Position numbers and translations under genes: made by a program. The notes below the pieces were generated by a model. That model searched no databases and was not told the DNA's origin. It worked only from the letters and a program-made list of their open reading frames with translations. Below, piece by piece: positions 1 through 64,000 of a DNA stretch of 64,000 nucleotides (positions are counted from its first letter, which is position 1; each line of letters starts with the position of its first letter). The stretch is from Sulfurovum sp. GTDB taxonomy: Bacteria; Campylobacterota; Campylobacteria; Campylobacterales; Sulfurovaceae. Where the stretch lies: positions 1 through 64,000 of the forward strand of contig JAMOSB010000035.1 in assembly GCA_027068485.1 (NCBI GenBank). Direction: 5' to 3'.

Positions 1-1367
1 TGCTCTTTCGCTGTCACCACAAACTGATCATTGAGTCGTTGGATGGTTGTTTTTGACTCTCCCATCAGCTTAGCGAGTCGCTGTTTACTCCCTTTGTGCC
101 AGTTGTGTCCAAACCCAAAGAGAGATCGCCACCAACGGGTATTGTGTGCGATCGCTTTAGCCATCGCCACCTCACGCTCCTGCCACTTCTCAATGAGTCG
201 CTGAGCGAAGAATCCACGCACCTTGAAGTGGACACCTACTACAAGCAGTGCCAACACCCCACCTGCGATCATACGCCCTGTAGCCTCTAGCTTGCTGAGG
301 ATACCAAACTCCACCTCTACCCCACCCACGATCGCAAGTAGTAGTACCAGTAGTACCAACTCTGTCTGTAGCACACGCCCTCTCCATCCTACAAGCTCTT
401 GACGCAGTTGCGGTATCTGCTTCTCTTTAATCTCTCGTGCAAAGTTATCGAGTGACTTGATGATACGGTAGGCTCTCTCTACATTGACTTTGTCCATACG
501 CTCCAAAATGCGTGCGAGATCGATATCCTTTTTGACGCGTAAACGCTCCAGAAGAGCAGGGTTTTCAGTTGCTTCAGAAGCATTTTCACTATAGATACTA
601 AAGAAGTTCCCTGAGACTAACCCCTCTTTGGAGAGGGCGCGTTGCCACGAGGCGATCACCTCCTCTAGGTTATCCTCTTTGGCAGTGGTATCAATCTGAT
701 TGAGGATATAGAGTACCTTATTGGCATCACGATGTGCTATCGTAGAGGAGACCAGATGCTCTAGGGTATCACGCATCGCACCAGGCTCAGGGTGTCGTGC
801 ATCAAAGAAGATAAGTACCAGATCGGACATCTCTACCATATGGCTGGTGATACGCAAGATTCCATCGCGTTGAGAATCGGCATCAAACCCTGGAGAGTCT
901 ATTAGGATCTTTCCTTTGATGGCAGGAGATTGGATACTTTTGAGTTGTAAGTAGAGATTGACCCGCTCACCCTCTCCCACATCGACCTTATTGATCTCTT
1001 CACTAATATTGTAGAAAGGGAAGCGTGGATCGGCATCGAGTGCAAGCCCTGGGAGTGTCACTGGCTCCTCACTCTTCCCATAACAGATCACCGTAAACTT
1101 ATCATCAATCGCTTGGTTTCCACTCTGCTGAATGGGTGCCCCCATATACTCATTGATAAAGGTCGATTTCCCTGCGGAGAATGTACCCAATACCGAAATC
1201 ATCGGCCACCATGAGATGTGACTGGTATAGGTCTCATCCCGCTCCATTAACCCTACTTTGTGGGCAATCTGATCAAGCTTTCGATACTCATCTATTACAT
1301 TTAGTAGTACTGGGTTCTCTTCGGAGAGATACTCTTTGAGTTTTCCATATCGTTCTTCAGGCATCAT
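1..1367 (-). CDS. Dynamin-like GTPase, C-terminus cut by window edge
   Basis: The reading frame runs leftward from ATG ATG at 1367/1364 and stays open to base 1, so the C-terminus is missing; about 455 residues are visible. The G1 P-loop GTFSAGKST lies near residues 61-69, G3 is DSPG, and the G4 position reads NQID rather than NKxD. Two adjacent hydrophobic stretches (LVLLVLLLAIVGG and AGGVLALLVVGVHF) late in the visible part suggest a membrane hairpin, as in bacterial dynamin-like proteins. The family hydrolyses GTP to remodel or tether membranes; which membrane is acted on here cannot be told. No partner gene is visible because the downstream side lies outside the window. A TATAAT box precedes the gene (1395-1400). 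Confidence 0.8.
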   Translation of the reverse strand, partial: MMPEERYGKLKEYLSEENPVLLNVIDEYRKLDQIAHKVGLMERDETYTSHISWWPMISVLGTFSAGKSTFINEYMGAPIQQSGNQAIDDKFTVICYGKSEEPVTLPGLALDADPRFPFYNISEEINKVDVGEGERVNLYLQLKSIQSPAIKGKILIDSPGFDADSQRDGILRITSHMVEMSDLVLIFFDARHPEPGAMRDTLEHLVSSTIAHRDANKVLYILNQIDTTAKEDNLEEVIASWQRALSKEGLVSGNFFSIYSENASEATENPALLERLRVKKDIDLARILERMDKVNVERAYRIIKSLDNFAREIKEKQIPQLRQELVGWRGRVLQTELVLLVLLLAIVGGVEVEFGILSKLEATGRMIAGGVLALLVVGVHFKVRGFFAQRLIEKWQEREVAMAKAIAHNTRWWRSLFGFGHNWHKGSKQRLAKLMGESKTTIQRLNDQFVVTAKE

Positions 1368-1394
1368 GATTCAATCCTCATCTAAAATGCTATT

Positions 1395-1400
1395 ATTATA
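1395..1400 (-). promoter_or_regulatory. -10 box for the dynamin-like GTPase gene
   Basis: The minus strand reads TATAAT here, about 28 bases before the start codon. No convincing -35 hexamer is present at 16-18 bases, which is common in Campylobacterota, where sigma-70 promoters often rely on the extended -10 and AT-rich upstream sequence. Confidence 0.5.
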
Positions 1401-1580
1401 GCGAATCGATGTTAACTTTCCCCGCATATGGCTTTGAGCATCGTAAAGTAGTGAGTTCATATTGGCTTAATAGAGCTATATTATCCTCCCATACCCTAGA
1501 GACAGTGGTATATGATAACCAATAGCGTATCAAAGATGATCAAGCCTTACGACGCATCACGATTGCCAGAGCCTTAGCCC

Positions 1581-3020
1581 CTACCCAAACATATCTGAGA
1601 GAACCACCCCACTCTCTACACTATGGGTGGAGAGTGTCCCAAAGACCGCCTCCCCAAGCCCCTGCTGTTGCCACTCCAAGAGTGTTGAGTAGATTTTGAG
1701 CATCGAGGTCTTCCCTTCAATATCAGCATTTTTAACATCAAGGTAGGGCTTCTCACTCTCAGGGAAGAGATCCCCATAGAGTCCCCCCTTCTTGATCGCC
1801 CCACCCATCACAAGAACAGTGTTTCCTCGACCATGGTCATTACCATGATCCCCATTGCTCTTATGCTGTCGCCCAAACTCTCCTGAGAAGACGATAAGCG
1901 TATTCTCATAGAGTGCCGTATCAATTGCATTGAGAGAATCAACAAGGGCATGAAAACCTCTATTTTCACCAAACATATCCTCATACTTTGGCTCAATTTG
2001 ATTGCGTAGGTTTTTATGACTATCCCACCCATTGACCTCCATACTCATCAGACGCATATCAAAGATATCCTGTGTTACAAAGCTATCATACACCGAGCCA
2101 ATCTCTGTCGCAAGGTAGTGTGAGTGCAATTTATCGATATGGTTGGCTTCACTCAGATTGAGGATCTTTTGTGGGATAGGATTGGCATCGAGTCGTGTTT
2201 TGACTTGTCTGCCAAAAGTACGGAGCCTCTGCTCATGTTGCATCGCTTTGTAGTAGGGGCTATTTGTGGGGATGCTACCTCGTTTTGCCTCATAGTAGCT
2301 CTTCAATGCCCGACTCATAATCGCATTTTCACTATACTTGTAGCTACTCGATCCACTGTCCAGATCTGCTTGTGTATCATACTCATAGAGTCCCACTTCA
2401 CGGCTCTCATAGTTATTGACCACACAACTGTTGTCGTGTCGTTGTATATCAGTAGGGTGTGGACCATTACAGAGCAGTCGAACTTCACTTGTCACAGAGA
2501 CAACCGTCTGTTTGAGTCCACTCGCAGCCCTCCCCATCCATCCACTCACATCTTGGTTGTAGGGACTGCTATTCATATTGCCACTCTCTATCATCAGTTT
2601 GGCATGGTGGTGGTTTCGGTTGGTAGAGCCAATCGCATTACTGATAATAGCCACGCGTCCCTGCGCTATCTCACTCTTGAGCCATGAGGCTTGTTTAAGT
2701 ATGCCACACTTCACCCCATCAATCTCAATCTCGTCATAGTAGTTACGATAGACCTCTTTGAGTTCTGTTGCCGTAGAGACCCTAAAGAGTGATGCACGAG
2801 CACTCCAAAACTTCGCCGCATAACTCTCCGCATCATTATTGCTACTCTCATAGGCAGGGACGATAAGGTGCCTAAAGTCAGGTCCTCCATCAAGCATCAC
2901 ATGGATCAGCGTCTTGGGTGTAGTCGTCGTCGATCCAGCCCAGAGTGGAGACCCCATACCACTCAAGCCCAATGCCAATGCTGTGCGTGTTGATAGTCTA
3001 ATAAAATCTCTTCGTTGCAT
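1581..3020 (-). CDS. DUF1501 family secreted protein with Tat signal
   Basis: About 479 residues starting MQRRDFIRLSTRTALALGLS, a twin-arginine signal (RRDFIRL), so the protein is probably exported folded. I chose the ATG at 3020 because a GGAGGG ribosome site (3030-3035) sits just upstream; the longer in-frame start at 3041 would overlap the preceding gene. The body has features of DUF1501 (PF07394), a sulfatase/phosphatase-like fold: an early Asp in HVMLDGGPDFRHL, a central NGWDSHKNL stretch and GEFGRQHKSNGDHGNDHGRG near the C-terminus. It follows the DUF1800 gene with a one-base gap, the usual partner of DUF1501 genes in many bacteria. The biochemical function of the pair is unknown to me. 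Confidence 0.82.
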   Translation of the reverse strand: MQRRDFIRLSTRTALALGLSGMGSPLWAGSTTTTPKTLIHVMLDGGPDFRHLIVPAYESSNNDAESYAAKFWSARASLFRVSTATELKEVYRNYYDEIEIDGVKCGILKQASWLKSEIAQGRVAIISNAIGSTNRNHHHAKLMIESGNMNSSPYNQDVSGWMGRAASGLKQTVVSVTSEVRLLCNGPHPTDIQRHDNSCVVNNYESREVGLYEYDTQADLDSGSSSYKYSENAIMSRALKSYYEAKRGSIPTNSPYYKAMQHEQRLRTFGRQVKTRLDANPIPQKILNLSEANHIDKLHSHYLATEIGSVYDSFVTQDIFDMRLMSMEVNGWDSHKNLRNQIEPKYEDMFGENRGFHALVDSLNAIDTALYENTLIVFSGEFGRQHKSNGDHGNDHGRGNTVLVMGGAIKKGGLYGDLFPESEKPYLDVKNADIEGKTSMLKIYSTLLEWQQQGLGEAVFGTLSTHSVESGVVLSDMFG

Positions 3021-3021
3021 A

Positions 3022-5148
3022 CTATTTTCCCTCCTGTGCATAGATATAAGGTGTCGCTACAATAAAGGCGATCGCCCTTCCAATATTACGATTGGCCTTT
3101 CGTCTCTTGATGATATCACTACTCTCAAGATCCATGGTCGCTACCGCTCCATCCTCTACCAACATCTTGATTTTTGTATCGTTGGTGAGGGTATCGAGGG
3201 TATAGGTCTCTAGTGGTTTATCCTCATCGATAAAGAGTGCGAGATCTTTTCCATTGAGCAAGGCGACAAGGTGTGCTCTCTCCAACAAACCATAGTTTTT
3301 GAGTCCATCAGAGATAAAGCGAAGCCAGAGCCACTTGGCAACCTCATCGACACGATAGGATTGCGTCTGACTACTAGAGATCAGCTTCGCCCAATCCTTC
3401 TCCCAAGTCGACTCATAGACCCCATTGGCATCTTTGATACACTCATTGTTACTATTTCGCTTACAGGTGTAGTAGCGTGTATAGCTATAGGGCTTGGCAC
3501 TACGATTGTAGGTGAGTCGGAAGATATTGGCATTGTCTGATGCCTCAATCGCCGTCTGATGCCCAAAGACATCGTGGATAGGTCTAAAGAGGCGTATCTC
3601 CTCTTTGGACATATACAAAGTAGGGTCATAGTAGAGGTGTTTGAGGTCACTATTATCGACAATCATCTTATTGGCAACACGCATATTTCTCTGTATGGTA
3701 CTCTCATACTTATAGCGTCTACTACTATGAAAATCTGTAGAGATTGCATACGCCCACAAAAAGGGCAAAAGTTTCTTAGGTCGCATCTGCTTCCAGCTAC
3801 TCTGTATGCGTGCGATGGTAGCAGGCTGAAGATTGTCATCTGCAAAGTGTCGGATGATCATCACAGGGAGATTTGCCAAGCTCTCACTATGGAGGATATC
3901 GACCTTGGCAATCGCATCGATCTTCTCTTTGGCATCTGCTCCTGAGATGGTGTGGTGGAGTATCTCTAGGTCTGCGGTATAGTGATAGTCCGTCCCAAAG
4001 GTGATCTCTGTATCAGGTCCTCCCTCACTCGTAGCGTGCCAATGGGCTTGCATATCAGTCAAAGCTCTTGCGGTATTGGGGATAGAGGTCTCCTCATGGT
4101 AGGTGTGGTTGTAGTCACCCAACACCCCAAAAAAGAGCTGATGATACTCCCGAGCAAAATCCTCGTTCCCTCTAAAGATACCACTCTTATACTGATTGCG
4201 GTTGTGTCCATACTGATAGGCAATCGCAGCATTTTTTGCCCCTTGGGCGATAACACTCTCATAGTTTTGATTGGCGGTGAGAGCCTTCATAATCGCATCA
4301 TAGTGATGAAACATCGGGAGAGGATAGACCCCCGCATTACGATTGGCAGACATATGGTAGTTACTCTCCCAGACCCCTAGCTTGTAGAGAAAAGGGTTAA
4401 GCCCACGCGTGAGTGTCGAGAGTGCCCAGCTCATAGAGTTGGAATCCCAACGAGTCGTCTCATAGTATTTGCGTAGCTCTTTATCCAAGAAGTTCTTACT
4501 ATTATCACTATTCCAAAACTCCGACATCTTCTCCAGTGAGAGATTCGCAGGGATAGGATCACGAGTCGGAGAGAGTAGTGGATTGGAGACATCAAAGGTC
4601 AACATCTGCACAATCGCACTCGATGCGGGCATCCCTGCCCACGCTTTGATCTGTGCATCACTACTATGCCCACCATAGGCAAAGGTATCAAGCACCTTGC
4701 GTACAGCTAGCTCATCCCACACCTCATCACTCACTTCAGTAAAATCCAGTGTAGAGAACGAGACCAGTGTAGTACTCGTCACACTCACCTCAAAAGTGAT
4801 ATTGGCGACATCAGAGAGGGTAAAGGCGATCAGCGTAATCGTTGCACTCCCTACCCCACTACTCTTATTGGCAGCAGTAAGTGTGATCACCCCTGATTGG
4901 GTCACATTTGCCTCAATCAGACTCCTATCACTACTCTCAATATAGAGATGATAGGAGTCACCATCCCGCTGTGTCACCTTCGCTTGGATCGTTACAGGAG
5001 CAAAAAACTCCTTTAGACTCTGATTGGCAATCGGCTCAATCGTCAAAGTAGAAGCTGTCGGCGTACTACCCCCACCCCCACTACTACCACACCCACCTAA
5101 CATCACTACCATAGAGATAGACAAAAATATCTTAACCCAAAATCGCAT
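3022..5148 (-). CDS. DUF1800 family lipoprotein
   Basis: About 708 residues. The N-terminus MRFWVKIFLSISMVVMLGGC is a lipoprotein signal with lipobox LGGC, followed by a Gly/Ser linker. I chose ATG at 5148 because AAGGAG lies five bases upstream; the GTG at 5154 abuts that site. A short beta-rich domain (about residues 35-130) comes first, then a DUF1800-type region (PF08811) beginning near AVRKVLDTFAYGG and including DFAREYHQLFFGVLGDYNHT and ARALTDM. It is the first gene of a two-gene operon with the DUF1501 gene. In other bacteria such pairs are surface-associated and often near polysaccharide or storage functions, but nothing here fixes a role. Confidence 0.78.
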   Translation of the reverse strand: MRFWVKIFLSISMVVMLGGCGSSGGGGSTPTASTLTIEPIANQSLKEFFAPVTIQAKVTQRDGDSYHLYIESSDRSLIEANVTQSGVITLTAANKSSGVGSATITLIAFTLSDVANITFEVSVTSTTLVSFSTLDFTEVSDEVWDELAVRKVLDTFAYGGHSSDAQIKAWAGMPASSAIVQMLTFDVSNPLLSPTRDPIPANLSLEKMSEFWNSDNSKNFLDKELRKYYETTRWDSNSMSWALSTLTRGLNPFLYKLGVWESNYHMSANRNAGVYPLPMFHHYDAIMKALTANQNYESVIAQGAKNAAIAYQYGHNRNQYKSGIFRGNEDFAREYHQLFFGVLGDYNHTYHEETSIPNTARALTDMQAHWHATSEGGPDTEITFGTDYHYTADLEILHHTISGADAKEKIDAIAKVDILHSESLANLPVMIIRHFADDNLQPATIARIQSSWKQMRPKKLLPFLWAYAISTDFHSSRRYKYESTIQRNMRVANKMIVDNSDLKHLYYDPTLYMSKEEIRLFRPIHDVFGHQTAIEASDNANIFRLTYNRSAKPYSYTRYYTCKRNSNNECIKDANGVYESTWEKDWAKLISSSQTQSYRVDEVAKWLWLRFISDGLKNYGLLERAHLVALLNGKDLALFIDEDKPLETYTLDTLTNDTKIKMLVEDGAVATMDLESSDIIKRRKANRNIGRAIAFIVATPYIYAQEGK

Positions 5149-5299
5149 ATGCACTCCTTATCATATCTAGTTGATAGAGTATAGCCAAATTTGATAAGTC
5201 ATGTCAGAAAGTAGTGAGAATTAGAAGAGGAAGAGAAAAAAAAGCGATAAATAGAGAAAATCACCCAAAAAAGTGACAACCTTACGACACACAAGGGTA

Positions 5300-5655
5300 G
5301 TAGAGATAGGTGCAACGATAAGCCGGGTTTTGTCGTGGGTAGTTATTTATCTAGGCGTATGGTTGCCCATACGCTCAAGCGAAGTGTGAATGCTGATCTA
5401 ACAGCTTGCAAGGCTTATACCATACACTTCTTGCTGCGAACAGGGTTTACCTAGCTACCTATGTTACCATAAGCACTGGTGGGCTCTTACCCCACCCTTT
5501 CACCTTTTACCACCAAGGTGGTTTTCATACTCTCTGTTGCACTTGCCCTCAGATTACTCTGGCCATCTGTTAGATGGAGTCCTGCCTTGCGTGCAGCCCG
5601 GACTTTCCTCTCGTAGCAATAGTGCTACCAGCAACTACCTATTGCACCTATGCGA
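5300..5655 (-). ncRNA. rnpB: RNase P RNA (bacterial type A)
   Basis: The minus strand carries the conserved landmarks in order: GAGGAAAGTCCGGGCT near the 5' end, ACAGAGAGT, GGTGAAAGGGTGGGGTAAGAG with its closing CCCACC, and CCACGACAAAACCCGGCTTA near the 3' end. The ends were set from the P1 stem: ATAGGTGCAA at 5651-5642 (minus) pairs with TTGCACCTAT at 5315-5306. This is the catalytic RNA that removes tRNA 5' leaders. No clear T-run terminator follows. The exact ends are good to within several bases. Confidence 0.95.
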
Positions 5656-5690
5656 TTATAGCCAAAAATAGCTAATGAACCTCTAAGGCT

Positions 5691-5990
5691 CTACTCACAC
5701 TGTGTCACAATCGCTGCGACAAGATCGATGAAGACAGACGCGGTTCTATCATCGATATCTTCATCAATGACAAGTGAACGGAGCTCTTTTTCGTGAAGAT
5801 CTGCCAAATCTCTCTCTTCAAGCATCTTCTCTGCCACTGCCAAGCGTCTAAAGACCTTCTCTAGCTCTTGCTCTACGATATTTTGGTTGGCTGTTTTGGC
5901 GATCTCAAAATAGCTCGATTGGGGTGAACGACCCCAAAAGTCTGTTCTGGCATCTTCATACTCTTCCTCTTCTTCTCTATAACTGCTCAT
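5691..5990 (-). CDS. Small conserved protein, probable DUF2018 (HP0242-like)
   Basis: 99 residues, very acidic N-terminus (SSYREEEEEYEDARTD), then predicted helices: FWGRSP, an amphipathic helix EQELEKVFRRLAVAEKMLEE, and a C-terminal helix TASVFIDLVAAIVTQ. Length and helix pattern match my memory of DUF2018 (PF09442), a Campylobacterota-specific four-helix protein typified by H. pylori HP0242, whose function is unclear. AGGA lies seven bases before the ATG. It stands alone between rnpB and the oor genes. The family call is by pattern, not alignment. Confidence 0.6.
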   Translation of the reverse strand: MSSYREEEEEYEDARTDFWGRSPQSSYFEIAKTANQNIVEQELEKVFRRLAVAEKMLEERDLADLHEKELRSLVIDEDIDDRTASVFIDLVAAIVTQCE

Positions 5991-6108
5991 ACGAAATCCT
6001 CTATTAATTTTTGGATATTATAACCAAAGAGTCACAAGAATTGATATGGAACGAGAAAGAAAAGTAAAAAAGTGGGTAGGAGGGTAGAGAGGTATCACAC
6101 GGGGGGGA

Positions 6109-6135
6109 GAGTATAGCCTACAAGAGACTATACTC
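6109..6135 (-). terminator. Stem-loop after oorC
   Basis: A perfect 8-bp stem GAGTATAG/CTATACTC with an 11-base loop lies just past the oorC stop. On the minus strand it is followed by a run of C, not T, so it may be a 3'-end stabiliser or a factor-dependent end rather than a classical intrinsic terminator. Confidence 0.45.
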
Positions 6136-6150
6136 CTAAGCAACGGAGTC

Positions 6151-6705
6151 CTATTTCATAGACTCTTTTGCATATTTTTCACCTAGTTCATACGCGATCA
6201 AGTTGATCTCATGTACTTTTTTAGGTACTTTACTCAACATTGTATCGATAAGTACTTGTTTATCAATCGCTTCCATATAGGTATTTGCGATAGCCAATGC
6301 AACCACAGATTGTGTAATTACATTTCCTACCTCTTCTTTAGCGATAGTAATAATAGGTATCTCAACGATATTCCATTTTTTTCTATCCTCTTCTGTAGGT
6401 GTTACCAAGTTTGGCTCGATGACGATTGTCCCACCAGGTTTTACCCCATTTTTAAAAGATTGGTATGATACATTCGCAACCGAAAGCATAAAGTTTACTT
6501 CCCCATCATTTGCATAAGGGTAGTAGATCTCTTCATCATCAAGTTGGATATCAACAACCGTTGGACCACCACGCACTTGTGATGTATAGGTCGCTGTTTT
6601 GAGTCCAAAACCACCAGTTTTGATCTTCGCAGCTGCAAAGATCTCACCAGCGAGAAGAACACCTTGTCCACCAACACCCGTAAATCTCATTAATGTTTTA
6701 GCCAT
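6151..6705 (-). CDS. oorC: 2-oxoglutarate:acceptor oxidoreductase, gamma subunit
   Basis: 184 residues. The N-terminal GVGGQGVLLAGEIFA is the hallmark glycine-rich loop of the gamma subunit of 2-oxoacid:ferredoxin oxidoreductases. It is the last gene of oorDABC, 12 bases after oorB. The complex converts 2-oxoglutarate plus CoA to succinyl-CoA, passing electrons to ferredoxin or flavodoxin; autotrophic relatives run it in reverse in the reductive TCA cycle. Substrate assignment rests on the four-gene order known from C. jejuni and H. pylori and on the neighbouring sucCD. Confidence 0.93.
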   Translation of the reverse strand: MAKTLMRFTGVGGQGVLLAGEIFAAAKIKTGGFGLKTATYTSQVRGGPTVVDIQLDDEEIYYPYANDGEVNFMLSVANVSYQSFKNGVKPGGTIVIEPNLVTPTEEDRKKWNIVEIPIITIAKEEVGNVITQSVVALAIANTYMEAIDKQVLIDTMLSKVPKKVHEINLIAYELGEKYAKESMK

Positions 6706-6717
6706 GATGTTCGCTCC

Positions 6718-7575
6718 TTATATTTTTTTCTCAAAGTCATCTTGAGTGATTTTAGCTCTCTCACCCTGATGTACTTTTCGGATCTCTGCATACATATCAC
6801 AGTACTCATCTGCCTCTGTGTCTTGTTTCAAGATACCTGTAGGAAGAAGGTTGAGTTGCTCCTCTGGGCTGAGTGTATCATACTTCTTTTTAGAAACAGT
6901 GATACTATCGATCCAGTCAAGGTTAGCCATAGCAGAGTTCATTTTATTCTTTCTACCAAGGTTGATATGGCAGTTTGAGAGTGCTTCAACCAAGGCAAAA
7001 CCTTTATGTTGCATCGCCTGAACAAGGACTTTTTCAAGTTTCTTAGGAGAGGTAACACTCTCTCTTGCGACAAAGGAAGCACCTGATGCGATTGCAAGCT
7101 CACAGGTATCAAAAGTAGGATCGATGTTACCCGCTTTTTGAGAGACTGTCCACATACCTTTTGGTGTTGTTGGAGAGGTCTGAGAGTTGGTCAAACCATA
7201 GATGAAGTTGTTGATGATAATCATAGTGATATCGATATTTCTTCTACATCCATGAATCGTGTGGTTACCACCGATTGCGAGTGCATCACCATCCCCTGCT
7301 ACACAGACAACATACTTATCTGGGTTAGCCAACTTGATACCTGTAGCGTATGCTACAGTTCTACCGTGTGTAGTATGGACTGTGTTAAAGTCAACATAAG
7401 AAGAGAATCTTCCTGAACATCCAATACCTGAAACAACACACATATCATCTTGCTTGATACCAAGCTTATCTACAGCACGGATGAATGACTTAAGGATAAC
7501 TCCATCACCACAACCCCAACACCATAGTGTTGGCATCTTCTCTAGTCTTAAATATTTATCGTAATTAAATGCCAT
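6718..7575 (-). CDS. oorB: 2-oxoglutarate:acceptor oxidoreductase, beta (TPP) subunit
   Basis: 285 residues. The N-terminal LWCWGCGDG holds Cys19 and Cys22, and a third Cys lies in VSGIGCSGR, the pattern of the proximal iron-sulfur cluster. GDGDALAIGGNH is the thiamine-diphosphate/Mg binding motif. With OorA it forms the catalytic core. It starts one base after the oorA stop, consistent with translational coupling. Confidence 0.95.
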   Translation of the reverse strand: MAFNYDKYLRLEKMPTLWCWGCGDGVILKSFIRAVDKLGIKQDDMCVVSGIGCSGRFSSYVDFNTVHTTHGRTVAYATGIKLANPDKYVVCVAGDGDALAIGGNHTIHGCRRNIDITMIIINNFIYGLTNSQTSPTTPKGMWTVSQKAGNIDPTFDTCELAIASGASFVARESVTSPKKLEKVLVQAMQHKGFALVEALSNCHINLGRKNKMNSAMANLDWIDSITVSKKKYDTLSPEEQLNLLPTGILKQDTEADEYCDMYAEIRKVHQGERAKITQDDFEKKI

Positions 7576-7576
7576 A

Positions 7577-8728
7577 TTAGAATACCTCTTTTACTTTAGT
7601 AACAATTTCATGTGGAGAGATGGCTCTACCATTTACCTTATAAAGACCTTCGAGATCAAGTCTACCTGAAGCTCTCTCTATCTCTTCTGTATACTGTCTG
7701 ATGTTTAGCTCTACAACTAGAACATTTTTGATCTTATCTGTCATCTCTTTGATGCGTGTTGCGGGAGATGGCCAGAGTGTAATAGGTCTAAAGAGTCCTG
7801 CTTTGATACCATTTGCTCTGAGATGTCTAATCGCCTCTTTAGCTGCCAATGATACAGAACCATACGCGATGATAAGGACTTCACCCTCTTCACCTGTCAA
7901 GTCATCACACATAAACTCTTCATTTGATTCGATCTCATCTTGATGAGCCATTACTTTATCTTCAAGTCTCTGGATCAGTTTTCTACAAGTCTCAATCTCT
8001 TCTGTTGGGAAACCATTTTTATCATGGTGAAGCCCTGTATAGTGATATCTATACCCTTCAAACATTGGATTAAGTACAGCTGGCTCAGTCGCTTCACACT
8101 CATAAGGGAAGTACTCGTCTGCTGGACCATCAAAAGTCTTTCTAGGTACGATACCCGCTTCGACCTCTTCTACGGTTGGAAGTTCTGCTTTACCATGCAT
8201 ATGTCCGATTGTCTCATCAAGGAGTACAATAACAGGTTGCATAAATCTATCAGCAAGGTTGAATGCTCTGACAGTCTCCGTATAACACTCTGCTAGATTA
8301 CCTGCACAAAGTGTGATAGATCTGTAGTCACCGTGAGATGGGTTAGAAGCTTGCTTGATATCTCCTTGAGATACACGCGTTGGAAGACCTGTTGATGGCC
8401 CCCCTCTCATAACATTGACAAGTACCAATGGTACCTCTGCCATCTGAGCCAAACCGAGGTTTTCTGCTTTAAGTGATACACCAGGTCCTGATGTCGCTGT
8501 CAACGCTCTAACACCACTCATCGCTGCACCGATAACACAACAGATCCCTGCAATCTCATCTTCCATCTGAATCGCTGTTCCACCAACCTTTGGTAAAAGA
8601 TCAGAGATAACATGCATTACTTCACTAGATGGAGTGAGGGGATACCCTCCAAAAAATTTACATCCAGCATCTACCGCTGCTAATGCTGATAATTCGTTAC
8701 CAGTAGATATTACTTCTCTAGTTGCCAT
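7577..8728 (-). CDS. oorA: 2-oxoglutarate:acceptor oxidoreductase, alpha subunit
   Basis: 383 residues with the pyrimidine-binding domain of the 2-oxoacid oxidoreductase family: GCKFFGGYPLTPSSEVM near residue 22, GVRALTATSGPGVSLK near residue 75, and the C-terminal transketolase-like domain (EVLIIAYGSVSLAAKEAI). Its start overlaps the oorD stop by one base. This subunit binds 2-oxoglutarate and CoA together with OorB. Confidence 0.95.
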   Translation of the reverse strand: MATREVISTGNELSALAAVDAGCKFFGGYPLTPSSEVMHVISDLLPKVGGTAIQMEDEIAGICCVIGAAMSGVRALTATSGPGVSLKAENLGLAQMAEVPLVLVNVMRGGPSTGLPTRVSQGDIKQASNPSHGDYRSITLCAGNLAECYTETVRAFNLADRFMQPVIVLLDETIGHMHGKAELPTVEEVEAGIVPRKTFDGPADEYFPYECEATEPAVLNPMFEGYRYHYTGLHHDKNGFPTEEIETCRKLIQRLEDKVMAHQDEIESNEEFMCDDLTGEEGEVLIIAYGSVSLAAKEAIRHLRANGIKAGLFRPITLWPSPATRIKEMTDKIKNVLVVELNIRQYTEEIERASGRLDLEGLYKVNGRAISPHEIVTKVKEVF

Positions 8729-9057
8729 TAGTTCTCCTTATACTCTGTAGGTAGTCTATACCCATTGTTTACTATTGCCTCTTGTCTCGCTTTAGAAACA
8801 TCAGTGAGTTTAGCAAATTTAAACTCTTTCTTCTCTGCTACATAGATAGCAAAGTCTGGACATGAGAGTTCACACTCATTACATCCAATACATGCCTCTG
8901 GTGCAATCACACTAATCATCGCTCCCAAAGTTGAAGTTGGTTCTTGTTGCATAGAAAGCACACCTGCGGGACAAGCGTCCACACAAATATCACATGCTTT
9001 ACATCTAGCCGTATCTACCCATACCGGAGTATTCTCAGGAGCTACTACTGCTGCCAT
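8728..9057 (-). CDS. oorD: 2-oxoglutarate:acceptor oxidoreductase, delta (ferredoxin) subunit
   Basis: 109 residues with two [4Fe-4S] motifs: Cys19, 22, 25, 29 (CKACDICVDACP) and Cys56, 59, 62, 66 (CIGCNECELSCP). It is the first gene of the oor operon. AAGGGG precedes the ATG. It carries electrons between the OorAB catalytic core and the soluble acceptor. Confidence 0.94.
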   Translation of the reverse strand: MAAVVAPENTPVWVDTARCKACDICVDACPAGVLSMQQEPTSTLGAMISVIAPEACIGCNECELSCPDFAIYVAEKKEFKFAKLTDVSKARQEAIVNNGYRLPTEYKEN

Positions 9058-9102
9058 ATTTTCCCCTTTTTATTTGTTAAAATTAAGTGAGATTTACCAT
9101 TC

Positions 9103-9130
9103 ACTATAAATGAGAATACCAAACTTTCAA
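9103..9130 (-). promoter_or_regulatory. Candidate promoter of oorDABC
   Basis: The minus strand reads TTGAAA (9130-9125), a 16-base spacer, then TATAGT (9108-9103), about 46 bases before the oorD start. It is the best sigma-70-like match in the oorD-sucD gap (9058-9306), which otherwise holds only the sucD 3' hairpin. Confidence 0.5.
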
Positions 9131-9266
9131 TAATGGGGCTATAAATAAGATGGTTTTATTCGTCCCATAAGTGGTGTTGTTACCTTTTGAAGCAATCAAA
9201 GAGGTCTATTTTTACAGCGGAGAATCAGAAAGAATATCTAGGAGAATAGAAGGGGGGAACTCTATT

Positions 9267-9299
9267 GCTACAGTGTGGGAGAACTACCCACATTGTAGC
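9267..9299 (-). terminator. Strong stem-loop after sucD
   Basis: A 13-bp stem with one mismatch (GCTACAGTGTGGG at 9267-9279 against CCCACATTGTAGC at 9287-9299) and a 7-base loop starts eight bases past the sucD stop. On the minus strand it is followed by AATAGAGTT and a C-run rather than T-run, like the hairpin after oorC. It probably marks or protects the 3' end of sucCD mRNA. Confidence 0.5.
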
Positions 9300-9306
9300 G
9301 TTGTGA

Positions 9307-10185
9307 CTACGCTTTTTTAGATAAAACTTCTTTAATCGCTTTACCAATCTCAGCAGGAGAGACGACGACTTTGACACCGACTGCCTCAAGTGCTGCCATC
9401 TTCTCAGCAGCAGTTCCTGCACTACCACTAACAATCGCTCCAGCGTGACCCATAGTCTTACCTTTTGGTGCGGTTTGACCTGCGATGAACGCAACCACTG
9501 GCTTGGTGATCTGCTCTTTGATAAGCTTGGCTGCTTGAATCTCAAGATCTCCACCAATCTCACCAATCATTACGATCGCTTCCGTCTCAGGATCCGCCTC
9601 AAACATGGGCAAAATCTGCTTATAAGAGAGACCAATGATTGGATCTCCACCAATACCTACCGCTGTCGTGATACCATACCCCTCATTACAGACTTGGTTT
9701 GCTCCCTCATAGGTGAGTGTACCAGACTTAGAGATAAGTCCTACATTCCCTTTTTTGAAGATCATACCAGGCATAATACCAATCTTACACTCCTCAGCCG
9801 TGATAACACCTGGACAGTTTGGTCCAATAGTCATCATCCCATGCTTTGTTGCATGTGCTTTTGCCATCTGCATATCTTTGACAGGAGCTCCCTCAGTGAT
9901 AATAACCGCTAGCTCAATACCCGCTTCTGCTGCTTCCATCACTGCGTCCCCTACAAATGCAGGGGGTACAAAAATCATACTTACCGTAGCACCTGTTGCC
10001 TTGACCGCTTCACTTACGGTATTGAAGACAGGTTGACCAAGATGCTCTTGCCCCCCTTTGTTAGGTGTTACACCACCCACGATATTGGTACCATACGCAA
10101 TACACTGCTCTGCGTGGAAAGTTCCCTCTTTACCTGTAAAACCTTGTACGATAACTTTGCTATCTTTGTTTACTAAAATTGACAT
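9307..10185 (-). CDS. sucD: Succinyl-CoA synthetase alpha subunit
   Basis: 292 residues, normal length. [20 protein letters not shown] at the N-terminus is the CoA-binding Rossmann motif, and [14 protein letters not shown] near residue 245 contains the histidine that is phosphorylated. It interconverts succinyl-CoA and succinate with ADP/GDP phosphorylation. It follows sucC by 12 bases and lies beside oorDABC, whose product is succinyl-CoA. Confidence 0.96.
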
Positions 10186-10197
10186 CTCTCTACTCCC

Positions 10198-11370
10198 TTA
10201 CGCTTTTGCCGCAGCTTCGACTGCTTTTGCTGCACCATCACCTAGATCATCACCTACAATCAAGTTGGCGATATTGGCACCTTTAAGAATCTCTGCTGCT
10301 TCTGCGGCATTGGTTCCATCAAGTCTGACAATCACAGGGACATTCACATCAGTGATTTTTGTCGCTTCAATAATCCCGTTGGCGATACGATCACATCGTA
10401 CAATCCCACCAAAGATATTGACAAAGATCGCTTTAACATTTGGGTTTTTAAGGATGATTTCAAATCCTTTTGCCACTGTCTCAGCATTGGCACTACCCCC
10501 AACATCGAGGAAGTTCGCAGGCGTACCACCCATATGGTTGATTGTATCCATTGTACCCATCGCAAGACCCGCACCATTGACCATACATCCGATCTCACCA
10601 TCGAGTGCAACATACGAAAGACCATATTTTGCTGCCTCTACTTCATCCGCATCCTCTTCACTCAAATCACGCATCGCAGCGATCTCTGGCTGACGACCGA
10701 GTGCTGAGTTATCAAAGCCCATCTTACCATCAAGTGCTAAAAACTCACCAGAACCTGTACGCACCAATGGGTTGATCTCGATCATCTCTGCATCATTTTC
10801 CATATAGAGTTTGAAGAGTTTCTGTGCAAAGGAGATGATATTTTTCTGCTCTGCTTTGTCTGTGATACCAAGACCAAAGGCAAGCTCTCTACCGTGGAAT
10901 CCTTGGAACCCAATCGCAGGGTCAACAGGAACCGTGATGATCTTCTCAGGTGTATTCTCAGCCACATCTTCGATATTCATCCCACCCTCAGTTGAAGCCA
11001 TAATCAACGGCATCTCTAGTTTTCTATCGAGTACCACAGAGAGGTAGAACTCATCTTTGATATCCGCACCATCTTCGATATAGAGCTTCTGTACCAATTT
11101 ACCCTCAGGGCCTGTTTGGTGTGTGACCAGTGTCATACCAAGAATCTCATCAGAGAGCTCTCGTACTTCTTCAAGTGATTTAGCGAGTTTTACACCCCCA
11201 CCAAGACCACGACCACCTGCATGAATTTGAGCTTTGACAACCCAGATAGGTCCGCCCAACTCTTTAGCAGCCTCTACTGCTGCATCAACACTCTCCGCCA
11301 TTATACCTTTTGGTGTAGGTACACCATACTTGGCAAAAATCTGTTTTGCCTGATACTCATGAACATTCAC
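10198..11370 (-). CDS. sucC: Succinyl-CoA synthetase beta subunit
   Basis: 390 residues. N-terminus MNVHEYQAKQIFAKYGVPTP, ATP-grasp features KAQIHAGGRGLGGGVKLAKS and EINPLV, and the C-terminal NIFGGIVRCDRIANGI. Normal length and all family landmarks present. First gene of sucCD. The promoter region carries a 14-bp palindrome (11407-11420). Confidence 0.96.
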   Translation of the reverse strand: MNVHEYQAKQIFAKYGVPTPKGIMAESVDAAVEAAKELGGPIWVVKAQIHAGGRGLGGGVKLAKSLEEVRELSDEILGMTLVTHQTGPEGKLVQKLYIEDGADIKDEFYLSVVLDRKLEMPLIMASTEGGMNIEDVAENTPEKIITVPVDPAIGFQGFHGRELAFGLGITDKAEQKNIISFAQKLFKLYMENDAEMIEINPLVRTGSGEFLALDGKMGFDNSALGRQPEIAAMRDLSEEDADEVEAAKYGLSYVALDGEIGCMVNGAGLAMGTMDTINHMGGTPANFLDVGGSANAETVAKGFEIILKNPNVKAIFVNIFGGIVRCDRIANGIIEATKITDVNVPVIVRLDGTNAAEAAEILKGANIANLIVGDDLGDGAAKAVEAAAKA

Positions 11371-11402
11371 TTAGTACTCCTTTTTTAACAATAAGTTACG
11401 CC

Positions 11403-11420
11403 ATTATACGCCTAGGCGTA
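11403..11420 (-). promoter_or_regulatory. -10 box and overlapping palindrome upstream of sucC
   Basis: The minus strand has TATAAT at 11408-11403. It overlaps a perfect 14-bp palindrome, TACGCCTAGGCGTA (11407-11420). A regulator bound there would block RNA polymerase. The binding protein is not known. Confidence 0.45.
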
Positions 11421-11521
11421 CTAATATTGGGTTAATTGAATTACTCTAAAGAGGGATTTTAAAAAAGTGGTAAATTTTTACACAGTATAGAAGAGAAATG
11501 CACCACAAAAGTGGTACATCT

Positions 11522-11554
11522 GAAAAGAAGATAGGGTCAAAAGCTGTAACCCTA
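11522..11554 (-). terminator. Probable intrinsic terminator of the etf-mdh operon
   Basis: A TAGGGT/ACCCTA stem (11554-11549 with 11537-11532) and 11-base loop follow the mdh stop and lead into TCTTCTTTTC on the minus strand. The stem is only 6 bp, so it is a weak candidate. Confidence 0.4.
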
Positions 11555-11564
11555 CTCCATTGTA

Positions 11565-12509
11565 TTAGGCGAAAAACCCATTGGACTCAAGGATCTCAAT
11601 CCCCTCACGAATCGACGCAACAGAGCGAGCAAACTTCTCTTTGGTTGGCTCATCTAGCTCCAACTCGATAATCTCCTCAACCCCTTGACTACCAAGCACC
11701 ACAGGTACCCCAACAGTCACATCACTATAGCCATACTCTCCATCAAGCAGTACAGACGAGGGCATAACGATCTTACTATCATCCAAGATCGCCTCAACCA
11801 TCACAGAGATTGCACGACCTGGAGCGTAGTAGGCAGAGGTTCCTAGATACTTCACAATCTCCGCTCCCCCCTCTTTGGTGCGTGCGATAATATCTTCCAT
11901 ATCTTTTTGACTGATGAGTTGATTGAGGGGTACCCCTCCTACAGAGGAGGTCTCAGGCATCGGGATCATATGCTGTCCATGATCTCCAATGATCATCGCT
12001 CTCGTCTGTCCTGAACCATAACCTACCTTTTGGTGGATCTGATACGCCATGCGTGACCCATCCAAGGCACCCGCCATACCGATGATACGCTTTCGATCCC
12101 ACCCTGTCATCTTGTGAATCACATAACTCATCACATCGAGCGGATTGGAGACACAGAGGATAATCGCATCAGGAGAGTACTTTTGGATATTGCCGACGAC
12201 ATCCTTCATAATCTTTGCATTGATCATCAGTAGATCAGCGCGTGTCATCTCACTGCGTCGAGGTACTCCTGCGGTAATGACGACAATATCACACCCCACC
12301 AAACCACTCGCATCCTCTACCGCGGTGACGATCGTACTGTGTCTTGAGTAGTTGGTTGACTGCCCAATATCGAGTGCCTTTCCTTTGGCTACATCAGGGG
12401 CGATATCGTAGAGTACGACCTCATGACATGTTCCCATCATCGCCAAGCTATACGCAGCCGTAGCTCCTACAAATCCCGCACCTACAATTCCTACTTTTCT
12501 ACCTACCAT
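11565..12509 (-). CDS. mdh: Malate dehydrogenase, NAD-type paralog
   Basis: About 314 residues of the LDH/MDH superfamily. GAGFVGA is the dinucleotide loop and VVLYDIAPDVAKG carries the Asp that favours NAD. VPRRSEMTR has the Arg at the substrate-specificity position that marks malate rather than lactate dehydrogenases; GALDGSR has the catalytic Asp. The catalytic His lies in GDHGQHMIP, where most malate dehydrogenases have GxHGDxMVP, an unusual Asp-to-Gln change next to the His. AGGAG precedes the GTG/ATG start pair at 12512/12509. It is the last gene after etfBA, 28 bases downstream. A second, more typical paralog is at 17835-18794. Confidence 0.85.
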   Translation of the reverse strand: MVGRKVGIVGAGFVGATAAYSLAMMGTCHEVVLYDIAPDVAKGKALDIGQSTNYSRHSTIVTAVEDASGLVGCDIVVITAGVPRRSEMTRADLLMINAKIMKDVVGNIQKYSPDAIILCVSNPLDVMSYVIHKMTGWDRKRIIGMAGALDGSRMAYQIHQKVGYGSGQTRAMIIGDHGQHMIPMPETSSVGGVPLNQLISQKDMEDIIARTKEGGAEIVKYLGTSAYYAPGRAISVMVEAILDDSKIVMPSSVLLDGEYGYSDVTVGVPVVLGSQGVEEIIELELDEPTKEKFARSVASIREGIEILESNGFFA

Positions 12510-12539
12510 CACACTGCTCCTTTATTTGAATCTGCTATT

Positions 12540-14453
12540 CTACTTCACTTCCAAGCCAAAAGTAAAGCCACTTTTTACTTTTTCTATCAATTCAGGCAAG
12601 ACATCCTCATATTCACCCACCAAACCAAAGTCCGCATTGGCAAAAATCGTCTCATTGGCGTTGTGGTTGATTGCGATAATCGTCTCCGACTCTTTGATCC
12701 CTGCAATATGCTGTACCGCACCAGAGAGACCCACAGCGATATAGATTTTGGGGCGTACGGTCTTACCTGTCTGACCAATCTGGCGTGCATACTCCGCAAC
12801 TCCCTCATCGACCATCACACGCGAACACGCCCACTCTGCTTTGACACCTTGGGCTTTGAGACTCTCAGCGAGTTGCTTGATCATCTCCATCCCATCAGCT
12901 GTCGTACCACGCCCCCCTGCGATGATAATATCCGCACTATCGAGTGATGCCAAGCCACCCTCACCACGCACTGTCTTGATAATCTCAGAGGCAAATACCT
13001 TCTCCTCTAGTGTCGGTGTGAAGTGGCTTACCACCCCTTGACGACTTTCATCAGCAGAAGGAACCTCAAAAGTCCCTGCTCTAGCAGTCGAGATTTGAGG
13101 ACAGACAAAGCCCAAAATGGTCGCAAGCTTACTCTCTCCATAGGTAGGTCGTCGTGACTCTAGTATCGGGGCATAAATACGCTTCTCTTTACGGCTGATA
13201 TACTCACCAATCTCTAGTGCCGTACAGTCTGCTGTCACCCCACTAGAGGTCTTGACCCCTACGCGTGGAGCCAACTCACGCCCTGCGGTACTCGCTCCAA
13301 AGAGGGCAATCTCAGGCTTACGCTCAGCAATCACCTCGGCAAAGATCTCTGCAAATGGCAAGATCAGGTACTCTTGGAGTCTAGCGTCCTCCACGACAAT
13401 CACCTCATCACTTCCACGCGCGATCAACGCACTTGCCAACCCCTCAACCTCATGCCCTATCAACAGTGTAATCACCTTGGCATCGAGTGACTTTGCCAAC
13501 GATACCGCAGGAGTCAATAACTCAAATGAGGGCTGTGTAATCTTCCCATTGGCGACCTCGGCCCAGGTAAGCACCCCACTCGCTCCCCCTCTAAAGTCCA
13601 CCTCTTCAAATCCCTCGGGTCGTTTTTTGGCTTTTTTGACTTTTGCTTCTTTGGCTTCAATGGTGTTTTTACCTGAAGCGATACTCTGAATAAACGCCTC
13701 CACATCCCCATGCTCTGTCATCTTAGCAGGAGCTCTCTCACTCTTGATATTGGTCACTTTAGCGACAATCGTAGGTGAACCACTCAACCCAATCTTCTCA
13801 TCACTCAGGTTGATATCCTCGATACTAAAGGTTGTAAACCTACTCGCTTTTGCTTTGATTGTCCCACTGAGTGATGCACGGCGAGGAGGGATACCTGTCG
13901 GTGTAAAGGAGAGGGCACACGGTGTCGGCAGACGCATCATTTGATAGCCCCCTTCGATGATCCGTTTTGCCTCTACTTTTCCCTCTGTAAGGGTAGCCGT
14001 CTCGATGAAGGTTGCTTGGGGGATACCCATATTTTCAGCGACCTGAGAGGGGACATGAGCAGTATCTCCATCACTGGTCTGTCGTCCCGCCACGATGATA
14101 TACTCCTCATCCTTACCCGCACCAAAGCCCAAGTGCTTCAACATCGTAGAGATCGCCAACCCTGTCGCATAGGTATCTGACCCTCCAAGCTTTCTATCAC
14201 TCAGTAGATAGGCATCATCATACCCCATCGCCAACGCATTTCGTAGTGACTCCTCAAACGACGGAGGTCCCATAGAGCAGACGATGAGTCGTGCTTCAGG
14301 GTTCTCACGCTTCATCTGAAGCCCTGCCTCTAGGGCATAGCTACAATCTACATTGATGATAGACTTCGCCTTTGTTCTATCCATTAAACCATCATCACCC
14401 ATTCGCATCTCCGATGGAAGTGGCACCTGCTTCATTAAACTGATTATTGTCAT
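12540..14453 (-). CDS. Electron transfer flavoprotein, EtfB-EtfA fusion
   Basis: 637 residues in one open frame. Residues about 1-255 are an EtfB (beta) domain: MTIISLMKQVPLP, DCSYALEAGLQMK, GRQTSDGDTAHVPSQVAENM. A charged linker near residues 265-285 (KEAKVKKAKKRPEG) leads into an EtfA (alpha) domain: FGASTAGRELAPRVGVK, IIAGGRGTT, and the FAD signature VGLSGAVQHIAGIKESETII near the C-terminus. ETFs carry electrons from flavin dehydrogenases to ETF:quinone oxidoreductase, which is the gene just upstream (66-base gap). No acyl-CoA dehydrogenase lies nearby, so the electron donor is unknown. Normally alpha and beta are separate genes; the fusion fixes a 1:1 ratio. Confidence 0.9.
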   Translation of the reverse strand: MTIISLMKQVPLPSEMRMGDDGLMDRTKAKSIINVDCSYALEAGLQMKRENPEARLIVCSMGPPSFEESLRNALAMGYDDAYLLSDRKLGGSDTYATGLAISTMLKHLGFGAGKDEEYIIVAGRQTSDGDTAHVPSQVAENMGIPQATFIETATLTEGKVEAKRIIEGGYQMMRLPTPCALSFTPTGIPPRRASLSGTIKAKASRFTTFSIEDINLSDEKIGLSGSPTIVAKVTNIKSERAPAKMTEHGDVEAFIQSIASGKNTIEAKEAKVKKAKKRPEGFEEVDFRGGASGVLTWAEVANGKITQPSFELLTPAVSLAKSLDAKVITLLIGHEVEGLASALIARGSDEVIVVEDARLQEYLILPFAEIFAEVIAERKPEIALFGASTAGRELAPRVGVKTSSGVTADCTALEIGEYISRKEKRIYAPILESRRPTYGESKLATILGFVCPQISTARAGTFEVPSADESRQGVVSHFTPTLEEKVFASEIIKTVRGEGGLASLDSADIIIAGGRGTTADGMEMIKQLAESLKAQGVKAEWACSRVMVDEGVAEYARQIGQTGKTVRPKIYIAVGLSGAVQHIAGIKESETIIAINHNANETIFANADFGLVGEYEDVLPELIEKVKSGFTFGLEVK

Positions 14454-14519
14454 ACTCTTCCTTTATCTCTTTTCTCTCTACGCTCTCTAAGAGGTGTTGC
14501 TCCCTCTCTACTCAGACTC

Positions 14520-16181
14520 TTACATATAACGATACTCAGGTCCATCTCCACCATAAGGAACACTCCAAGTAATCCCCCCAAGTGGGGATTTGATATCGCA
14601 GCTCTTACAGTGGACACAGTTTTCTGCGTGGAGTCGTAGGGACTTGACCCCCTCTTTGTCCTCATGAAGCTCATAGACCTCCGCAGGACAGAAGGAGGCT
14701 TCAGACAAGCCATACGCTTCGATATTCTCTTTTTGAAACTGAGCTTTATTGTTGATACGCAAGTGGACAGGCTGTACCTCATCGTGCATCGCTTTGGAGT
14801 AGAAGACACTGGTGACTTTATCAAAGGTACGCTTCTTATCAAAGTGGAGTTTACCCTTAAACCGCTCCGCAAAAGGTACCCCTTGATACGCCTCAGTCGT
14901 CTGAGTCTCATCACAATCAGCATGAACAGGTGGGACAAGCAGACACGCACCACCCGTCACAAGTTGAACTCCCATCTTGAGTCCCCCTACGATCATTCCC
15001 TCTTGCATCACCGCACGCATATTACGCACGGGGTAGAGTTCGGTATAGATACTACTAGCGTTGACTCGCGTCTCATATCCCGCAAGCATCTGCTTACTTG
15101 TATCCTCTGCCAAGAGTGCCTCTACGGCTGTCTCTCCTGCACAGATACCTGAACGCACCGCAAGGTGTACCCCTTTGAGTCGTGCAGTAGTGAGGAATCC
15201 AGCACTATCTCCTACGATCATCAAGTTCTCATCATAGTAACGAGGAAGTGCGTTCCATCCCCCCTCAGGGAGTGTCTTGGCACCAAACTCAAGGATCGAT
15301 CCCCCCTCCAAAAACTTCGCCACATAGGGGTGGGTTTTCCATATCTGCATCGCAGCGTGTACATCAAAGCTAGGGTCTTTGTAATCAAGCCCGACAACCA
15401 ACCCTAAGGCTACACGACTCTCACTCAATCCATAGATAAAGCCTCCACCAAACTCAGACTTATCTTGGAGCGGGTAGCCAAAGGTATGATAGACCGCCCC
15501 CGCTTCGATCGTTCCCTCAGGGACTTTCCAGATCTCTTTGACACCGAGTGAGTAGATTTGTGGATTTTTCCCGATATCGAGATTGAAGCGATTAACGACC
15601 TTTTTGGTGAGACTTCCGCGTGTCCCCTCTGCGAGGATGACGAGCTTTGCTTCGACCGTAGTACCCGCTTGGTAGTTCTTCTGCTTGACGCCCTCATGGT
15701 CGACACCTGTATCTTTGAGCTTCACACCCGATACGCATCCCGCTTCATTGTAGAGCATCTCATCAACTGCAAACCCACTATAGACCTCTACACCCTTCTG
15801 TTTCGCAATCTGAGCAAGGTATTGACAGATAGCCCCCAAAGAGGCGGTGTAGTTTCCTTCATTGCCCATATAGGGAGGGTGAAAAGGAAGTACCATCTCT
15901 CCCTCTTCACTGAGCTTTGCCACACTATCGGTGGTGACTTTGGAGTCAAATGGCACCCCCGCATACTCCTCTGCACTCAAAAGCGACTCAAAGACCTTGG
16001 GACGGATAACAGCACCAGAGAGGATATGTGAGCCGACCTCACGCCCCTTCTCTATCACCATGATACGCTTCTCTTCTCCCGCCTGCTTCAACCGATTTGC
16101 CATCTCAATCGCTGTCGCCAACCCCGCAGGACCCGCCCCAACAATCACCACATCACGCTGTATGATATCTGTCTTATCCAT
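14520..16181 (-). CDS. Electron transfer flavoprotein:quinone oxidoreductase
   Basis: About 553 residues. VVIVGAGPAGLATAIEMA is the N-terminal FAD site; GSHILSGAVI and the middle region follow the ETF-QO/FixC family; the C-terminus carries four Cys in CPAEVYE and NCVHCKSCDIKSP, the [4Fe-4S] ferredoxin-like domain, followed by ITWSVPYGGDGPEY. ATG at 16181 is preferred because GAAAGG lies five bases upstream; GTG at 16187 is too close. It is expected to sit at the inner membrane and pass electrons from the fused ETF (next gene) to menaquinone. It heads the etf-mdh operon. Confidence 0.9.
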   Translation of the reverse strand: MDKTDIIQRDVVIVGAGPAGLATAIEMANRLKQAGEEKRIMVIEKGREVGSHILSGAVIRPKVFESLLSAEEYAGVPFDSKVTTDSVAKLSEEGEMVLPFHPPYMGNEGNYTASLGAICQYLAQIAKQKGVEVYSGFAVDEMLYNEAGCVSGVKLKDTGVDHEGVKQKNYQAGTTVEAKLVILAEGTRGSLTKKVVNRFNLDIGKNPQIYSLGVKEIWKVPEGTIEAGAVYHTFGYPLQDKSEFGGGFIYGLSESRVALGLVVGLDYKDPSFDVHAAMQIWKTHPYVAKFLEGGSILEFGAKTLPEGGWNALPRYYDENLMIVGDSAGFLTTARLKGVHLAVRSGICAGETAVEALLAEDTSKQMLAGYETRVNASSIYTELYPVRNMRAVMQEGMIVGGLKMGVQLVTGGACLLVPPVHADCDETQTTEAYQGVPFAERFKGKLHFDKKRTFDKVTSVFYSKAMHDEVQPVHLRINNKAQFQKENIEAYGLSEASFCPAEVYELHEDKEGVKSLRLHAENCVHCKSCDIKSPLGGITWSVPYGGDGPEYRYM

Positions 16182-16204
16182 ATTCACCTTTCATCTATAA
16201 TCTG

Positions 16205-16230
16205 ATGCTCTCCTCTTCTGCCAAGAGCAT
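16205..16230 (-). other. Leader hairpin before the ETF:quinone oxidoreductase gene
   Basis: A perfect 7-bp stem ATGCTCT/AGAGCAT with a 12-base loop lies between the predicted -10 (16241-16246) and the start codon, so it would be in the 5' leader of the mRNA. No known riboswitch fold is recognised. Confidence 0.35.
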
Positions 16231-16240
16231 TTTGAACTCC

Positions 16241-16288
16241 ATCTTAACACAGTTAGGGAGGACAAATCAATGATGTTGATAATTATCA
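16241..16288 (-). promoter_or_regulatory. Candidate promoter and Fur-like palindrome of the etf operon
   Basis: On the minus strand a TTGATT -35 (16270-16265), 18-base spacer and TAAGAT -10 (16246-16241) precede the gene. Immediately upstream lies the 12-bp palindrome TGATAATTATCA (16277-16288), which resembles half of a Fur box. The rest of the 16182-16410 gap holds only the leader hairpin and the fumarase 3' hairpin. Confidence 0.4.
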
Positions 16289-16377
16289 TAAGTTATTTTT
16301 TGTTTTGGTTACTATGGGAACAACTCCAGAGCGTAAAAGTCTCTAGCAAGAAGAGGGGTGGAGCAAAATCAGAGAAG

Positions 16378-16396
16378 AGAGGGGGCAATCCCCTCT
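16378..16396 (-). terminator. Stem-loop after fumarase beta subunit gene
   Basis: A 7-bp perfect GC-rich stem (AGAGGGG at 16378-16384 with CCCCTCT at 16390-16396) and 5-base loop lie just past the stop; on the minus strand a CT-rich stretch and then TTTT follow. Plausible weak intrinsic terminator for mdh-fumAB. Confidence 0.5.
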
Positions 16397-16410
16397 GTTA
16401 GGCGTGTGGG

Positions 16411-16968
16411 TTAGTTTTTGACCTCATACTGCTCTCTACCCATCTGATAGAGATCATTACCATAGGTATCATTGATGACCGTCACAGGAAAATCCTTCAC
16501 GGTAATCTTACGCACCGCTTCGGGTCCTAGCTCAGGGTAGGCGATCACCTCCGCAGAGGTGATCTTCTTGCCAAGTAGTGCACCCGCACCCCCTGTCGCA
16601 CCAAAGTAGATCCCATCATAGGCAACACACGCATCTTTAACCCCTTGGTCGCGTTTCCCTTTACCAATCATCCCCTTGGAGCCATTTTTGAGCATCGTAG
16701 GAGAGAAGGTATCCATACGGTAGGAGGTCGTAGGACCTGCACTCCCGATAGGATCTCCTGGCTTAGGAGGCGTTGGTCCAACAAAGTAGATAATAGACCC
16801 TTCTAGATCAAAAGGAAGCTCCTCACCCGCCTCGATGAGTGCCACAAGCTTTTTGTGGGCAGCATCGCGTGCGGTAAAAATCGTACCATTGAGTAGTACC
16901 GTATCACCCGCTTTGAGTTGTTTGGTATCTTCTGATGTCAGTGGTGTGGTTAAAGTATAATTTGCCAT
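16411..16968 (-). CDS. Class I fumarate hydratase, beta subunit
   Basis: 185 residues of the FumB C-terminal/TtdB family: GDTVLLNGTIFTARDAAHK, IIYFVGPTPPKPGDPIGSAGPTT, and FGATGGAGALLGKKI. It pairs with the alpha subunit 12 bases upstream. The pair hydrates fumarate to malate and is oxygen-sensitive because of its [4Fe-4S] cluster. L-tartrate dehydratase is the close alternative, but the operon with malate dehydrogenase favours fumarase. Confidence 0.9.
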   Translation of the reverse strand: MANYTLTTPLTSEDTKQLKAGDTVLLNGTIFTARDAAHKKLVALIEAGEELPFDLEGSIIYFVGPTPPKPGDPIGSAGPTTSYRMDTFSPTMLKNGSKGMIGKGKRDQGVKDACVAYDGIYFGATGGAGALLGKKITSAEVIAYPELGPEAVRKITVKDFPVTVINDTYGNDLYQMGREQYEVKN

Positions 16969-16980
16969 CGCTACGCTCCC

Positions 16981-17832
16981 TTATAGTGTGATATGTGTAT
17001 GTCTTGATGAGTGGCACTGTACATTGACAGAGACAGGTAGTGACGCGATATGACAAGGGTTAGACTCGATATGTACCGCCAACGCTGTCTTCGTTCCTCC
17101 CATACCCATCGCACCGATACCAAGGTTGTTGATCTCTGTGAGCATACGCGCCTCAAGCTCTGCCATCTCAGGATCAGGGTTGGTAGTCTCTAGGTCTCTA
17201 AAGAGGGCATGCTTTGAGGAGATACACGCCTTCTCAAAAGTCCCTCCGATACCTACCCCCACGGTGATAGGAGGACAAGGGTTCCCCCCCGCATCAGAGA
17301 TCACCTCTTTGACATAGGCGACGATACCATCTTTGCCCGCTGCGGGTGGAAAGACTCTTGCACGAGAGACATTCTCACTCCCCCCACCTTTGGCAGCGTA
17401 CTCGATATCGATCTTATCTCCTGCGACAATATCGAAGTGGATAATCGCAGGGAGGTTGTACCCTACGCTATCTTTGAGATTGGCACGACTAAAAGGCTCA
17501 CAAGTAGAGGCACGAAGGTACCCCTCTCGATACCCCTCTTCTGTCCCTTTATTGATCGCATCTCTCAGGAGTCCCCCTTTGATGCGTACCTCATCCCCTA
17601 CCTTCACAAAGAAGACAGCAAGCCCTGTATCTTGACAGAGGGGGCGTTTCTCATCTTTGGCGATATTGGCATTCTCAAGGATCTGACGAATCACCTCTTT
17701 ACTTACAGGAGATTTCTCCTCCTCCATTGCTTGTGCCAACGCATCATAAGTATCTTGTGGTAGATCTGTACCACAGTGCATAATCATATCTCTGATGGCT
17801 TTTACCACCACTTCAAACTCAATCTCTCTCAC
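16981..17832 (-). CDS. Class I fumarate hydratase, alpha subunit
   Basis: 283 residues of the TtdA/FumA N-terminal family. Three Cys in conserved settings are candidate ligands of the catalytic [4Fe-4S] cluster: RPLCQDTG, GGNPCPPITVGVGIGG and FEKACISSKHALFR. GVGIGGTFE is a family landmark. It starts two bases after the upstream malate dehydrogenase stop, so the order is mdh-fumA-fumB and fumarate hydration is coupled to malate oxidation or oxaloacetate reduction. Confidence 0.92.
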   Translation of the reverse strand: MREIEFEVVVKAIRDMIMHCGTDLPQDTYDALAQAMEEEKSPVSKEVIRQILENANIAKDEKRPLCQDTGLAVFFVKVGDEVRIKGGLLRDAINKGTEEGYREGYLRASTCEPFSRANLKDSVGYNLPAIIHFDIVAGDKIDIEYAAKGGGSENVSRARVFPPAAGKDGIVAYVKEVISDAGGNPCPPITVGVGIGGTFEKACISSKHALFRDLETTNPDPEMAELEARMLTEINNLGIGAMGMGGTKTALAVHIESNPCHIASLPVSVNVQCHSSRHTHITL

Positions 17833-17834
17833 CC

Positions 17835-18794
17835 TTACTTCTCCTCATCAAAAAAATTTAACTCATAGAGCTTATCAACCATCTCTTGTACCGAGGCAAC
17901 AGAACTCTTAAACCGCTCTTGCTGTAGTGGCTTGAGTGTCATATTGATCACCTGCTCTCCACCCCCTGCACCGATCATCACAGGCACTCCTGAGACGATA
18001 TCACTATAGCCATACTCACCCTTCATCATAATTGCACACGAGTGGATCTGATTGGTATCTTTCAAAATCGCATCGACCATCACAGTTGTAGACTTCGCAG
18101 GAGCATAATAGGCTGATCCATTCCCCAGTAGATTAACGATCTGTGCACCACCATTGCGTGTCTTCGTCACAATCTCACCAATCTCCTCAGAGTCTAGTAG
18201 ATCCTCGATAGGCACACCCGCTACAGTCGTAAACTTAGGAAGAGGCACCATCGTATCACCATGCCCCCCCATCACCGTCGCTCTAATCTGACCTGCACCA
18301 TACTCTAGCTTCTCATAGATGAAGTTTGCCATGCGTGCCGCATCGAGTATCCCCGCCATACCCAAGACTCTCTCTCGAGGGAACCCTGTAAACTTCAATG
18401 CCACATAGGTCATCACATCCAGAGGATTAGAGACGACCACCACGATAGCATCAGGAGCATACTCTTTGATCTCTTTGGCATACCCTTTGACAATCTCAGC
18501 ATTCTTCATCAAAAGATCATCACGGCTCATCCCTGGGGTGCGTGGTGTCCCCGCGGTGATGACAATGACATCTGACCCCTCCATACACTCAGGACCTTTG
18601 GCTGCCTTGACGATCGTATGCTGTCGTGCGGCATTGGAGGCTTGTGACATATCGAGTGCCTTCCCCTTGGCAACATCATAGTTTCGTCCACGAAGCACTA
18701 CATTATGACAAGTCCCATTCATCGCCAAGATAAATGCAACAGTCGAACCAAAATTCCCTGTACCAATTACGGTAACTTTTTTCCCTTTAGCCAT
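17835..18794 (-). CDS. mdh: Malate dehydrogenase, possible NADP-type paralog
   Basis: About 319 residues. The motifs are textbook malate dehydrogenase: TPRTPGMSRDDLL (Arg substrate clamp), GILDAAR (catalytic Asp) and GGHGDTMVPL (catalytic His). At the end of the second strand, where NAD enzymes have an Asp, it reads VVLRGRNYDVAKG: Asp replaced by Gly with Arg on both sides, a pattern associated with binding the NADP phosphate. ATG at 18794 is chosen because AAAGG sits six bases upstream; the ATG at 18800 abuts it. Heads the mdh-fumAB operon. The cofactor prediction is inference. Confidence 0.88.
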   Translation of the reverse strand: MAKGKKVTVIGTGNFGSTVAFILAMNGTCHNVVLRGRNYDVAKGKALDMSQASNAARQHTIVKAAKGPECMEGSDVIVITAGTPRTPGMSRDDLLMKNAEIVKGYAKEIKEYAPDAIVVVVSNPLDVMTYVALKFTGFPRERVLGMAGILDAARMANFIYEKLEYGAGQIRATVMGGHGDTMVPLPKFTTVAGVPIEDLLDSEEIGEIVTKTRNGGAQIVNLLGNGSAYYAPAKSTTVMVDAILKDTNQIHSCAIMMKGEYGYSDIVSGVPVMIGAGGGEQVINMTLKPLQQERFKSSVASVQEMVDKLYELNFFDEEK

Positions 18795-18838
18795 TTCCAT
18801 CCTTTATATATCAAATCTTCCATAGAGTGACTTCGCTA

Positions 18839-18882
18839 GCAAAACATAACTCATAATTTCAAAATCATCAATAATGTTTTGC
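18839..18882 (-). promoter_or_regulatory. Inverted repeat around the mdh-fumAB promoter region
   Basis: GCAAAACAT (18839-18847) and ATGTTTTGC (18874-18882) form a perfect 9-bp inverted repeat 26 bases apart. Between and over them the minus strand offers a TTGATG/TATGTT promoter-like pair with 17-base spacing. The rest of the 18801-19139 gap (about 340 bases) is AT-rich with no gene seen apart from the icd 3' hairpin. Confidence 0.4.
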
Positions 18883-19101
18883 AATGCTGTATCAAAGTCA
18901 GTAAAAATACTATTTTCTCTAAGGAGGTAGTATAGCCAACTATTATTAAGTCTGTAAACCCTATCCTCTCAAATCATACCAAAATAGAAAAGAGTGTGTA
19001 GTTTGCCTACGCACTCCCCCCCTATCAAGAAGAGAGTTCAAAGGTATAGAGCCTATTATAGAACATACTTGTAAAAAAGAGGGGAGTCATAAGAAGTCAT
19101 C

Positions 19102-19118
19102 CCCACCACAAAGGTGGG
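19102..19118 (-). terminator. Stem-loop after icd
   Basis: CCCACC/GGTGGG stem with a 5-base loop about 20 bases past the icd stop. No T-run follows on the minus strand, so it is a weak terminator candidate. Confidence 0.35.
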
Positions 19119-19139
19119 AATAAAAGGTAGTATCAATCC

Positions 19140-21323
19140 TTAGATCGCATCAATAATAGCATTCAGAGTTGCTGAAGGTCTCATTGCCTTCTCTGCCAAC
19201 TCGTCATTGGGATGGAAGTATCCACCGATATCTTGTGCTTTACCCTCTACAGCCAAAAGCTCTTCGATGATTTTTGCTTCATTCTCTTTGAGTGCTTTAG
19301 CAACAGGTGCAAACTTCTCTGCGAGTTCTGCGTTTGAACCATTTGCAAGAGCATCTGCCCAGTACTGTGCTACAAAGAAGTGAGACGCTTTGTTGTCTGG
19401 CTCTCCACACTTTCTGCTTGGTGCTTTGTTGTTTTCAAGGTAGCCTTCATTTGCTGTATCTAGTGCAGCTGTAAGAGCCTCTAGCTTCTCATCTGAGTGC
19501 TTACGACCGATAAATCTCAATGACTCAGCCAATGCCAAGAACTCACCAAGGCTATCCCATCTGAGGTGACCCTCTGCGAGGAACTGATCGACATGCTTAG
19601 GAGCAGATCCACCCGCACCTGTCTCATACAATCCACCACCTGCAAGCAATGGCACGATAGAGAGCATCTTAGCAGATGTTCCTAACTCCAAGATTGGGTA
19701 CATATCAGTCAAGTGATCTCTAAGGACATTTCCTGTGACTGCAATAGTGTTTTCACCAGCTCTTACTCTAGCATTGGTAAATCGTGTAGCATCCGTCACA
19801 TTCATGATTTGAATATCAAGTCCCTCTGTATCGAGGTCAGCCAAGTAAGTTTTCACTTTTTTGATCATCTGAGCATCGTGTGCTCTGTTCTCATCCAACC
19901 AGAAGATTACAGGCACTTTTTCGATTTGACCACGCTCAACTGCTAGTCTTACCCAGTCTTTGATTGGGATATCTTTGGCTCTAGACATTCTCCAGATATC
20001 ACCTTTTTCACACTCAAAGCTCATCAACTCTGTACCATCTTCAGCCGTTACAGTAACCGTTCCAGCCTCTTCTAGCTCAAAAGTTGTTGGGTGAGAACCA
20101 TACTCTTCTGCTTTTTGAGCCATAAGACCCACATTCGCCATAGAACCCATTGTAGTCACATCATATTGACCATTTTTTACACAGTCTGCTACCATCTCAG
20201 CGTGGAACATACCATAAGTACTATCTGGGATGACCGCTACACACTCTACTGCGTCACCATTTCTGTTCCACTGTTTACCACCCTCTCTTACGACGACAGG
20301 CATAGAAGCATCGATGATGACATCGTTAGATGCGTTGAAGTTTGTTGTCCCTTTATCAGAGTCAACCATTGCGATCTCAGGATTATCAGACTCTACTACC
20401 GCTTGGAATGCTGCTTTGATCTCAGCCTCTTTCTCGTGACCTGCGATCTTCTTCTCAAGGTCACTCATACCAAGGTTAGGGTTGACATTAAGGGATGCAA
20501 ATACCTCCGCATACTTGTCAAATACCTCTTGGAAGAAGACGGTAAACGCATGACCAAACATAATAGGGTCAGAGATTTTCATCATCGTTGCTTTAAGGTG
20601 AATTGACCATAAAACACCATTTGCTTTTGCATCTTCAATCGTTTTAGCGATAAATGTTTTAAGTTTAGCCACAGACATAAATGTACCATCAAGTACCTCT
20701 TTATCAAGTGCATCAATCGTTGCCAACTCTTTACCATTTAACGCGATCGTTACCTTTTGTGCTTTATCCACAGTGACTGATTTTTCATTACCTTGGAAAT
20801 CACCATCGCCTGCCATATGTGCGACATATGCTTTGGAGTTCTCAGCAAATGCTTTGAGTCTATGAGGGTGATTTTGAGCAAATTTCTTAACTGCTTTTGC
20901 TGCTCTTCTGTCAGAGTTTCCTTCTCTAAGTACAGGGTTTACCGCACTTCCAAGACAAGTATTGTATTTTGCTCTAATCGCTTCTTCTTCTGCATTAGCA
21001 GGATTTTCAGGGAAATCAGGGATATCAAAACCTTGACCTTGAAGCTCAGCGATACACTCTTTAAGCTGTCCAATAGACGCAGAGATGTTTGGAAGCTTAA
21101 TGATGTTTCCATCTGCTTCAAGTACCACCTCTCCAAGCTTACTAAGCTCATCTTCAGCAAGACCCATAGCTGAGAGTACTCTACCTGCAAGAGAGATATC
21201 AGAAGTGACTACTTCTACACCTGCTGCTTGAGTAAACGCATTGACGATTGGGAGCAATGAGTAGGTAGCGAGTGCTGGTGCCTCATCGATTTTTGACCAG
21301 ATGATTTTTGGTAGTTTTGACAT
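19140..21323 (-). CDS. icd: Monomeric NADP-dependent isocitrate dehydrogenase
   Basis: 727 residues, the length of the monomeric type (about 740), which is unrelated in size to the 400-residue dimeric enzyme. Landmarks: MSKLPKIIWSKIDEAPALAT, LREGNSDRRAAKAVK, DKGTTNFNASNDVIIDASMP, GLYETGAGGSAPKHVDQFLAEGHLRWDSLGEF split across the C-terminal half. It decarboxylates isocitrate to 2-oxoglutarate with NADP, or runs the reverse reaction in a reductive cycle. It lies alone 340 bases upstream of mdh-fumAB, close enough to suggest shared metabolic control but with its own promoter. Confidence 0.96.
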   Translation of the reverse strand: MSKLPKIIWSKIDEAPALATYSLLPIVNAFTQAAGVEVVTSDISLAGRVLSAMGLAEDELSKLGEVVLEADGNIIKLPNISASIGQLKECIAELQGQGFDIPDFPENPANAEEEAIRAKYNTCLGSAVNPVLREGNSDRRAAKAVKKFAQNHPHRLKAFAENSKAYVAHMAGDGDFQGNEKSVTVDKAQKVTIALNGKELATIDALDKEVLDGTFMSVAKLKTFIAKTIEDAKANGVLWSIHLKATMMKISDPIMFGHAFTVFFQEVFDKYAEVFASLNVNPNLGMSDLEKKIAGHEKEAEIKAAFQAVVESDNPEIAMVDSDKGTTNFNASNDVIIDASMPVVVREGGKQWNRNGDAVECVAVIPDSTYGMFHAEMVADCVKNGQYDVTTMGSMANVGLMAQKAEEYGSHPTTFELEEAGTVTVTAEDGTELMSFECEKGDIWRMSRAKDIPIKDWVRLAVERGQIEKVPVIFWLDENRAHDAQMIKKVKTYLADLDTEGLDIQIMNVTDATRFTNARVRAGENTIAVTGNVLRDHLTDMYPILELGTSAKMLSIVPLLAGGGLYETGAGGSAPKHVDQFLAEGHLRWDSLGEFLALAESLRFIGRKHSDEKLEALTAALDTANEGYLENNKAPSRKCGEPDNKASHFFVAQYWADALANGSNAELAEKFAPVAKALKENEAKIIEELLAVEGKAQDIGGYFHPNDELAEKAMRPSATLNAIIDAI

Positions 21324-21434
21324 AGTTGTTCCTTAAATTTAGAATATTTAATGCAAGTATGGTAACACTTTTTTAATGCCAAAAGTGTTAAATCTGCTTT
21401 TTTGGGTGTAAGATAGCGGTTATCTGTTTCTATA

Positions 21435-21875
21435 CTACACAATATACGCTGCACGAATCCCCACAGGGATAGGGGTTTGCAGTCTCATCTGCACCCCCTC
21501 ACCGACTGGCTCAAGGTGGTAGGGGATATAGAGATAACGCGCCCCGACCACCTTGCCAATCTGGCTACGCTCCTCTAGGTGAAGGCGGATACTAGGGGGA
21601 CGATCCTTGGCGATATGTGCGGGGAGCGGGGTATCGAGTGCCAAGAGTGCGACAGTGATATCACGGGTGGCTATCTGCCCACACACCGCCTCCTCTAGTG
21701 CCTCATAGCCCGCCTTAGGGTCTTGGTGCGGGGGTGTGAGAAGCTCACGCTGCTCCGCACTATCGAGGAGGATACCAAACGGCAGACACACCCCACCACG
21801 CTCCAACTGCTCCGTAGCATACGCCACTGCCTCTTCCAATACCATCATCGCCAACGCATCGCTACGATCTGACAC
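21435..21875 (-). CDS. Hypothetical protein
   Basis: About 146 residues; I do not recognise a family. The sequence is balanced and protein-like, with an N-terminal helix (SDALAMMVLEEAVAYATEQL), then GGVCLPFGILLD and a beta-rich C-terminal half ending VGIRAAYIV. No signal peptide or membrane segment. A GTG start at 21875 is preferred because AAGGAG lies five bases upstream; the GTG at 21881 abuts the ribosome site. It lies 110 bases upstream of icd on the same strand and may be cotranscribed with it. Confidence 0.65.
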   Translation of the reverse strand: MSDRSDALAMMVLEEAVAYATEQLERGGVCLPFGILLDSAEQRELLTPPHQDPKAGYEALEEAVCGQIATRDITVALLALDTPLPAHIAKDRPPSIRLHLEERSQIGKVVGARYLYIPYHLEPVGEGVQMRLQTPIPVGIRAAYIV

Positions 21876-22038
21876 ATCCACTCCTTCTACTACTTTCGAT
21901 AAGCAGACTATAGCAGAGTTTGGATAAGAGTGCTATAAGTAGCTAAAAGCGTTACCAAAAGTATCGATAGAGGGGGAGCGTGTAGAGTAAAGAGGAGAGT
22001 GATAGCCTATGACCACCACCCTAAAGATGCAAAAAGGG

Positions 22039-22338
22039 CTACTTGTCGCCCAAGACCTCTCGCTTATAGGAGCGTAGGATTTTTGCCCAGATGCTAAAGG
22101 AGTCTTCGAGGTTGTCGATACTCACACCATAATCGATATTGACCATCATATCCAAGTTTGGATCTTTGTCATCATCGAGATACGCCCAGAGATCATTGGA
22201 TCACCCTCTCGATCTTTTTTGAGTCTAGCACTCCCAAATCCTTTGGCGATATCCAAAATCGCTTCAGGGTTCTCTGCATTGATCATCTCTGTTGCTTGTG
22301 TCGTTGTCGTAGCCAAAAGTAGTGCTACACTCACACAT
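22039..22338 (-). pseudogene. Broken YbjN-domain secreted protein gene
   Basis: Two out-of-frame pieces match the two ends of the YbjN-domain family (PF10722). The first, read from GTG at 22334, has the end of a signal peptide (SVALLLATTTTQA) then AILDIAKGFGSARLKKDREG and DPMISGR. The second, in another frame, reads AYLDDDKDPNLDMMVNIDYG, VSIDNLEDSFSIWAKILRSY and ends at 22039. The family's middle part (aromatic Y..C..C region, roughly 40 residues) is missing at about 22181-22192. The ATG with a good ribosome site (22338) is out of frame with the signal peptide, a second lesion. Sequence conservation of both ends suggests recent decay. Confidence 0.6.
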
Positions 22339-22378
22339 CACTGTTCCTTTTGTAAGATATGGGTTATTATACTTAAAT

Positions 22379-25300
22379 CTACCCCTCTACCACCAACCGC
22401 TCTACAAGATAGGCTCCGATGCGTTGTGCCTCCTCTACGACCTGTTCACTCACCCGCAGTTTACTCTCTAGTACCACATTGGCTAGCTTCGATTTGATGT
22501 GAAGCTCTAGGGGGCGTTTGCCTGGGTGGCGTTGGGCGATCTCAAAGAGGGCTTCGACACTCTGTGCATCAGGCATAAGATTAAGCGCAAGGATCAGTGG
22601 GGGTTGCTCAGGTGGTGGAGGGGTTACTTTGACCTCTTTTTCGACCTTGACTTTGGTCTTTTTGGCATCTTTGAGTGGCATCATCTTCATGATACTCATA
22701 CGGGTAAAGTCCCCATCTTTGCTGATCTTGACCTTAAAGGCGATGGGCTTTGTGATATCAAAATCCTCCTCTAGCTCCTTGAGACGATTCTCAAAGAGCA
22801 TCAACTCAATCGTACCATGTAGATCCATAATACTTGCGATCCCAAACTTATTGCCCTTTTTGCTAATCTTCTCGATGATCTCCTCAATCTTCCCGATAAA
22901 CATCGCCTGAGAGCCATCGGCAAGCTCCTCTATCTCTGAGCTGAGTGTATAGTCGATCCCATCGAGTGTCTCACGGTACTTATCGAGTGGATGCCCCGAG
23001 ACATAAAACCCCAAAGAGGCCTTCTCAAAATCCAAAATCTGCATCGGCTCAAACTCAGGCATCTCGGTGAGTGTCAGCTCTACAGAGGTCATCTCTGCCC
23101 CATCCCCAAAGAGCGAGTTGGCCGCTTGTTTTTTCGCCTCCCCTGACTTCTTGGCTGCCTCGACAATCTCCTCTAGCTGAGAGAGCATCGCTTGACGGCT
23201 ATGCCCAAAGCTATCAAATGCCCCCGCCTTGATGAGCGATTCGACTACCTTTTTGTTGACTTTGGAGGCATCGATACGAGAGACAAAATCTGAGATATCG
23301 ACAAACGCCCCCGCCTCTCTCGCCTTGATAATCGACTTGATCGCAATATCCCCTGCTCCCTTGATCGCTCCCATACCAAACATCACCACCTCATCCCCCT
23401 CGATACTGCGTGCCTCAAAGAGTAGCCCTGAGTTGTTGATATCGGGTGGGAGGAGCTTGATACCCATCTGCTTGAGTTCATCGACATACTTGACGACCTT
23501 ATCGGTGTTGTTCTTCTCTAGGGTCAAGATCGCTGCCATAAACTCCGTAGGGTAGTAGTACTTCAAAAACGAGGTATAGAAGGTGATCATCGCATAGGCT
23601 GCGGAGTGCGATTTGTTAAACCCATACCCCGCAAACTTCACAATCAGATCAAACAGCTCAAAGGCTTTTTGTCTATCAAACCCCTTCTTGACCGCCCCAT
23701 CAGCAAACTCCCCTTGGAGCTTATCCATCTCCTCCTTGATCTTCTTCCCCATCGCACGACGCACCAAGTCCGCCCCACCAAGACTAAAGCCCCCAATCGT
23801 CTGCACGATCTGCATGACCTGCTCTTGGTAGACGATGACCCCATAGGTGGGCTTGAGGATTGGCTCTAGCTCAGGAAAGGCATAGGTGATCTCCGCACGC
23901 CCATGCTTCCGCTCCACAAAGTCATCAAGCATCCCCGACTCCATCGGACCAGGACGGTAGAGAGCAAGCATCGCAATGACATCTTCAAACCCCGTAGGCT
24001 TCAACTTCTTAGCGAGATCTTGCATCCCCGCAGACTCGATCTGGAAGAGTCCTAGCGTCTCCCCTGTGGAGATATAGTCATAGACCGCCCTATCCTCGAT
24101 ATCCTCCTCGACAAAGTTGATCCGTTTGCCGTGACGGCGTTCGACTAGCTGAAGTGCCTCCTCGATGACCGTGAGGGTCTTCAGACCCAAGAAGTCAAAC
24201 TTAATTAAGTCGACATCCTCCACATACTTCCCACTATACTGTGTCGCCAAGGTATCGAGTCCTGAGGGCTTAAAGAGTGGGGTCTTTTGCCAAAGAGGTT
24301 CATTGGAGATGACCACCCCCGCAGCGTGTGTCCCTGCGTTGCGGTTAAGTCCCTCTAGGGCGAGAGCATACTCCCATGTCCGTTTGGCTTGGGGGTCACT
24401 CTCTAGGAGTTGGGCAATTTTGGGCTCTTTTTCGTATGAGCCTTTGAGGTCGATACCCAGCTCATCGGGGATGAGTTTTGCCATCGCATCAGCCTTGGCA
24501 TAGGGCATATCTAGCACCCGTGCCACATCACGGATCACCCCCTTGGCAAGTAGCTTACCAAAGGTGATAATCTGTGCCACATTGACCCGTCCATACTTCT
24601 CCACCACATAGTCGAGTATCTCCTGACGGCGTGCTTGACAGAAGTCCATATCGATATCTGGCATACTGATACGCTCAGGGTTCAAAAACCGCTCAAAGAG
24701 GAGTCCATAGGGCATCGGATCGATATCGGTAATCCCTAGGGAGAACGCCACCAACGACCCCGCCGCAGACCCCCGACCAGGTCCCACAGGGATCCCCATC
24801 TTCTTCGCCGCATCGACAAAATCCCATACGATGAGCATATACCCTGGAAACTTCATCGAGTTGATGATCTCCATCTCCACCTCCAACCGCTCACGATAGG
24901 CTTGGTGCTTTTGAGGAGGGACAATCTTGAGACGCTTCTCCAACCCCCGCTCGGACTCCTCAATAAAGAGGACGATGTCATTGGCAAGCGAATACTCCTC
25001 CTCAGGCTCAGGTAGCACGATCCCCGACTCCTTGGCACGCACCCGTGCAAACTTGAAGTTAGGTGGGGTAGGATCGCCTAGTTTGATCTCCAGATTACAC
25101 TTATTGGCGATCTCTTGAGTGTTGGCGAGGGCTTCGGGGATATCAGCAAAGAGTGTCGCCATCTGCTGAGGCGACTTGACAAAAAACTCATGTACTGAGT
25201 GACGCAGACGCTTGGGATCATCATAGAGTTTATTCATCGCGATACACATAAACGCCTCATGGGCATCGGCATCTTGAGGGTTGGTGTAGTGGGTATCATT

Positions 25301-25951
25301 GGTCGCGACGATCTTGATACCCGTCTCCAGACTCAACTGGATAATCTGCTTATCGATACGGTGCTGATCTCCAATCCCATGACGCATCAACTCCAGATAG
25401 AAATCCTCCCCAAAGAGGGCTTTGTAGCGAAGTGCCACCTCTTTCGCCTCCTCATACCCCTTCGCCCCAAACTTGCGATTACGCTCCGAGAGGTTCATAT
25501 TCCAGTTGATCTCCCCTTGAAGACACGCCGAGCTACAGATCAACCCCTCCGCATGATCCTTGAGGGTGTTCCAGTTAATACGCGGATAGTAGTAGAAGCC
25601 CTTAATGTAGGCTTGAGAGCTGAGATACATTAAGTTTTTATAGCCCACATCATTTTTGGCATAGAGACAGAGGTGAAACCGCTGACGCACCGACTTGTCC
25701 CCTATCTCCTCTTGGTTATGGACATACGCCTCCATCCCAATAATCGGCTTAATCCCCTCTTTTCGCATCGTATTATAGAAGTCTATCGTCCCAAACATAT
25801 TGCCATGATCCGTCATCGCTACCGAGTCCATCCCCAACTCCTTGACCTTCTTGGCAAGGGCTTTGATCTTGTTGGCACCATCAAGCAGAGAGTACTCTGT
25901 ATGGAGATGCAAGTGTGTAAACTGTGGGGGATTTTGAGGGTCTTGGGACAT
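22379..25951 (-). CDS. dnaE: DNA polymerase III alpha subunit
   Basis: 1190 residues. PHP domain at the N-terminus (FTHLHLHTEYSLLDGANKI, AMTDHGNMFG); polymerase palm motifs VGPGRGSAAGSLVAFSLGIT and PDIDMDFCQARRQEILDYV carrying the catalytic aspartates; fingers YNKSHSAAYAMI-like stretch (GYGFNKSHSAAYAMITFY); a tandem HhH region, and an OB-fold domain (AMFIGKIEEIIEKISKKGNK). Normal length for Campylobacterota DnaE1. It is the replicative polymerase. It stands alone and is divergent from htpX across 204 bases of AT-rich promoter sequence. Confidence 0.97.
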   Translation of the reverse strand: MSQDPQNPPQFTHLHLHTEYSLLDGANKIKALAKKVKELGMDSVAMTDHGNMFGTIDFYNTMRKEGIKPIIGMEAYVHNQEEIGDKSVRQRFHLCLYAKNDVGYKNLMYLSSQAYIKGFYYYPRINWNTLKDHAEGLICSSACLQGEINWNMNLSERNRKFGAKGYEEAKEVALRYKALFGEDFYLELMRHGIGDQHRIDKQIIQLSLETGIKIVATNDTHYTNPQDADAHEAFMCIAMNKLYDDPKRLRHSVHEFFVKSPQQMATLFADIPEALANTQEIANKCNLEIKLGDPTPPNFKFARVRAKESGIVLPEPEEEYSLANDIVLFIEESERGLEKRLKIVPPQKHQAYRERLEVEMEIINSMKFPGYMLIVWDFVDAAKKMGIPVGPGRGSAAGSLVAFSLGITDIDPMPYGLLFERFLNPERISMPDIDMDFCQARRQEILDYVVEKYGRVNVAQIITFGKLLAKGVIRDVARVLDMPYAKADAMAKLIPDELGIDLKGSYEKEPKIAQLLESDPQAKRTWEYALALEGLNRNAGTHAAGVVISNEPLWQKTPLFKPSGLDTLATQYSGKYVEDVDLIKFDFLGLKTLTVIEEALQLVERRHGKRINFVEEDIEDRAVYDYISTGETLGLFQIESAGMQDLAKKLKPTGFEDVIAMLALYRPGPMESGMLDDFVERKHGRAEITYAFPELEPILKPTYGVIVYQEQVMQIVQTIGGFSLGGADLVRRAMGKKIKEEMDKLQGEFADGAVKKGFDRQKAFELFDLIVKFAGYGFNKSHSAAYAMITFYTSFLKYYYPTEFMAAILTLEKNNTDKVVKYVDELKQMGIKLLPPDINNSGLLFEARSIEGDEVVMFGMGAIKGAGDIAIKSIIKAREAGAFVDISDFVSRIDASKVNKKVVESLIKAGAFDSFGHSRQAMLSQLEEIVEAAKKSGEAKKQAANSLFGDGAEMTSVELTLTEMPEFEPMQILDFEKASLGFYVSGHPLDKYRETLDGIDYTLSSEIEELADGSQAMFIGKIEEIIEKISKKGNKFGIASIMDLHGTIELMLFENRLKELEEDFDITKPIAFKVKISKDGDFTRMSIMKMMPLKDAKKTKVKVEKEVKVTPPPPEQPPLILALNLMPDAQSVEALFEIAQRHPGKRPLELHIKSKLANVVLESKLRVSEQVVEEAQRIGAYLVERLVVEG

Positions 25952-26155
25952 CGGATTACCTTATCATAAATTCAAAGTTACTATAGCGAAGCGTAGGTAA
26001 AATAGGGTTTAAAGGCATAGAGGTGTGCCATAATAGATAGTATCCTTTTCTATACTTTAAATAGCTCTAAACTAGTCTATCCCCAATATTTACCTTTGAT
26101 TTACACTACTTGACTATCATCTACCCTATCGATAAACTACCTTAAGGAGGCTACA

Positions 26156-26989
26156 ATGGAACAGTTCAAAACTTATGTATTGATGGTAGGGTTGACGCTA
26201 CTTTTTATCTGGTTTGGTGGGATGATTGCGGGGCAGAGTGGGATGGTGATTGCGTTTGTGATGGCGGGAGGGATGAACTTCTACGCCTACTACTACAGTG
26301 ATACCCAAGTCCTCAAGCACTACCATGCGATCCCTGTCGATGAGACCTCGGCTTCGGGACTCTATGGTATCGTGGAGAAGCTCACAGAGCGTACCCACCT
26401 TCCGATGCCTGCACTCTATATCATCCCAGACCCTCAGCCCAACGCCTTTGCGACGGGACGCGACTATGAGCATGCTGCGGTGGCTGTCACAGAGGGGCTA
26501 CTAGAGCTTCTAGACCCCCATGAGGTCGAAGCGGTCATCGCCCATGAGCTAAGTCATATCAAGCACTATGATATGCTCATCGGGACGGTCTCTGCGACGA
26601 TAGCAGGGGCGATTGCAATGCTTGCACAGTTTGGTATGCTCTTTGGGGGTGGGGATAGGGAGCGACCGAGCAATCCACTCGTCACCATCGCCTTGATGAT
26701 CCTGATGCCTCTAGCAGCGAGTGTCATACAGATGGCGGTGAGTCGCAACCGTGAGTTTATGGCAGATGAGGGAGCCGCACGCATGACAGGACACCCCGAG
26801 TGGCTACAGAGTGGACTGCGTAAGCTTGACCACTACGCCCGTGGTATCCCTCTAGATCACGCCGATCCACAGAGTGCCCATATGTTTATCATCAACCCCT
26901 TTACAGGGCGAGACCTCTCACTCAAACAGCTCTTCGCCACCCACCCCACCACCCAACAACGCATCGAGCGGTTGGAGGCGTTGAAGTAG
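26156..26989 (+). CDS. htpX: M48 membrane metalloprotease HtpX
   Basis: 277 residues. Two N-terminal membrane segments (about residues 7-20 and 28-45), then the zinc motif HELSH at residues 130-134 and a third ligand region in [15 protein letters not shown]. Another membrane pair follows the zinc site ([20 protein letters not shown]). HtpX is an inner-membrane protease that degrades damaged membrane proteins. A strong AAGGAGG lies upstream. It converges with the lipoprotein gene, whose stop codon is directly adjacent (26990). Confidence 0.93.
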
Positions 26990-28495
26990 CTAGTAGATAA
27001 AGTCTAGGATATTTGCCTTCTCCTCTAGCGTACCATATAGGTGGTTATCGACTGTTTCATCTGCATTGGTTTTGATGATACCTAGGTGGTACTCATTGTT
27101 CATAAAGTACTGATACCCCCCTTTGTCATGTCCAGGGTGATCAAAGAGTGCCATAGGTGCATACCCAAATAGCCCATTGCTATGGAGTTCACTCTTGAGT
27201 TCTGAGAGTCTGAGGTAGGTTGTAGCGACCTTCTCATCCCACCCTGCTAGGTCTAACTCATCACTATCGATCTGATTATTGCTATTGGTATCGTCCCAAG
27301 TCGCTGTTGCCACTGTCATATAGGGGAGGAAGACTGGTTTATTATACTTCTCATGGAGGAACGCACTCATATTATTGATCCGTTCGGGGAGAAGGTTGAT
27401 ACCGATACTACTCTCTGTATAGGCGATAGGGTTTGGCTCATCCCAGCTACCAGGATCTGAGGGGTCTCGACTAAATTGAGCGATGACCTGCTGAAAGGAG
27501 ATAAAGTCAAGCTTGTCTGAGAGCTTGTTGAAGATAAGCTCAGGACGGTTCCAGCTATTTTTATCTCCCAATGCACAGTTGTCATACCCACAGTAAGAGG
27601 CCGTGGTATTGCGGTCTCTGCTCCCCGCATCGGTCATACAAAGAGAGACGAGCATTGAGTCATTGTCCACTTTGACGGTGTCGATAGCCGTAGAGAGGAT
27701 AGAGGCAAACTGCTCTTGGTTCTCTTCACTTGAGAGGACGGCAGGTTTATTAAACTCAGGCTCCATGATAATCATCTTCTCTCCCTCAAACTGAGCCAAG
27801 AAGTGTGAGAGCTTTTCGTTGTTTTGGTGATAGGCATCGACCTCATCACTACTAGGCATTCCGTAGATTAGGTGATCTCCAAAGTACCAATAGATAAAGA
27901 CAGGAACATACCCCTCATCCATCGCTTTTTGTATCTGCTCAGCACTAAACCACCACTCTTCCCAATTGCTTGTGAGCCAGAAAGTGATATATTTACTACC
28001 CTTGAGCTTCTCTTGGAGCTTAGTAAAGTCCTCTCCATTGAAGTTTTTGATCTTCTGATAGTATCCATTGTCTGCGATATGGGGGTTGAGAGCAAGGTCG
28101 ATACTACTCATCCAGATCGTTTCACTCTCATCTTCAGAGATAAAGTCATAGGCGCCAGGTCCACCAAAGCCAACTTGTAGGCTGTCAAAAAGGCTTGTAT
28201 TACTCTCTTTTCTCATAGAGGGGGGCGTGATACCTTTAGGGGTATTTGCGACAAACCAGTATTTTTTTGCTTCCGCAAGACTCTCTTTGAGTCCATTGGC
28301 TCCTTGTGATTTGGCGATAGCCGAACCTGCTGTTGTATAGGAAATGGCATAGGCTTGAGGCTGAGTAGATGGCATTTGTGTAGGGGATACGACCGTTTGG
28401 GTATCCAGTGCGGTTTGGGTTTGTGCTACAGTATCGCTACTGTTACACCCTAGGAGTGCAACGGCGATAGCAGACATAGAGATTAGTTTTATCAT
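26990..28495 (-). CDS. Lipoprotein with possible glycosidase-like barrel
   Basis: About 501 residues. Signal MIKLISMSAIAVALLGC gives a lipobox (ALLGC), then a Thr/Gln-rich linker to about residue 50. I do not recognise the family firmly. The body alternates strands and helices like a TIM barrel: TFWLTSNWEEWW, VPVFIYWYFGDHLI, MIIMEPEFN, FISFQQVIAQF, PVFLPYMTVATATW. The acidic EPEFN after a hydrophobic strand would suit a glycosidase acid/base, but this is inference. NSNNQIDSDELD resembles a Ca-binding loop. AAGGA lies six bases before the chosen ATG (28495). A c-di-GMP-I riboswitch lies about 95 bases upstream, so expression is probably tied to the motile/sessile switch. Confidence 0.6.
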   Translation of the reverse strand: MIKLISMSAIAVALLGCNSSDTVAQTQTALDTQTVVSPTQMPSTQPQAYAISYTTAGSAIAKSQGANGLKESLAEAKKYWFVANTPKGITPPSMRKESNTSLFDSLQVGFGGPGAYDFISEDESETIWMSSIDLALNPHIADNGYYQKIKNFNGEDFTKLQEKLKGSKYITFWLTSNWEEWWFSAEQIQKAMDEGYVPVFIYWYFGDHLIYGMPSSDEVDAYHQNNEKLSHFLAQFEGEKMIIMEPEFNKPAVLSSEENQEQFASILSTAIDTVKVDNDSMLVSLCMTDAGSRDRNTTASYCGYDNCALGDKNSWNRPELIFNKLSDKLDFISFQQVIAQFSRDPSDPGSWDEPNPIAYTESSIGINLLPERINNMSAFLHEKYNKPVFLPYMTVATATWDDTNSNNQIDSDELDLAGWDEKVATTYLRLSELKSELHSNGLFGYAPMALFDHPGHDKGGYQYFMNNEYHLGIIKTNADETVDNHLYGTLEEKANILDFIY

Positions 28496-28593
28496 CATCT
28501 ATCCTTATATAATTGAATTAATTCATATAGTTAGATGCGAGGTGGTAGGAGAGCTATAGTGTGTCTAAAGACTATCGAAGTACTAATAGTGAA

Positions 28594-28678
28594 CAATTAG
28601 GCAACCCGGCCATCTCACTCAAGAGACCCGTGGCTTTCCGTCCCCGCTTCGCAACGAGTTTGGCATGGCATACAATTA
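28594..28678 (-). promoter_or_regulatory. Cyclic di-GMP-I (GEMM) riboswitch
   Basis: The minus strand shows the GEMM core in order: GCCAAACTCGTT, a GCGA (GNRA) tetraloop at 28652-28649 closed by CTCGTT/AGCGGG, then GGACGGAAAGCCACGGGTC, a second hairpin (GGTCTC...GAGATGGCC) and the closing CCGGGTTGCC. Flanking TAATTG sequences can form the basal stem. It lies in the 385-base gap between rnr (plus) and the lipoprotein gene (minus) and faces the lipoprotein gene. No clear T-run terminator was found between the aptamer and the gene, so control may act on translation or on an unrecognised structure. A 110-residue open frame over this stretch is an artefact of the RNA. Confidence 0.88.
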
Positions 28679-28825
28679 AGATAGTAATCCTATCAAATTT
28701 TGCACAGTGAGTATCGCAATATTTTACTTTAAGTAAGATTAGTATAGCAAAAAAAGCCTTAAAGTGTCCATAATTCCTCCTAGAGGCGTGACTTTTTGGA
28801 TTGGTTATAGACTCCAAACCCTCAA

Positions 28826-28831
28826 TAGGAT
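28826..28831 (+). promoter_or_regulatory. -10 box upstream of rnr
   Basis: GGATATAATCC on the plus strand gives a -10 TATAAT-like box about 50 bases before the rnr ATG; AGGAGG at the ribosome site follows. A nearer ATG (ATGAAACATAC) downstream of the box has no long frame. Confidence 0.45.
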
Positions 28832-28883
28832 ATAATCCACTTATGAAACATACACTACCTACATACACCCATAGGAGGCAACC

Positions 28884-30860
28884 ATGAGTGCCTTTGCAAC
28901 CCAACTCATCAACGGCTGTCTAGCTATCGATATCGAACAAGAGGATCAAAACAGTTTTCAAGCACTCCAGACGCTTGGGGCGATTGAGGAGGTAGAGGGG
29001 CTGTGGCGACTCCACTCACTCTACCGTGCGGGACGACTCTACCTAGGCAAGGATGGCAGAGGCTATGTCGAAGCGACCTACAAAGAGCAACGCGACCTAC
29101 TCGTAGAGCCTGACAATCTTGGAGATGCGACCCAAGGGGATACCGTCGTCGTCAAACGCATCATCGCTCGACGCGGACGGGCAAGTGGCAAGGTGGTCGC
29201 CGTCATCACCAAAGCCCACTCCTATACCATCGCCTACACCCACCGTGATACCCAAAATCACTTCACTATCCTCAATCTCCGCACAGGAGAGCCGACCCAT
29301 GCGGTGATGGATGGGATGGATCTCAAGGCGTTTAAGCTAGGAACCGTTCTCAAAGTGGACAATGAGACAGAGCAGGTTGTAGAGGTCTTGGGACACCTTG
29401 GCGATCCGCGTGTCGATGAGAAGATCTCTCTTGCCCTCTATGCGCGAGAGGATGCCTTCCCCCAAGCGTGTATCGATGAGGCAAACGCCATAGAGCTAAG
29501 TGTAGACAAATCCCAATACCCCGATCGTGTCGACCTCACGGCTCTGGACTTCTGTACGATTGACCCCATCACGGCGAAGGATTTTGATGATGCGATCTAC
29601 TTTGAGCGTGAGAGCCATACGCTCTATGTCGCCATCGCTGATGTGAGCTACTATGTCCCCTACTTCACTGCCATCGACAAGGAGGCAAAAAAGCGAGGCT
29701 TCACCACCTATCTCCCACACAAATCCTTCCCGATGCTTCCACGCGAACTGAGTGAAAACCTCTGCTCACTCAAACCCCAAGTCGACCGTCTCGCCTTTGT
29801 CGCCAAGATTACGCTAGAGCCTAACTCCCTCAAACCCCTCAAAGAGGAGTTTTTTGAGGCAGTGATCCACTCCAAGCACCGCTTCAACTACGAGGCAGTC
29901 GATGGGATACTCGCAGAGGGCTACCACGGGGATAACCCGACCATCCAACGCATCCTTGCATGGCTACTCCCCCTCTATCCACTCACCCAAAGGCTACGCA
30001 AGAGCCGTCTGCTTCAGGGGTTTGACTTCCGTAGTGAGGAGACCAAGCTCACTATCGACAGTGACCACCTCCTCCAATGCACCACCATCGAGACAGGCAC
30101 CCCCTCCCACTCTCTCATCGAAGAGTGTATGCTCCTCGCCAACCAAGCCTCTGCCAAGCGGTTTGAAACGCAAGGGGAGGAGGAGAGCCTCGGTATCTTC
30201 CGTATCCATGAGCCACCACAGCTTGCCAAGACCGAAGCCCTCCTCACGGAGCTTGCTACCATCGGACTCTATGTCGAGGAGTACACCGATAGCCCCTCTC
30301 TTATCCGTGCGATCCAACGCGAAGCGGAGAAGCTCAACCTCTCCTCCGAGGTCGATGCGATGATCATCAAGTCCCTCCGCCGTGCCTCCTACGCCCCACG
30401 AAATATCGGTCACTTTGGGCTAGGCTTTAGCCACTATAGCCACTTCACCTCTCCTATCCGTCGCTACGCTGACCTCATCTTACACCGCCTCATCAAGACC
30501 CAACTGAGCCACGATACACAAGAGGCGGAGTATCTCCTACGCAATATCGAGCCACTCTGTGTCACGGTGAGTGAGCTAGAGAGAGACGCAACCAAAGCGG
30601 AGTGGGACTTTAGGGATCGGAAGTTTGCCCGATGGGCAGAGCAACACAAAGGACTCTTCTTTGAGGCGACTGTCATCGAAGCAGGTGAGAGTGCCAAAGC
30701 CCTACTCCAAGGCGACATCAAAGGGGTCACCGTCCACCTACGCGGTGAGGGACTCCTCCTCTTTGATACCATCCGTGTGATGATCACCGAAGTCACTATC
30801 GCCCAAGCCACCATCATGGCAGAACTCGTCTGCAAGGTGGAGAGTGAGGCGAGTGTATGA
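28884..30860 (+). CDS. rnr: Ribonuclease R family 3'-5' exoribonuclease
   Basis: 658 residues, shorter than E. coli RNase R (about 813) but usual for Campylobacterota. N-terminal cold-shock-like region, then the RNB catalytic domain: CTIDPITAKDFDDAIYFE with clustered Asp ligands, VAIADVSYYVPYFTAID, and YAPRNIGHFGLGFSHYSHFT followed by SPIRRYADLILHRLI. A C-terminal S1-like segment ends the protein. It degrades structured RNA. AGGAGG lies before the ATG. Its TGA stop overlaps the next start (ATGA), which belongs to an inserted restriction gene; in C. jejuni and H. pylori the next gene is holA. Confidence 0.94.
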   Translation: MSAFATQLINGCLAIDIEQEDQNSFQALQTLGAIEEVEGLWRLHSLYRAGRLYLGKDGRGYVEATYKEQRDLLVEPDNLGDATQGDTVVVKRIIARRGRASGKVVAVITKAHSYTIAYTHRDTQNHFTILNLRTGEPTHAVMDGMDLKAFKLGTVLKVDNETEQVVEVLGHLGDPRVDEKISLALYAREDAFPQACIDEANAIELSVDKSQYPDRVDLTALDFCTIDPITAKDFDDAIYFERESHTLYVAIADVSYYVPYFTAIDKEAKKRGFTTYLPHKSFPMLPRELSENLCSLKPQVDRLAFVAKITLEPNSLKPLKEEFFEAVIHSKHRFNYEAVDGILAEGYHGDNPTIQRILAWLLPLYPLTQRLRKSRLLQGFDFRSEETKLTIDSDHLLQCTTIETGTPSHSLIEECMLLANQASAKRFETQGEEESLGIFRIHEPPQLAKTEALLTELATIGLYVEEYTDSPSLIRAIQREAEKLNLSSEVDAMIIKSLRRASYAPRNIGHFGLGFSHYSHFTSPIRRYADLILHRLIKTQLSHDTQEAEYLLRNIEPLCVTVSELERDATKAEWDFRDRKFARWAEQHKGLFFEATVIEAGESAKALLQGDIKGVTVHLRGEGLLLFDTIRVMITEVTIAQATIMAELVCKVESEASV

Positions 30861-31696
30861 CCAAAGCTCAACAAATAGGTTCGATGACAGCAAAGGGGGG
30901 ATTTCTCAATGAGAAGGATATCTGTCATAAGTTTCAATCCTATCAAGAGGATTGTGACGCACAACAGTGGCTCAAGATTATGGGGTATGACTATGCAAAA
31001 ATTACGCAACTTATCGCAACACATATCCCTGTACGCATCAAGCGATCCAAAGCATTAGCACTCGGCATCCATGAAGAGAAGTACGAAGAGAGTATCCGAT
31101 ACAAAAAAGCTGATATTCAAATCAAAATAGCCATCATGATTGAGAGTGTTATCTCTATTGAAAATATCTCTTTGAAAAAATCCAATACAAGTGCTGGCTT
31201 TAATCAGATAGATAAAAGAGCCGTTTCAACCTACCAACAATTATGGCACTTTGATGATACCCTTGCCTATTGGCTGAAGTGCTTTACAGGTGAGATTTTA
31301 CCCTCTGCGATAGCCAAAGAACACGCTATTCACGCTAGAGATCCAAAAGGCAAAAGGGTTTTTTTAGATGAGCTTCCTCTTCATGCCCAACAAGAGATAA
31401 TCCATTTTTTTCAAACACACCAATACCTTATCATCTCAGATATTATCAAAGGTAGAGGGGGACTCTGTGCAGAGTGGATTCTTGTAACCCGTCAAGATCC
31501 TCTCAATACACACGCTATAGATTGGGTACTCAAAGATATCAATACAACTATCAATTTCTATAGCCAAGGAGAGGTGACACTCTCCCCAAGAGGAAGCCTT
31601 AAAATCGGACGCATTACCATGCAACGCAAAGGTGGGACACCTGATCCTACAAGCTTACAATTCAAAATGAATCCCCTTGAGCTTTTCAATGCTTAG
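30857..31696 (+). CDS. Type II restriction endonuclease, HinP1I-like (predicted GCGC)
   Basis: 279 residues. It matches R.HinP1I (247 residues, G^CGC), from memory, along its length: TAKGGFLNEKDI, GFNQIDKRAVSTYQQLWHFD, DIIKGRGGLCAEWILV, TLSPRGSLKIGRITMQRKGG and LQFKMNPLELF. The start at 30857 overlaps the rnr stop by four bases and fits the HinP1I N-terminus. HinP1I uses an SD-x18-QxK active site; here the equivalent reads A85-D86-x18-S105-L-K107, so the Ser and Gln are changed. An insert near residues 65-80 and another near 160 account for the extra length. The partner methylase overlaps its 3' end. Confidence 0.85.
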   Translation: MTKAQQIGSMTAKGGFLNEKDICHKFQSYQEDCDAQQWLKIMGYDYAKITQLIATHIPVRIKRSKALALGIHEEKYEESIRYKKADIQIKIAIMIESVISIENISLKKSNTSAGFNQIDKRAVSTYQQLWHFDDTLAYWLKCFTGEILPSAIAKEHAIHARDPKGKRVFLDELPLHAQQEIIHFFQTHQYLIISDIIKGRGGLCAEWILVTRQDPLNTHAIDWVLKDINTTINFYSQGEVTLSPRGSLKIGRITMQRKGGTPDPTSLQFKMNPLELFNA

Positions 31697-32684
31697 TCAT
31701 ATCAGATATATAGACCTTTTTGCGGGTATAGGGGGATTTCATCAAGCGATGGATCGTTTTGGGGCGACCTGTGTCTTTGCCTCGGAGTGGGATAACGCAT
31801 GTCAAGTGACCTATGAAGAGAACTACGGTATCAAACCACACGGAGATATCACCACGATTGATGAACAAGCGATTCCACCACACGATATGATTTGTGCGGG
31901 ATTCCCCTGTCAAGCGTTTAGTATCTCAGGCAAACAAAAAGGGTTTGAAGATAGTCGGGGGACACTCTTTTTTGATATAGCACGGATTGCCAAATACCAT
32001 CAACCCAAACTACTACTCCTTGAAAATGTCAAAAACCTAGCCACACACGATAAGGGTAATACTCTCCAGACTATCCGAGCCACCCTAGAGGAGATAGGCT
32101 ATACCCTCTTCTCCCAAGTTCTCAACGCATCACACTTTGGTATCCCCCAAAAAAGAGAGCGTATTTTTCTTGTTGCACTACGCCATGACCTTAGAGTCAA
32201 CTCCTTCGTGTTTCCTCAAAGCAGTGGGAAAGCAGTCACGCTAGAGAGCTTTTTGGATCAAGAGGAGCATTCACACCTCATCATACATCGAGAGGATATC
32301 ATCATGAAAGAGAAGATGGAGATACTCCCCGATATGTTTGGTGTCTATCCACAAAAGCCTATCCGACTCGGTATCGTCAACAAAGGAGGACAAGGAGAGC
32401 GAATCTACAGCCCACTAGGACATGCGATTACCCTCTCTGCCTATGGTGGCGGTGTAGGTGCCAAAACGGGACTCTATAAGATAGGAGAAGATATACGACG
32501 GCTCTCCCCCAATGAGTGCCGACGCATTACAGGGTTTCCTGATGATTTCAAGCTTCATCCAAATCCCAATGTATCCTATCGTCAATTTGGTAATAGTGTC
32601 GTAGTCACTGTCTTAGAAGCGATACTACAACAGATCATACAGAGCCATATTTTAACCCCATCCACAATAAAGGTAGCCTCCTAA
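31689..32684 (+). CDS. DNA (cytosine-5) methyltransferase, HhaI-like (predicted GCGC)
   Basis: About 331 residues. Motif I FAGIGGF, motif IV GFPCQAFS with catalytic Cys74, motif VI LENV (112-114), motif VIII QKRER (154-158) and motif X QFGNSVV are present. The whole protein, including the target-recognition region (about 190-270: IRLGIVNKGGQGERIYS, AITLSAYGGG), follows M.HhaI as I remember it, so methylation of the inner C of GCGC is predicted. The ATG at 31689 overlaps the nuclease stop by eight bases; a TTG at 31677 is possible but less likely. Its stop overlaps the holA start by one base. It should protect DNA from the adjacent nuclease. Confidence 0.92.
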   Translation: MLSHIRYIDLFAGIGGFHQAMDRFGATCVFASEWDNACQVTYEENYGIKPHGDITTIDEQAIPPHDMICAGFPCQAFSISGKQKGFEDSRGTLFFDIARIAKYHQPKLLLLENVKNLATHDKGNTLQTIRATLEEIGYTLFSQVLNASHFGIPQKRERIFLVALRHDLRVNSFVFPQSSGKAVTLESFLDQEEHSHLIIHREDIIMKEKMEILPDMFGVYPQKPIRLGIVNKGGQGERIYSPLGHAITLSAYGGGVGAKTGLYKIGEDIRRLSPNECRRITGFPDDFKLHPNPNVSYRQFGNSVVVTVLEAILQQIIQSHILTPSTIKVAS

Positions 32685-33661
32685 TGTACCAACGAGAATT
32701 TAACCAACGCCTTGAACAAGCACTCCCCAAAGCGGTACTACTCTACGGGGAGAATGCGTATCTCATCGACTACTATATCGACTACTACACCCAAAAACTC
32801 GATGCCAAAGAGTCAATGCTATCGCTCTATCATGATGAGTGGGAGTTTAGCAAGGCAAGGGATTTTCTCTCTCAGAGTTCACTCTTTGGGGGAATCAATC
32901 TGCTCATCATCAAGCACGACAAGAAGATACCCAAAAAAGAGCTCGATAGCCTCATCGCCCTTACCAACAAAATCGCAGACAACTACCTCCTCTATGGGTA
33001 TGGTGGAGTGGCAAAGGATGCCAAGAGTATGCAGAGTGCCTTTAGTGAGAAAAAGGGGGGTGTATGGGTGCGGTTCTTTGAGCCAACGATCCGTGATGGG
33101 GTGGCACTCCTCCAACAAAAGTCCCAACAGATAGGGCTAGAGATCGACCACTACGCCCTCCAACACCTCATGCTCCTCCTCAACAACAACCTCGCACTCT
33201 GTGCCAATGAGCTTCCGAAGCTTGCGATCCTCGGGACAAAGGTCACGAGCAAAGATATTGACCGACTCGTCTACGCCACCGCCCCTCTTGCTATGGAGCA
33301 ACTCCTCTTAGAACTGTTTCACAAGAAGCCCATCACCCACACTATCCAACGCATCTTGGAGCTAGGCGAAGATGAACTCTCCATCCTACGAGCGACCCAG
33401 TACTTCCTCAACCAGCTCTTTCTCTTTCATGCCTATATCAAGCTTCATGGACATGTGGACTCCCAAGCGATCTTGGGCTACAAACTCCCCAAACAGATCG
33501 AAGAGCAAAAAGCCCAACTCGCCCTGCGTATCAAATCCACCACACTCCTCAAACTCTACGAACACCTCCTCCAGAGTGAACTCCTCCTCAAAAAAGCCCC
33601 CACCGTCCAACGAGAAGGACTACTCTATGGGCTGTTGATTAAGATACAGGGGTATTTGTAG
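32684..33661 (+). CDS. holA: DNA polymerase III delta subunit
   Basis: 325 residues, the usual length of Campylobacterota HolA. Landmarks: PKAVLLYGENAYLIDYYIDY, SLYHDEWEFSKARDFLSQSS, LFGGINLLIIKHDKKIPKKE, then the helical collar domain (FLNQLFLFHAYIKLHG). It is the clamp-loader wrench that opens the beta clamp. It starts on the last base of the methylase stop (TAATG), so it depends on read-through transcription from rnr across the restriction genes. Confidence 0.88.
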   Translation: MYQREFNQRLEQALPKAVLLYGENAYLIDYYIDYYTQKLDAKESMLSLYHDEWEFSKARDFLSQSSLFGGINLLIIKHDKKIPKKELDSLIALTNKIADNYLLYGYGGVAKDAKSMQSAFSEKKGGVWVRFFEPTIRDGVALLQQKSQQIGLEIDHYALQHLMLLLNNNLALCANELPKLAILGTKVTSKDIDRLVYATAPLAMEQLLLELFHKKPITHTIQRILELGEDELSILRATQYFLNQLFLFHAYIKLHGHVDSQAILGYKLPKQIEEQKAQLALRIKSTTLLKLYEHLLQSELLLKKAPTVQREGLLYGLLIKIQGYL

Positions 33662-33678
33662 GGGAGAAAAAAGACAAC

Positions 33679-34491
33679 CTAATCCCAATGATACACCAAC
33701 ACAATAGTAGAGAGGTAGTCACCCTCCTCTCCAAGAGGGGCACCACCGATGATGCTCTCTAGTTGTAGTTCATAGTGGGGGGTGAGGTGGTAGGAGCCAC
33801 CAAAGAGCCAGCTTAGGCTCTGGGTATCGGGGGTGGAGGCTTCTACGATGGGGTGGGCGAAGGGGGTGAGGTGGTGGGCTTTGGCTCCGCCCCATAGGGT
33901 TAGGCTCTCGTAGTCTCTCTGGATACCGACCTCCAAAGATTCACGACCACTTCCATCACTCTGTAGTGCTAGGGTGGTGTGTGTATAGAGTGTAAGCGTA
34001 TACGGTAGGGGGTGGGTGGTGGAGACTCTTCCCTCTAGTCCTATGGTGGTGTGGTCTGTTGAGGAGAAGGGGAGGTTATAGTGGGGGTTGCCTGTGAGGG
34101 AGTGTATCACATTTTGTAACCCCTCCCCACCAAACGCCCCACTACGCATCACAACGACTCCCATCTCTCCCCATAGCCTCCACCCACGATAGGTGAGAGC
34201 CTCCATCCCCTGAAAGTACCCCAATGAGAGGGTATCAACCCGCTCTCCTTGGCTCTGGTGGCGTTGGGTGTAGGAGTTGAGTTGGATCTCATAGGCGTGG
34301 GGTTGGGTTTGGTAGCGTAAACTAAGCACTCCCGTGAGTCCATCATCTGCGAAGCGATCTCCTGAGGTCTCCCCGAGGAGATTGATATCATTGCTATGTG
34401 TCACCATCAACGCTTCTCGCTCCCACTGAGGAGGCGTAGCATTGAGCAGACTCACCCCACAGAGTAGCCCCACCCATACCCCTCTTCGCAC
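33679..34491 (-). CDS. Outer-membrane beta-barrel protein, possibly LpxR-like
   Basis: 270 residues with a signal peptide (MRRGVWVGLLCGVSLLNA) and alternating hydrophobic/polar strands ending in the aromatic residue-rich IVLVYHWD, typical of a beta-barrel. THSNDINLLGETSGDRFADD and GLTGVLSLRY recall the ND...D..YTnG pattern of LpxR (DUF2219, lipid A 3'-O-deacylase), and GGEGLQNVIHSLTGN recalls its GxxQxxvH stretch. The match is weak and the protein is shorter than LpxR. It starts with GTG, overlapping the stop of the upstream gene by one base. Confidence 0.5.
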   Translation of the reverse strand: MRRGVWVGLLCGVSLLNATPPQWEREALMVTHSNDINLLGETSGDRFADDGLTGVLSLRYQTQPHAYEIQLNSYTQRHQSQGERVDTLSLGYFQGMEALTYRGWRLWGEMGVVVMRSGAFGGEGLQNVIHSLTGNPHYNLPFSSTDHTTIGLEGRVSTTHPLPYTLTLYTHTTLALQSDGSGRESLEVGIQRDYESLTLWGGAKAHHLTPFAHPIVEASTPDTQSLSWLFGGSYHLTPHYELQLESIIGGAPLGEEGDYLSTIVLVYHWD

Positions 34492-35369
34492 TACTTCACC
34501 TGCGCTATCGCATCCTCAAGTAGCACAATCGCCTCTTGGGCGAGTAGCTCTGTTAAGGTGCGTTTGAAGTTTTTCTTACTCATACCAAACTGCTTCTGTA
34601 TCGCATCAGCATCACTCTTGTAGGTAAAGGGGAGCTTCCCTCCCGCCTCTTCGAGTTTCGCCATCACTACGCGTTGGGTCTCACCCTGTAGGACTTGCTT
34701 GCCTATGGGCTGAAGGGAGAGGTCAAGTTTGCCATCTTTGCGTACGGTCTTGATATAGGTCTGTTTACGATCTCCTATCTTAATCGGCTCAAAGATCTCA
34801 TTATCAAAGAGCATCCCCTCATACTGATTATCCGCGATGACCTTGTAGCCTAGAGGGGTTTTGGCTAAGACGATCACCTCTAGTACCTTATTTGGGTGTA
34901 GTCCCTTCATGACACGGTTGAAGTACTTGCCTATTTTCTGTGTCCCGTAGAGTCGTCCCGTCTGCTCATCAAGACAGACCCGAAGCAGATACTTCTTGCC
35001 GATAGTAAAGTACTCTTTTTGTTGGGAGAGTGGGACGAAGAGGTCTTTGGGGAGTCCCCAGTTGACAAATGCTCCATAGGATTTGTAGTCTACTACAGTG
35101 AAGTAGCCATACTCCCCTAGCTTGGCATAGGGCATCTTGGTCGTTGCGACAGGACGATCCTCTGAGTCGGTGTAGACAAAGACATCAAGCAGAGATCCCA
35201 TAGGCATCTCATCCTCCATCACATAGACATTGGGCAAGAGGACTTCACTCTCATCTTTGGCTTCGAGAAAGTAGCCGTAGTCGGTATCTCGCTCGATCTT
35301 CAAGGTGTTGATCTCACCGATATTGATAGTGAGATTTTGGGGTTTGGGTTGGGGGGTAGTTGATTGCAT
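34491..35369 (-). CDS. CvfB-like S1-domain RNA-binding protein
   Basis: About 292 residues. Repeated S1-like beta-barrel segments: NTLKIERDTDYGYFLEAKDE, GYFTVVDYKSYGAFVNWGLP followed by KDLFVPLSQQ, and a third barrel around VLAKTPLGYKVIADNQYEGM, then a C-terminal winged-helix region (QKQFGMSKKNFKRTLTELLA). This is the layout of the CvfB/YitL family, RNA-binding regulators of unclear target. ATG at 35369 is chosen since GGA lies eight bases upstream; a start at 35411 is open in frame but has no ribosome site. Confidence 0.82.
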   Translation of the reverse strand: MQSTTPQPKPQNLTINIGEINTLKIERDTDYGYFLEAKDESEVLLPNVYVMEDEMPMGSLLDVFVYTDSEDRPVATTKMPYAKLGEYGYFTVVDYKSYGAFVNWGLPKDLFVPLSQQKEYFTIGKKYLLRVCLDEQTGRLYGTQKIGKYFNRVMKGLHPNKVLEVIVLAKTPLGYKVIADNQYEGMLFDNEIFEPIKIGDRKQTYIKTVRKDGKLDLSLQPIGKQVLQGETQRVVMAKLEEAGGKLPFTYKSDADAIQKQFGMSKKNFKRTLTELLAQEAIVLLEDAIAQVK

Positions 35370-35432
35370 AGGTTGTTCCGTTGTATTGAAGTTTATGGTA
35401 GGACACCACAAGTGGTGCCATTATAACCAAAA

Positions 35433-36986
35433 TCACTCAGAGGTGATACCCGCTAAGTGTTTGGCAAATCGCTCAGGCTCGATAAAGCCTGTCAAGCTCT
35501 TGGAGGGGAGGAAGTGGTTTTGGGTATCAAAGAAGATGATATTGGGTGCTCCAAATAGCTTATACTGCTTGAGGAGTGCCTTATCCTCATCGGTATAGGC
35601 AGTCACATCGATATGGATAAAGGTAAAGGCTTTTAACGCCTCTTGTACTGTTGGGTTGGGGAAGGTGATCTCCTCTAGCTCTTTACACGAGGCACACCCT
35701 GCTTTGTAGATATCAACAAGGACAGGCTTCGAACTCTGCTCTACCTCCGCCATCAGACGACTCACTGAGTAGCCTTGATCGCCTTTGGCATCAGAGGGGA
35801 GTAGGCGACTGAGCATCAGCAGTGCCATGAGGAGCATCAAGACCCCAAAGAACTTAGAGACTAGACTCATCCACCCCCCAGGCTTGGGGATAAAGCGACT
35901 CGCACCTGCTCCTACAAGGAGGAGTGGGACTCCCGCCCCTACGCCCATCACAAAGAGTGCTACCCCTCCAAGGAGGGCTTTGCCTGTCAAGACGATAAAC
36001 AAAATCGCCCCACTAATAATCGGTGCGGTACACGCCCCCACAATCAACGCAGACAACGCACCCATAATCGCCGTACCGACTAAGCCCCCTTGGGTTCCTG
36101 CCTTGTCACTGACACCATTGAGTTTGGCTTGCCATGAGGCGGGAAGTACCAACTCAAAGTACCCAAAGAGGGAGAAGGCAAGTGCGACAAAGATCCCCGC
36201 TACAGGGAGAATCACCCACGGATTGTTGAGATTGGCTTGGAGGTCAAAGTCTAGTAGCCCTGCTACCACCCCGATAATGGCATACATCAGTGCCATCGAG
36301 AGGACATAGACCAATGAGATCATAATCGCTTTAGACTTCTTCACCTCTCCCTCTTGGTTGGCTTGCTGTAGAATGATAGAGGAGAGGATCGGAATCATCG
36401 GCAAGATACAGGGTGTGAGTGCCATCAAAAGCCCCGCAATAAAGAAGAGTAGCACGATAAACACCCAACTCTCATTGGCCAAGGCATCAGCAATCTTATC
36501 GGTATTGCCACTCTTGACAAGTGCCATCATCTTATCGATAAAGCTCACTTCACCTCTACCCTTGAAGTGAAACTCTTTGGTGATAGGCTGATAGCAGATC
36601 CCCCGATCTGAACACGCCTCAAACCCAATCGCAAGGGTATACTCCCCTGCCACACGCTCCTCTATCATCGCTCGTGGGATCGTGACGCGTATCTGCTTCT
36701 CATAGACACTATCCCCATCGAGTAGGTGGGGGGTGGGCTTGGTGACGGTGAGTGGCAGTGTGGTGGGTTTGCTAATCGTATAGGAGAGAGAGTCGGCGTA
36801 GATATGGATACTCTTAGCAATCGTAATTGTCGTCTCGATCTGCTCACCCCTCTCTATAGCTTGGACTTGAAACGCCTCATCGGGAGAGAGGAACTTCTGC
36901 TGTGTCGCACCACCCCCAAATCCTGCGTAGAGCCAAGTAGTGGGTAACAGCAGTAACAAAAAGACTATTTTGACCATATTTTTCAT
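35433..36986 (-). CDS. dsbD: Thiol:disulfide interchange protein DsbD
   Basis: About 517 residues from ATG at 36986 (MKNMVKIVFLLLLLPTTWLYA signal). N-terminal periplasmic domain with the redox Cys pair in FEACSDRGICYQP; a central block of eight hydrophobic segments with membrane Cys in LTPCILPMIPI and GACTAPII; C-terminal thioredoxin-like domain with CASC in IYKAGCASCKELEEI. It carries electrons from cytoplasmic thioredoxin to the periplasm for cytochrome c maturation and disulfide repair. Divergent from the YyaL-like gene with only about 70 bases between them. Confidence 0.94.
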   Translation of the reverse strand: MKNMVKIVFLLLLLPTTWLYAGFGGGATQQKFLSPDEAFQVQAIERGEQIETTITIAKSIHIYADSLSYTISKPTTLPLTVTKPTPHLLDGDSVYEKQIRVTIPRAMIEERVAGEYTLAIGFEACSDRGICYQPITKEFHFKGRGEVSFIDKMMALVKSGNTDKIADALANESWVFIVLLFFIAGLLMALTPCILPMIPILSSIILQQANQEGEVKKSKAIMISLVYVLSMALMYAIIGVVAGLLDFDLQANLNNPWVILPVAGIFVALAFSLFGYFELVLPASWQAKLNGVSDKAGTQGGLVGTAIMGALSALIVGACTAPIISGAILFIVLTGKALLGGVALFVMGVGAGVPLLLVGAGASRFIPKPGGWMSLVSKFFGVLMLLMALLMLSRLLPSDAKGDQGYSVSRLMAEVEQSSKPVLVDIYKAGCASCKELEEITFPNPTVQEALKAFTFIHIDVTAYTDEDKALLKQYKLFGAPNIIFFDTQNHFLPSKSLTGFIEPERFAKHLAGITSE

Positions 36987-37055
36987 TTTCTCTTTTCTCT
37001 CTTTAAAATTTAATTGTATTATTATAGTCACAATAGTTTAACTAAGGTAGACAAA

Positions 37056-38795
37056 ATGGCAAATCATCTTAAAAATGAGTTCTCCCCGTATCTCCAACAG
37101 CACGCGAATGATCCCATCGCATGGTACCCGTGGGGTGAAGAGGCACTCACGAAAGCACGCACCGAGCAGAAACCTATCTTTCTCTCTATTGGCTATAGCT
37201 CTTGTCACTGGTGTCGCGTCATGGCAGAGGAGTCCTTTGGCGAGGAGGCGATTGCTACGATACTCAATCGAGAGTTTATCTCTATAATGGTAGACAAAGA
37301 GGAGCGTCCTGATCTCGATAGCTACTTTCAAGCGATCTACCGTATCATGAATGGAAGCGAAGGGGGGTGGCCCACTTCACTCTTCTTGAGTGACCACCTC
37401 AAGCCCTTCTATAGTGCGACCTATATCCCCGATGAACCAAAGTATGCAATGATGAGCTTCTCCTCGCTCCTTGAGGTCATCACCCATAAGTACACCCATG
37501 AGAAGAAGACCCTACTCACCGAAGCCAACCGTGTATTGGCACAGCTCCACCCCAAAAAAGAGTCGATCCAAGCGACCAAGCTAGACCGCTCTATTGTCGA
37601 TCGCTACCGTATCCAAGCCCAAGGACTCTTTGACCAGCAAGCAGGGGGCTTTAGCACTTCTCCAAAGTTTCCTCAGACGACCACACTCTCTACACTCCTT
37701 GATATCTACACCCTCACCCAAGATACCTCTACCCTTGAGATGGTGGAGATGACACTCAAAGCGATGGCACAAGGGGGGCTACGAGACAGTATCGATGGGG
37801 GGTTCTACCGCTATACGACCGATGAGGCGTGGAGAGATCCACACTTTGAGAAGATGACCTATGACCAAGCCCACCTAAGTGATCTCTACCTCCAAGCCTA
37901 CCACACCACACAAGACCCCTTCTATCGGAATATCGCCTTTGAGACTTTGGAGTTTATGCTAGAGAAGATGTCAGACGATGGACTCTTCTACACCGCCTCC
38001 AACCAACACACCCAAGCCTATGCCTCCCTCACTGCCCAAGAGGCACGCCATGCCTTTGACAAAGCCAAAATCCCTACAAAAGCCCATGATGCCCTTATCG
38101 AAGCACTCCACCTTGGTGTAGAGTCCTCTATCCTCCGTGTCGATACACAACACGCCCAAACCCTCCCCTACTACCCTGAGGCACACCAAGCTCTCAAAGC
38201 ACTCCGAGCCACACGCGACTATCCTGCTATCGATACCAAGATTATCCTCTCGTGGAGTGCGATGATGACAACGAGCCTACTCAAAGCCAGTCACCTTGAG
38301 CCACGCTACCTCACTCCCGCCCTTCATGCACTCGATCAACTCCTCACGACCTTCTATCATAATGATACACTCTTTCATACCACTATCAGAGGAGAGACCC
38401 CAACAATTGAGGCGTTTTTGGAGGATTATGCCTACCTCTCTGAGACCCTCCTCTACGCCTATGAGGTGACCTCTGATGAGGTGTTTCTTATCACTGCGAC
38501 CAAGCTTCTCAACAGTGCCATAGAGCAGTACTACCTTGCAGGGCGTTGGCGTGTAACCCAAGGGGAGTTTGAGACCTATGCGACACTTCTCGATAGCCCC
38601 TACACTTCCCCCGTCGCGATCGTTCTCCAAGCCCTTCAAGCCCTGAGCGTTCTTGTCGATCCTGTCTATCTGAAGTTTGTCTTTAAGACGCTAGAGTTTC
38701 ACTCCTATGACCTGATGCGTCAACCTATCTCTACCCCTGCGATGAGCCAGACAGTGATTGGCTACCTTCAAGGCGAGAGGGTATTGAAGCTATAG
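37056..38795 (+). CDS. YyaL/DUF255-type thioredoxin-domain protein
   Basis: About 579 residues. The N-terminal DUF255 thioredoxin-like domain has [40 protein letters not shown] (CxxC in CHWC) and [20 protein letters not shown]. The rest is an (alpha/alpha)-barrel-like region ([33 protein letters not shown]). Family members are about 650-700 residues, so this one is short at the C-terminus. Function of the family is unclear; spermatogenesis-associated protein 20 is a eukaryotic relative. ATG at 37056 matches the family start. Confidence 0.88.
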
Positions 38796-38799
38796 ATGC

Positions 38800-38805
38800 T
38801 ATAAT
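38800..38805 (+). promoter_or_regulatory. -10 box seven bases from the DUF1538 start codon
   Basis: TATAAT lies seven bases before the ATG at 38813, so transcription would start at or next to the start codon. There is no Shine-Dalgarno sequence in between (CCTCCCC), consistent with a leaderless mRNA. An alternative is read-through from the upstream gene, whose stop is 18 bases away. Confidence 0.4.
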
Positions 38806-38812
38806 CCTCCCC

Positions 38813-40318
38813 ATGAAAGAAAGTATCAAACTATTTATGCATGATCTCAGAAACTCTCTGATGGATCTGCTCCCTATTATTGTTGTTGTGGCACTATTTC
38901 AAGGGTTGATTATCCAGTCGATGCCAGAGAACCTCCTCTCTATCATTATTGGGTTATCTATCGTTGCGGTGGGGTTGGCACTCTTTATTCGAGGGCTAGA
39001 GCTAGGGATCTTTCCTATCGGAGAGGGCTTGGCTATCGACTTTGCACGCAAAGGCTCAGTCTTTTGGCTTCTGACTTTTGCCTTTACGATTGGCTTCTCT
39101 ACCACCATTGCAGAACCCGCTCTCATCGCCATCGCCCAAAAAGCCTCAGTGATCTCCCATGGACTCATTGATGCCTTTTGGCTCCGTATGACCGTAGCAC
39201 TCTCCGTGGGCTTTGCCATCGCACTAGGTACCCTGCGTATCTTGCTAGGACACCCTATCGCCTACTATATTATCAGTGGCTATATCTTGGTGGTGATTGT
39301 GACCTTTTTTGCCCCCAAGGAGATCATCGGACTCGCCTACGATAGTGGGGGAGTGACCACCTCGACGGTGACGGTGCCTCTTGTTGCGGCACTGGGTATC
39401 GGACTCGCCTCAAGTATCAAGGGGCGTAACCCCGCCATCGATGGCTTTGGACTCATCGCCTTTGCGTCACTCACCCCGATGATATTTGTCCAGATCTATG
39501 GTATCATCGTCTATCACCTCAGTGACCTCCCTACGACCACGACACTCCTACAAGAGGGGATTGAGCAGAGTAAATCTATCGCAGCGACCTACACCTTCTC
39601 GGCGATGGATACCTTTATGGAGCTGATTGGGGTCATTAAAGATGTCGCCCCAATCCTGATTGTGATCTTCTTTTTTCAGTATATTATCATTAAGAAGCCC
39701 GTCTCACATCTCAAGCGGATTGTTGCGGGGATTGGGATGGTGGTCTTGGGGTTGTATGCCTTTATCATTGGGTTGGAGATGGGGCTATTTCCTATCGGGG
39801 AGAGTATCGCCTTTCAGCTCACACAGATGAACAACTTTCTACTTGTCTACCTCTTTGCCTTTCTCATAGGCTTCTCCACCACCATGGCAGAACCCGCACT
39901 CCTTGCGATTGCGATTAAGGCAGAAGAGATCAGTGAGGGGCGTATCAAGCAGAATATTTTGCGTATCATCGTCGCATTGGGTGTTGCCATTGGTATTGCA
40001 CTCGGCTCCTTTCGGCTTATCTCAGGAGATCCTATCCACTACTATATCATCGCAGGGTATATCCTCGTCATACTCTTCACCTACTTCGCACCCAAGTATA
40101 TCATCCCTATCGCCTACGATAGTGGAGGGGTAACCACCTCAACAGTGACCGTTCCACTAGTCGCAGCACTTGGGCTAGGACTCGCCCAAAACCTCCAATG
40201 GTGTGATCCACTCATTGATGGGTTTGGGCTTATCGCCTTTGCATCGCTCTTTCCGATGCTCACTGTCATGGGGTATGGTATCCATGCAGAGTACTACAAA
40301 AAAGGAGTAACACAATGA
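38813..40318 (+). CDS. Double DUF1538 membrane protein, possible cation/H+ antiporter
   Basis: 501 residues, very hydrophobic, with a clear internal duplication. Half one (about 1-245) and half two (about 260-500) each contain a GFSTT(I/M)AEPAL(I/L)AIA motif and the identical stretch [20 protein letters not shown] followed by [11 protein letters not shown]. Both halves match DUF1538 (PF07556). I recall that a two-component pair of DUF1538 proteins from Halomonas (UmpAB) was reported as a Na+/H+ antiporter; this protein would be the two halves in one chain. Conserved acidic and Ser/Thr residues within the repeats could form the ion path. Next come a PII-like protein (4-base overlap) and a CBS protein, which suggests allosteric control by nucleotides. 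Confidence 0.85.
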
Positions 40319-40665
40319 AATTTACCGCACTCATTACCATCATACAAGATAGCGATGAAGAGGAGGCGATCAAGGTTGCCAAAGAGGCTGGAGCAGGGAG
40401 CGTGACCATCATTCATGGTAAAAATATTGGACTCAAGGAGAAGAAAGTCTTTTTTGGATTGACCCTTGAAGAGAACATCTCCGTACTCCTCTTTATCCTC
40501 CCATTGCGTTCGAGTATGAAGGTGATGAAGGCACTGAGAGTCTCCTTTGACCTTGACAACCCAGAGAACTCAGGTATCGCCTTCACCTTCCCACTTAGCC
40601 ATGTCGCAGGACTCAATACCGAAGAGCTTCATAAGTTTGAAGACAATGTTAAAATCATGCTATAA
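40315..40665 (+). CDS. PII-like regulatory protein
   Basis: 116 residues. The beta-alpha-beta order ([67 protein letters not shown]) is that of a ferredoxin-like PII fold, with a short segment ([15 protein letters not shown]) where PII proteins carry the T-loop. No uridylylation Tyr in a classic RGxEYxV context is seen. It overlaps the DUF1538 stop by four bases (ATGA) and lies 11 bases before the CBS gene. It probably binds a small molecule and controls the transporter. Confidence 0.75.
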
Positions 40666-40676
40666 GGAGCAAAATA

Positions 40677-41069
40677 ATGTTAGTCAAAAATGTCATGACC
40701 CCTCAAGGGCAACTCATCATCGTATCACCTATGGCAACTGTACGGGAGGCACTCGGACTCATGAAAAAGCATGGGGTTCGCTCAGTCATTGTGAGTAAGA
40801 CCAAGCCCGATAGTGCCTATGGACTTCTCACCTTTAAAAATATCCTACAGAGCATCATCGCAGAGGATGGGGATATCGACCTACTCAATGTCTATGATAT
40901 CGCCTCTACCCCTGCAATCTCAGTCTCTGCCAAGCTCAATGTCAAGTATGCTGCTCGCATGATGGTACAGAGTAGTATTAAGCGGATTTTAGTGATTGAT
41001 GAGAATGAGCTTAAAGGGATACTTACCATGACCGATATCATTGGGATACTGATGGATAGTGTCGAGTAG
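40677..41069 (+). CDS. CBS-domain pair protein
   Basis: 130 residues forming two CBS domains: LVKNVMTPQGQLIIVSPMAT with REALGLMKKHGVRSVIV, then YDIASTPAISVSAKLNVKYA with AARMMVQSSIKRILVIDENE and LKGILTMTDIIGIL. CBS pairs bind adenine nucleotides. As the last gene of the DUF1538-PII-CBS operon it is probably a second nucleotide sensor for the transporter. A GGAG ribosome site precedes the ATG. Confidence 0.88.
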   Translation: MLVKNVMTPQGQLIIVSPMATVREALGLMKKHGVRSVIVSKTKPDSAYGLLTFKNILQSIIAEDGDIDLLNVYDIASTPAISVSAKLNVKYAARMMVQSSIKRILVIDENELKGILTMTDIIGILMDSVE

Positions 41070-41112
41070 TAGAGTCTCTTGGGGGTGTGGGGGACTTTTA
41101 CATAAAAGTAGC

Positions 41113-41118
41113 TATAAT
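41113..41118 (+). promoter_or_regulatory. -10 box six bases from the small lipoprotein start codon
   Basis: TATAAT lies six bases before the ATG at 41125 with only CCCCCT-type sequence between, so the mRNA would be leaderless or nearly so, as at the DUF1538 gene. Confidence 0.45.
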
Positions 41119-41124
41119 CCCCCT

Positions 41125-41277
41125 ATGAAAACATTACTAGTAACCTCGACTTTGACCCTTCTCTTACTCTCGGGCTGTACACAGATTGTGACGGCTCCTA
41201 TCGCACTCGCAGGGAGTGCGGCTAGTGCTACGATTGATGTAGCAGGAAGTGCTGTTGGTGCGGTGACACCTGATTAA
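41125..41277 (+). CDS. Small lipoprotein
   Basis: 50 residues: MKTLLVTSTLTLLLLSGC is a signal with lipobox LLSGC, leaving a mature peptide of about 33 residues rich in Ala/Gly/Val (QIVTAPIALAGSAASATIDV). Similar short lipoproteins with a (V)TAP motif after the Cys are found in other Proteobacteria; no function is known to me. The frame is open further upstream but the lipoprotein signal fixes this start. It follows the CBS gene by 55 bases. Confidence 0.65.
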   Translation: MKTLLVTSTLTLLLLSGCTQIVTAPIALAGSAASATIDVAGSAVGAVTPD

Positions 41278-41298
41278 TCACACGCTATGCCTCTCGCC

Positions 41299-41598
41299 CT
41301 AGTGGCGTTTGGCATTTTTAAACTCTGCTATCTCACTCTCCACCATCGCATTAATCATCCGTACATAGAGATCATTGATAAGATTGGGAGAGAGATCGAG
41401 TGAGATAGCTCGCTCTCGTGCCTTAGAGATTACGGCATTGATACGATCTTCTGCTTTTACCTCTTCTATACTTGTCTTAAAGTGTGCTATCTGTTTAATA
41501 TAATCATTTCGTTTGGCAATAAGGGTTACAATCTCCTCATCAACGCTATCGATCGCTTCGCGTGCTTGGGTCAGTGTGTCGCACTCTTTGGGTTGCAT
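41299..41598 (-). CDS. Chorismate mutase type II, PchB-like
   Basis: 99 residues, all helical: PKECDTLTQAREAIDSVDEE, IVTLIAKRNDYIKQIAHFK, ERINAVISKARERA, and a C-terminal helix IAEFK. The AroQ pattern of a first helix with REAIDxxDxxI, Arg/Lys at the expected active-site positions and a four-helix length match, and the sequence resembles isochorismate pyruvate lyase PchB. No siderophore genes are near, so a chorismate mutase role in Phe/Tyr synthesis is more likely. It lies alone between the small lipoprotein and dnaK. Confidence 0.75.
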   Translation of the reverse strand: MQPKECDTLTQAREAIDSVDEEIVTLIAKRNDYIKQIAHFKTSIEEVKAEDRINAVISKARERAISLDLSPNLINDLYVRMINAMVESEIAEFKNAKRH

Positions 41599-41687
41599 AG
41601 TAGTATCCTTTTCATAAAATCAAATGAAAACTATTATAGCTTATTTAGATTAAGGGGGTGAGGGATTTGGAGAGAGAAAAGGGTGCC

Positions 41688-41710
41688 TAGCTCCCAATGG
41701 TAGGGAGCTA
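41688..41710 (-). terminator. Stem-loop after dnaK
   Basis: A perfect 8-bp stem TAGCTCCC/GGGAGCTA with a 7-base loop, followed on the minus strand by GGCACCCTTTTCTCTC. A second small hairpin (CACCCC...GGGGTG) lies between it and the dnaK stop. Good candidate terminator of grpE-dnaK. Confidence 0.6.
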
Positions 41711-41736
41711 CACACCCCGTGGGGTGGTGGGGTAGA

Positions 41737-43620
41737 CTACTCTACCTCTGCATCAATGACATCATCATCGTCTGCTTTTTTAGCACTTGGGTTTGCACCC
41801 TCTTGTCCACCCTGCTCTTTGGCATACATCGCTTCAGCAAGTTTATGAGACTTCTCAGTGAGGACTTTGACTTTCTCTTCGATCTGCTCTTTGGTTGCAG
41901 AGTCATCTTTGAGTGTCGCCTCTAGCTCTTCGATCGCTTTTTCGATAGTCGCTTTCTCTGTCGCATCGAAGTTTTCACCAAGGTCACTGAGTGACTTGCG
42001 TGTCTGGTGTACCAACGCATCGGCTTGGTTGCGTGTCTCTACAACCTCTTTGCGTTTCTCATCTTCTGCTTTGTGTGCTTCTGCATCTTGTACCATCTTC
42101 TCGACCTCTTCATCAGAGAGTCCTGACGAACCAGTGATTTTGATATCTTGTGACTTACCAGTTCCTTTATCTTGTGCGGTTACCGTCAAGATACCATTCG
42201 CATCGATATCAAATGTCACTTCAATCTGTGGCACGCCTCTTGGAGCGGCTGGGATATCTCTTAGCTCAAACATACCCAGTGACTTGTTGTCTTTACTAAA
42301 CTCTCTCTCCCCTTGAAGGACATGGAGGCTTACTGCGGGTTGATTATCTTCCGCTGTTGAGAAGACTTGTGACTTCTTCGCTGGGATTGTTGTCCCTTTT
42401 TCGATCACTTTAGTTGTCACTCCACCGAGTGTCTCGATACCAAGGCTAAGAGGTGTTACATCAAGAAGCAATACATCTTTGACATCCCCTGCAAGTACCC
42501 CACCTTGAATCGCAGCACCTAGAGCAACCACCTCATCAGGGTTGACAGATTTGTTGAGCTCTTTACCAAAGAACTTCTTCATCTCCTCTTGTACCAATGG
42601 GACGCGTGTCGAACCACCGACCATCACAATCTCAGCGATATCTGAAGTGTTAAGATCAGCATCATTGAGTACCGCTTGTAGAGTTTTGATTGTACTCTCA
42701 ACCAACTCAGCGATCAATGACTCAAACTTCGCTCGTGTAATTTTCACGATAAGGTGTTTTGGTCCTGACGCATCTGCAGTGATAAATGGTAAGTTGATCT
42801 CAGTCTCTGTGGAGCTTGAGAGCTCTTTTTTGGCTGCCTCTGCGGCATCTTTAACTCTCTGAAGTGCCATTACATCGGCTTTGATATCGATACCAGACTC
42901 TGATTGAAACTCTCCCGCAACATAGTCGATGATCTTGTTGTCAAAGTCATCTCCACCCAAGAATGCATCTCCACCTGTCGCCATAACCTCTACGACATTA
43001 TCACCTGTCTCTAGTGCAGTGACATCAAAAGTCCCCCCACCAAGGTCATAAACGATAATCTGCTCTGCCTCTTTTTTATCTAATCCATAGGCTAGTGCCG
43101 CAGAGGTAGGCTCATTGATAATTCTAAGGACATTGAGTCCTGCGATTGTTCCTGCCTCTTTGGTTGCGGTTCGTTGTGCATCATTGAAGTAGGCAGGTAC
43201 CGTAATAACAGCATCTGTTACTGTCTCACCAAGGTATGCCTCAGCATCCTCTTTCATCTTCATCAACACTTTTGCTGAGATCTCTTGAGGTGTATAGGTC
43301 TTACCTGCAACCTCAATGGCACATGCACCACTTCTATCGATGATATGGTAAGGGAGTTTAGACTGTGCCTCTTTGGCTTTCTCTTCACTCATCATTAGAC
43401 CCATAATTCTCTTGATAGAGTAGATCGTCTTCTCTGGGTTGGTGATCGCTTGTCTCTTCGCAGACTCCCCTACAAGGACTTCACCCTTATCCGTAAAAGC
43501 TACGATAGAAGGCGTTGTATTTTTCCCCTCTTTGTTTGCGATGATTTTTGCTTCACCATTCTCAAATACTGCCATTGCAGAGTTGGTTGTTCCTAAATCT
43601 ATTCCTAATACTTTTGCCAT
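41737..43620 (-). CDS. dnaK: Chaperone DnaK (Hsp70)
   Basis: 627 residues. [20 protein letters not shown], the ATPase motifs [15 protein letters not shown] and [17 protein letters not shown], the linker region [19 protein letters not shown] and substrate-binding domain, ending in an acidic tail [11 protein letters not shown]. Normal length. It folds proteins with GrpE and DnaJ. It is downstream of grpE by 21 bases; the usual upstream hrcA repressor gene is absent here. Confidence 0.98.
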
Positions 43621-43641
43621 ATTATTATCCTTTAAAAATTA

Positions 43642-44190
43642 TTATTTACAGGTACTCACCATCGCAGGTCTTAAGACTCTGTCTTTGATAGTATAGCCTT
43701 TTTGCATCACTTGTACCACATCACCCGCTTCATGCTCATCACTCTCGACTTGCATAATGGCTTGATGGACTTCAGGGTCAAACTCACCCGAACAGTCTAC
43801 CTCTTTGATACTATTCTTCTCTAGTATCTTCTTGAGCTGTTCAAAGGTAAGCGTGACACCCTCTTTCATATTGGTGAGTAATTCAGAGTTCTCTTCACTC
43901 CCCTCCATAGAGGTGAGTGCATTCTCAAAAGAGTCCATCACTGCCAACAAATCTTTGGCAAAACTCTCATTGGCATAAGAGACGGCATTGCTCTTATCTT
44001 TTTCGAGTCTTCGCTTGGAGTTCTCAAAATCCGCATGGGCTCGTAGATACTTATCTTTATATTCAGCAGCCTCAGCTAGTGCGACTTCTAGGGGATCGAC
44101 TTGAGCTTCCTCTTCTTGGGTCGCTTCTGTCTGCTCCTCTATGGTCTCATCTTTCTGAGATGCTTCAAGATTTTCATTCTCTTGACTCAT
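43642..44190 (-). CDS. grpE: Nucleotide exchange factor GrpE
   Basis: 182 residues. Acidic, Glu/Gln-rich N-terminal tail (to about residue 35), long coiled-coil helix (EAAEYKDKYLRAHADFENSK, the FENxKRR landmark), then the beta-wing domain with VDCSGEFDPEVHQAIMQVES and GYTIKDRVLRPAMV. It swaps ADP for ATP on DnaK. First gene of grpE-dnaK, with a consensus promoter upstream. Confidence 0.96.
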   Translation of the reverse strand: MSQENENLEASQKDETIEEQTEATQEEEAQVDPLEVALAEAAEYKDKYLRAHADFENSKRRLEKDKSNAVSYANESFAKDLLAVMDSFENALTSMEGSEENSELLTNMKEGVTLTFEQLKKILEKNSIKEVDCSGEFDPEVHQAIMQVESDEHEAGDVVQVMQKGYTIKDRVLRPAMVSTCK

Positions 44191-44244
44191 TGAGTGGCTT
44201 CCTTTTTAGTATGATTATTGCATAACTTTCTCATGCTTGGAGGG

Positions 44245-44274
44245 ATTATACAACATTTAGTCACTCTTTGTCAA
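44245..44274 (-). promoter_or_regulatory. Consensus sigma-70 promoter of grpE-dnaK
   Basis: The minus strand reads TTGACA (44274-44269), an 18-base spacer and TATAAT (44250-44245), both perfect hexamers, about 55 bases before the grpE start. The spacer contains AGTCA on the plus strand (44259-44263), one of four such repeats in this gap. No CIRCE (HrcA) or HAIR (HspR) element was found. Confidence 0.75.
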
Positions 44275-44335
44275 GTAATACCTAAATTATTTCAATAAAA
44301 AGAGTTGAGTCACTATGACTAAAGTATAAAAGTCA
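44259..44335. promoter_or_regulatory. Cluster of AGTCA/TGACT repeats between grpE and a GGDEF-EAL gene
   Basis: Four copies: AGTCA at 44259-44263, 44308-44312 and 44331-44335, and TGACT at 44316-44320. Two of them form the palindrome AGTCA-CTA-TGACT (44308-44320), and ATGACT/AGTCAT form another inverted repeat around a 10-base spacer. One arm lies inside the grpE promoter. This may be an operator shared by the two divergent genes; no regulator is known. Confidence 0.4.
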
Positions 44336-44357
44336 TAACTTTGTTATATCCTTATGT

Positions 44358-44363
44358 TATAAT
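44358..44363 (+). promoter_or_regulatory. -10 box of the PAS-GGDEF-EAL gene
   Basis: TATAAT about 25 bases before the ATG at 44389, with GTGAGG as ribosome site. No clear -35. Confidence 0.45.
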
Positions 44364-44388
44364 TTATTCTATATAAGTGAGGTAAAAA

Positions 44389-46620
44389 ATGAATCAATTA
44401 CTACTACAACAGCTCAAATATGTCGGATTGGAAGCCAAAAGCCTCACCGAACACTCTAAAGCGATGCAACAGCTCCTTACACTTATCTCAGAGAGTTATG
44501 ATGGGAATGCTTGTTCACAGATACTCTCCAACAATCCGCTCTACCTCACCCCTGAGCAGATTAACCAACTCTACCATCAACTCCACCAAGAGGCATATAG
44601 CCTAGAGGAGATGATCGCGGTGACTCCTGATTTGATCTTTATCGTCGATAGAGAGGGCAAATATATCCATGTCTTCTCCCAAGGTAAAGAGCATATGCTC
44701 TACACTCCCAAAGAGCAGATCATCGGACACTATATCTCTGATATCTTTGATCCCCTCATGGCAGAGCAGTTTGAGCAGATCATTCAAAGGGTTCTGACGA
44801 GCAAACAACTTCAGTCCATCGAGTATACCCTACCTATCCAAAATGAACCACACTACTTTGAGATGCGTGCCATGCCTACAGGGGTCAAGGTCGATGGGGT
44901 GACGACGGTGATTGCTATTGTACGAGAGATTACAGAGCAGAAAAAACAGGAGCATATCTCTCGCCTTATTGCCACGGTCTTTGAGGAGGCAACAGAGGGG
45001 ATGATGATCAAAAATTCTAACCGTACCGTTATCAAAATCAACCCTGCGATGTTGCGTATCTTGGAGGTCAAAGAGGAGGAGATCTTAGGGAAGCGTCTGG
45101 ACTACCTCTCAAAGATGATTCTCCCTGAGATCAAAGAGCAGATCACCCAAGCCCTCCACAGAGACAACCACTGGCAGGGAGAGGTTCAACTCCAACGCAA
45201 GGATAAGAGTACCCTTCTCGTATGGCTAAGTATCGATACACTCCAAGACTCCTCAGGAGCGTTAAACAATACCGTCTTTATCTTGACTGATATCTCCAAG
45301 ATACAGAAACAACGCGATAAGATGAAACATCTCGCAACACACGACTCTCTCACCAAGCTCCCCAACCGTTCCCTACTCTACGATCGCCTCGAACACTCTA
45401 TCGCCTCAATGCAACGAAATGGCCAAAAGGGTGCGGTGATCTTTCTCGATCTTGACCACTTCAAAGATATCAATGATACCTATGGACATCATGTGGGGGA
45501 CTTAGTACTACAGGAGTTTAGCCACCGACTACAACACCTCATACGGGCAAGCGATACTCTCGGACGACTCGGAGGAGATGAGTTTCTCCTCATCGCTGAA
45601 AATATCAAAGACCGTCAACATGCTCAGATGATTATCAAAAAACTTCTCACCCACCTCAAAGAGCCATTTTGTATTGAGCAGTGGGAGATTGAGAGTTCGG
45701 TGAGTATTGGAGCTGCCCTCTTCCCTCATGATGGTGAGACGACAGAGGCGTTGATCCATGCAGCCGATCAGGCGATGTACGCGGTCAAGAAGCAGGGACG
45801 CAATGGATTTGAGTTCTACTCTCATAAACTCTCATACTTCTCCAATGAGTACTTCTCGATCCGAGGGGCGATCAAACGAGCACTCAAAGAGGATAACTTT
45901 GAGGTACTCTATCAACCACAGTTCTCCCTCTATGATGGAAGCCTCACAGGGATGGAGGTACTCCTACGCTGTCATGATAGTATGGTAGCAGATATCCCCA
46001 TCTCGCGTCTTATCTCCATCGCCGAAGAGAGTGGACTCATCGGGGGGATTAGTCAACTCGTCCTCAAAAAGAGCTGTGCACAGATCAAAGCGTGGCACAA
46101 ACTCACCCTTGACCCCATCAAAGTAGCCGTCAACCTCTCACGCAAAGAGCTTAGTAGCCCGACCCTTGTCGAGACAATCAAAGAGAACCTCGCTACCTGC
46201 TGTATTGGTCCGCTTATCTTAGAGTTTGAGATCACAGAGACGATCTTGATGAAGAGTAGCTTTACAGCCCAACAAAATATCAAAGCCCTGCGTGAGATAG
46301 GGTGTCTCTTCTCTATCGATGACTTTGGGACAGGCTTCTCCTCACTCTCCAACCTCAAAGAGTTTGATCTCGATAAACTCAAGATAGATCAATCCTTCAT
46401 CCGTGATCTCCATGAGAGTAGTGATGACCGTATTATCGTCTCAGCGACGATTAAGATGGCACAACAACTCGGACTCACTGTCCTTGCTGAAGGGGTTGAG
46501 ACACTCCAACAAAAAGAGATACTAGAGCAGTTTGGGTGTGATGAAGTACAAGGGTTTCTCTACAGTAAGCCACTGACAGGAGCAGAGATGACGCAACTAC
46601 TACAGTCACAAAAATCATAG
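44389..46620 (+). CDS. PAS-PAS-GGDEF-EAL c-di-GMP enzyme
   Basis: 743 residues, no membrane segment. Two PAS domains (about 75-190 and 195-310: TPDLIFIVDREGKYIHVFSQ; EEATEGMMIKNSNRTVIKIN). The GGDEF domain (about 320-475) has an intact RLGGDEF and an upstream RxxD inhibitory site (RASD). The EAL domain (about 490-740) has EVL for EAL, then FEITET, IDDFGTGFSS, LKIDQSF and LAEGVET, so metal and catalytic residues are present. Both synthesis and breakdown of c-di-GMP are possible, switched by the PAS ligands or redox state. It is divergent from grpE-dnaK and convergent with rpsO. Confidence 0.93.
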   Translation: MNQLLLQQLKYVGLEAKSLTEHSKAMQQLLTLISESYDGNACSQILSNNPLYLTPEQINQLYHQLHQEAYSLEEMIAVTPDLIFIVDREGKYIHVFSQGKEHMLYTPKEQIIGHYISDIFDPLMAEQFEQIIQRVLTSKQLQSIEYTLPIQNEPHYFEMRAMPTGVKVDGVTTVIAIVREITEQKKQEHISRLIATVFEEATEGMMIKNSNRTVIKINPAMLRILEVKEEEILGKRLDYLSKMILPEIKEQITQALHRDNHWQGEVQLQRKDKSTLLVWLSIDTLQDSSGALNNTVFILTDISKIQKQRDKMKHLATHDSLTKLPNRSLLYDRLEHSIASMQRNGQKGAVIFLDLDHFKDINDTYGHHVGDLVLQEFSHRLQHLIRASDTLGRLGGDEFLLIAENIKDRQHAQMIIKKLLTHLKEPFCIEQWEIESSVSIGAALFPHDGETTEALIHAADQAMYAVKKQGRNGFEFYSHKLSYFSNEYFSIRGAIKRALKEDNFEVLYQPQFSLYDGSLTGMEVLLRCHDSMVADIPISRLISIAEESGLIGGISQLVLKKSCAQIKAWHKLTLDPIKVAVNLSRKELSSPTLVETIKENLATCCIGPLILEFEITETILMKSSFTAQQNIKALREIGCLFSIDDFGTGFSSLSNLKEFDLDKLKIDQSFIRDLHESSDDRIIVSATIKMAQQLGLTVLAEGVETLQQKEILEQFGCDEVQGFLYSKPLTGAEMTQLLQSQKS

Positions 46621-46666
46621 AAAATTTTAAAAGAGGAAGAGGGGGGAGGAGATAAAGGAGAGGAAG

Positions 46667-46684
46667 AGGTACCCGAAGGTACTT
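46667..46684 (-). terminator. Stem-loop with TTCG loop after rpsO
   Basis: On the minus strand GTACC-TTCG-GGTAC (46682-46669) overlaps the end of the rpsO frame and is followed by CTCTTCCTCTCCTTT, a CT-rich tract. A UUCG tetraloop gives a stable hairpin; likely the rpsO mRNA end. Confidence 0.45.
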
Positions 46685-46688
46685 CTTG

Positions 46689-46958
46689 CTAGTTTCTGAT
46701 ACCAAGATCCGCTTTGATGGTGTTCCATCTTGTAAGATCTATCTTCTTAAGGTATCTCATAAGTCTTCTTCTTTGACCTACCAATTTAAGTAGACCAAGT
46801 CTTGAAGAGTGATCGTGTTTATTGATTTTAAGGTGCTCTGTAAGGTATTTGATTCTCTCTGTAATCAATGCTACTTGTACTTCTGTTGAACCTGTATCGT
46901 TTTCGCCTCTAGCATATTTAGCAATAATTTCTGCTTTTTTCGCCTGATCTAAAGCCAT
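46689..46958 (-). CDS. rpsO: 30S ribosomal protein S15
   Basis: 89 residues: [60 protein letters not shown], then [12 protein letters not shown]. Standard length. It binds 16S rRNA early in 30S assembly. GGAGG lies before the ATG. Single gene, divergent from the Rrf2 regulator. Confidence 0.98.
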
Positions 46959-47104
46959 GATGACCTCCTGATGGGTATTTGAATTTCCACAATAAATTGG
47001 GGATGCAATGATACCATAATAAACTTATGCAACCCTATCCGCCCAAACCTCCCTCTAATCTATATTAGAGTAAAATACTCCTAATTCTACATGAAGGCTT
47101 ACCC

Positions 47105-47503
47105 ATGCTGTTAACGCGTGCCAGTGAATATGCATTACTCTCTCTTAATGTCATACGAAAGTCAGATAAACCCATCGGTGCAGAGCACCTAGCCAATGAG
47201 CTTGCTATCCCCAAGAGTTTCCTTGCTAAAATCTTGCAGTCACTAGCACGAGAGGGGATACTCGAATCACGCAAAGGAGCCCATGGTGGCTTTATCCTCA
47301 CCCAAAGTATCGACACCATCTCAGTGAGTAGCATCATCACTGCCGCAGAGGGACGAAAGCCCGCAGTATTTGACTGTTTAAGCTACACTGAGAGCTGTCC
47401 AGAGGGGGCGATTGGTACCTGTGCCATCTCCCCTTTTCTTGCGAAGTTTCAGACCAAAATCGATGAATTTCTACACGACCTTACTCTAGGAGATATACTC
47501 TAA
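47105..47503 (+). CDS. Rrf2-family regulator with Fe-S cysteines
   Basis: 132 residues. Winged helix-turn-helix: MLLTRASEYALLSLNVIRKS, LANELAIPKSFLAKILQSLA, then GAHGGFILTQ. Cys91, Cys98 and Cys106 (CLSYTESCPEGAIGTC) match the three-Cys cluster-binding region of IscR/NsrR/RsrR-type members, so it probably senses iron-sulfur status, NO or redox. It lies two bases before the DHH phosphoesterase gene, its likely operon partner. Confidence 0.9.
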   Translation: MLLTRASEYALLSLNVIRKSDKPIGAEHLANELAIPKSFLAKILQSLAREGILESRKGAHGGFILTQSIDTISVSSIITAAEGRKPAVFDCLSYTESCPEGAIGTCAISPFLAKFQTKIDEFLHDLTLGDIL

Positions 47504-47505
47504 TT

Positions 47506-48558
47506 ATGCAACAACACCTCTACCACCTCTCACATATAGACCTCGATGGCTATGGCTGTCAATACCTCTCAACCCGCTGTTTTGATCAGATCGAATGCTA
47601 CAATGCAAACTATGGACCAGAGGTCACTGCCCGTCTTGCAGAGATCGTCAAAAAGATTGAGCAGGATCGATTTATACACGGAGAGGGGCATGAAGCACTC
47701 ATCCTTATCACCGATCTCAACCTCACCACCAAAGAGGCAAACTGGATCGAAAAAGAGGCGATACGCATCAAAGCCAAGATCCAACTCCTCGACCACCACG
47801 CCACAGGCAAGAGTGCTGCCGAACGCTTTGCATGGTACAAGCTCGATACTTCACGCTGTGCGACCAGTATCACCTATGAGTGGCTTCAGAGACACTATGA
47901 CTTCGATCCAGAGCAGAGACTTCTCACCATCGTCAAAGCGATCAATGCGATCGATATCTGGGTGAGTGAAGATCCCCTCTTTGAGTATGGTAAGGTGATG
48001 CTAGGGATGATCTCAGGTGCACGGGAGATCAACCGTATCCTCTTTCCTACCGAAGATAGAGCCTTCAAACTCTCACTTATCGATGCAGCACGACTGAGAG
48101 TCGCCAACCAAGAGGCAGCGATTGAACTCGATGATGATCTCCACCAGATCAAAAAATCTTTCTTTAGACAAGAGCAGAACAACACCAAAGATAACCTTGT
48201 CGCCTTCTATGTGACCAAGCTTCTCACACACGATAGACAGCGTCTAACGATTGAGTATCGAGGCTACAAAGGGATCTTGGGCTATAACATCGGCAATACC
48301 TCTATCATCGGTAATACCTGTATGGTAGAGAATCCAGACTATGACTTCTATATGGATGTAAACTTTAGGGGGAACTTCTCTCTACGAAGTAATAATAAAT
48401 TAGATGTTTCAAAGATGGCAAGTGAGATAGGCAATGGTGGGGGACACCCCAATGCAAGTGGAGGAAAGATCGAGGGGTATAAAGACTCCTTTGTCTATGC
48501 TGATATACGCAAGTTTATCCAAGCCTACATCGATAGAAAGAGCCAAACTACTCTCTAG
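47506..48558 (+). CDS. DHH-family phosphoesterase, NrnB-like
   Basis: 350 residues. HIDLDGYG (His10, Asp12, Asp14), Asp70 in ITDLNL and DHH at 96-98 are the metal ligands of the DHH domain; the C-terminal DHHA1 domain has GNGGGHPNASGG. The family includes oligoribonucleases (NrnA/NrnB), which degrade 2-5-mers, and c-di-AMP/pGpG phosphodiesterases. With several c-di-GMP enzymes nearby, clearance of pGpG is a reasonable guess, but this is inference from context. Confidence 0.85.
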   Translation: MQQHLYHLSHIDLDGYGCQYLSTRCFDQIECYNANYGPEVTARLAEIVKKIEQDRFIHGEGHEALILITDLNLTTKEANWIEKEAIRIKAKIQLLDHHATGKSAAERFAWYKLDTSRCATSITYEWLQRHYDFDPEQRLLTIVKAINAIDIWVSEDPLFEYGKVMLGMISGAREINRILFPTEDRAFKLSLIDAARLRVANQEAAIELDDDLHQIKKSFFRQEQNNTKDNLVAFYVTKLLTHDRQRLTIEYRGYKGILGYNIGNTSIIGNTCMVENPDYDFYMDVNFRGNFSLRSNNKLDVSKMASEIGNGGGHPNASGGKIEGYKDSFVYADIRKFIQAYIDRKSQTTL

Positions 48559-48664
48559 TGACTCCCTTTGGTGATGATCTCTGTGATAGTGATATTATCT
48601 AGTATCGCACCGTGGCTATCATTTTGTCCCGCAAGCTCTTTGATCGAAAGCTCTGGCATACTCA
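48555..48664 (-). pseudogene. C-terminal remnant of a surface/carbohydrate-binding protein
   Basis: Just beyond the stop of the GGDEF response-regulator gene, a minus-strand frame reads ELSIKELAGQNDSHGAILDN followed by ITITEIITKGSH and a stop. The (D)SxGxxIDN(V/I)xxxEI pattern is typical of the last strand of beta-sandwich modules in large secreted proteins. Nothing upstream in frame continues the module, and the frame runs into the GGDEF gene, so this looks like a leftover from a deleted gene. It has no start of its own. Confidence 0.35.
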
Positions 48665-48672
48665 CCGTGCCA

Positions 48673-49590
48673 CTAGTATGAGGTCCTCGCCATCGTAAAG
48701 TTTGACTTCCCTGCTCGTTTGGATCTATACATCGCTTCATCTGCTTTTTTGAGCAGACTCTCTACCTCTGTGCCATCATGCGGATAGCAACTCACCCCGA
48801 TACTACAAGAGACTGCGAGGCTCTCTTGCTCATAACTGAGGGGGAGAGCGGTAGCGTCGATTACCTTCTGAGCCAATAGTTTCAAGGTCTCAATATCATC
48901 AATATCTCTCAAGACCAAGGCAAACTCATCGCCACCAAGTCGTGCGAGTATATCATCTTTTCGAATGATTTTTGAGATATTTTTGACCACCCATTTGAGC
49001 ATAGCATCCCCTGCATCATGTCCATAGGTATCGTTAATCGGTTTGAAATTATCTAGGTCGATAAAGAAGAGGGTAAAGGGGGTTTGCTCCTCTACCATCG
49101 TCGTAATATGTTGGATAAAGGAGAAGCGATTGTGTATCTGTGTCAAGCTATCAAAGTGTGCCAGACTATAGAGGACTCGCTTCTCTTTTTGAGAATCTTT
49201 GGCTTTAGCTATTTTGGCTTTGAGTTCAGAGGTGACCTCTACCAATTTACTATTGAACGCATCGATATCAATCGGCTTAGAGATAAACCCATTGGCTCCA
49301 TTATTGAGTGCCTCCATAAGATTCTCTCTATCCCCAAAAGCGGAAGTGATAATGATAATCTGCTCTTTATCCTCTGCTTTAATCTGCTTAATCATCTCCA
49401 TACCACTAAGCTTTGGCATATTAAGGTCGGTGATAATCACATCGGGTCTCTTCTCACGATAGAGTGATATCCCCTCCTCTCCATTGAAAGCCTGATAAAA
49501 CTCCTTCACCTCACTAGAGAGATAAAACTCCATATACTCTTGGGTATCCACATCATCTTCTACATACAATACAGTAAAGTTTTTTAACAT
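48673..49590 (-). CDS. Response regulator with GGDEF output (diguanylate cyclase)
   Basis: 305 residues. Receiver domain (about 1-120) with VLYVEDDVDTQEYMEFYL and phospho-acceptor Asp55 in VIITDLNMPK. GGDEF domain (about 140-300) with intact ARLGGDEF at 217-223 and an RxxD inhibitory site (Arg210, Asp213). It should make c-di-GMP when phosphorylated. It starts one base after the stop of the histidine kinase gene, so that kinase is the likely partner. Confidence 0.95.
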   Translation of the reverse strand: MLKNFTVLYVEDDVDTQEYMEFYLSSEVKEFYQAFNGEEGISLYREKRPDVIITDLNMPKLSGMEMIKQIKAEDKEQIIIITSAFGDRENLMEALNNGANGFISKPIDIDAFNSKLVEVTSELKAKIAKAKDSQKEKRVLYSLAHFDSLTQIHNRFSFIQHITTMVEEQTPFTLFFIDLDNFKPINDTYGHDAGDAMLKWVVKNISKIIRKDDILARLGGDEFALVLRDIDDIETLKLLAQKVIDATALPLSYEQESLAVSCSIGVSCYPHDGTEVESLLKKADEAMYRSKRAGKSNFTMARTSY

Positions 49591-49591
49591 C

Positions 49592-51211
49592 TTAGAGACT
49601 CCTATTTAAAATTATGGTAAAGGTCGTAATTCCCGCTACACTCTCAACTACAATCTGTCCACCCATATGATCTTCAACAATCATCTTACTCATATAGAGT
49701 CCTATCCCCGTACCATTTTTATCATTTTTGGTTGAGAAGTAGGGTTCAAATATCCGATCGATAATATCAGGAGCAATCCCCCCTGCATTGTCTCTAATAT
49801 GGAGGATAATCGACTCCTCTGTACTCTCATAAAAGATACTGATTTTCCCCTCTTTGACTTGATTCTCCATCAAAGCATCTTTGGCATTATTGATAATATT
49901 GATAAGTGACTGCCCTAGTTTATTGGGATAGCCCTCAACAAAACAGTTATCACACACTTGATGCTCTAGCGTGATATTGTGTGTGCGTAGTACAGGTGAG
50001 AGGATAGCAATCATACGATTGACACTCTCTTGGATAGAGAAGATGCGTTTATCCACATCGGGCTTGAAGAAGTCTCTAAACTCATCGATGGTACTAGACA
50101 TATGGGCAATTTGCTTTTTGGATGCCTTCTCAAAATACGCTACTGCTTTATCATCCAACTGCCCCTTCTTATACTTGAGGATAATCGTCTGACTAATGAG
50201 AGAGAGGTTGTTGAGCGGTTGTCGCCACTGATGGGCAATCATACTGATCATCTCTCCCATCTGAGCAAGGCGTGACTGTTGCATCAATATTAACTGTTGC
50301 TCTTTGTTTTTGGCTACTTTCTCTTTGATGGTATTTCTAAGATAACTCTCCCGCTGTCGTCTCTCCTCAAAAAGAGAGCCTGAGATCAGTGCCAATGAGA
50401 TATGCACAAGGATAAAGAAGTTGATATTGATAATATTATCGAGCATCGAATGGATAGCAAATGCCCCAATCCCCACATAGACACTATAGGTTGAGAGTAT
50501 CGCAATAATCACAGGAAGTCCTACCCCATAGTTGAGCCCTTTTTGAGAGACGATCCAGATCACCGAAGGGATGGTAAAGGTCAAGAGTAGTGCTAAGTTC
50601 TCGACTACCACCACCAACTCCAAAGCATAGATAAAGAGTGCAAAACTCACCATATAGAGTAGATAGATCCCCCATGATATCTTCTTGTAGTTTAGCAAAA
50701 GTAGTAAAATAAACGGTGTAAAGAGTAACTGCCCCATGATATTACCAAACCACCATGAGAAGAGTGATGCCATATAGCCACTCCCCTCAATCACCCCACT
50801 AAAGAAGAGTACCAAGTTACCCAATATGGCACTAAAGGGCTGAAGTACGAGGACAATAATCATCACAAGTCCCAAAATATCCTTGAGACGAGAGAGCTTC
50901 ATATCCAGACTATATCTTCGAAACAGTATCACACCTATAACCGCTTCACTACTGTTGATAAGCGAAATCAGAAGTGCAGGGATCCACCCCAATCCTGTAC
51001 TATACGCCAGTGCAAACTGCCCCAAAAAGACACCAAGCCAGACCTTTTTACCCCAAAAGATTGCTGAGGCGAGTGCCAACCCCTCAGCGGCAAAGATCAC
51101 AATGGTGACAACACTATGCTCTTTGAGAATACCAAAACTTAATTCACCCATCAAAAAATAGGCAATGGCTATTATTAAAGTCAATCCAATATATTTTCTA
51201 TTCAGTTCCAC
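49592..51211 (-). CDS. Histidine kinase with MASE1-like membrane sensor
   Basis: 539 residues. About eight membrane segments occupy residues 1-285, resembling a MASE1 domain (AAEGLALASAIFWGKKVWLG, WWFGNIMGQLLFTPF). A short coiled coil (EERRQRESYLRNTIKEKVAK) leads to the kinase core: phospho-acceptor His327 in MISMIAHQWRQPLNNL, N-box NIINNAKDAL, and the G-boxes IRDNAGGI and GTGIGLYMSKMIVE. The dimerisation type with AHQWRQPL is frequent in Campylobacterota. It is cotranscribed with the diguanylate cyclase response regulator and divergent from an OmpR-type regulator. Confidence 0.93.
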   Translation of the reverse strand: MELNRKYIGLTLIIAIAYFLMGELSFGILKEHSVVTIVIFAAEGLALASAIFWGKKVWLGVFLGQFALAYSTGLGWIPALLISLINSSEAVIGVILFRRYSLDMKLSRLKDILGLVMIIVLVLQPFSAILGNLVLFFSGVIEGSGYMASLFSWWFGNIMGQLLFTPFILLLLLNYKKISWGIYLLYMVSFALFIYALELVVVVENLALLLTFTIPSVIWIVSQKGLNYGVGLPVIIAILSTYSVYVGIGAFAIHSMLDNIININFFILVHISLALISGSLFEERRQRESYLRNTIKEKVAKNKEQQLILMQQSRLAQMGEMISMIAHQWRQPLNNLSLISQTIILKYKKGQLDDKAVAYFEKASKKQIAHMSSTIDEFRDFFKPDVDKRIFSIQESVNRMIAILSPVLRTHNITLEHQVCDNCFVEGYPNKLGQSLINIINNAKDALMENQVKEGKISIFYESTEESIILHIRDNAGGIAPDIIDRIFEPYFSTKNDKNGTGIGLYMSKMIVEDHMGGQIVVESVAGITTFTIILNRSL

Positions 51212-51305
51212 AAGTTAAACCTTCTTTCTAATATACTATTTTACTATAGTAATCTAAGACAAATTACACTACAATCTGTAGAATCTGTAGACAATAGGAG
51301 TCCCC

Positions 51306-51956
51306 ATGCATACGATGAACATACTACTGGTTGAAGATGATCTTGTAGCCTTAGAGATGATTGAAGGGTTTCTTACCAAGTGTGGATTTGAGGTGGAGGG
51401 GGTATCGACGGCTACCGATGCGGTATCCTACCTGAGCAACCACCACTATGACCTGCTTATTTTGGATATCAACCTCCCTGACTACACAGGGTATGAAGTA
51501 CTCAAAACACTCAAAAACCAACGCACACTCCCTATCATCGTCGTCAGTGCAGATAATAACACCAGTGCTAAAATCATCGCATTTAAGTATGGTGCCAAAG
51601 ATTATATGGTCAAACCTATCGACCTAGAGGAGCTTGAGGCGAGGATATGGGTACAACTAAGCCACACTAGCCAGATAGAGACCCCAGAGCCATACGCACG
51701 CTTCCAGTGTGACGGCTCTACAATACGCTTTGATCAGACCCCTCTCAAGCTCACCCATACAGAGTTTGTACTGCTTAGTAACCTCATCAAACACAAAAAT
51801 CAAACCCTCTCTCGAGCGCTACTCCTAGAGTCTATCTCCTCTATCAGCTCCAATCGGGCACTCGATAATCACATCAAAAACCTTCGCAAAAAGATACCCA
51901 ATGGACATCACTACCTTAGAACAGAATATGGTGTGGGATATAAGCTCTCCTATTGA
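51306..51956 (+). CDS. OmpR/PhoB-type response regulator
   Basis: 216 residues. Receiver domain with NILLVEDDLVALEMIEGFLT and Asp54 in LILDINLPDYTG; C-terminal winged helix: KLTHTEFVLLSNLIKHKNQT, ALDNHIKNLRKKIP and a final YLRTEYGVGYKLSY. AGGAG lies five bases before ATG 51306. No kinase gene follows; the divergent MASE1-type kinase at 49592 is the nearest candidate partner. Confidence 0.93.
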   Translation: MHTMNILLVEDDLVALEMIEGFLTKCGFEVEGVSTATDAVSYLSNHHYDLLILDINLPDYTGYEVLKTLKNQRTLPIIVVSADNNTSAKIIAFKYGAKDYMVKPIDLEELEARIWVQLSHTSQIETPEPYARFQCDGSTIRFDQTPLKLTHTEFVLLSNLIKHKNQTLSRALLLESISSISSNRALDNHIKNLRKKIPNGHHYLRTEYGVGYKLSY

Positions 51957-51992
51957 GAGAGGATAGAAGGAGGGGGAGTCAAAGAGGCTCTT

Positions 51993-52010
51993 CTCCCCTA
52001 GCAAGGGGAG
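51993..52010 (-). terminator. Stem-loop between convergent regulator and efp
   Basis: CTCCCC/GGGGAG stem with a 6-base loop lies between the response regulator stop (51956) and the efp stop (52022). No T-run on either side; may serve both genes. Confidence 0.35.
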
Positions 52011-52021
52011 TATAGGAGTGT

Positions 52022-52588
52022 CTATTTTGCCTTCTCTAGGTACTTTTTCTCTACGGTATCAACTTTGATTATCTCACCTTCGAGTACATGAAAAGGGACT
52101 TGTACAACCGCGCCACTCTCTAGTGTCGCAGGTTTTTTCCCCCCTTGAGAGTCCCCTTTGAAGTTGGGTGGAGTCTCTACGATTTTGAGTACGACCGTTT
52201 GAGGAATCTCTACAGAGATCGCCTTACCACCATGGAAGAGTATCTCCGCCTCCATCCCATCAATCATAAAGTCAAAAGTATCTTTTCCTACCTGCTCATG
52301 GGTCAATCCTATCTGGTCGAATGTAGTGGTATCCATAAACTGAAGCATCTCACCATCATCATAGAGGTACTGCATCGTTTTTTGCTCTAGCTCAGGGACA
52401 TCAAACTTATCTCCTGCATGAACCGTCTTCTCTATCGTCTTCCCTGTCTGAAGGTTCTTGATCTTCATACGCACAAACGCCGCACCCTTGCCAGGTTTGA
52501 CATGTTGAAACTCTGTCACTTTATAGGGGTTGCCCGTAATCTCTAATCTCGCACCTTTTTTGATGTCGCCCATTCCAATTGTAGCCAT
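52022..52588 (-). CDS. efp: Elongation factor P
   Basis: 188 residues. Three beta-barrel domains; the tip loop [18 protein letters not shown] has Lys34 at the modified position, suiting EpmA-type beta-lysylation. [18 protein letters not shown] and [15 protein letters not shown] mark the C-terminal domains. It relieves ribosome stalling at proline runs. Divergent from the FIST-domain gene. Confidence 0.97.
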
Positions 52589-52676
52589 AAGTAAGTCCTA
52601 TCTGTAAATTTTAAATGATTATATCAAATGATTGATAAAGGGTACCTCCTCAAAGATAATACTTAGGCTGTTAAGG

Positions 52677-52682
52677 TATAAT
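52677..52682 (+). promoter_or_regulatory. -10 box of the FIST-GGDEF-EAL gene
   Basis: TATAAT about 28 bases before the ATG at 52711; AAGGAA is the ribosome site. Confidence 0.45.
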
Positions 52683-52710
52683 TTAATCACTTGTCAACGA
52701 AGGAACCTTG

Positions 52711-55620
52711 ATGAAAAGTGTCAACACCTACTATAGTGATGCGATAAATCTCCAGCTCTTTTTGGAAAAGCATCAGCTTAAAGATAGCCCCATGTTGCTC
52801 ATACAAGTCTTTACAGGGGTCACCAATAGAGACTATATCGAGAGTATGCTCCAAGAGATTGATACCCTACTTCCAGAGGCTAAGCTTATTGGCTGTACCA
52901 CCGATGGGGAGATTATGGATGGGGCAGTCTCGACAAAGATGACAGTACTGAGCTTCACACAGTTTGAAGAGACAACACTCCAGACCCAACTCCTCCCACA
53001 TACAACCAATGGCTACTATAGTGGCAAAGGTATCGCCAAAGCACTGATTCATACAGATACCAAACTCATCATCGCATTTAGTGATGGGCTAAACAGTAAT
53101 GGAGAAGCATTTTTAGAGGGAGTTAGTACCATTGACTCCTCAATCATCGTCGCAGGAGGGCTAGCAGGGGATAATGCGATGTTTAAACAGACCTATGTTT
53201 TTGATAAAACAACTATCATCTCCAAAGGTGCTGTAGCTGTCTCCTTCAGCAACCCCTCACTCCAGATCAGAAATCGCCAAAACTTCAACTGGCACGCAAT
53301 TGGCAATGAGCTACTCATCACCAAAGCAGAGGGGAACAGACTCTACACCATCAACCACCAAACCGCCTACGATACCTATGCCCACTATCTCGGTCAAGAT
53401 GTCGCCAAACTCCTCCCCAAAATCGGGATAGAGTTCCCACTTATCACCCGACGCAATGGGATCGAGGTCGCACGCGCGGTGATCGCCAAACATGACGATG
53501 GTTCACTCAGCTTTGCAGGGAACCTTCATAAGGGGGAGTATGTTAGATTTGGACATGGGGATGCGGAGGGTATCTTACGGGACTCTACTCTGTTAAGTAT
53601 GCGAATGAAAGAGAACCCCTCCGAGGTCAACTTCGTCTACTCCTGTATGGCACGCCGACACTTCTTGGGTCAGTCTGTAGAGCAAGAGACCCTCTCCCTA
53701 CAAGATATCGCTCCTACGGCTGGGTTTTTTACCTATGGGGAGTTTTTTAGTTCAGGCAGTAGAGAGCTACTTAACCAAACCATGACCATCCTCTCACTGA
53801 GTGAAACCCCTAGAGACTACTGTCTACTCCCTCAGAGTAAAGCGTTTCAAGACCTCAAAAACAACACCTCTCGCAGAGCTCTTTTTAATCTCATTGAGGT
53901 GACACACTATGAGAGTAAGCTTCAAGAGAAGATTGCCAAAGAGCGTGAAGCCTTTGAGCTGATGTTTGAAAAATCAGCAGATGGGATACTGATCATCAAA
54001 GAGGATCACTTTATCCAGTGTAACCAAAAGATGGTCAAGATGCTCGACTACCCAGACAAATCCTCCATACTCAAACTCCGCCCAGGAGCATTCTCTCCAG
54101 AGTTTCAACCCGATGGACGACGCTCTATCACGATTATCCAAGAGAAGATAGCACGCTGTCTGAGTGATGGAGAGCAGAGCTATGAGCTAAGCTATCTGCG
54201 TGCCAACGGAAGCCTCTTTTGGGCAGAGGTGATCCTCATCCCTATCAACCTTGAGGAGGGGCGTGTCATTAAAGCAGTCTACCGTGACATCACCCAGAGA
54301 AAAGAGATCGAGTACCAACTCTCCCACCAAAAAGAGATACTCTACTACCAAGCACGACACGATGCACTCACAGGACTCCCCAATCGTACCCTCTTCCAAG
54401 AGAAGTTTCAACACAAAATTGACTCAATGGCTCAACTCACCTTGATGTTTATCGATTTGGATGGGTTTAAGTCTATCAATGACTCACTGGGACATGATGT
54501 GGGAGATAAGATACTCCAGCTCATCACCAAACGACTCCAATCTCTCATGACACATGGGCATACACTCTTCCGCTTGGGGGGTGATGAGTTTACCATTATT
54601 ATCGATAATATCAACCAAAAATCACAGATTGACACCTTTGGTCAGCAGATACTCACCCTGCTCAAAGAGCCTGTGATATTTGATGATCATCGACTCGATA
54701 TCTCAGGGAGTATTGGGGTAAGCTTCTACCCCCAAAATGGGCAGAAGAGTAAAGATCTTCTTAAAAATGCAGATGTGGCGATGTATAAATCCAAAGAGCA
54801 AGGGGGCAATACCCTTGTCTACTACAAAGAGGAGATGAGCCTCGCTGCCTATGCCTTTATCAAGATGAAGACCTATCTACACGATGCGATTAAGAACAGT
54901 GAGTTTGAGGTCTACTACCAGCCCCAAATTGATATCAAAACTGAGCAACTCATCGGCGTCGAAGCACTCATCCGATGGAACCACCCTATCGATGGTACTA
55001 TCGCCCCAGGAAACTTCCTCTCTGTTGCCCGCGAAACAGGACTTATGGTCGAGATAGACTGGTGGGTAATGAAAACCGCCATGCAACAGATGACAGAGTG
55101 GAAAGCACAAGGCTTCAACCCAGGCTCACTGGCACTCAATCTCACTATCAAACAATTGGAAGAGAAAAACTTCTTCTCCCAACTCAATGAGGCGATCACC
55201 CAAACGGGCTTTGATATCCAAACCTTAGATCTGGAGCTTGAGGAGGGGGAGGTGATGAAAAATCCTAGTGAGATCATCACCATCTTTGAGAAGCTCCACG
55301 CTATGGGTATCAAGATCTCCATTGATGATTTTGGGACGGGATACTCCTCTCTTGCCTACCTCAAGCGTCTCCCTATCGATAAACTCAAGATCGATCGATC
55401 CTTTATCATCGATATCCCCCATAACCACGACTCTACCTCTATTATCAATGCCATTATCTCTATGGCAAAGAGTCTCAAGCTCAATACCGTCGCAGAGGGG
55501 GTAGAGTATGCCAACCAACGCGACTACCTCTTGGCACAGGGGTGTGATGTGATACAGGGCTACTTCTATAGCAAACCACTCTCCGCTCAAGCAATATTTG
55601 AGAAATACACGACAACATAA
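52711..55620 (+). CDS. FIST-PAS-GGDEF-EAL c-di-GMP enzyme
   Basis: About 969 residues. The first 365 residues form FIST N and C domains (ligand-sensing family, predicted to bind small molecules such as amino acids): LLIQVFTGVTNRDYIESMLQ, KLIGCTTDGEIMDGAVSTKM, AGGLAGDNAMFKQT, FVYSCMARRHFLG. A PAS domain follows (about 415-530). GGDEF (about 545-700) has RLGGDEF but lacks the RxxD inhibitory site. EAL (about 715-960) is intact: GVEALIRW, LELEEGEV, SIDDFGTGYSS, LKIDRSF and VAEGVEY. The EAL ExT motif reads LEEGEV, a deviation. ATG at 52711 is favoured by AAGGAA six bases upstream. It probably converts a metabolite signal into a c-di-GMP change. Confidence 0.92.
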   Translation: MKSVNTYYSDAINLQLFLEKHQLKDSPMLLIQVFTGVTNRDYIESMLQEIDTLLPEAKLIGCTTDGEIMDGAVSTKMTVLSFTQFEETTLQTQLLPHTTNGYYSGKGIAKALIHTDTKLIIAFSDGLNSNGEAFLEGVSTIDSSIIVAGGLAGDNAMFKQTYVFDKTTIISKGAVAVSFSNPSLQIRNRQNFNWHAIGNELLITKAEGNRLYTINHQTAYDTYAHYLGQDVAKLLPKIGIEFPLITRRNGIEVARAVIAKHDDGSLSFAGNLHKGEYVRFGHGDAEGILRDSTLLSMRMKENPSEVNFVYSCMARRHFLGQSVEQETLSLQDIAPTAGFFTYGEFFSSGSRELLNQTMTILSLSETPRDYCLLPQSKAFQDLKNNTSRRALFNLIEVTHYESKLQEKIAKEREAFELMFEKSADGILIIKEDHFIQCNQKMVKMLDYPDKSSILKLRPGAFSPEFQPDGRRSITIIQEKIARCLSDGEQSYELSYLRANGSLFWAEVILIPINLEEGRVIKAVYRDITQRKEIEYQLSHQKEILYYQARHDALTGLPNRTLFQEKFQHKIDSMAQLTLMFIDLDGFKSINDSLGHDVGDKILQLITKRLQSLMTHGHTLFRLGGDEFTIIIDNINQKSQIDTFGQQILTLLKEPVIFDDHRLDISGSIGVSFYPQNGQKSKDLLKNADVAMYKSKEQGGNTLVYYKEEMSLAAYAFIKMKTYLHDAIKNSEFEVYYQPQIDIKTEQLIGVEALIRWNHPIDGTIAPGNFLSVARETGLMVEIDWWVMKTAMQQMTEWKAQGFNPGSLALNLTIKQLEEKNFFSQLNEAITQTGFDIQTLDLELEEGEVMKNPSEIITIFEKLHAMGIKISIDDFGTGYSSLAYLKRLPIDKLKIDRSFIIDIPHNHDSTSIINAIISMAKSLKLNTVAEGVEYANQRDYLLAQGCDVIQGYFYSKPLSAQAIFEKYTTT

Positions 55621-55678
55621 GAAAAAAAAAGAGAAGTTTTAGGGTTGAGGCCTCTTGCCCCAACGCCTTAGGTTATGA

Positions 55679-57406
55679 CTATTTGGTAATAGCAATATTT
55701 TTGTGATCTGTTTCGGACGATTTTTTCTTAAAATCCATCGCTTTGCTATTGTCCATCAAGACAGGAACAAAGAGCAAAGAGACAAACACCGCAGCAACCG
55801 TACCAGAGATGAGTGCGACACCCAACCCTCCAAAGACAGGATCACTCGCAAGGAGTGATGACCCCAAGATAATCGCAACCGCTGTCAATGCAATCGGCTT
55901 GGCTCGTGTCGCTGTCGCAACGGCAATGGCGCGTCGCTTCGGTAAGCCTTCACACTCCATCAAGGACTTCGCAAAGTCAATCAATAGTAGTGAGTTTCGT
56001 GAGCTAATCCCCATCAAGGCGATAAACCCAATGAGTGAAGTCGCCGTCAAAAAGAAGGTCTCAGAGGTGAAGAGATTGGCTACCCAGTGTCCAACAATCA
56101 CCCCAATCAGTGAGAGGAATGACCCCAAGAGGATAATCCCACTAAGAGCAAAACTCTTATAGTAGACAACCAAGAGCAAGAAGATTAAGACAAGAGCAGA
56201 GATAAAGGCTCCCCCCAAATCTCTAAAGGTATCAAGTGTCACTTTCATCTCCCCATCCCAACGCAAGAGGAACTTCTCCCCTGTCTTCTTATGCGTTAGG
56301 TGTAGGTCAAACATATAGGTGGTGATCCATGCTTCCTTCTCTACGATAAACTCCTTAGAGAAGTATTCGATCATCTCATCTCTCGCTTCGAGTAGTGGAT
56401 AGACCTGAGAGACCATATCCGTCTCCGCGATGACATTGATCATACGAGAGAGATCTTTGTGCATAATCATCGGATTAGACTTGGCCTTTCGAATGGTTAC
56501 GACCTCAGAGAGTGGGACAAGCATACCCATTTTATTCATAAGGTTAAGCGAAGAGAGTTTACTCTCTAGGGATTCTCTACTCTTATCTCCAAGGGTCTTA
56601 CTCGTCTTCTCTAGCACCAAAAAGATCGGTAGCTGATCGGGTACATTTTGAGAGTTCTTATGGGCGATGACCATCCCCTCAAATGCAAGATAGAGGATAT
56701 TATTGATCTGAGAGATACTAAGCCCACTGCGTGCTACTTTCTCTTTGTCAGGAACCAACTCATACTTATCAAAGATATCATCCGCCATCACATCGACATC
56801 GACAAGCCCCTCAGTATGAGAGAGTATCTTTGCAGTATCCATAGCCAATTTACGATTGGTCTCTAGGTTATCCCCATGAACCTCTAGTACGATAGAAGCG
56901 AGGGTAGGAGGTCCTGCGGGTTGTTCGATAAACTTAATCGTCGTCCCCTTCACCAGTGGTTCACACTTCTGCTTAACCCGTGGTCTAAGACGCTGTACCA
57001 TCAAAAATGAAGGCTCTGAGCGTGTATGCTTATCGGTTAAGTTGACAGAGATCTCAGAGACATTCTCTGTTCGCTTCATACTCGCACCCTTGACAAGCCC
57101 TGCGTAGTCGAGTGGTATCCCCTGCCCCAAAAAGAGCTCAAGGTGCATCACCTCCTCCTCTTTTTGGAGGAGATCAACCACACAACTATTGACCTGCTGT
57201 GTCTGCTCTATGGAACTACCTGTAGGTGTATCGACATAGATAGAGAAGGTGTTATCACTCTTCCCTGGCAACATCTTCGCAAGAACAAGCTTACTAGGAA
57301 ACATCAACAACGAAGCAAAAAATGCTACCGCGGTTAAGAGTAGTACCAAACTCTTTTTGGCTTTATGATCAAGAATACCATAGACTAACTGCTCTAAATT
57401 TCTCAT
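55679..57406 (-). CDS. RND efflux pump, C-terminal half
   Basis: 575 residues matching the second half of an RND permease: one membrane segment near residue 25, a large periplasmic domain, then a block of membrane segments (ALVLIFLLLVVYYKSFALSG, TATSLIGFIALMGISSRNSL containing the Asn/Asp/Lys relay region LLLIDFAK, ALTAVAIILGSSLLASDPVF). RND pumps are normally about 1050 residues; this half starts with ATG overlapping the stop of the first half by four bases (ATGA). It should assemble with the N-half as one pump protomer. The split could be natural or a frameshift; see findings. Confidence 0.88.
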   Translation of the reverse strand: MRNLEQLVYGILDHKAKKSLVLLLTAVAFFASLLMFPSKLVLAKMLPGKSDNTFSIYVDTPTGSSIEQTQQVNSCVVDLLQKEEEVMHLELFLGQGIPLDYAGLVKGASMKRTENVSEISVNLTDKHTRSEPSFLMVQRLRPRVKQKCEPLVKGTTIKFIEQPAGPPTLASIVLEVHGDNLETNRKLAMDTAKILSHTEGLVDVDVMADDIFDKYELVPDKEKVARSGLSISQINNILYLAFEGMVIAHKNSQNVPDQLPIFLVLEKTSKTLGDKSRESLESKLSSLNLMNKMGMLVPLSEVVTIRKAKSNPMIMHKDLSRMINVIAETDMVSQVYPLLEARDEMIEYFSKEFIVEKEAWITTYMFDLHLTHKKTGEKFLLRWDGEMKVTLDTFRDLGGAFISALVLIFLLLVVYYKSFALSGIILLGSFLSLIGVIVGHWVANLFTSETFFLTATSLIGFIALMGISSRNSLLLIDFAKSLMECEGLPKRRAIAVATATRAKPIALTAVAIILGSSLLASDPVFGGLGVALISGTVAAVFVSLLFVPVLMDNSKAMDFKKKSSETDHKNIAITK

Positions 57407-59016
57407 AATTTAGCCCCTTTATGGTGGTGATGGTGCTTGTGTGTTGGCTTCTTTAGAAGCTTTAGACTCAAGTAGGGTGTAAAGATATACGCCACAAAGA
57501 GTGACGCGACTAGTGCAACGGGGACATTGTAAGGGATAGGCTTCATAAATGACCCCATCATCCCTCCAACAAATGCCATAGGTACCATTGTCAAGATAAT
57601 CGCTAGTGTTGCCACATTGGTCGGTGCGCCAATCTCATCGGTCGCCTCTATCAAGAGTTCATCCATCTCTTTGCTATCGACATCATGGGCATGGAGGTGT
57701 CGGTGGATATTTTCAATCACAATAATCGCCGCATCAACCAATAGCCCCAAAGAGAGCAAGAAGGCAAAGAGGGTAATCCTATTGATCGTCTGTCCCGAGA
57801 GATAGGCAATAAAGAGTGTAATCGCCAAAATAGCAGGAACCGTAAAGGTAACAATCAAGGACTCTTTCCAACCCAAAGCAAAGACCAACATCAATGCAAT
57901 AATCACAATCGTAATCAGAAGGTGGTGCATCAGCTCATTGACCGCTTCATTGGCACGCGTACCGTAGTTTCGTGTCACAAGATAGCCGATCCCCTCTTTT
58001 GCCAATATCGCTTCACTCTCTTGGATAACACGCATCACATCCTCTGCCACAAAGACCGCATTGGTTCCAGCAAGCTTTGCAACCGTAAGTGTCACCTGTC
58101 GCTTCTCTTTACTGAGTGGTTCACCCTTTTGGCTCTTCATATAGAGCTTCGCCTCTTGGAAGTTTTGCAAATCAATTCCATTGGTCACTTTGGCAACATC
58201 CCGCAAGTAGATGGGGGAGTTCATATACTGTGCCACAATGACCGAGCCTACATCCTCGATACTCTCAATCGCATTTTTGACACCAAAAATCACAAGTTGA
58301 TTACTCGCAGTACGCCCCTTCACATCAGGGACATCCACTGCTACAGACTGTACTGCCTGCATAATCTGCCCCAATGAGAGGTGATAGGCGGAGAGCTTCT
58401 CCATATCCACTTCAACATTGTATTGTGCTTTGTGCGCCCCTTTGAGGGTCGTCTTGGCAACATTATCAATGGCATTAAGTTTTTGCTGTAGACGGCGTAC
58501 CATCTCAAATAGCTTTACATCATCGACTTTAGAACCCTCTTTGGGATAGAATGCTACAGAGACGATAGGGATATCGATATCGATATCAAAGGGTTTAATC
58601 AAGGGTTGCATCACCCCTTTAGGCATAGAGTCCATATTTTGAAGTATCTTATCGTAGAGTTTGAGGTTTGAATCCTCTCGATTCTCTCCGATATAGTACA
58701 TCACATTCAAAATCCCTACATTATCCATCGCCATACCGTAGATATGCTCAATACCATGCACCTCTCTAAGCTTTCGCTCTAGGGGATTGACGATGATATT
58801 TTCGATCTCCTGAGGTGATGCACCAGGCATCGCCACAATCACCGCACCCCCCGAGATAGCAATCTGTGGATCCTCTTCACGAGGCATTACATTGAGGGCG
58901 AGATAGCCCATAATAAGCAAAAATGCTCCGAGTACTGCCGTCAAGGGGTTACGAAGAAACCCTTTGGCAAGCTTACCTGCCACATCAACAATCTGATACG
59001 CTTCTTTTGTTGCCAT
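57403..59016 (-). CDS. RND efflux pump, N-terminal half
   Basis: 537 residues: first membrane segment FLRNPLTAVLGAFLLIMGYL, periplasmic porter domain, then membrane segments with the proton-relay stretch SLGLLVDAAIIVIENIHRH. A single Asp (VDAA) replaces the VDD seen in AcrB, as in heavy-metal (CusA-like) and some other RND families. The C-terminus ends KKPTHKHHHHHKGAKL, a run of five His, which might bind metal. It starts two bases after the adaptor stop. Substrate is unknown. Confidence 0.88.
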   Translation of the reverse strand: MATKEAYQIVDVAGKLAKGFLRNPLTAVLGAFLLIMGYLALNVMPREEDPQIAISGGAVIVAMPGASPQEIENIIVNPLERKLREVHGIEHIYGMAMDNVGILNVMYYIGENREDSNLKLYDKILQNMDSMPKGVMQPLIKPFDIDIDIPIVSVAFYPKEGSKVDDVKLFEMVRRLQQKLNAIDNVAKTTLKGAHKAQYNVEVDMEKLSAYHLSLGQIMQAVQSVAVDVPDVKGRTASNQLVIFGVKNAIESIEDVGSVIVAQYMNSPIYLRDVAKVTNGIDLQNFQEAKLYMKSQKGEPLSKEKRQVTLTVAKLAGTNAVFVAEDVMRVIQESEAILAKEGIGYLVTRNYGTRANEAVNELMHHLLITIVIIALMLVFALGWKESLIVTFTVPAILAITLFIAYLSGQTINRITLFAFLLSLGLLVDAAIIVIENIHRHLHAHDVDSKEMDELLIEATDEIGAPTNVATLAIILTMVPMAFVGGMMGSFMKPIPYNVPVALVASLFVAYIFTPYLSLKLLKKPTHKHHHHHKGAKL

Positions 59017-59018
59017 GA

Positions 59019-59819
59019 CTAGTACTCAAAAGTGATTTTGGTATACATACCAGGATAGACTGAGCGTCCTTGAATATCAAACGCTATTCTAATCTTAAAC
59101 TTATGGGTCATAGGGTTGGAACTAGGGATAATCGAGGTGATTTTTCCTGTGGTCTTAAAGCCCATAGAGGGGATCTCAATCACACTCTCTTTGCCTAAGT
59201 GGATATACTTCAGTTGTGTCTCTGAGACCTCTGCCACAATCTTCAAGTCACTTAAATCGGTCAAAATAACCGCAGGCATACCAGGGATTGCCATCTCTCC
59301 TTCATTAAGGCGTTTTGCCACGATAACCCCATCATTGGGTGCTTGAATCTTAAGGTAGTTGTACTGGTTGAGTACCTCCTCTTTCTTCGCCTCCGCTTGC
59401 TTCACCTGCTCTTTAGATATCTGTACCATATCTTTGAGGTTTTTAGCTGCGAGTTGGAGGGTTTCAAGTTCATACTTAGAGACCATCTTCTTCTGGTAGA
59501 GTCGCTCATGGCGAGCGAGGTTGATGAGTACATTATTGTACTGGTTGCTGTTCATCTGATGTGCCAGACGCGCCTGAGAGATCCCAAGCTCTACCTGTCG
59601 TTGTGCCGACTCAATCTCTTTGGAGTCAATCTCATAGAGCAACTGCCCCTTCTTGACGATATCTCCCTCAGAGACTGCCATATGTTTGACATACCCCATA
59701 TAGCGACTTGTCATCATCTTTTGGTTGTCTGAGACAACAGACCCCGCTAGGTTGATCTCTACCGCACTCAGCGTGGTTGTGAGTGCGAATACAGTTAGTG
59801 TGATTAGACTTTTTATCAT
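59019..59819 (-). CDS. RND periplasmic adaptor (membrane fusion) protein
   Basis: 266 residues. Signal MIKSLITLTVFALTTTLSA; lipoyl-like half-motifs YMGYVKHMAVSEGDIVKKGQ and LKIQAPNDGVIVAKRLNEGE; a coiled-coil hairpin between them (about residues 70-150); beta-barrel LKIVAEVSETQLKYIHLG and a short membrane-proximal end. It is short (typical 350-400), lacking much of the membrane-proximal domain. It links the pump halves to the TolC-like channel. It overlaps the channel gene by four bases. Confidence 0.92.
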   Translation of the reverse strand: MIKSLITLTVFALTTTLSAVEINLAGSVVSDNQKMMTSRYMGYVKHMAVSEGDIVKKGQLLYEIDSKEIESAQRQVELGISQARLAHQMNSNQYNNVLINLARHERLYQKKMVSKYELETLQLAAKNLKDMVQISKEQVKQAEAKKEEVLNQYNYLKIQAPNDGVIVAKRLNEGEMAIPGMPAVILTDLSDLKIVAEVSETQLKYIHLGKESVIEIPSMGFKTTGKITSIIPSSNPMTHKFKIRIAFDIQGRSVYPGMYTKITFEY

Positions 59820-61243
59820 GCTCTTCCTCCTCTATTTAGTAGACTATTTAGCTCAAATATCTTCGTGTTGCGTGTATTTTTGACGGTTAAGAGTTTGAGT
59901 AGTATCTCTAGCTCTTTGGACTGTTTGATGAGTACATCAGAGATAGAGACCATCCCCTCTTTGTAGCGAGCACTGTAGTTTTTGTAGACCTCTCGTGCAA
60001 ACTTCAACTGCTTACGATAACTTCGTACATCTCCACTCTCACTCAATATCTCTGTCTGAAGCTTCTTAACCTGTAGGGCGATGCCTCGTTTTGCCAAGGC
60101 GACTTGATCGCGTACCATCAGACGATTGAGCTTAGCTTTTTCAAGATTGGCTCTATCTATCCCCCCATTGAAGAGGTTCCACTTCAACTGAAACCCTACG
60201 GTATAGGAGTCTTTCTTCTCAAAATCATTCCAGAGTCTATTGTCGGCACTGCCATACTCCGCAAATGCTCCAACCATTGGTAAGAAGTTGGCTTCTTCTA
60301 CGCCAACTGCCATCTTGGTAATCTTCAACCCCAGCTCCGCCTTTTGGATATCGAGGTTATTGGCCTCTAGTGACGCTTTGGTCACCTTAGGCATAGGTGC
60401 CATATCGCGTACTTTTTTGATCTTTGTCACCTCCCTATTGAGCAGAAAGGAGAGAAATTGATAGGCTAGATCACGATTGAGTTTGGCTTGATTATACATA
60501 CTCTGTGCCTCTGCCTTGCGTGCTTGTACCTCTAGCATATCAATCGTCTTTGCGTACCCCTCTTTTTTCATCGACTTGACAATCGCCTCTAGTTTATTGA
60601 TATTGCGGATAATCTTGGAGAGATTGTAGATATAGTTCTCCACCAAAGAGATATCATAAAAGGCTTTTTTCGTCTGAAAAATCTTCGCATTAAGAAGCTT
60701 GTGTGTATCGAGTTGACTCAAGTGATGGAGGGCGTGCGTGATGCGTCCATACTCTGTAAGTTTTCCTCCTGTATAGAGAGGAAGCATATAGGAGAACTTC
60801 GTCTGATAGTGTGTGCGTGCTTCAGGGAAGTTGAGATCATCAGGTGCTATCCCCAAAATCGCATCACCATTTTGTGCCAACCCTTGCGTGAAGAGTCCAA
60901 AGTTCCCTCCAGACTGCTGAGCCCCTTGCCCAATCGCTCCCATAAAGTCAGAGAATCCAAAGTCTGCAAAGGTCGCCTCACGACTCTGAAGCTTAAACCC
61001 AAAGACATTACCTGCATCATTGGAACGCATCCCCATCACTGTCACATCGAGACTACCAAAGTTATGTCCCTCTGCTGCTTTGGCTTCATAGCGTTTCATC
61101 TGCTCATTAAAACGAGCAATCTTCAACTCTAAATTCTCTTTTTTGAGTAGCCCAATCGCCTCTTGTAGACTCAAGGCTTTCGCCTGTGCCAAAAGCGGTA
61201 GTGTAATCGCCAATAAAAGCAGATACCGTTTGATAAAAAACAT
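59816..61243 (-). CDS. TolC-like outer membrane efflux channel
   Basis: 475 residues with a signal peptide (FFIKRYLLLLAITLPLLAQA) and two long helical repeats of the OEP family: LSLQEAIGLLKKENLELKIA and, in the second half, KAELGLKITKMAVGVEEANF followed by MVGAFAEYGSAD and FQLKWNLFNGG. First gene of the channel-adaptor-pump operon, with its promoter in the 61244-61343 gap. It forms the exit duct of the efflux system. Confidence 0.93.
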   Translation of the reverse strand: MFFIKRYLLLLAITLPLLAQAKALSLQEAIGLLKKENLELKIARFNEQMKRYEAKAAEGHNFGSLDVTVMGMRSNDAGNVFGFKLQSREATFADFGFSDFMGAIGQGAQQSGGNFGLFTQGLAQNGDAILGIAPDDLNFPEARTHYQTKFSYMLPLYTGGKLTEYGRITHALHHLSQLDTHKLLNAKIFQTKKAFYDISLVENYIYNLSKIIRNINKLEAIVKSMKKEGYAKTIDMLEVQARKAEAQSMYNQAKLNRDLAYQFLSFLLNREVTKIKKVRDMAPMPKVTKASLEANNLDIQKAELGLKITKMAVGVEEANFLPMVGAFAEYGSADNRLWNDFEKKDSYTVGFQLKWNLFNGGIDRANLEKAKLNRLMVRDQVALAKRGIALQVKKLQTEILSESGDVRSYRKQLKFAREVYKNYSARYKEGMVSISDVLIKQSKELEILLKLLTVKNTRNTKIFELNSLLNRGGRA

Positions 61244-61343
61244 ACATAAACTCCTTGATAATGTATCATAGATAGAACAATCTACGCGATTATACCTAAT
61301 TAAATTTTATGAATGATTAAAAGGGGAAAGGGTGATAAGTTAT

Positions 61344-61379
61344 TTTGAATAAAAAAGAAGTGCTACCCCAAAGGGGTAG
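61344..61379 (-). terminator. Intrinsic terminator after serA
   Basis: On the minus strand CTACCCC-TTT-GGGGTAG (61379-61363) is followed by CACTTCTTTTTTATT with a six-T run, 17 bases past the serA stop. Best intrinsic terminator in the window. Confidence 0.65.
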
Positions 61380-61395
61380 TCTGGTAGTTTAGCGA

Positions 61396-62985
61396 TTAGA
61401 GTATCGCGTAACTTACACTCAAACACTCCTCAAGAGCCATAAGCTCTTCAAGAAGTTTTTTGGATATTGTACCATCTACATGGACGACTGCAAGTGCCTG
61501 TTTTTTACTATCGCGTCCCAATCTAAAGTCTGCAATATTGAGGCTATTTTCTGCCATAATACGCCCTACATTACCGATGACACCTGGTGTGTCTGTATTT
61601 CTAAAGAAGATCATACTCCCCTTTGGCTCAACATCAAGGATATAATCATCAATCTCAATAATGCGTTGTACCGTATCATCAAAGACTGTGCCACCTAGGG
61701 TGATAGTACTCTCTGCTGTAGTGAGTTTAATCGTCACCTTATTGGTAAATCCACTGGTATTGGGTTTGACCTCTTTAAGGATCTCAATACCGCGTTCTTG
61801 TGCAACAAACTCCGCGTTAACATAGTTGACTTGATCCCCTACAGACTCAGTGAGTACACCAACCGTAGTAAAGGTAGCCATAGAGTCGATATACTCCGAG
61901 ATAGAACCCTCTGCCGTTACCTTAATCGACTTCACCGCACTCTTTGTTACCTGTGCAGAGAGGTGTCCCATCTTCTGAATAAGCTCAAGATAGGGTCTGA
62001 CAAAGTTTGGTAACTCATTCTCTTTGATTGGGAGATTGAGTGCATTAGGATAGGCGATACCTTTAGCTGCAGCGATCGCATTCTCCGCCGCTTGGATCGC
62101 GATATTGCGTTGAGACTCTTTGGTATTCGCACCAAGGTGTGGTGTCACCGTGACATTATCAAGATCAAGTAGTGGATGATCGGTAGCAGGTTCTTTGTTA
62201 AATACATCGATTCCTGCCATCGCTATCTTACCAGATTTCAAACCTGCTAGAAGTGCTGCTTCATCATAGAGTCCCCCCCTTGCACAGTTGATAAGTATCA
62301 CACCATCACGCATCTTAGCGATCTCCTCCTCCCCTATCATACCAATGGTCTCTTGGTTTTTAGGAGTGTGGATTGTAATGATATCACATGCCAAGATATC
62401 CTCAAATGCTTTAGTATAGCTAATCTCAAGATCGGTTGCTTTAGAGGGGTCAATATAGGGGTCAAATGCTACCACATCCATCTCAAATGCTTTGGCTCTC
62501 TTCCCTACGCGTGAACCGATATTACCAAATCCAATAATTCCTAGTTTTTTACCTTTGAGCTCTGTACCATACCAATCCTGTCGTCTCCATACACGATCGA
62601 GCTTAAGATTATTGTGTGCATAAGGGAATTTTCTTACACAAGAGAGGAGGTGTGTCATAGTCAACTCTACAGCTGCAATGGTATTGGCAGTGGGGACATT
62701 CATAATGACAATACCCTGCTTACTTGAACTAGGAATATCAACATTGTCTACCCCAACACCTGCACGCACCACAGCGGTAACTTTTTTGGCTGATGCCAAA
62801 AATGCGTCATCTACATCGGTAGAGGAGCGTGTAATCGCTACATCAGCCAAAGGAATAATCTCCGCTATGAGTTTATCTTTAGGTTCATCTGCTGCATTAA
62901 TAAAATTTATTTCACTATCATTTGTAAGAATATCCAAACCACTTTGGTGTATATGGTCACAAACAACGATTGTCTTTTTTGACAT
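61396..62985 (-). CDS. serA: D-3-phosphoglycerate dehydrogenase
   Basis: About 529 residues, the long form with an intervening domain and a C-terminal ACT domain. VVRAGVGVDNVDIPSSSKQG, nucleotide loop LGIIGFGNIGSRVGKRAKAF, catalytic Arg in NCARGGLYDEAAL, Glu in DVFNKEPATDHPLLDLDNV and His in VTPHLGANTKESQ; ACT domain near IFFRNTDTPGVIGNVGRIM. First step of serine synthesis; long forms are inhibited by serine through ACT. ATG 62985 (MSKKTIVVCDH) is chosen from the family start and an AAAGG site; a start at 63042 lacks one. It lies downstream of rpsA. Confidence 0.95.
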   Translation of the reverse strand: MSKKTIVVCDHIHQSGLDILTNDSEINFINAADEPKDKLIAEIIPLADVAITRSSTDVDDAFLASAKKVTAVVRAGVGVDNVDIPSSSKQGIVIMNVPTANTIAAVELTMTHLLSCVRKFPYAHNNLKLDRVWRRQDWYGTELKGKKLGIIGFGNIGSRVGKRAKAFEMDVVAFDPYIDPSKATDLEISYTKAFEDILACDIITIHTPKNQETIGMIGEEEIAKMRDGVILINCARGGLYDEAALLAGLKSGKIAMAGIDVFNKEPATDHPLLDLDNVTVTPHLGANTKESQRNIAIQAAENAIAAAKGIAYPNALNLPIKENELPNFVRPYLELIQKMGHLSAQVTKSAVKSIKVTAEGSISEYIDSMATFTTVGVLTESVGDQVNYVNAEFVAQERGIEILKEVKPNTSGFTNKVTIKLTTAESTITLGGTVFDDTVQRIIEIDDYILDVEPKGSMIFFRNTDTPGVIGNVGRIMAENSLNIADFRLGRDSKKQALAVVHVDGTISKKLLEELMALEECLSVSYAIL

Positions 62986-63120
62986 CCAATAACCTTTTTT
63001 GTAAATTTTTAAGTACGATAAAGTACGGAGAGGATACGACAAGTCGTATAAGCCCAGCCCAAAGTGGGCGTGGGTTTGAAGTGCCGATGCTAAGCATCAA
63101 CAGACTTCATAATAGAATGA
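62986..63120 (-). other. Structured gap between rpsA and serA
   Basis: This 135-base gap on the minus strand has several hairpins: GATGC-TTA-GCATC nested in GAAGT...ACTTC, GCCCAC-TTTG-GGGC-like, and ATACGAC/GTCGTAT. The tandem AAGTACG repeats lie just before the serA ribosome site. Likely the rpsA mRNA end plus the serA leader; no known riboswitch recognised. Confidence 0.4.
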
Positions 63121-64000
63121 CTATTTTTTAAACGCATCACCAAACGCATCACCAAGTGTCATGCTATCATCTTGGTCTAGGTTGAGTTGCTCTAGTGCTT
63201 CTCTCTCCTCTTGACGCTCAAGTCTCTTTACAGAGACACGAATTCTATCACTGTTACCATCGATAAAGCTAATGACACCTTTGATCTCTTGACCTTTTTC
63301 AATCTCATCAAATTTCAATGGGTGAAGATCTTCACTTCTAATGAGTGCATCTACATTCTCTTCAAGTGCGATAAAGACACCAAACTCTTTTTTGTCTTTG
63401 ACTGTACCTGTTACGATAGAACCATTTTTATGTGTCTGAGCAAACGCTTTGACAGGTGACGCTTCGAGTGCTTTTTTACTCAAAGAGATCTTACCTGCAT
63501 CTCTATCAATTTTGATGATTTTAACTTCTACTTCATCACCAACACTGAGTTCAGATTTTGCATTTTTAGACTTATCCCATGAGATCTCTTGGTTGTGAAG
63601 TAGTCCCTCTACTGTTCCTACTTTTACAAATGCACCAAAGTCAGTGATAGAAGTGACCGTACCTGTCACGACATCGTTGACTTTGTTTTCTGCTACAAAT
63701 GCGTCCATTGGTTTAGGAAGTAGTGTCTTAAGACTTACTCTCAATCTTCTACCCTCTTTATCAATCTCAATCACCTCAACATTGATCTCTTGGTTATTTT
63801 CAAGATAATCTTTAGGGTGTTTAACATTTTTATCCCAAGAGATTTCAGAGACATGAAGGAACGCTTCAAGATCTTCACCAAGATCAACAAATACACCATA
63901 AGGCTCAATATTACTAACTGTTGCAGTCACAGTATCACCTACACCAATGATTGCATCGATATCTGCCCATGGATCAGGGTTGGCATCTTTGATGGAGAGT
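63121..64000 (-). CDS. rpsA: 30S ribosomal protein S1, C-terminal part
   Basis: The frame is open from 64000 to the stop at 63121, so the N-terminus lies outside the window; about 293 residues are visible. Four S1 repeats can be read: VTATVSNIEPYGVFVDLGED, VVTGTVTSITDFGAFVKVGT with VEGLLHNQEISW, VEVKIIKIDRDAGKISLSKK as the end of that repeat, and SIVTGTVKDKKEFGVFIALE. It ends DDSMTLGDAFGDAFKK. S1 binds mRNA on the 30S subunit. An internal GTG at 63930 is not a true start. Confidence 0.95.
   Translation of the reverse strand, partial: LSIKDANPDPWADIDAIIGVGDTVTATVSNIEPYGVFVDLGEDLEAFLHVSEISWDKNVKHPKDYLENNQEINVEVIEIDKEGRRLRVSLKTLLPKPMDAFVAENKVNDVVTGTVTSITDFGAFVKVGTVEGLLHNQEISWDKSKNAKSELSVGDEVEVKIIKIDRDAGKISLSKKALEASPVKAFAQTHKNGSIVTGTVKDKKEFGVFIALEENVDALIRSEDLHPLKFDEIEKGQEIKGVISFIDGNSDRIRVSVKRLERQEEREALEQLNLDQDDSMTLGDAFGDAFKK

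Follow-up and report, generated by a model that had tools for sequence, protein, structure and literature searches.

The fused EtfB-EtfA protein and the ETF:quinone oxidoreductase (ETF-QO) encoded side by side in a Sulfurovum sp. contig probably form a condensed, two-polypeptide counterpart of Fix/EtfABCX operating between NADH, menaquinone and ferredoxin, a reading to which we assign a probability of roughly 0.55. The stretch analysed, termed the window, comprises the first 64,000 nt of contig JAMOSB010000035.1 (GCA_027068485.1), from a host genome that is 98.4% complete (Table 1). A bifurcating FAD, seated in the EtfB part, would be reduced by NADH. Of the two electrons, one would then travel via the EtfA-part FAD into ETF-QO, through its [4Fe-4S] cluster and FAD, and finally reach menaquinone; the other would be transferred to ferredoxin or flavodoxin. 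The cycle could also run in reverse, menaquinol and reduced ferredoxin yielding NADH, and in Campylobacterota the NAD-type malate dehydrogenase Mdh2 would couple the module to malate/oxaloacetate via NADH. We infer bifurcation as such, the use of ferredoxin on the low-potential side, which cofactor each malate dehydrogenase prefers and the direction of flow alike.

Table 1. Features of the fused ETF locus and its TCA gene row, in window coordinates.
Feature	Position	Strand	Details
Four-part 2-oxoacid:ferredoxin oxidoreductase	6151..9057	-	Ferredoxin-using; same gene row as ETF
Succinyl-CoA ligase	9307..11370	-	Alpha 9307-10185, beta 10198-11370
Mdh2, ETF-linked malate dehydrogenase	11565..12512	-	NAD-type; Asp at end of strand beta-2
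Fused EtfB-EtfA	12540..14453	-	637 aa; from open frames, Pfam, PDB relatives, alignment, AlphaFold
ETF-QO	14520..16187	-	555 aa; from Pfam, PDB relatives, alignment of Cys
Two-part class I fumarase	16411..17832	-	16411-16968 and 16981-17832
Mdh1, malate dehydrogenase of TCA cluster	17835..18800	-	Gly (LRGRN) for Asp at end of strand beta-2
Monomeric NADP-dependent isocitrate dehydrogenase	19140..21323	-	

A first-pass annotation of the window had described EtfB and EtfA in one uninterrupted frame with a Lys-rich linker, an adjoining ETF-QO with a [4Fe-4S] domain and a malate dehydrogenase following, and each of these features was recovered. The fused gene is a single frame with an ATG start and no internal stop, encoding an EtfB part (residues ~1-240), the linker (~240-286) and an EtfA part (~287-637). 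Pfam assigned ETF domains to two stretches, of which 294-480 was the best, and the FAD-binding ETF_alpha domain to residues 504-587. The AlphaFold model (mean pLDDT 83.4, pTM 0.85) gave ETF chains as top matches in VIA-align (5ol2, Z 28.1; 4kpu, 27.6) with the canonical 1efv close at 25.4, a comparison that does not tell canonical from bifurcating types and whose match list barely probes residues 1-246. A survey across Campylobacterota, which the annotation had proposed, brought the family to 81 distinct members including that of the window, 33 from Campylobacterota and a further 48 from Bacteroidota. Counted between the positions corresponding to E239 and D286, the linker spans 46-53 aa and averages 15% Lys over the 81 members. 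Since 80 of the 81 are single frames of >600 aa, with best segments 64-78% identical to the window's protein, chance or assembly error is excluded as the origin of the fusion; three frames (L060, L079 and L082) end at contig ends.

Gene order around the fusion is conserved. Of the 79 loci that extend far enough, 77 have ETF-QO immediately upstream, and an Mdh2-type gene, the next gene in the window, directly follows in 30/30 loci of Campylobacterota with room for it versus 0/45 of Bacteroidota. When gene neighbourhoods were clustered for 84 loci, a set that includes three duplicates and in which single, non-recurring neighbours are only partly annotated, only ETF-QO and, in Campylobacterota, the malate dehydrogenase recurred; no conserved partner gene was found beside the pair in the Bacteroidota loci. 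The fused ETF is carried by 4 of 60 relatives. It is the sole ETF in all 19 ETF-positive Campylobacterota genomes tested, no second ETF was found in the host genome, and no ETF at all was detected in the 37 ETF-negative relatives tested. Viral contigs yielded no relative, and 793 plasmid records with ETFs each stayed below 60% identity at their best place. The available text of PMC11539149 reports more ETF alpha and ETF-QO protein (names as given there) in Nitrosophilus labii with N2O.

The residues of the fused protein point to the bifurcating type. The EtfA half is closest to CarE, C. difficile EtfA, EtfABCX, A. fermentans ETF and LctC among solved structures (161-217 bits, versus 85-92 bits for canonical ETFs), and the EtfB half scores 92-151 bits with bifurcating ETFs versus 30-55 bits with canonical ones. 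According to the available text of PMC12630350, group-2 (bifurcating) ETFs have a small residue, Gly123 in A. fermentans numbering, which leaves space for the bifurcating FAD. Canonical (AMP-type) ETFs carry a bulky residue at this position, as in DDDCNQTG. The fused ETF has G129 there, aligned by hand count to 4kpu_B, and Gly occupies the site in 81/81 members. In T. maritima EtfABCX, the small-subunit residues Arg38, Pro239 and Val242 and the large-subunit Arg140 lie near the bifurcating FAD and have been mutated, the exchange of Arg140 abolishing ferredoxin reduction (PMC10734219, available text). They are matched by R26 (80/80, with one gap), P227 (81/81), V230 (81/81) and R435 (81/81), the last also aligned by hand count with Arg203 of CarE and Arg136 of C. 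difficile EtfA, whose roles are described in the available source text. In a control panel, both FixA proteins carried the same residues as the fused ETF, whereas all four plasmid-borne ETFs of aerobic Proteobacteria, assumed to be canonical, had Asp at 129 and lacked R26 and P227; V230 and R435 were kept in these four and are therefore non-discriminating. Key residues are retained in inexact motifs: the family reads DGDTAHVP (Y for H in 1/81) against group-2 DGDTAQVGP, and GSPTIV is found for GXXSPTXV; RTKA (starting at R26) for RXGV and RPTYGE for RPXFGG are near-invariant departures. The earlier remark that DGDTAHVP resembles ETFs of anaerobes rather than the DDCNQTG type was borne out, DGDTA being the motif of bifurcating ETFs. 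The bifurcation that it had raised as a possibility gains support as a type of chemistry, from sequence, the published bifurcating-flavin residues tested being present and invariant. ETFs of this type contain two FADs, have NADH dehydrogenase activity and oxidise NADH themselves (PMC5861303, available text), and the fused ETF would be expected to bind two FADs and use NADH likewise.

ETF-QO combines a FAD domain, a quinone-binding domain (PF21162) and a 4Fe-4S domain (PF05187) in one chain, as canonical ETF-QO does, and scores 358.5 bits with 2gmh but 93.8 bits with EtfC of 7koe, which places it in the canonical (mammalian-like) type. Its listed start is a GTG at 16187; the 16181 given previously corresponds to an ATG that lies 6 nt further into the gene. 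C500, C524, C527 and C530 of the Fe-S domain are invariant in 31 aligned sequences and are read as ligating a single [4Fe-4S] cluster. The electron route into the quinone pool that had been proposed is supported.

The substrate of the 2-oxoacid:ferredoxin oxidoreductase in the TCA gene row is, from gene place, probably 2-oxoglutarate, and ATP-citrate lyase is present in the host, a CO2-fixing bacterium, which therefore needs or makes reduced ferredoxin. How NADH, quinol and low-potential ferredoxin are balanced during the reductive TCA cycle in sulfur- and hydrogen-oxidising Campylobacterota is poorly settled. In genomes with both malate dehydrogenases, the TCA-cluster Mdh1 lacks the NAD-type Asp in 17 of 18 cases; single malate dehydrogenases keep it in 34/34. 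This suggests an NAD/NADP split, with Mdh1 possibly leaning towards NADP(H) and Mdh2 on the NADH side. One can envisage confurcation in Campylobacterota, menaquinol and reduced ferredoxin producing NADH with which Mdh2 reduces oxaloacetate in the reductive TCA cycle, a rather unlikely reading by itself whose odds overlap those of the main one. It accords with the constant placement of Mdh2 after the fused ETF, with the Asp kept in that enzyme and with ATP-citrate lyase in 15 of 19 ETF-positive Campylobacterota genomes. Malate has a potential of -172 mV. From the values for menaquinone (-74 mV), ferredoxin (about -450 mV) and NADH (-320 mV) in the available text of PMC10734219, we calculated a mean of -262 mV for menaquinone and ferredoxin; at standard potentials malate would thus be unable to drive bifurcation, and the reverse route to malate would be downhill. 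However, ATP-citrate lyase is equally common without the ETF (30/37 relatives), Bacteroidota have the pair without Mdh2, and Mdh2 also occurs in ETF-negative relatives, 13 of 16 such copies forming one supported side branch of the tree (L128, L129 and L144 fall outside). A strict dependence of Mdh2 on the ETF was accordingly rejected.

An ordinary relay is comparably unlikely: an unlinked flavin dehydrogenase would feed the fused ETF, then ETF-QO and menaquinone, the likeliest donor being the host's glycolate/D-lactate/2-hydroxyglutarate-type enzyme. Our donor search covered the acyl-CoA dehydrogenase (PF00441) and FAD-oxidase_C families. The annotation had seen no acyl-CoA dehydrogenase near the fused ETF, and this extends from the neighbourhood to the whole host genome, where PF00441 had no match, as in 17 of 19 ETF-positive Campylobacterota genomes (G065 and G080 have matches). 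Acyl-CoA dehydrogenase is found in 23/24 Bacteroidota genomes with the fused ETF, 21 of the 24 also encoding a second, separate EtfA. In 18 of these 21 the latter shares its contig with an acyl-CoA dehydrogenase match no more than 2 kb away and is therefore the more likely partner of that enzyme. An acyl-CoA dehydrogenase partner for the fused ETF was thus rejected, with the Bacteroidota genomes G099 and G100 as a counter-case: there the enzyme is present and the fused ETF is the only EtfA found. The separate, acyl-CoA-dehydrogenase-linked ETFs of Bacteroidota also carry bifurcating-type residues, so these are compatible with a dehydrogenase partner.

The host has one FAD-oxidase_C protein, a single-domain enzyme on another contig. 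Its nearest PDB relatives are LctD from the Ldh-Etf complex, at 307.7 bits, and, at 307.5 bits, a glycolate oxidase. This LctD likeness, the canonical ETF-QO and the presence of a FAD-oxidase_C enzyme in 37 of 43 fused-ETF genomes favour the relay. Against it, the fused ETF has bifurcating-type residues, and the host's enzyme family occurs in 56 of 60 relatives, far beyond the four with the ETF, one of which (G033, 72% complete) lacks the family; a GlcD/LctD-like enzyme as dedicated partner was rejected on this near-universality, although it may still act as a donor. Among Bacteroidota with the fused ETF, a FAD-oxidase_C enzyme is missing from 5/24; of the remaining 19 genomes, 18 have frames 750-1057 aa long, so the ETF is not accompanied by any single type of enzyme. 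For the two enzyme families searched, the earlier proposal of a flavin enzyme of unknown kind as donor was not supported as a necessity; a separate dehydrogenase is not required, because bifurcating-type ETFs draw on NADH themselves.

A non-bifurcating two-FAD ETF acting as a simple NADH:menaquinone oxidoreductase, in place of the absent NADH module of complex I, appears more doubtful still. NuoF (PF01512) was found neither in the host nor in 17/19 ETF-positive Campylobacterota genomes tested, and the deviant H133, P135 and E440 may have shifted the flavin potentials; yet 29 of 37 ETF-negative relatives also lack NuoF, whose loss therefore gives no reason to invoke this system, and the arginine needed for ferredoxin reduction in T. 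maritima is kept as R435. Least probable is a malate:quinone route in which Mdh2 oxidises malate and the pair passes electrons to menaquinone instead of Mqo: the ETF-QO - ETF - Mdh2 order is kept across several genomic contexts, but an Mqo-family match in the host exceeds the cut-off, such matches occur in 11/19 ETF-positive and 20/37 ETF-negative genomes (17 over cut-off), and the pair works in Bacteroidota without a malate dehydrogenase. No presence/absence pattern was seen for replacement of Mqo or NuoF, or for a tie to autotrophy.

For the condensed Fix/EtfABCX-like reading, we counted as favourable the residues and solved relatives, the conserved neighbouring ETF-QO, the sole-ETF status, the general lack of acyl-CoA dehydrogenase in ETF-positive Campylobacterota and the ferredoxin metabolism of the host. 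We counted as adverse the one-cluster canonical ETF-QO, the departures from group-2 motifs, the retention of V230 and R435 in canonical-type controls, the bifurcating-type residues of dehydrogenase-linked ETFs, the undiscriminating fold comparison and the acyl-CoA dehydrogenase of G099 and G100. The literature examined, in its available text, held no published bifurcating ETF with a one-cluster canonical ETF-QO as partner. More tentatively, the pair may represent a new two-polypeptide bifurcating/confurcating system of Campylobacterota and Bacteroidota that recruited canonical ETF-QO as its high-potential branch; in reductive-TCA lithoautotrophs it would be wired through NAD-specific Mdh2, with Mdh1 re-tuned to NADP(H), linking the quinol, ferredoxin, NADH and NADPH pools at oxaloacetate/malate. 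If so, a quinone-linked bifurcating ETF within the TCA gene row would offer a testable route for NADH/quinol/ferredoxin balance, and bifurcating ETFs would be able to work with an ordinary one-piece ETF-QO. The names 'ETF alpha/beta' and 'ETF-QO' alone are insufficient to assign fatty-acid oxidation to genomes with the fused family.

Among known systems, canonical ETF/ETF-QO of mitochondria and aerobic bacteria shares the ETF-QO itself, but its ETF has a bulky residue such as Asp, not Gly, at the beta-flavin site, and the host lacks its acyl-CoA dehydrogenase. Caffeyl-CoA reductase-Etf (CarDE), Bcd-Etf and Ldh-Etf are among the nearest solved relatives of the ETF halves and have the same bifurcating-FAD residues where aligned; their subunits are separate, however, and the fused ETF has ETF-QO beside it instead of a dehydrogenase subunit. 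A fused ETF on Rhodococcus opacus B4 plasmid pROB02 (L225:2477-4288) likewise joins EtfB and EtfA in one chain, of 603 aa, yet shares 25.8% identity across 98% of the query, lacks the RP motif by eye and adjoins a rubredoxin; its gene table, which is incomplete, lists no ETF-QO within 2.5 kb. Fix/EtfABCX of T. maritima (PDB 7koe) and FixABCX of diazotrophs share the bifurcating-type EtfAB residues, a quinone reductase, a ferredoxin-like Fe-S domain and quinone as high-potential acceptor. They differ in having four genes rather than two, unfused EtfB and EtfA, and a FixC-type reductase with a two-cluster FixX (two clusters in T. maritima EtfX, PMC10734219, available text) where the window encodes a one-chain, one-cluster ETF-QO, and the HVP and YGE changes are peculiar to the fused ETF in this comparison. 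The fused ETF/ETF-QO pair reads best as a condensed Fix/EtfABCX-like system.

The first-pass annotation had placed EtfB and EtfA in one frame beside ETF:quinone oxidoreductase (ETF-QO) and a malate dehydrogenase (MDH), and analysis confirmed a single fused chain (EtfBA). In the window gene table the ETF-QO gene lies 66 nt upstream of EtfBA and the gene for one malate dehydrogenase, Mdh2, 27 nt downstream, within a one-strand row of TCA genes encoding isocitrate dehydrogenase, a further malate dehydrogenase (Mdh1), fumarase, ETF-QO, EtfBA, Mdh2, succinyl-CoA ligase and a four-part 2-oxoacid:ferredoxin oxidoreductase. The lack of an acyl-CoA dehydrogenase remarked upon in this vicinity extends to the whole host genome (1.73 Mb, 98.4% complete), where a profile search found none; a second ETF was not found there either. 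Every NCBIfam model scored EtfBA below its cut-off (E-values and cut-offs throughout are those of the public models).

Features of the window discussed in the text
Feature	Position	Strand	Description
Fused EtfB-EtfA (EtfBA)	12540-14453	-	Single 637-aa chain, N-terminal EtfB and C-terminal EtfA
Mdh1	17835-18800	-	TCA-cluster malate dehydrogenase
Mdh2	11565-12512	-	ETF-linked malate dehydrogenase
Unmatched frame	21435-21881	-	148 aa; upstream of the isocitrate dehydrogenase gene; no Pfam or NCBIfam match
DUF1501 and DUF1800 protein pair	1581-5154	-	Downstream of the 2-oxoacid:ferredoxin oxidoreductase genes

The fused ETF was found in 4 of 60 near relatives, the host included. From a GTDB genome scan the best 80 of 104 relatives were kept (64-78% identical to the window protein in the best segment) and, with the window and three near-relative loci added and three duplicates removed, gave a set of 81. 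The survey across Campylobacterota proposed earlier thus returned, with the best 80 of 104, at least 81 distinct members: at least 33 in Campylobacterota, counting locus L011, which has no phylum label, and at least 48 more in Bacteroidota. In a tree of 79 of the 81 members, the 46 Bacteroidota rows form one side of a branch with 100% SH-aLRT support. Counts here and below were taken over related genomes, several of them incomplete MAGs, and are uncorrected for kinship save where a tree is cited. One record carrying the unit, L028 (CAMCYD010000063.1), is titled Helicobacter pylori PMSS1; its genome is about 2.7 Mb and this MAG label looks wrong. ETF fusion is not unique to the family, since plasmid pROB02 of Rhodococcus opacus B4 (L225:2477-4288) encodes a natural EtfB-EtfA fusion of 603 aa, which adjoins a rubredoxin gene and is annotated solely as an FAD-binding protein.

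ETF-QO lies directly upstream of the fused ETF in 77 of the 79 loci with sequence there (set with the best 80 of 104), the two exceptions, L057 and L080, having a short listed frame of 104 or 124 aa in between. In Campylobacterota, all 30 loci in which at least 700 nt remain have an MDH as the next downstream gene, whether or not they lie in a TCA cluster; in Bacteroidota this is so in 0 of 45 loci. Clustering of the neighbourhoods showed no further gene family recurring next to the ETF. Loci L016 and L018 share three genes before ETF-QO (403 or 412, 322 and 693 aa), two of which, judged by eye, resemble uptake proteins of the TAXI/TRAP type; the substrate of such a system might give a clue to what the module does.

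The search for an unlinked flavin dehydrogenase co-occurring with the fused ETF, also proposed in the first-pass annotation, yielded no family among those tested that tracks its carriers. Acyl-CoA dehydrogenase is absent from 17 of 19 tested Campylobacterota carriers. FAD-oxidase_C (lactate/glycolate type) has one member in the host and occurs in 56/60 relatives and 37/43 carriers; NuoF is missing from the host, from 17/19 carriers and from 29/37 non-carriers; ATP-citrate lyase is present in the host, 15/19 carriers and 30/37 non-carriers, and the Mqo family in 11/19 and 20/37 (17 of these 20 above cut-off). None of these five marks out ETF carriers. By their contigs, genomes G060, G067 and G086 are the same as G023 (58% complete), G033 (72%) and G046 (97%).

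The closest solved proteins to EtfBA are bifurcating ETFs. Gly123 of A. fermentans EtfB is described as invariant in bifurcating ETFs, the position tending in canonical ETFs to a larger residue that keeps the FMN portion of FAD from binding (PMC12630350). Its counterpart, G129 (the G in SDGDT), is Gly in 81/81 members. R26, P227, V230 and R435 correspond to four residues described near the bifurcating FAD of EtfABCX, the bifurcating system of Thermotoga maritima (PMC10734219), and are invariant over the 81 members but for one gap. The earlier remark that the DGDTAHVP motif resembles anaerobe ETFs was correct, and DGDT falls on the diagnostic Gly site. The family has its own departures, DGDTAHVP at this site (H in 80, Y in one of 81) and RPTYGE, invariant in 81/81. 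In the control panel, read without the Ilyobacter EtfB, the same residues occur in two nitrogen-fixation FixA proteins and in a Bacteroides acyl-CoA-dehydrogenase-linked ETF. Its four ETFs from plasmids of aerobic Proteobacteria were classed as canonical by their hosts and low similarity; in these, position 129 is Asp, and R26 and P227 are missing. V230 and R435 are present there as well and thus do not discriminate. The second ETFs of Bacteroidota genomes, readable in 18 of 21, are bifurcating-type at these residues in 18/18 (one gap at R26) yet mostly acyl-CoA-dehydrogenase-linked; the residues alone are therefore compatible with a dehydrogenase partner. That EtfBA folds as one chain is supported by an AlphaFold model run with 70 of the 81 sequences, in which confidence is low in the segments 27-36 and 268-274; fold comparison with this model did not separate ETF types.

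In a tree of 80 MDHs, a branch with 100% support separates all 29 ETF-linked enzymes (Mdh2) from the TCA-core enzymes (Mdh1). An acidic residue ending strand beta-2 normally selects NAD in this family. Asp occupies this position in every Mdh2 read, whereas all 12 readable Mdh1 of ETF-carrying loci have Gly or Ala there. Among the 60 relatives, Asp is kept in 34/34 single-MDH genomes (weak second matches of G055 and G057 left out) and missing from Mdh1 in 17 of 18 genomes with both enzymes, G012 being the exception; G005 has two Mdh1, one of each kind, and G041 has an Mdh2 of only 61% identity, on a long branch. The remaining relatives comprise five genomes without an MDH match, G002 with a fragment only, and G023 and G046 with Mdh2 only. 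G046, which belongs to another family, carries the fused ETF and is 97% complete; it gave no Mdh1 match. At locus L011, Mdh1 and the ETF-linked Mdh2 are joined by a third MDH gene, a second Mdh2 that groups with copies from genomes lacking the ETF. The tree needs at least two Asp losses in Mdh1 (Gly, 23 rows in one clade; Ala, 5 rows in another), of which only one is required by branches with strong support, so that independent support for the pattern is small. These residues suggest that Mdh2, in genomes that have it, is the enzyme for NAD(H) and that Mdh1 there has drifted to NADP(H). Since the pattern holds with or without the ETF, it is evidence for an NAD-side role of Mdh2, not for the ETF itself.

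EtfBA and ETF-QO would together form an NADH-menaquinone-ferredoxin device in two chains, and Mdh2 would be its NAD-side companion in Campylobacterota. The potential of malate is -172 mV. Published values are -320 mV for NADH, -74 mV for menaquinone and about -450 mV for ferredoxin (PMC10734219), from which NADH-driven bifurcation to menaquinone and ferredoxin is downhill by ~58 mV on average. Malate, at its potential, cannot drive this reaction; run in reverse, with malate as the end product, it is downhill. ETFs of the bifurcating type are described as oxidising NADH and holding one FAD per subunit (PMC5861303); we infer the flavin content of the window ETF and all further mechanism.

ETF-QO scores 358.5 bits to mammalian ETF-QO versus 93.8 bits to EtfC, the quinone reductase of EtfABCX, and the four Cys of its Fe-S domain, invariant in 31 sequences, are read as holding one cluster. 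The electron path of EtfABCX is described as going over cluster II of EtfX, whose clusters are said to share coordination with that of mammalian ETF-QO, the necessity of cluster I being described as open (PMC10765413). Such a path would make a one-cluster ETF-QO reasonable as the high-potential branch, a role for which we met no published case in the literature. The two systems differ in that EtfABCX has clusters I and II in a two-cluster Fe-S protein, EtfX, whereas the window has a one-chain ETF-QO with, on this reading, one cluster.

Follow-up and report, generated by a model that had tools for sequence, protein, structure and literature searches.

One described system close to the locus considered here is the Vc1 riboswitch of Vibrio cholerae, a class-I (GEMM-I) switch that lies before gbpA, with positive regulation by c-di-GMP (PMC4744006). 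GEMM-I variants that sense cGAMP are also known (PMC7266159), and the preference for cGAMP has been linked with a G20A change (PMC6274999). We analysed the window, that is, the whole 64,000-nucleotide stretch of Sulfurovum DNA, in which a 5' leader carries a c-di-GMP-I aptamer with a canonical pocket (Table 1). We consider it likely that this switch controls a single-gene transcript for an outer-surface, glycosidase-like lipoprotein, and that the gene belongs to a c-di-GMP surface/biofilm regulon. The riboswitch class is known and the target is unusual but sensible; the more novel part is a glycosidase-like domain that the Pfam and NCBIfam models do not cover. Directly computed here were the identity and pocket bases of the aptamer, its covariation, the order of the genes, the domain fusions and, by position, the regulon.

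Table 1. Features of the window, in window coordinates, and the other GEMM-I aptamers of the same genome.
Feature	Position	Strand	Basis or remark
c-di-GMP-I (GEMM-I) riboswitch aptamer	28596..28673	minus	Rfam match, pocket bases and covariation
502-aa lipoprotein, glycosidase-like domain at about residues 95-502	26990..28498	minus	ORF, lipobox, fold prediction
EPEFN (residues 246-250), end of predicted strand 4	27749..27763	minus	E248 invariant in 36/36 relatives; candidate catalytic acid
EF-hand/dockerin-like calcium loop DTNSNNQIDSDE (residues 403-414)	27257..27292	minus	sequence; D403 and E414 in 27/27
Possible sigma-70-like promoter TGGACA-18-TATACT, TG before the -10	28741..28770	minus	consensus match only
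Hairpin over Shine-Dalgarno AAGGAT (28506-28501) and start codons (first ATG 28498, second in-frame ATG 28495)	28490..28545	minus	candidate expression platform
Three GGDEF genes: PAS-PAS-GGDEF-EAL, receiver-GGDEF, FIST-PAS-GGDEF-EAL	44389-55620		two of three with EAL
Other aptamer, same genome			precedes 2009-aa SdrD-B protein, then outer-membrane barrel gene
Other aptamer, same genome			precedes ~3000-aa SdrD-B/DUF11 protein
Other aptamer, same genome			precedes 2065-aa cadherin/Calx-beta protein, then pilin-like genes
Other aptamer, same genome			precedes lipoprotein, then hexapeptide acetyltransferase and glycosyltransferase genes

The best Rfam model at the aptamer is RF03167 (c-di-GMP-I-GGC), which aligns over its full length (1-80 of 80) and reaches 60.7 bits where its gathering score is 59 (E = 7.3e-12 in the 64-kb window); RF01051 (c-di-GMP-I) scores 57.2 bits at the same place against a gathering score of 35. 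A preliminary description of this DNA had claimed a GEMM core with a GNRA tetraloop and GGACGGAAAGCC about 95 bases before a lipoprotein gene, and had proposed the RF01051 search as a check. The core indeed belongs to a full-length aptamer that scores above the RF01051 threshold, both motifs are present (the tetraloop as GCGA), and the distance from the aptamer end to the first ATG of the gene is 97 nt on the same strand. Numbered after the Vc2 reference sequence, a numbering checked by alignment only, the pocket bases are G20, A47 and C92, the ordinary c-di-GMP-I set. We aligned 34 aptamers, namely the five from the Sulfurovum genome studied and the best match of each of 29 family genomes, a sample that is skewed toward high-scoring matches; G20 and A47 are present in all 34 and C92 in 33, and the pocket is thus of the ordinary c-di-GMP type. 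The first core pair, G21-C46 in Vc2, is C21-G46 in 33 of the 34, the window aptamer included (one has G-C), with compensating U-A changes in the pair next to it. In the three helices together, 99% of helix cells are paired, compared with 26-49% in slid controls, and 12 of 18 pairs are doubly changed, compared with 3.9 in shuffles, none of 500 of which reaches 12. Five GEMM-I aptamers, that of the window among them, lie in this genome (1.73 Mb, 98% complete), and 85 of 150 genomes in the family have at least one copy, with up to 21 in a genome of about 2 Mb. These counts and the covariation argue that the aptamer is no chance match; judged by its sequence, the window element is a genuine class-I c-di-GMP riboswitch aptamer, which would be expected to bind that ligand.

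The lipoprotein gene is a single gene between a convergent peptidase M48 gene and a divergent RNase R gene, and is the sole gene downstream in the 385-bp intergenic region that holds the aptamer. (Directly after the RNase R gene, at 30857-32684 on the plus strand, stands a Type II restriction-modification pair, an R.HinP1I-like endonuclease (E 6e-55) and a C-5 cytosine DNA methylase; a class A RNase P RNA lies at 5303-5650 on the minus strand.) Transcription from the promoter-like site upstream of the aptamer would yield a 5' UTR of about 235 nt. A search of the leader for an intrinsic terminator that could serve as expression platform turned up no terminator-like hairpin, and the ribosome-binding site is enclosed in a hairpin (-9.2 kcal/mol, z -1.8; 11 of 200 shuffles equally stable); control at translation is therefore favoured, and is probably how the switch would act. 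In silico folding with the aptamer enforced gave no clear change in access to the ribosome-binding site or start codons, and the leader as a whole is no more stable than shuffles (z +0.86). Pairing of the P1 3' strand (CCUAAUUG), as an anti-Shine-Dalgarno, with CAAUUA...AGG looks possible by eye, but no such pairing arose in constrained folding. We assume an ON direction for the switch by analogy with Vc1-gbpA.

The other four aptamers of the genome precede the genes given in Table 1. In relatives the first genes after the aptamer encode large Ig/cadherin adhesin-like proteins, CarboxypepD_reg lipoproteins, and CAP, LysM-NlpC/P60, TolC-like, PAS and HD-domain proteins, an assignment made automatically and uncertain where the spacer is long. 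The place of the window aptamer before a gene for a glycosidase-like surface lipoprotein suggests that the genus Sulfurovum uses c-di-GMP RNA switches for control of the outer surface and biofilm. In one relative (L088, 204-1745, plus strand) a GEMM-I switch stands before a lipoprotein with apiosidase-like and Collagen_bind_2 domains, by its sequence apparently another glycosidase governed by such a switch. In some relatives GEMM-I aptamers occur in tandem, at distances of about 110-280 nt (G120:C1:1909477 and 1909625; G033:C1:356375 and 356486; G128:C8:3641 and 3794; others), suggesting two-aptamer leaders. Riboswitch control of such a gene in Campylobacterota had been called unfamiliar, and among the papers searched we found none on GEMM-I switches in the Sulfurovum family or Campylobacterota; that statement was nevertheless too narrow, given how common GEMM-I is in the family, its presence in 43 of 397 genomes sampled across the phylum, other families included, and the L088 locus. 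A link to three GGDEF genes at 44-56 kb had also been proposed. These genes are real, are interspersed with a histidine-kinase-like ORF and a response regulator, and are three of eight in the genome, so that the cell does have a c-di-GMP network; they lie 16-28 kb away, and their tie to the switch is a shared genome only.

The lipoprotein starts with MMIKLISMSAIAVALLGC and has the lipobox LLGC at residues 15-18. Searches of Pfam and NCBIfam gave no family match, and sequence searches of the PDB gave weak matches only, the best glycosidase at E = 0.055. We found relatives in 27 of 175 genomes of the family and in 17 of 397 from the phylum; in several the domain is joined to a GH9 (cellulase), CBM2, GH114 or related TM1410 type domain. 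A paralogue in the same genome (L069, G000:C27:12209-13414, minus strand; 49% identity) has no riboswitch. Distant relatives of about 330 aa in other Campylobacterota families (L129-L134; 25-31% identity) lack the calcium loop and have no Pfam match; from their sequences they appear to be a minimal form of the domain. Among 36 relatives, the most distant of them at about 25% identity, W174, W179, D208, E248, N250, D290, D312, W316, R373, F465 and E469 are invariant, and D208, E248 and D290 stand at or just past the ends of predicted strands 3, 4 and 5. AlphaFold (two runs of seven sequences each) predicts strands and helices that alternate in the manner of a barrel, at modest model quality (pLDDT 61-66, pTM 0.65-0.72, with the C-terminal part below 50), and the best PDB matches found by Foldseek are GH1 beta-glucosidases and GH53 galactanases (E ~1e-8 to 1e-7, TM 0.3-0.57). 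The barrel-like, glycosidase-like body that had been read from the sequence, and for which structure prediction had been suggested, is thus recovered with low-to-moderate confidence, and EPEFN does directly follow a predicted strand (241-245), as had been claimed.

Several other readings of the locus have to be weighed. Taken at its Rfam label, the window aptamer would be a c-di-GMP-I-GGC variant whose ligand is possibly altered, and RF03167 does outscore RF01051 there; its threshold is exceeded by 1.7 bits only, however, and is passed by two of the five copies in the genome, whereas all five pass that of RF01051. The decisive base is the one after CG(G/C), which is G in the GGC consensus and A here, as in ordinary c-di-GMP-I and in each of the 34 aptamers compared. 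With G47 (GCGAA in the model consensus) taken as the defining base, as read from the RF03167 consensus and the family name, we rejected the variant class, which is hardly probable. A GEMM-Ib type that senses 3',3'-cGAMP shares its scaffold with GEMM-I, and such variants are on record (PMC7266159), but A at position 20 does not occur in the alignment; this reading was rejected on the pocket bases and is highly improbable. It is also very unlikely that the switch lies next to the lipoprotein gene by chance, say as a copy that was inserted recently or is decaying, and exerts no control over that gene. Such a reading would fit with there being only one member of the lipoprotein family preceded by a switch, and with the failure of in silico folding to give a model of switching; yet the pocket bases and helices are all intact, aptamer and gene lie on the same strand with no other gene downstream, and a promoter-like site stands upstream. 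None of the 25 relatives with readable upstream DNA (the paralogue counted) has a riboswitch there, so a conserved pairing was rejected and the pairing is lineage-specific: regulation was gained recently or, with lower probability, switch and gene are neighbours by accident.

Granting an ordinary c-di-GMP aptamer that controls the gene, the protein might still be no enzyme but a barrel-shaped adhesin or a polysaccharide-binding protein of that shape. We regard this as rather doubtful, although it agrees with the lack of any Pfam, NCBIfam or close PDB relative and with the surface or adhesin-like proteins that follow other switches in the genome. Clan GH-A enzymes have an acid/base Glu where strand 4 ends, and E248 stands at that place; they also have a nucleophile Glu where strand 7 ends, and this one has no counterpart: no acid after strand 7 is invariant in the 36 relatives (PYMTVATATW; LAYLAISSY in distant relatives). 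The lipoprotein is therefore unlikely to be an ordinary clan GH-A enzyme, a point that also suits a non-catalytic role. Against such a role, D208, E248, D290, D312 and E469 stay unchanged even in relatives of about 25% identity, for which purely structural conservation is a poor explanation, and three of these five carboxylates lie at the ends of predicted barrel strands. The fusions, the predicted fold and the invariant acids together point to a probable glycosidase of a family without a Pfam or NCBIfam model. GH114-type enzymes act on galactosaminan polymers, and the cellulase, cellulose-binding and galactosaminidase domains found as fusion partners suggest that the substrates are polysaccharides. 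The cellulose synthase subunit BcsB was sought in the Sulfurovum genome and not found, so that cellulose as the cell's own polymer was rejected and no one substrate is pointed to. An exopolysaccharide or surface glycan, as the preliminary description had it, would be a putative target. More tentatively, the domain, single or fused to GH9, CBM2 or GH114, may found an undescribed glycoside hydrolase family, one member of which was put under direct c-di-GMP riboswitch control in this Sulfurovum lineage, within a genus-wide GEMM-I surface-protein regulon; we hold this combined proposal to be possible, at somewhat less than even chances.

From the preferred reading, a c-di-GMP switch that controls a glycosidase-like lipoprotein, we infer ligand binding, translational control, an ON direction, enzymatic activity and a substrate in the following chain. 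A rise in c-di-GMP would close the aptamer (P1-P2-P3), closure would change expression of the lipoprotein, probably at translation, and the product would cut or remodel cell-surface polysaccharide. The gene would share its c-di-GMP surface/biofilm regulon with the giant SdrD-B and cadherin-like proteins and the lipoprotein/polysaccharide-biosynthesis cluster. The locus opens control of the surface by c-di-GMP to direct tests in free-living Campylobacterota and points to a glycosidase-like domain family without a Pfam or NCBIfam model.

Set beside known systems, the window aptamer has the secondary structure, GNRA tetraloop and pocket bases of c-di-GMP-I (RF01051), and both occur before surface or signalling genes; the target differs, being here a glycosidase-like lipoprotein. 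RF03167 is the best-scoring model, but the G of that variant at position 47 is A in the window. GH1 and GH53 (clan GH-A), the best fold matches, have a carboxylate at the end of strand 4 as does the lipoprotein, which differs from them in its low identity (about 9-15%), low TM-scores, lack of an invariant acid after strand 7 and lack of a family model. The GH114 and MJ1477-TM1410 putative glycosidases are found fused to relatives of the lipoprotein domain, in which they form a separate domain that the window protein does not have. For Vc1-gbpA the regulation was measured, whereas for the window switch it is predicted from sequence; GbpA is a GlcNAc/chitin-binding colonisation factor, and the window protein a lipoprotein with a barrel domain (PMC4744006 for Vc1 and GbpA). 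In both cases a class-I switch stands before a gene for a secreted protein that is, or here would be, directed at carbohydrate.
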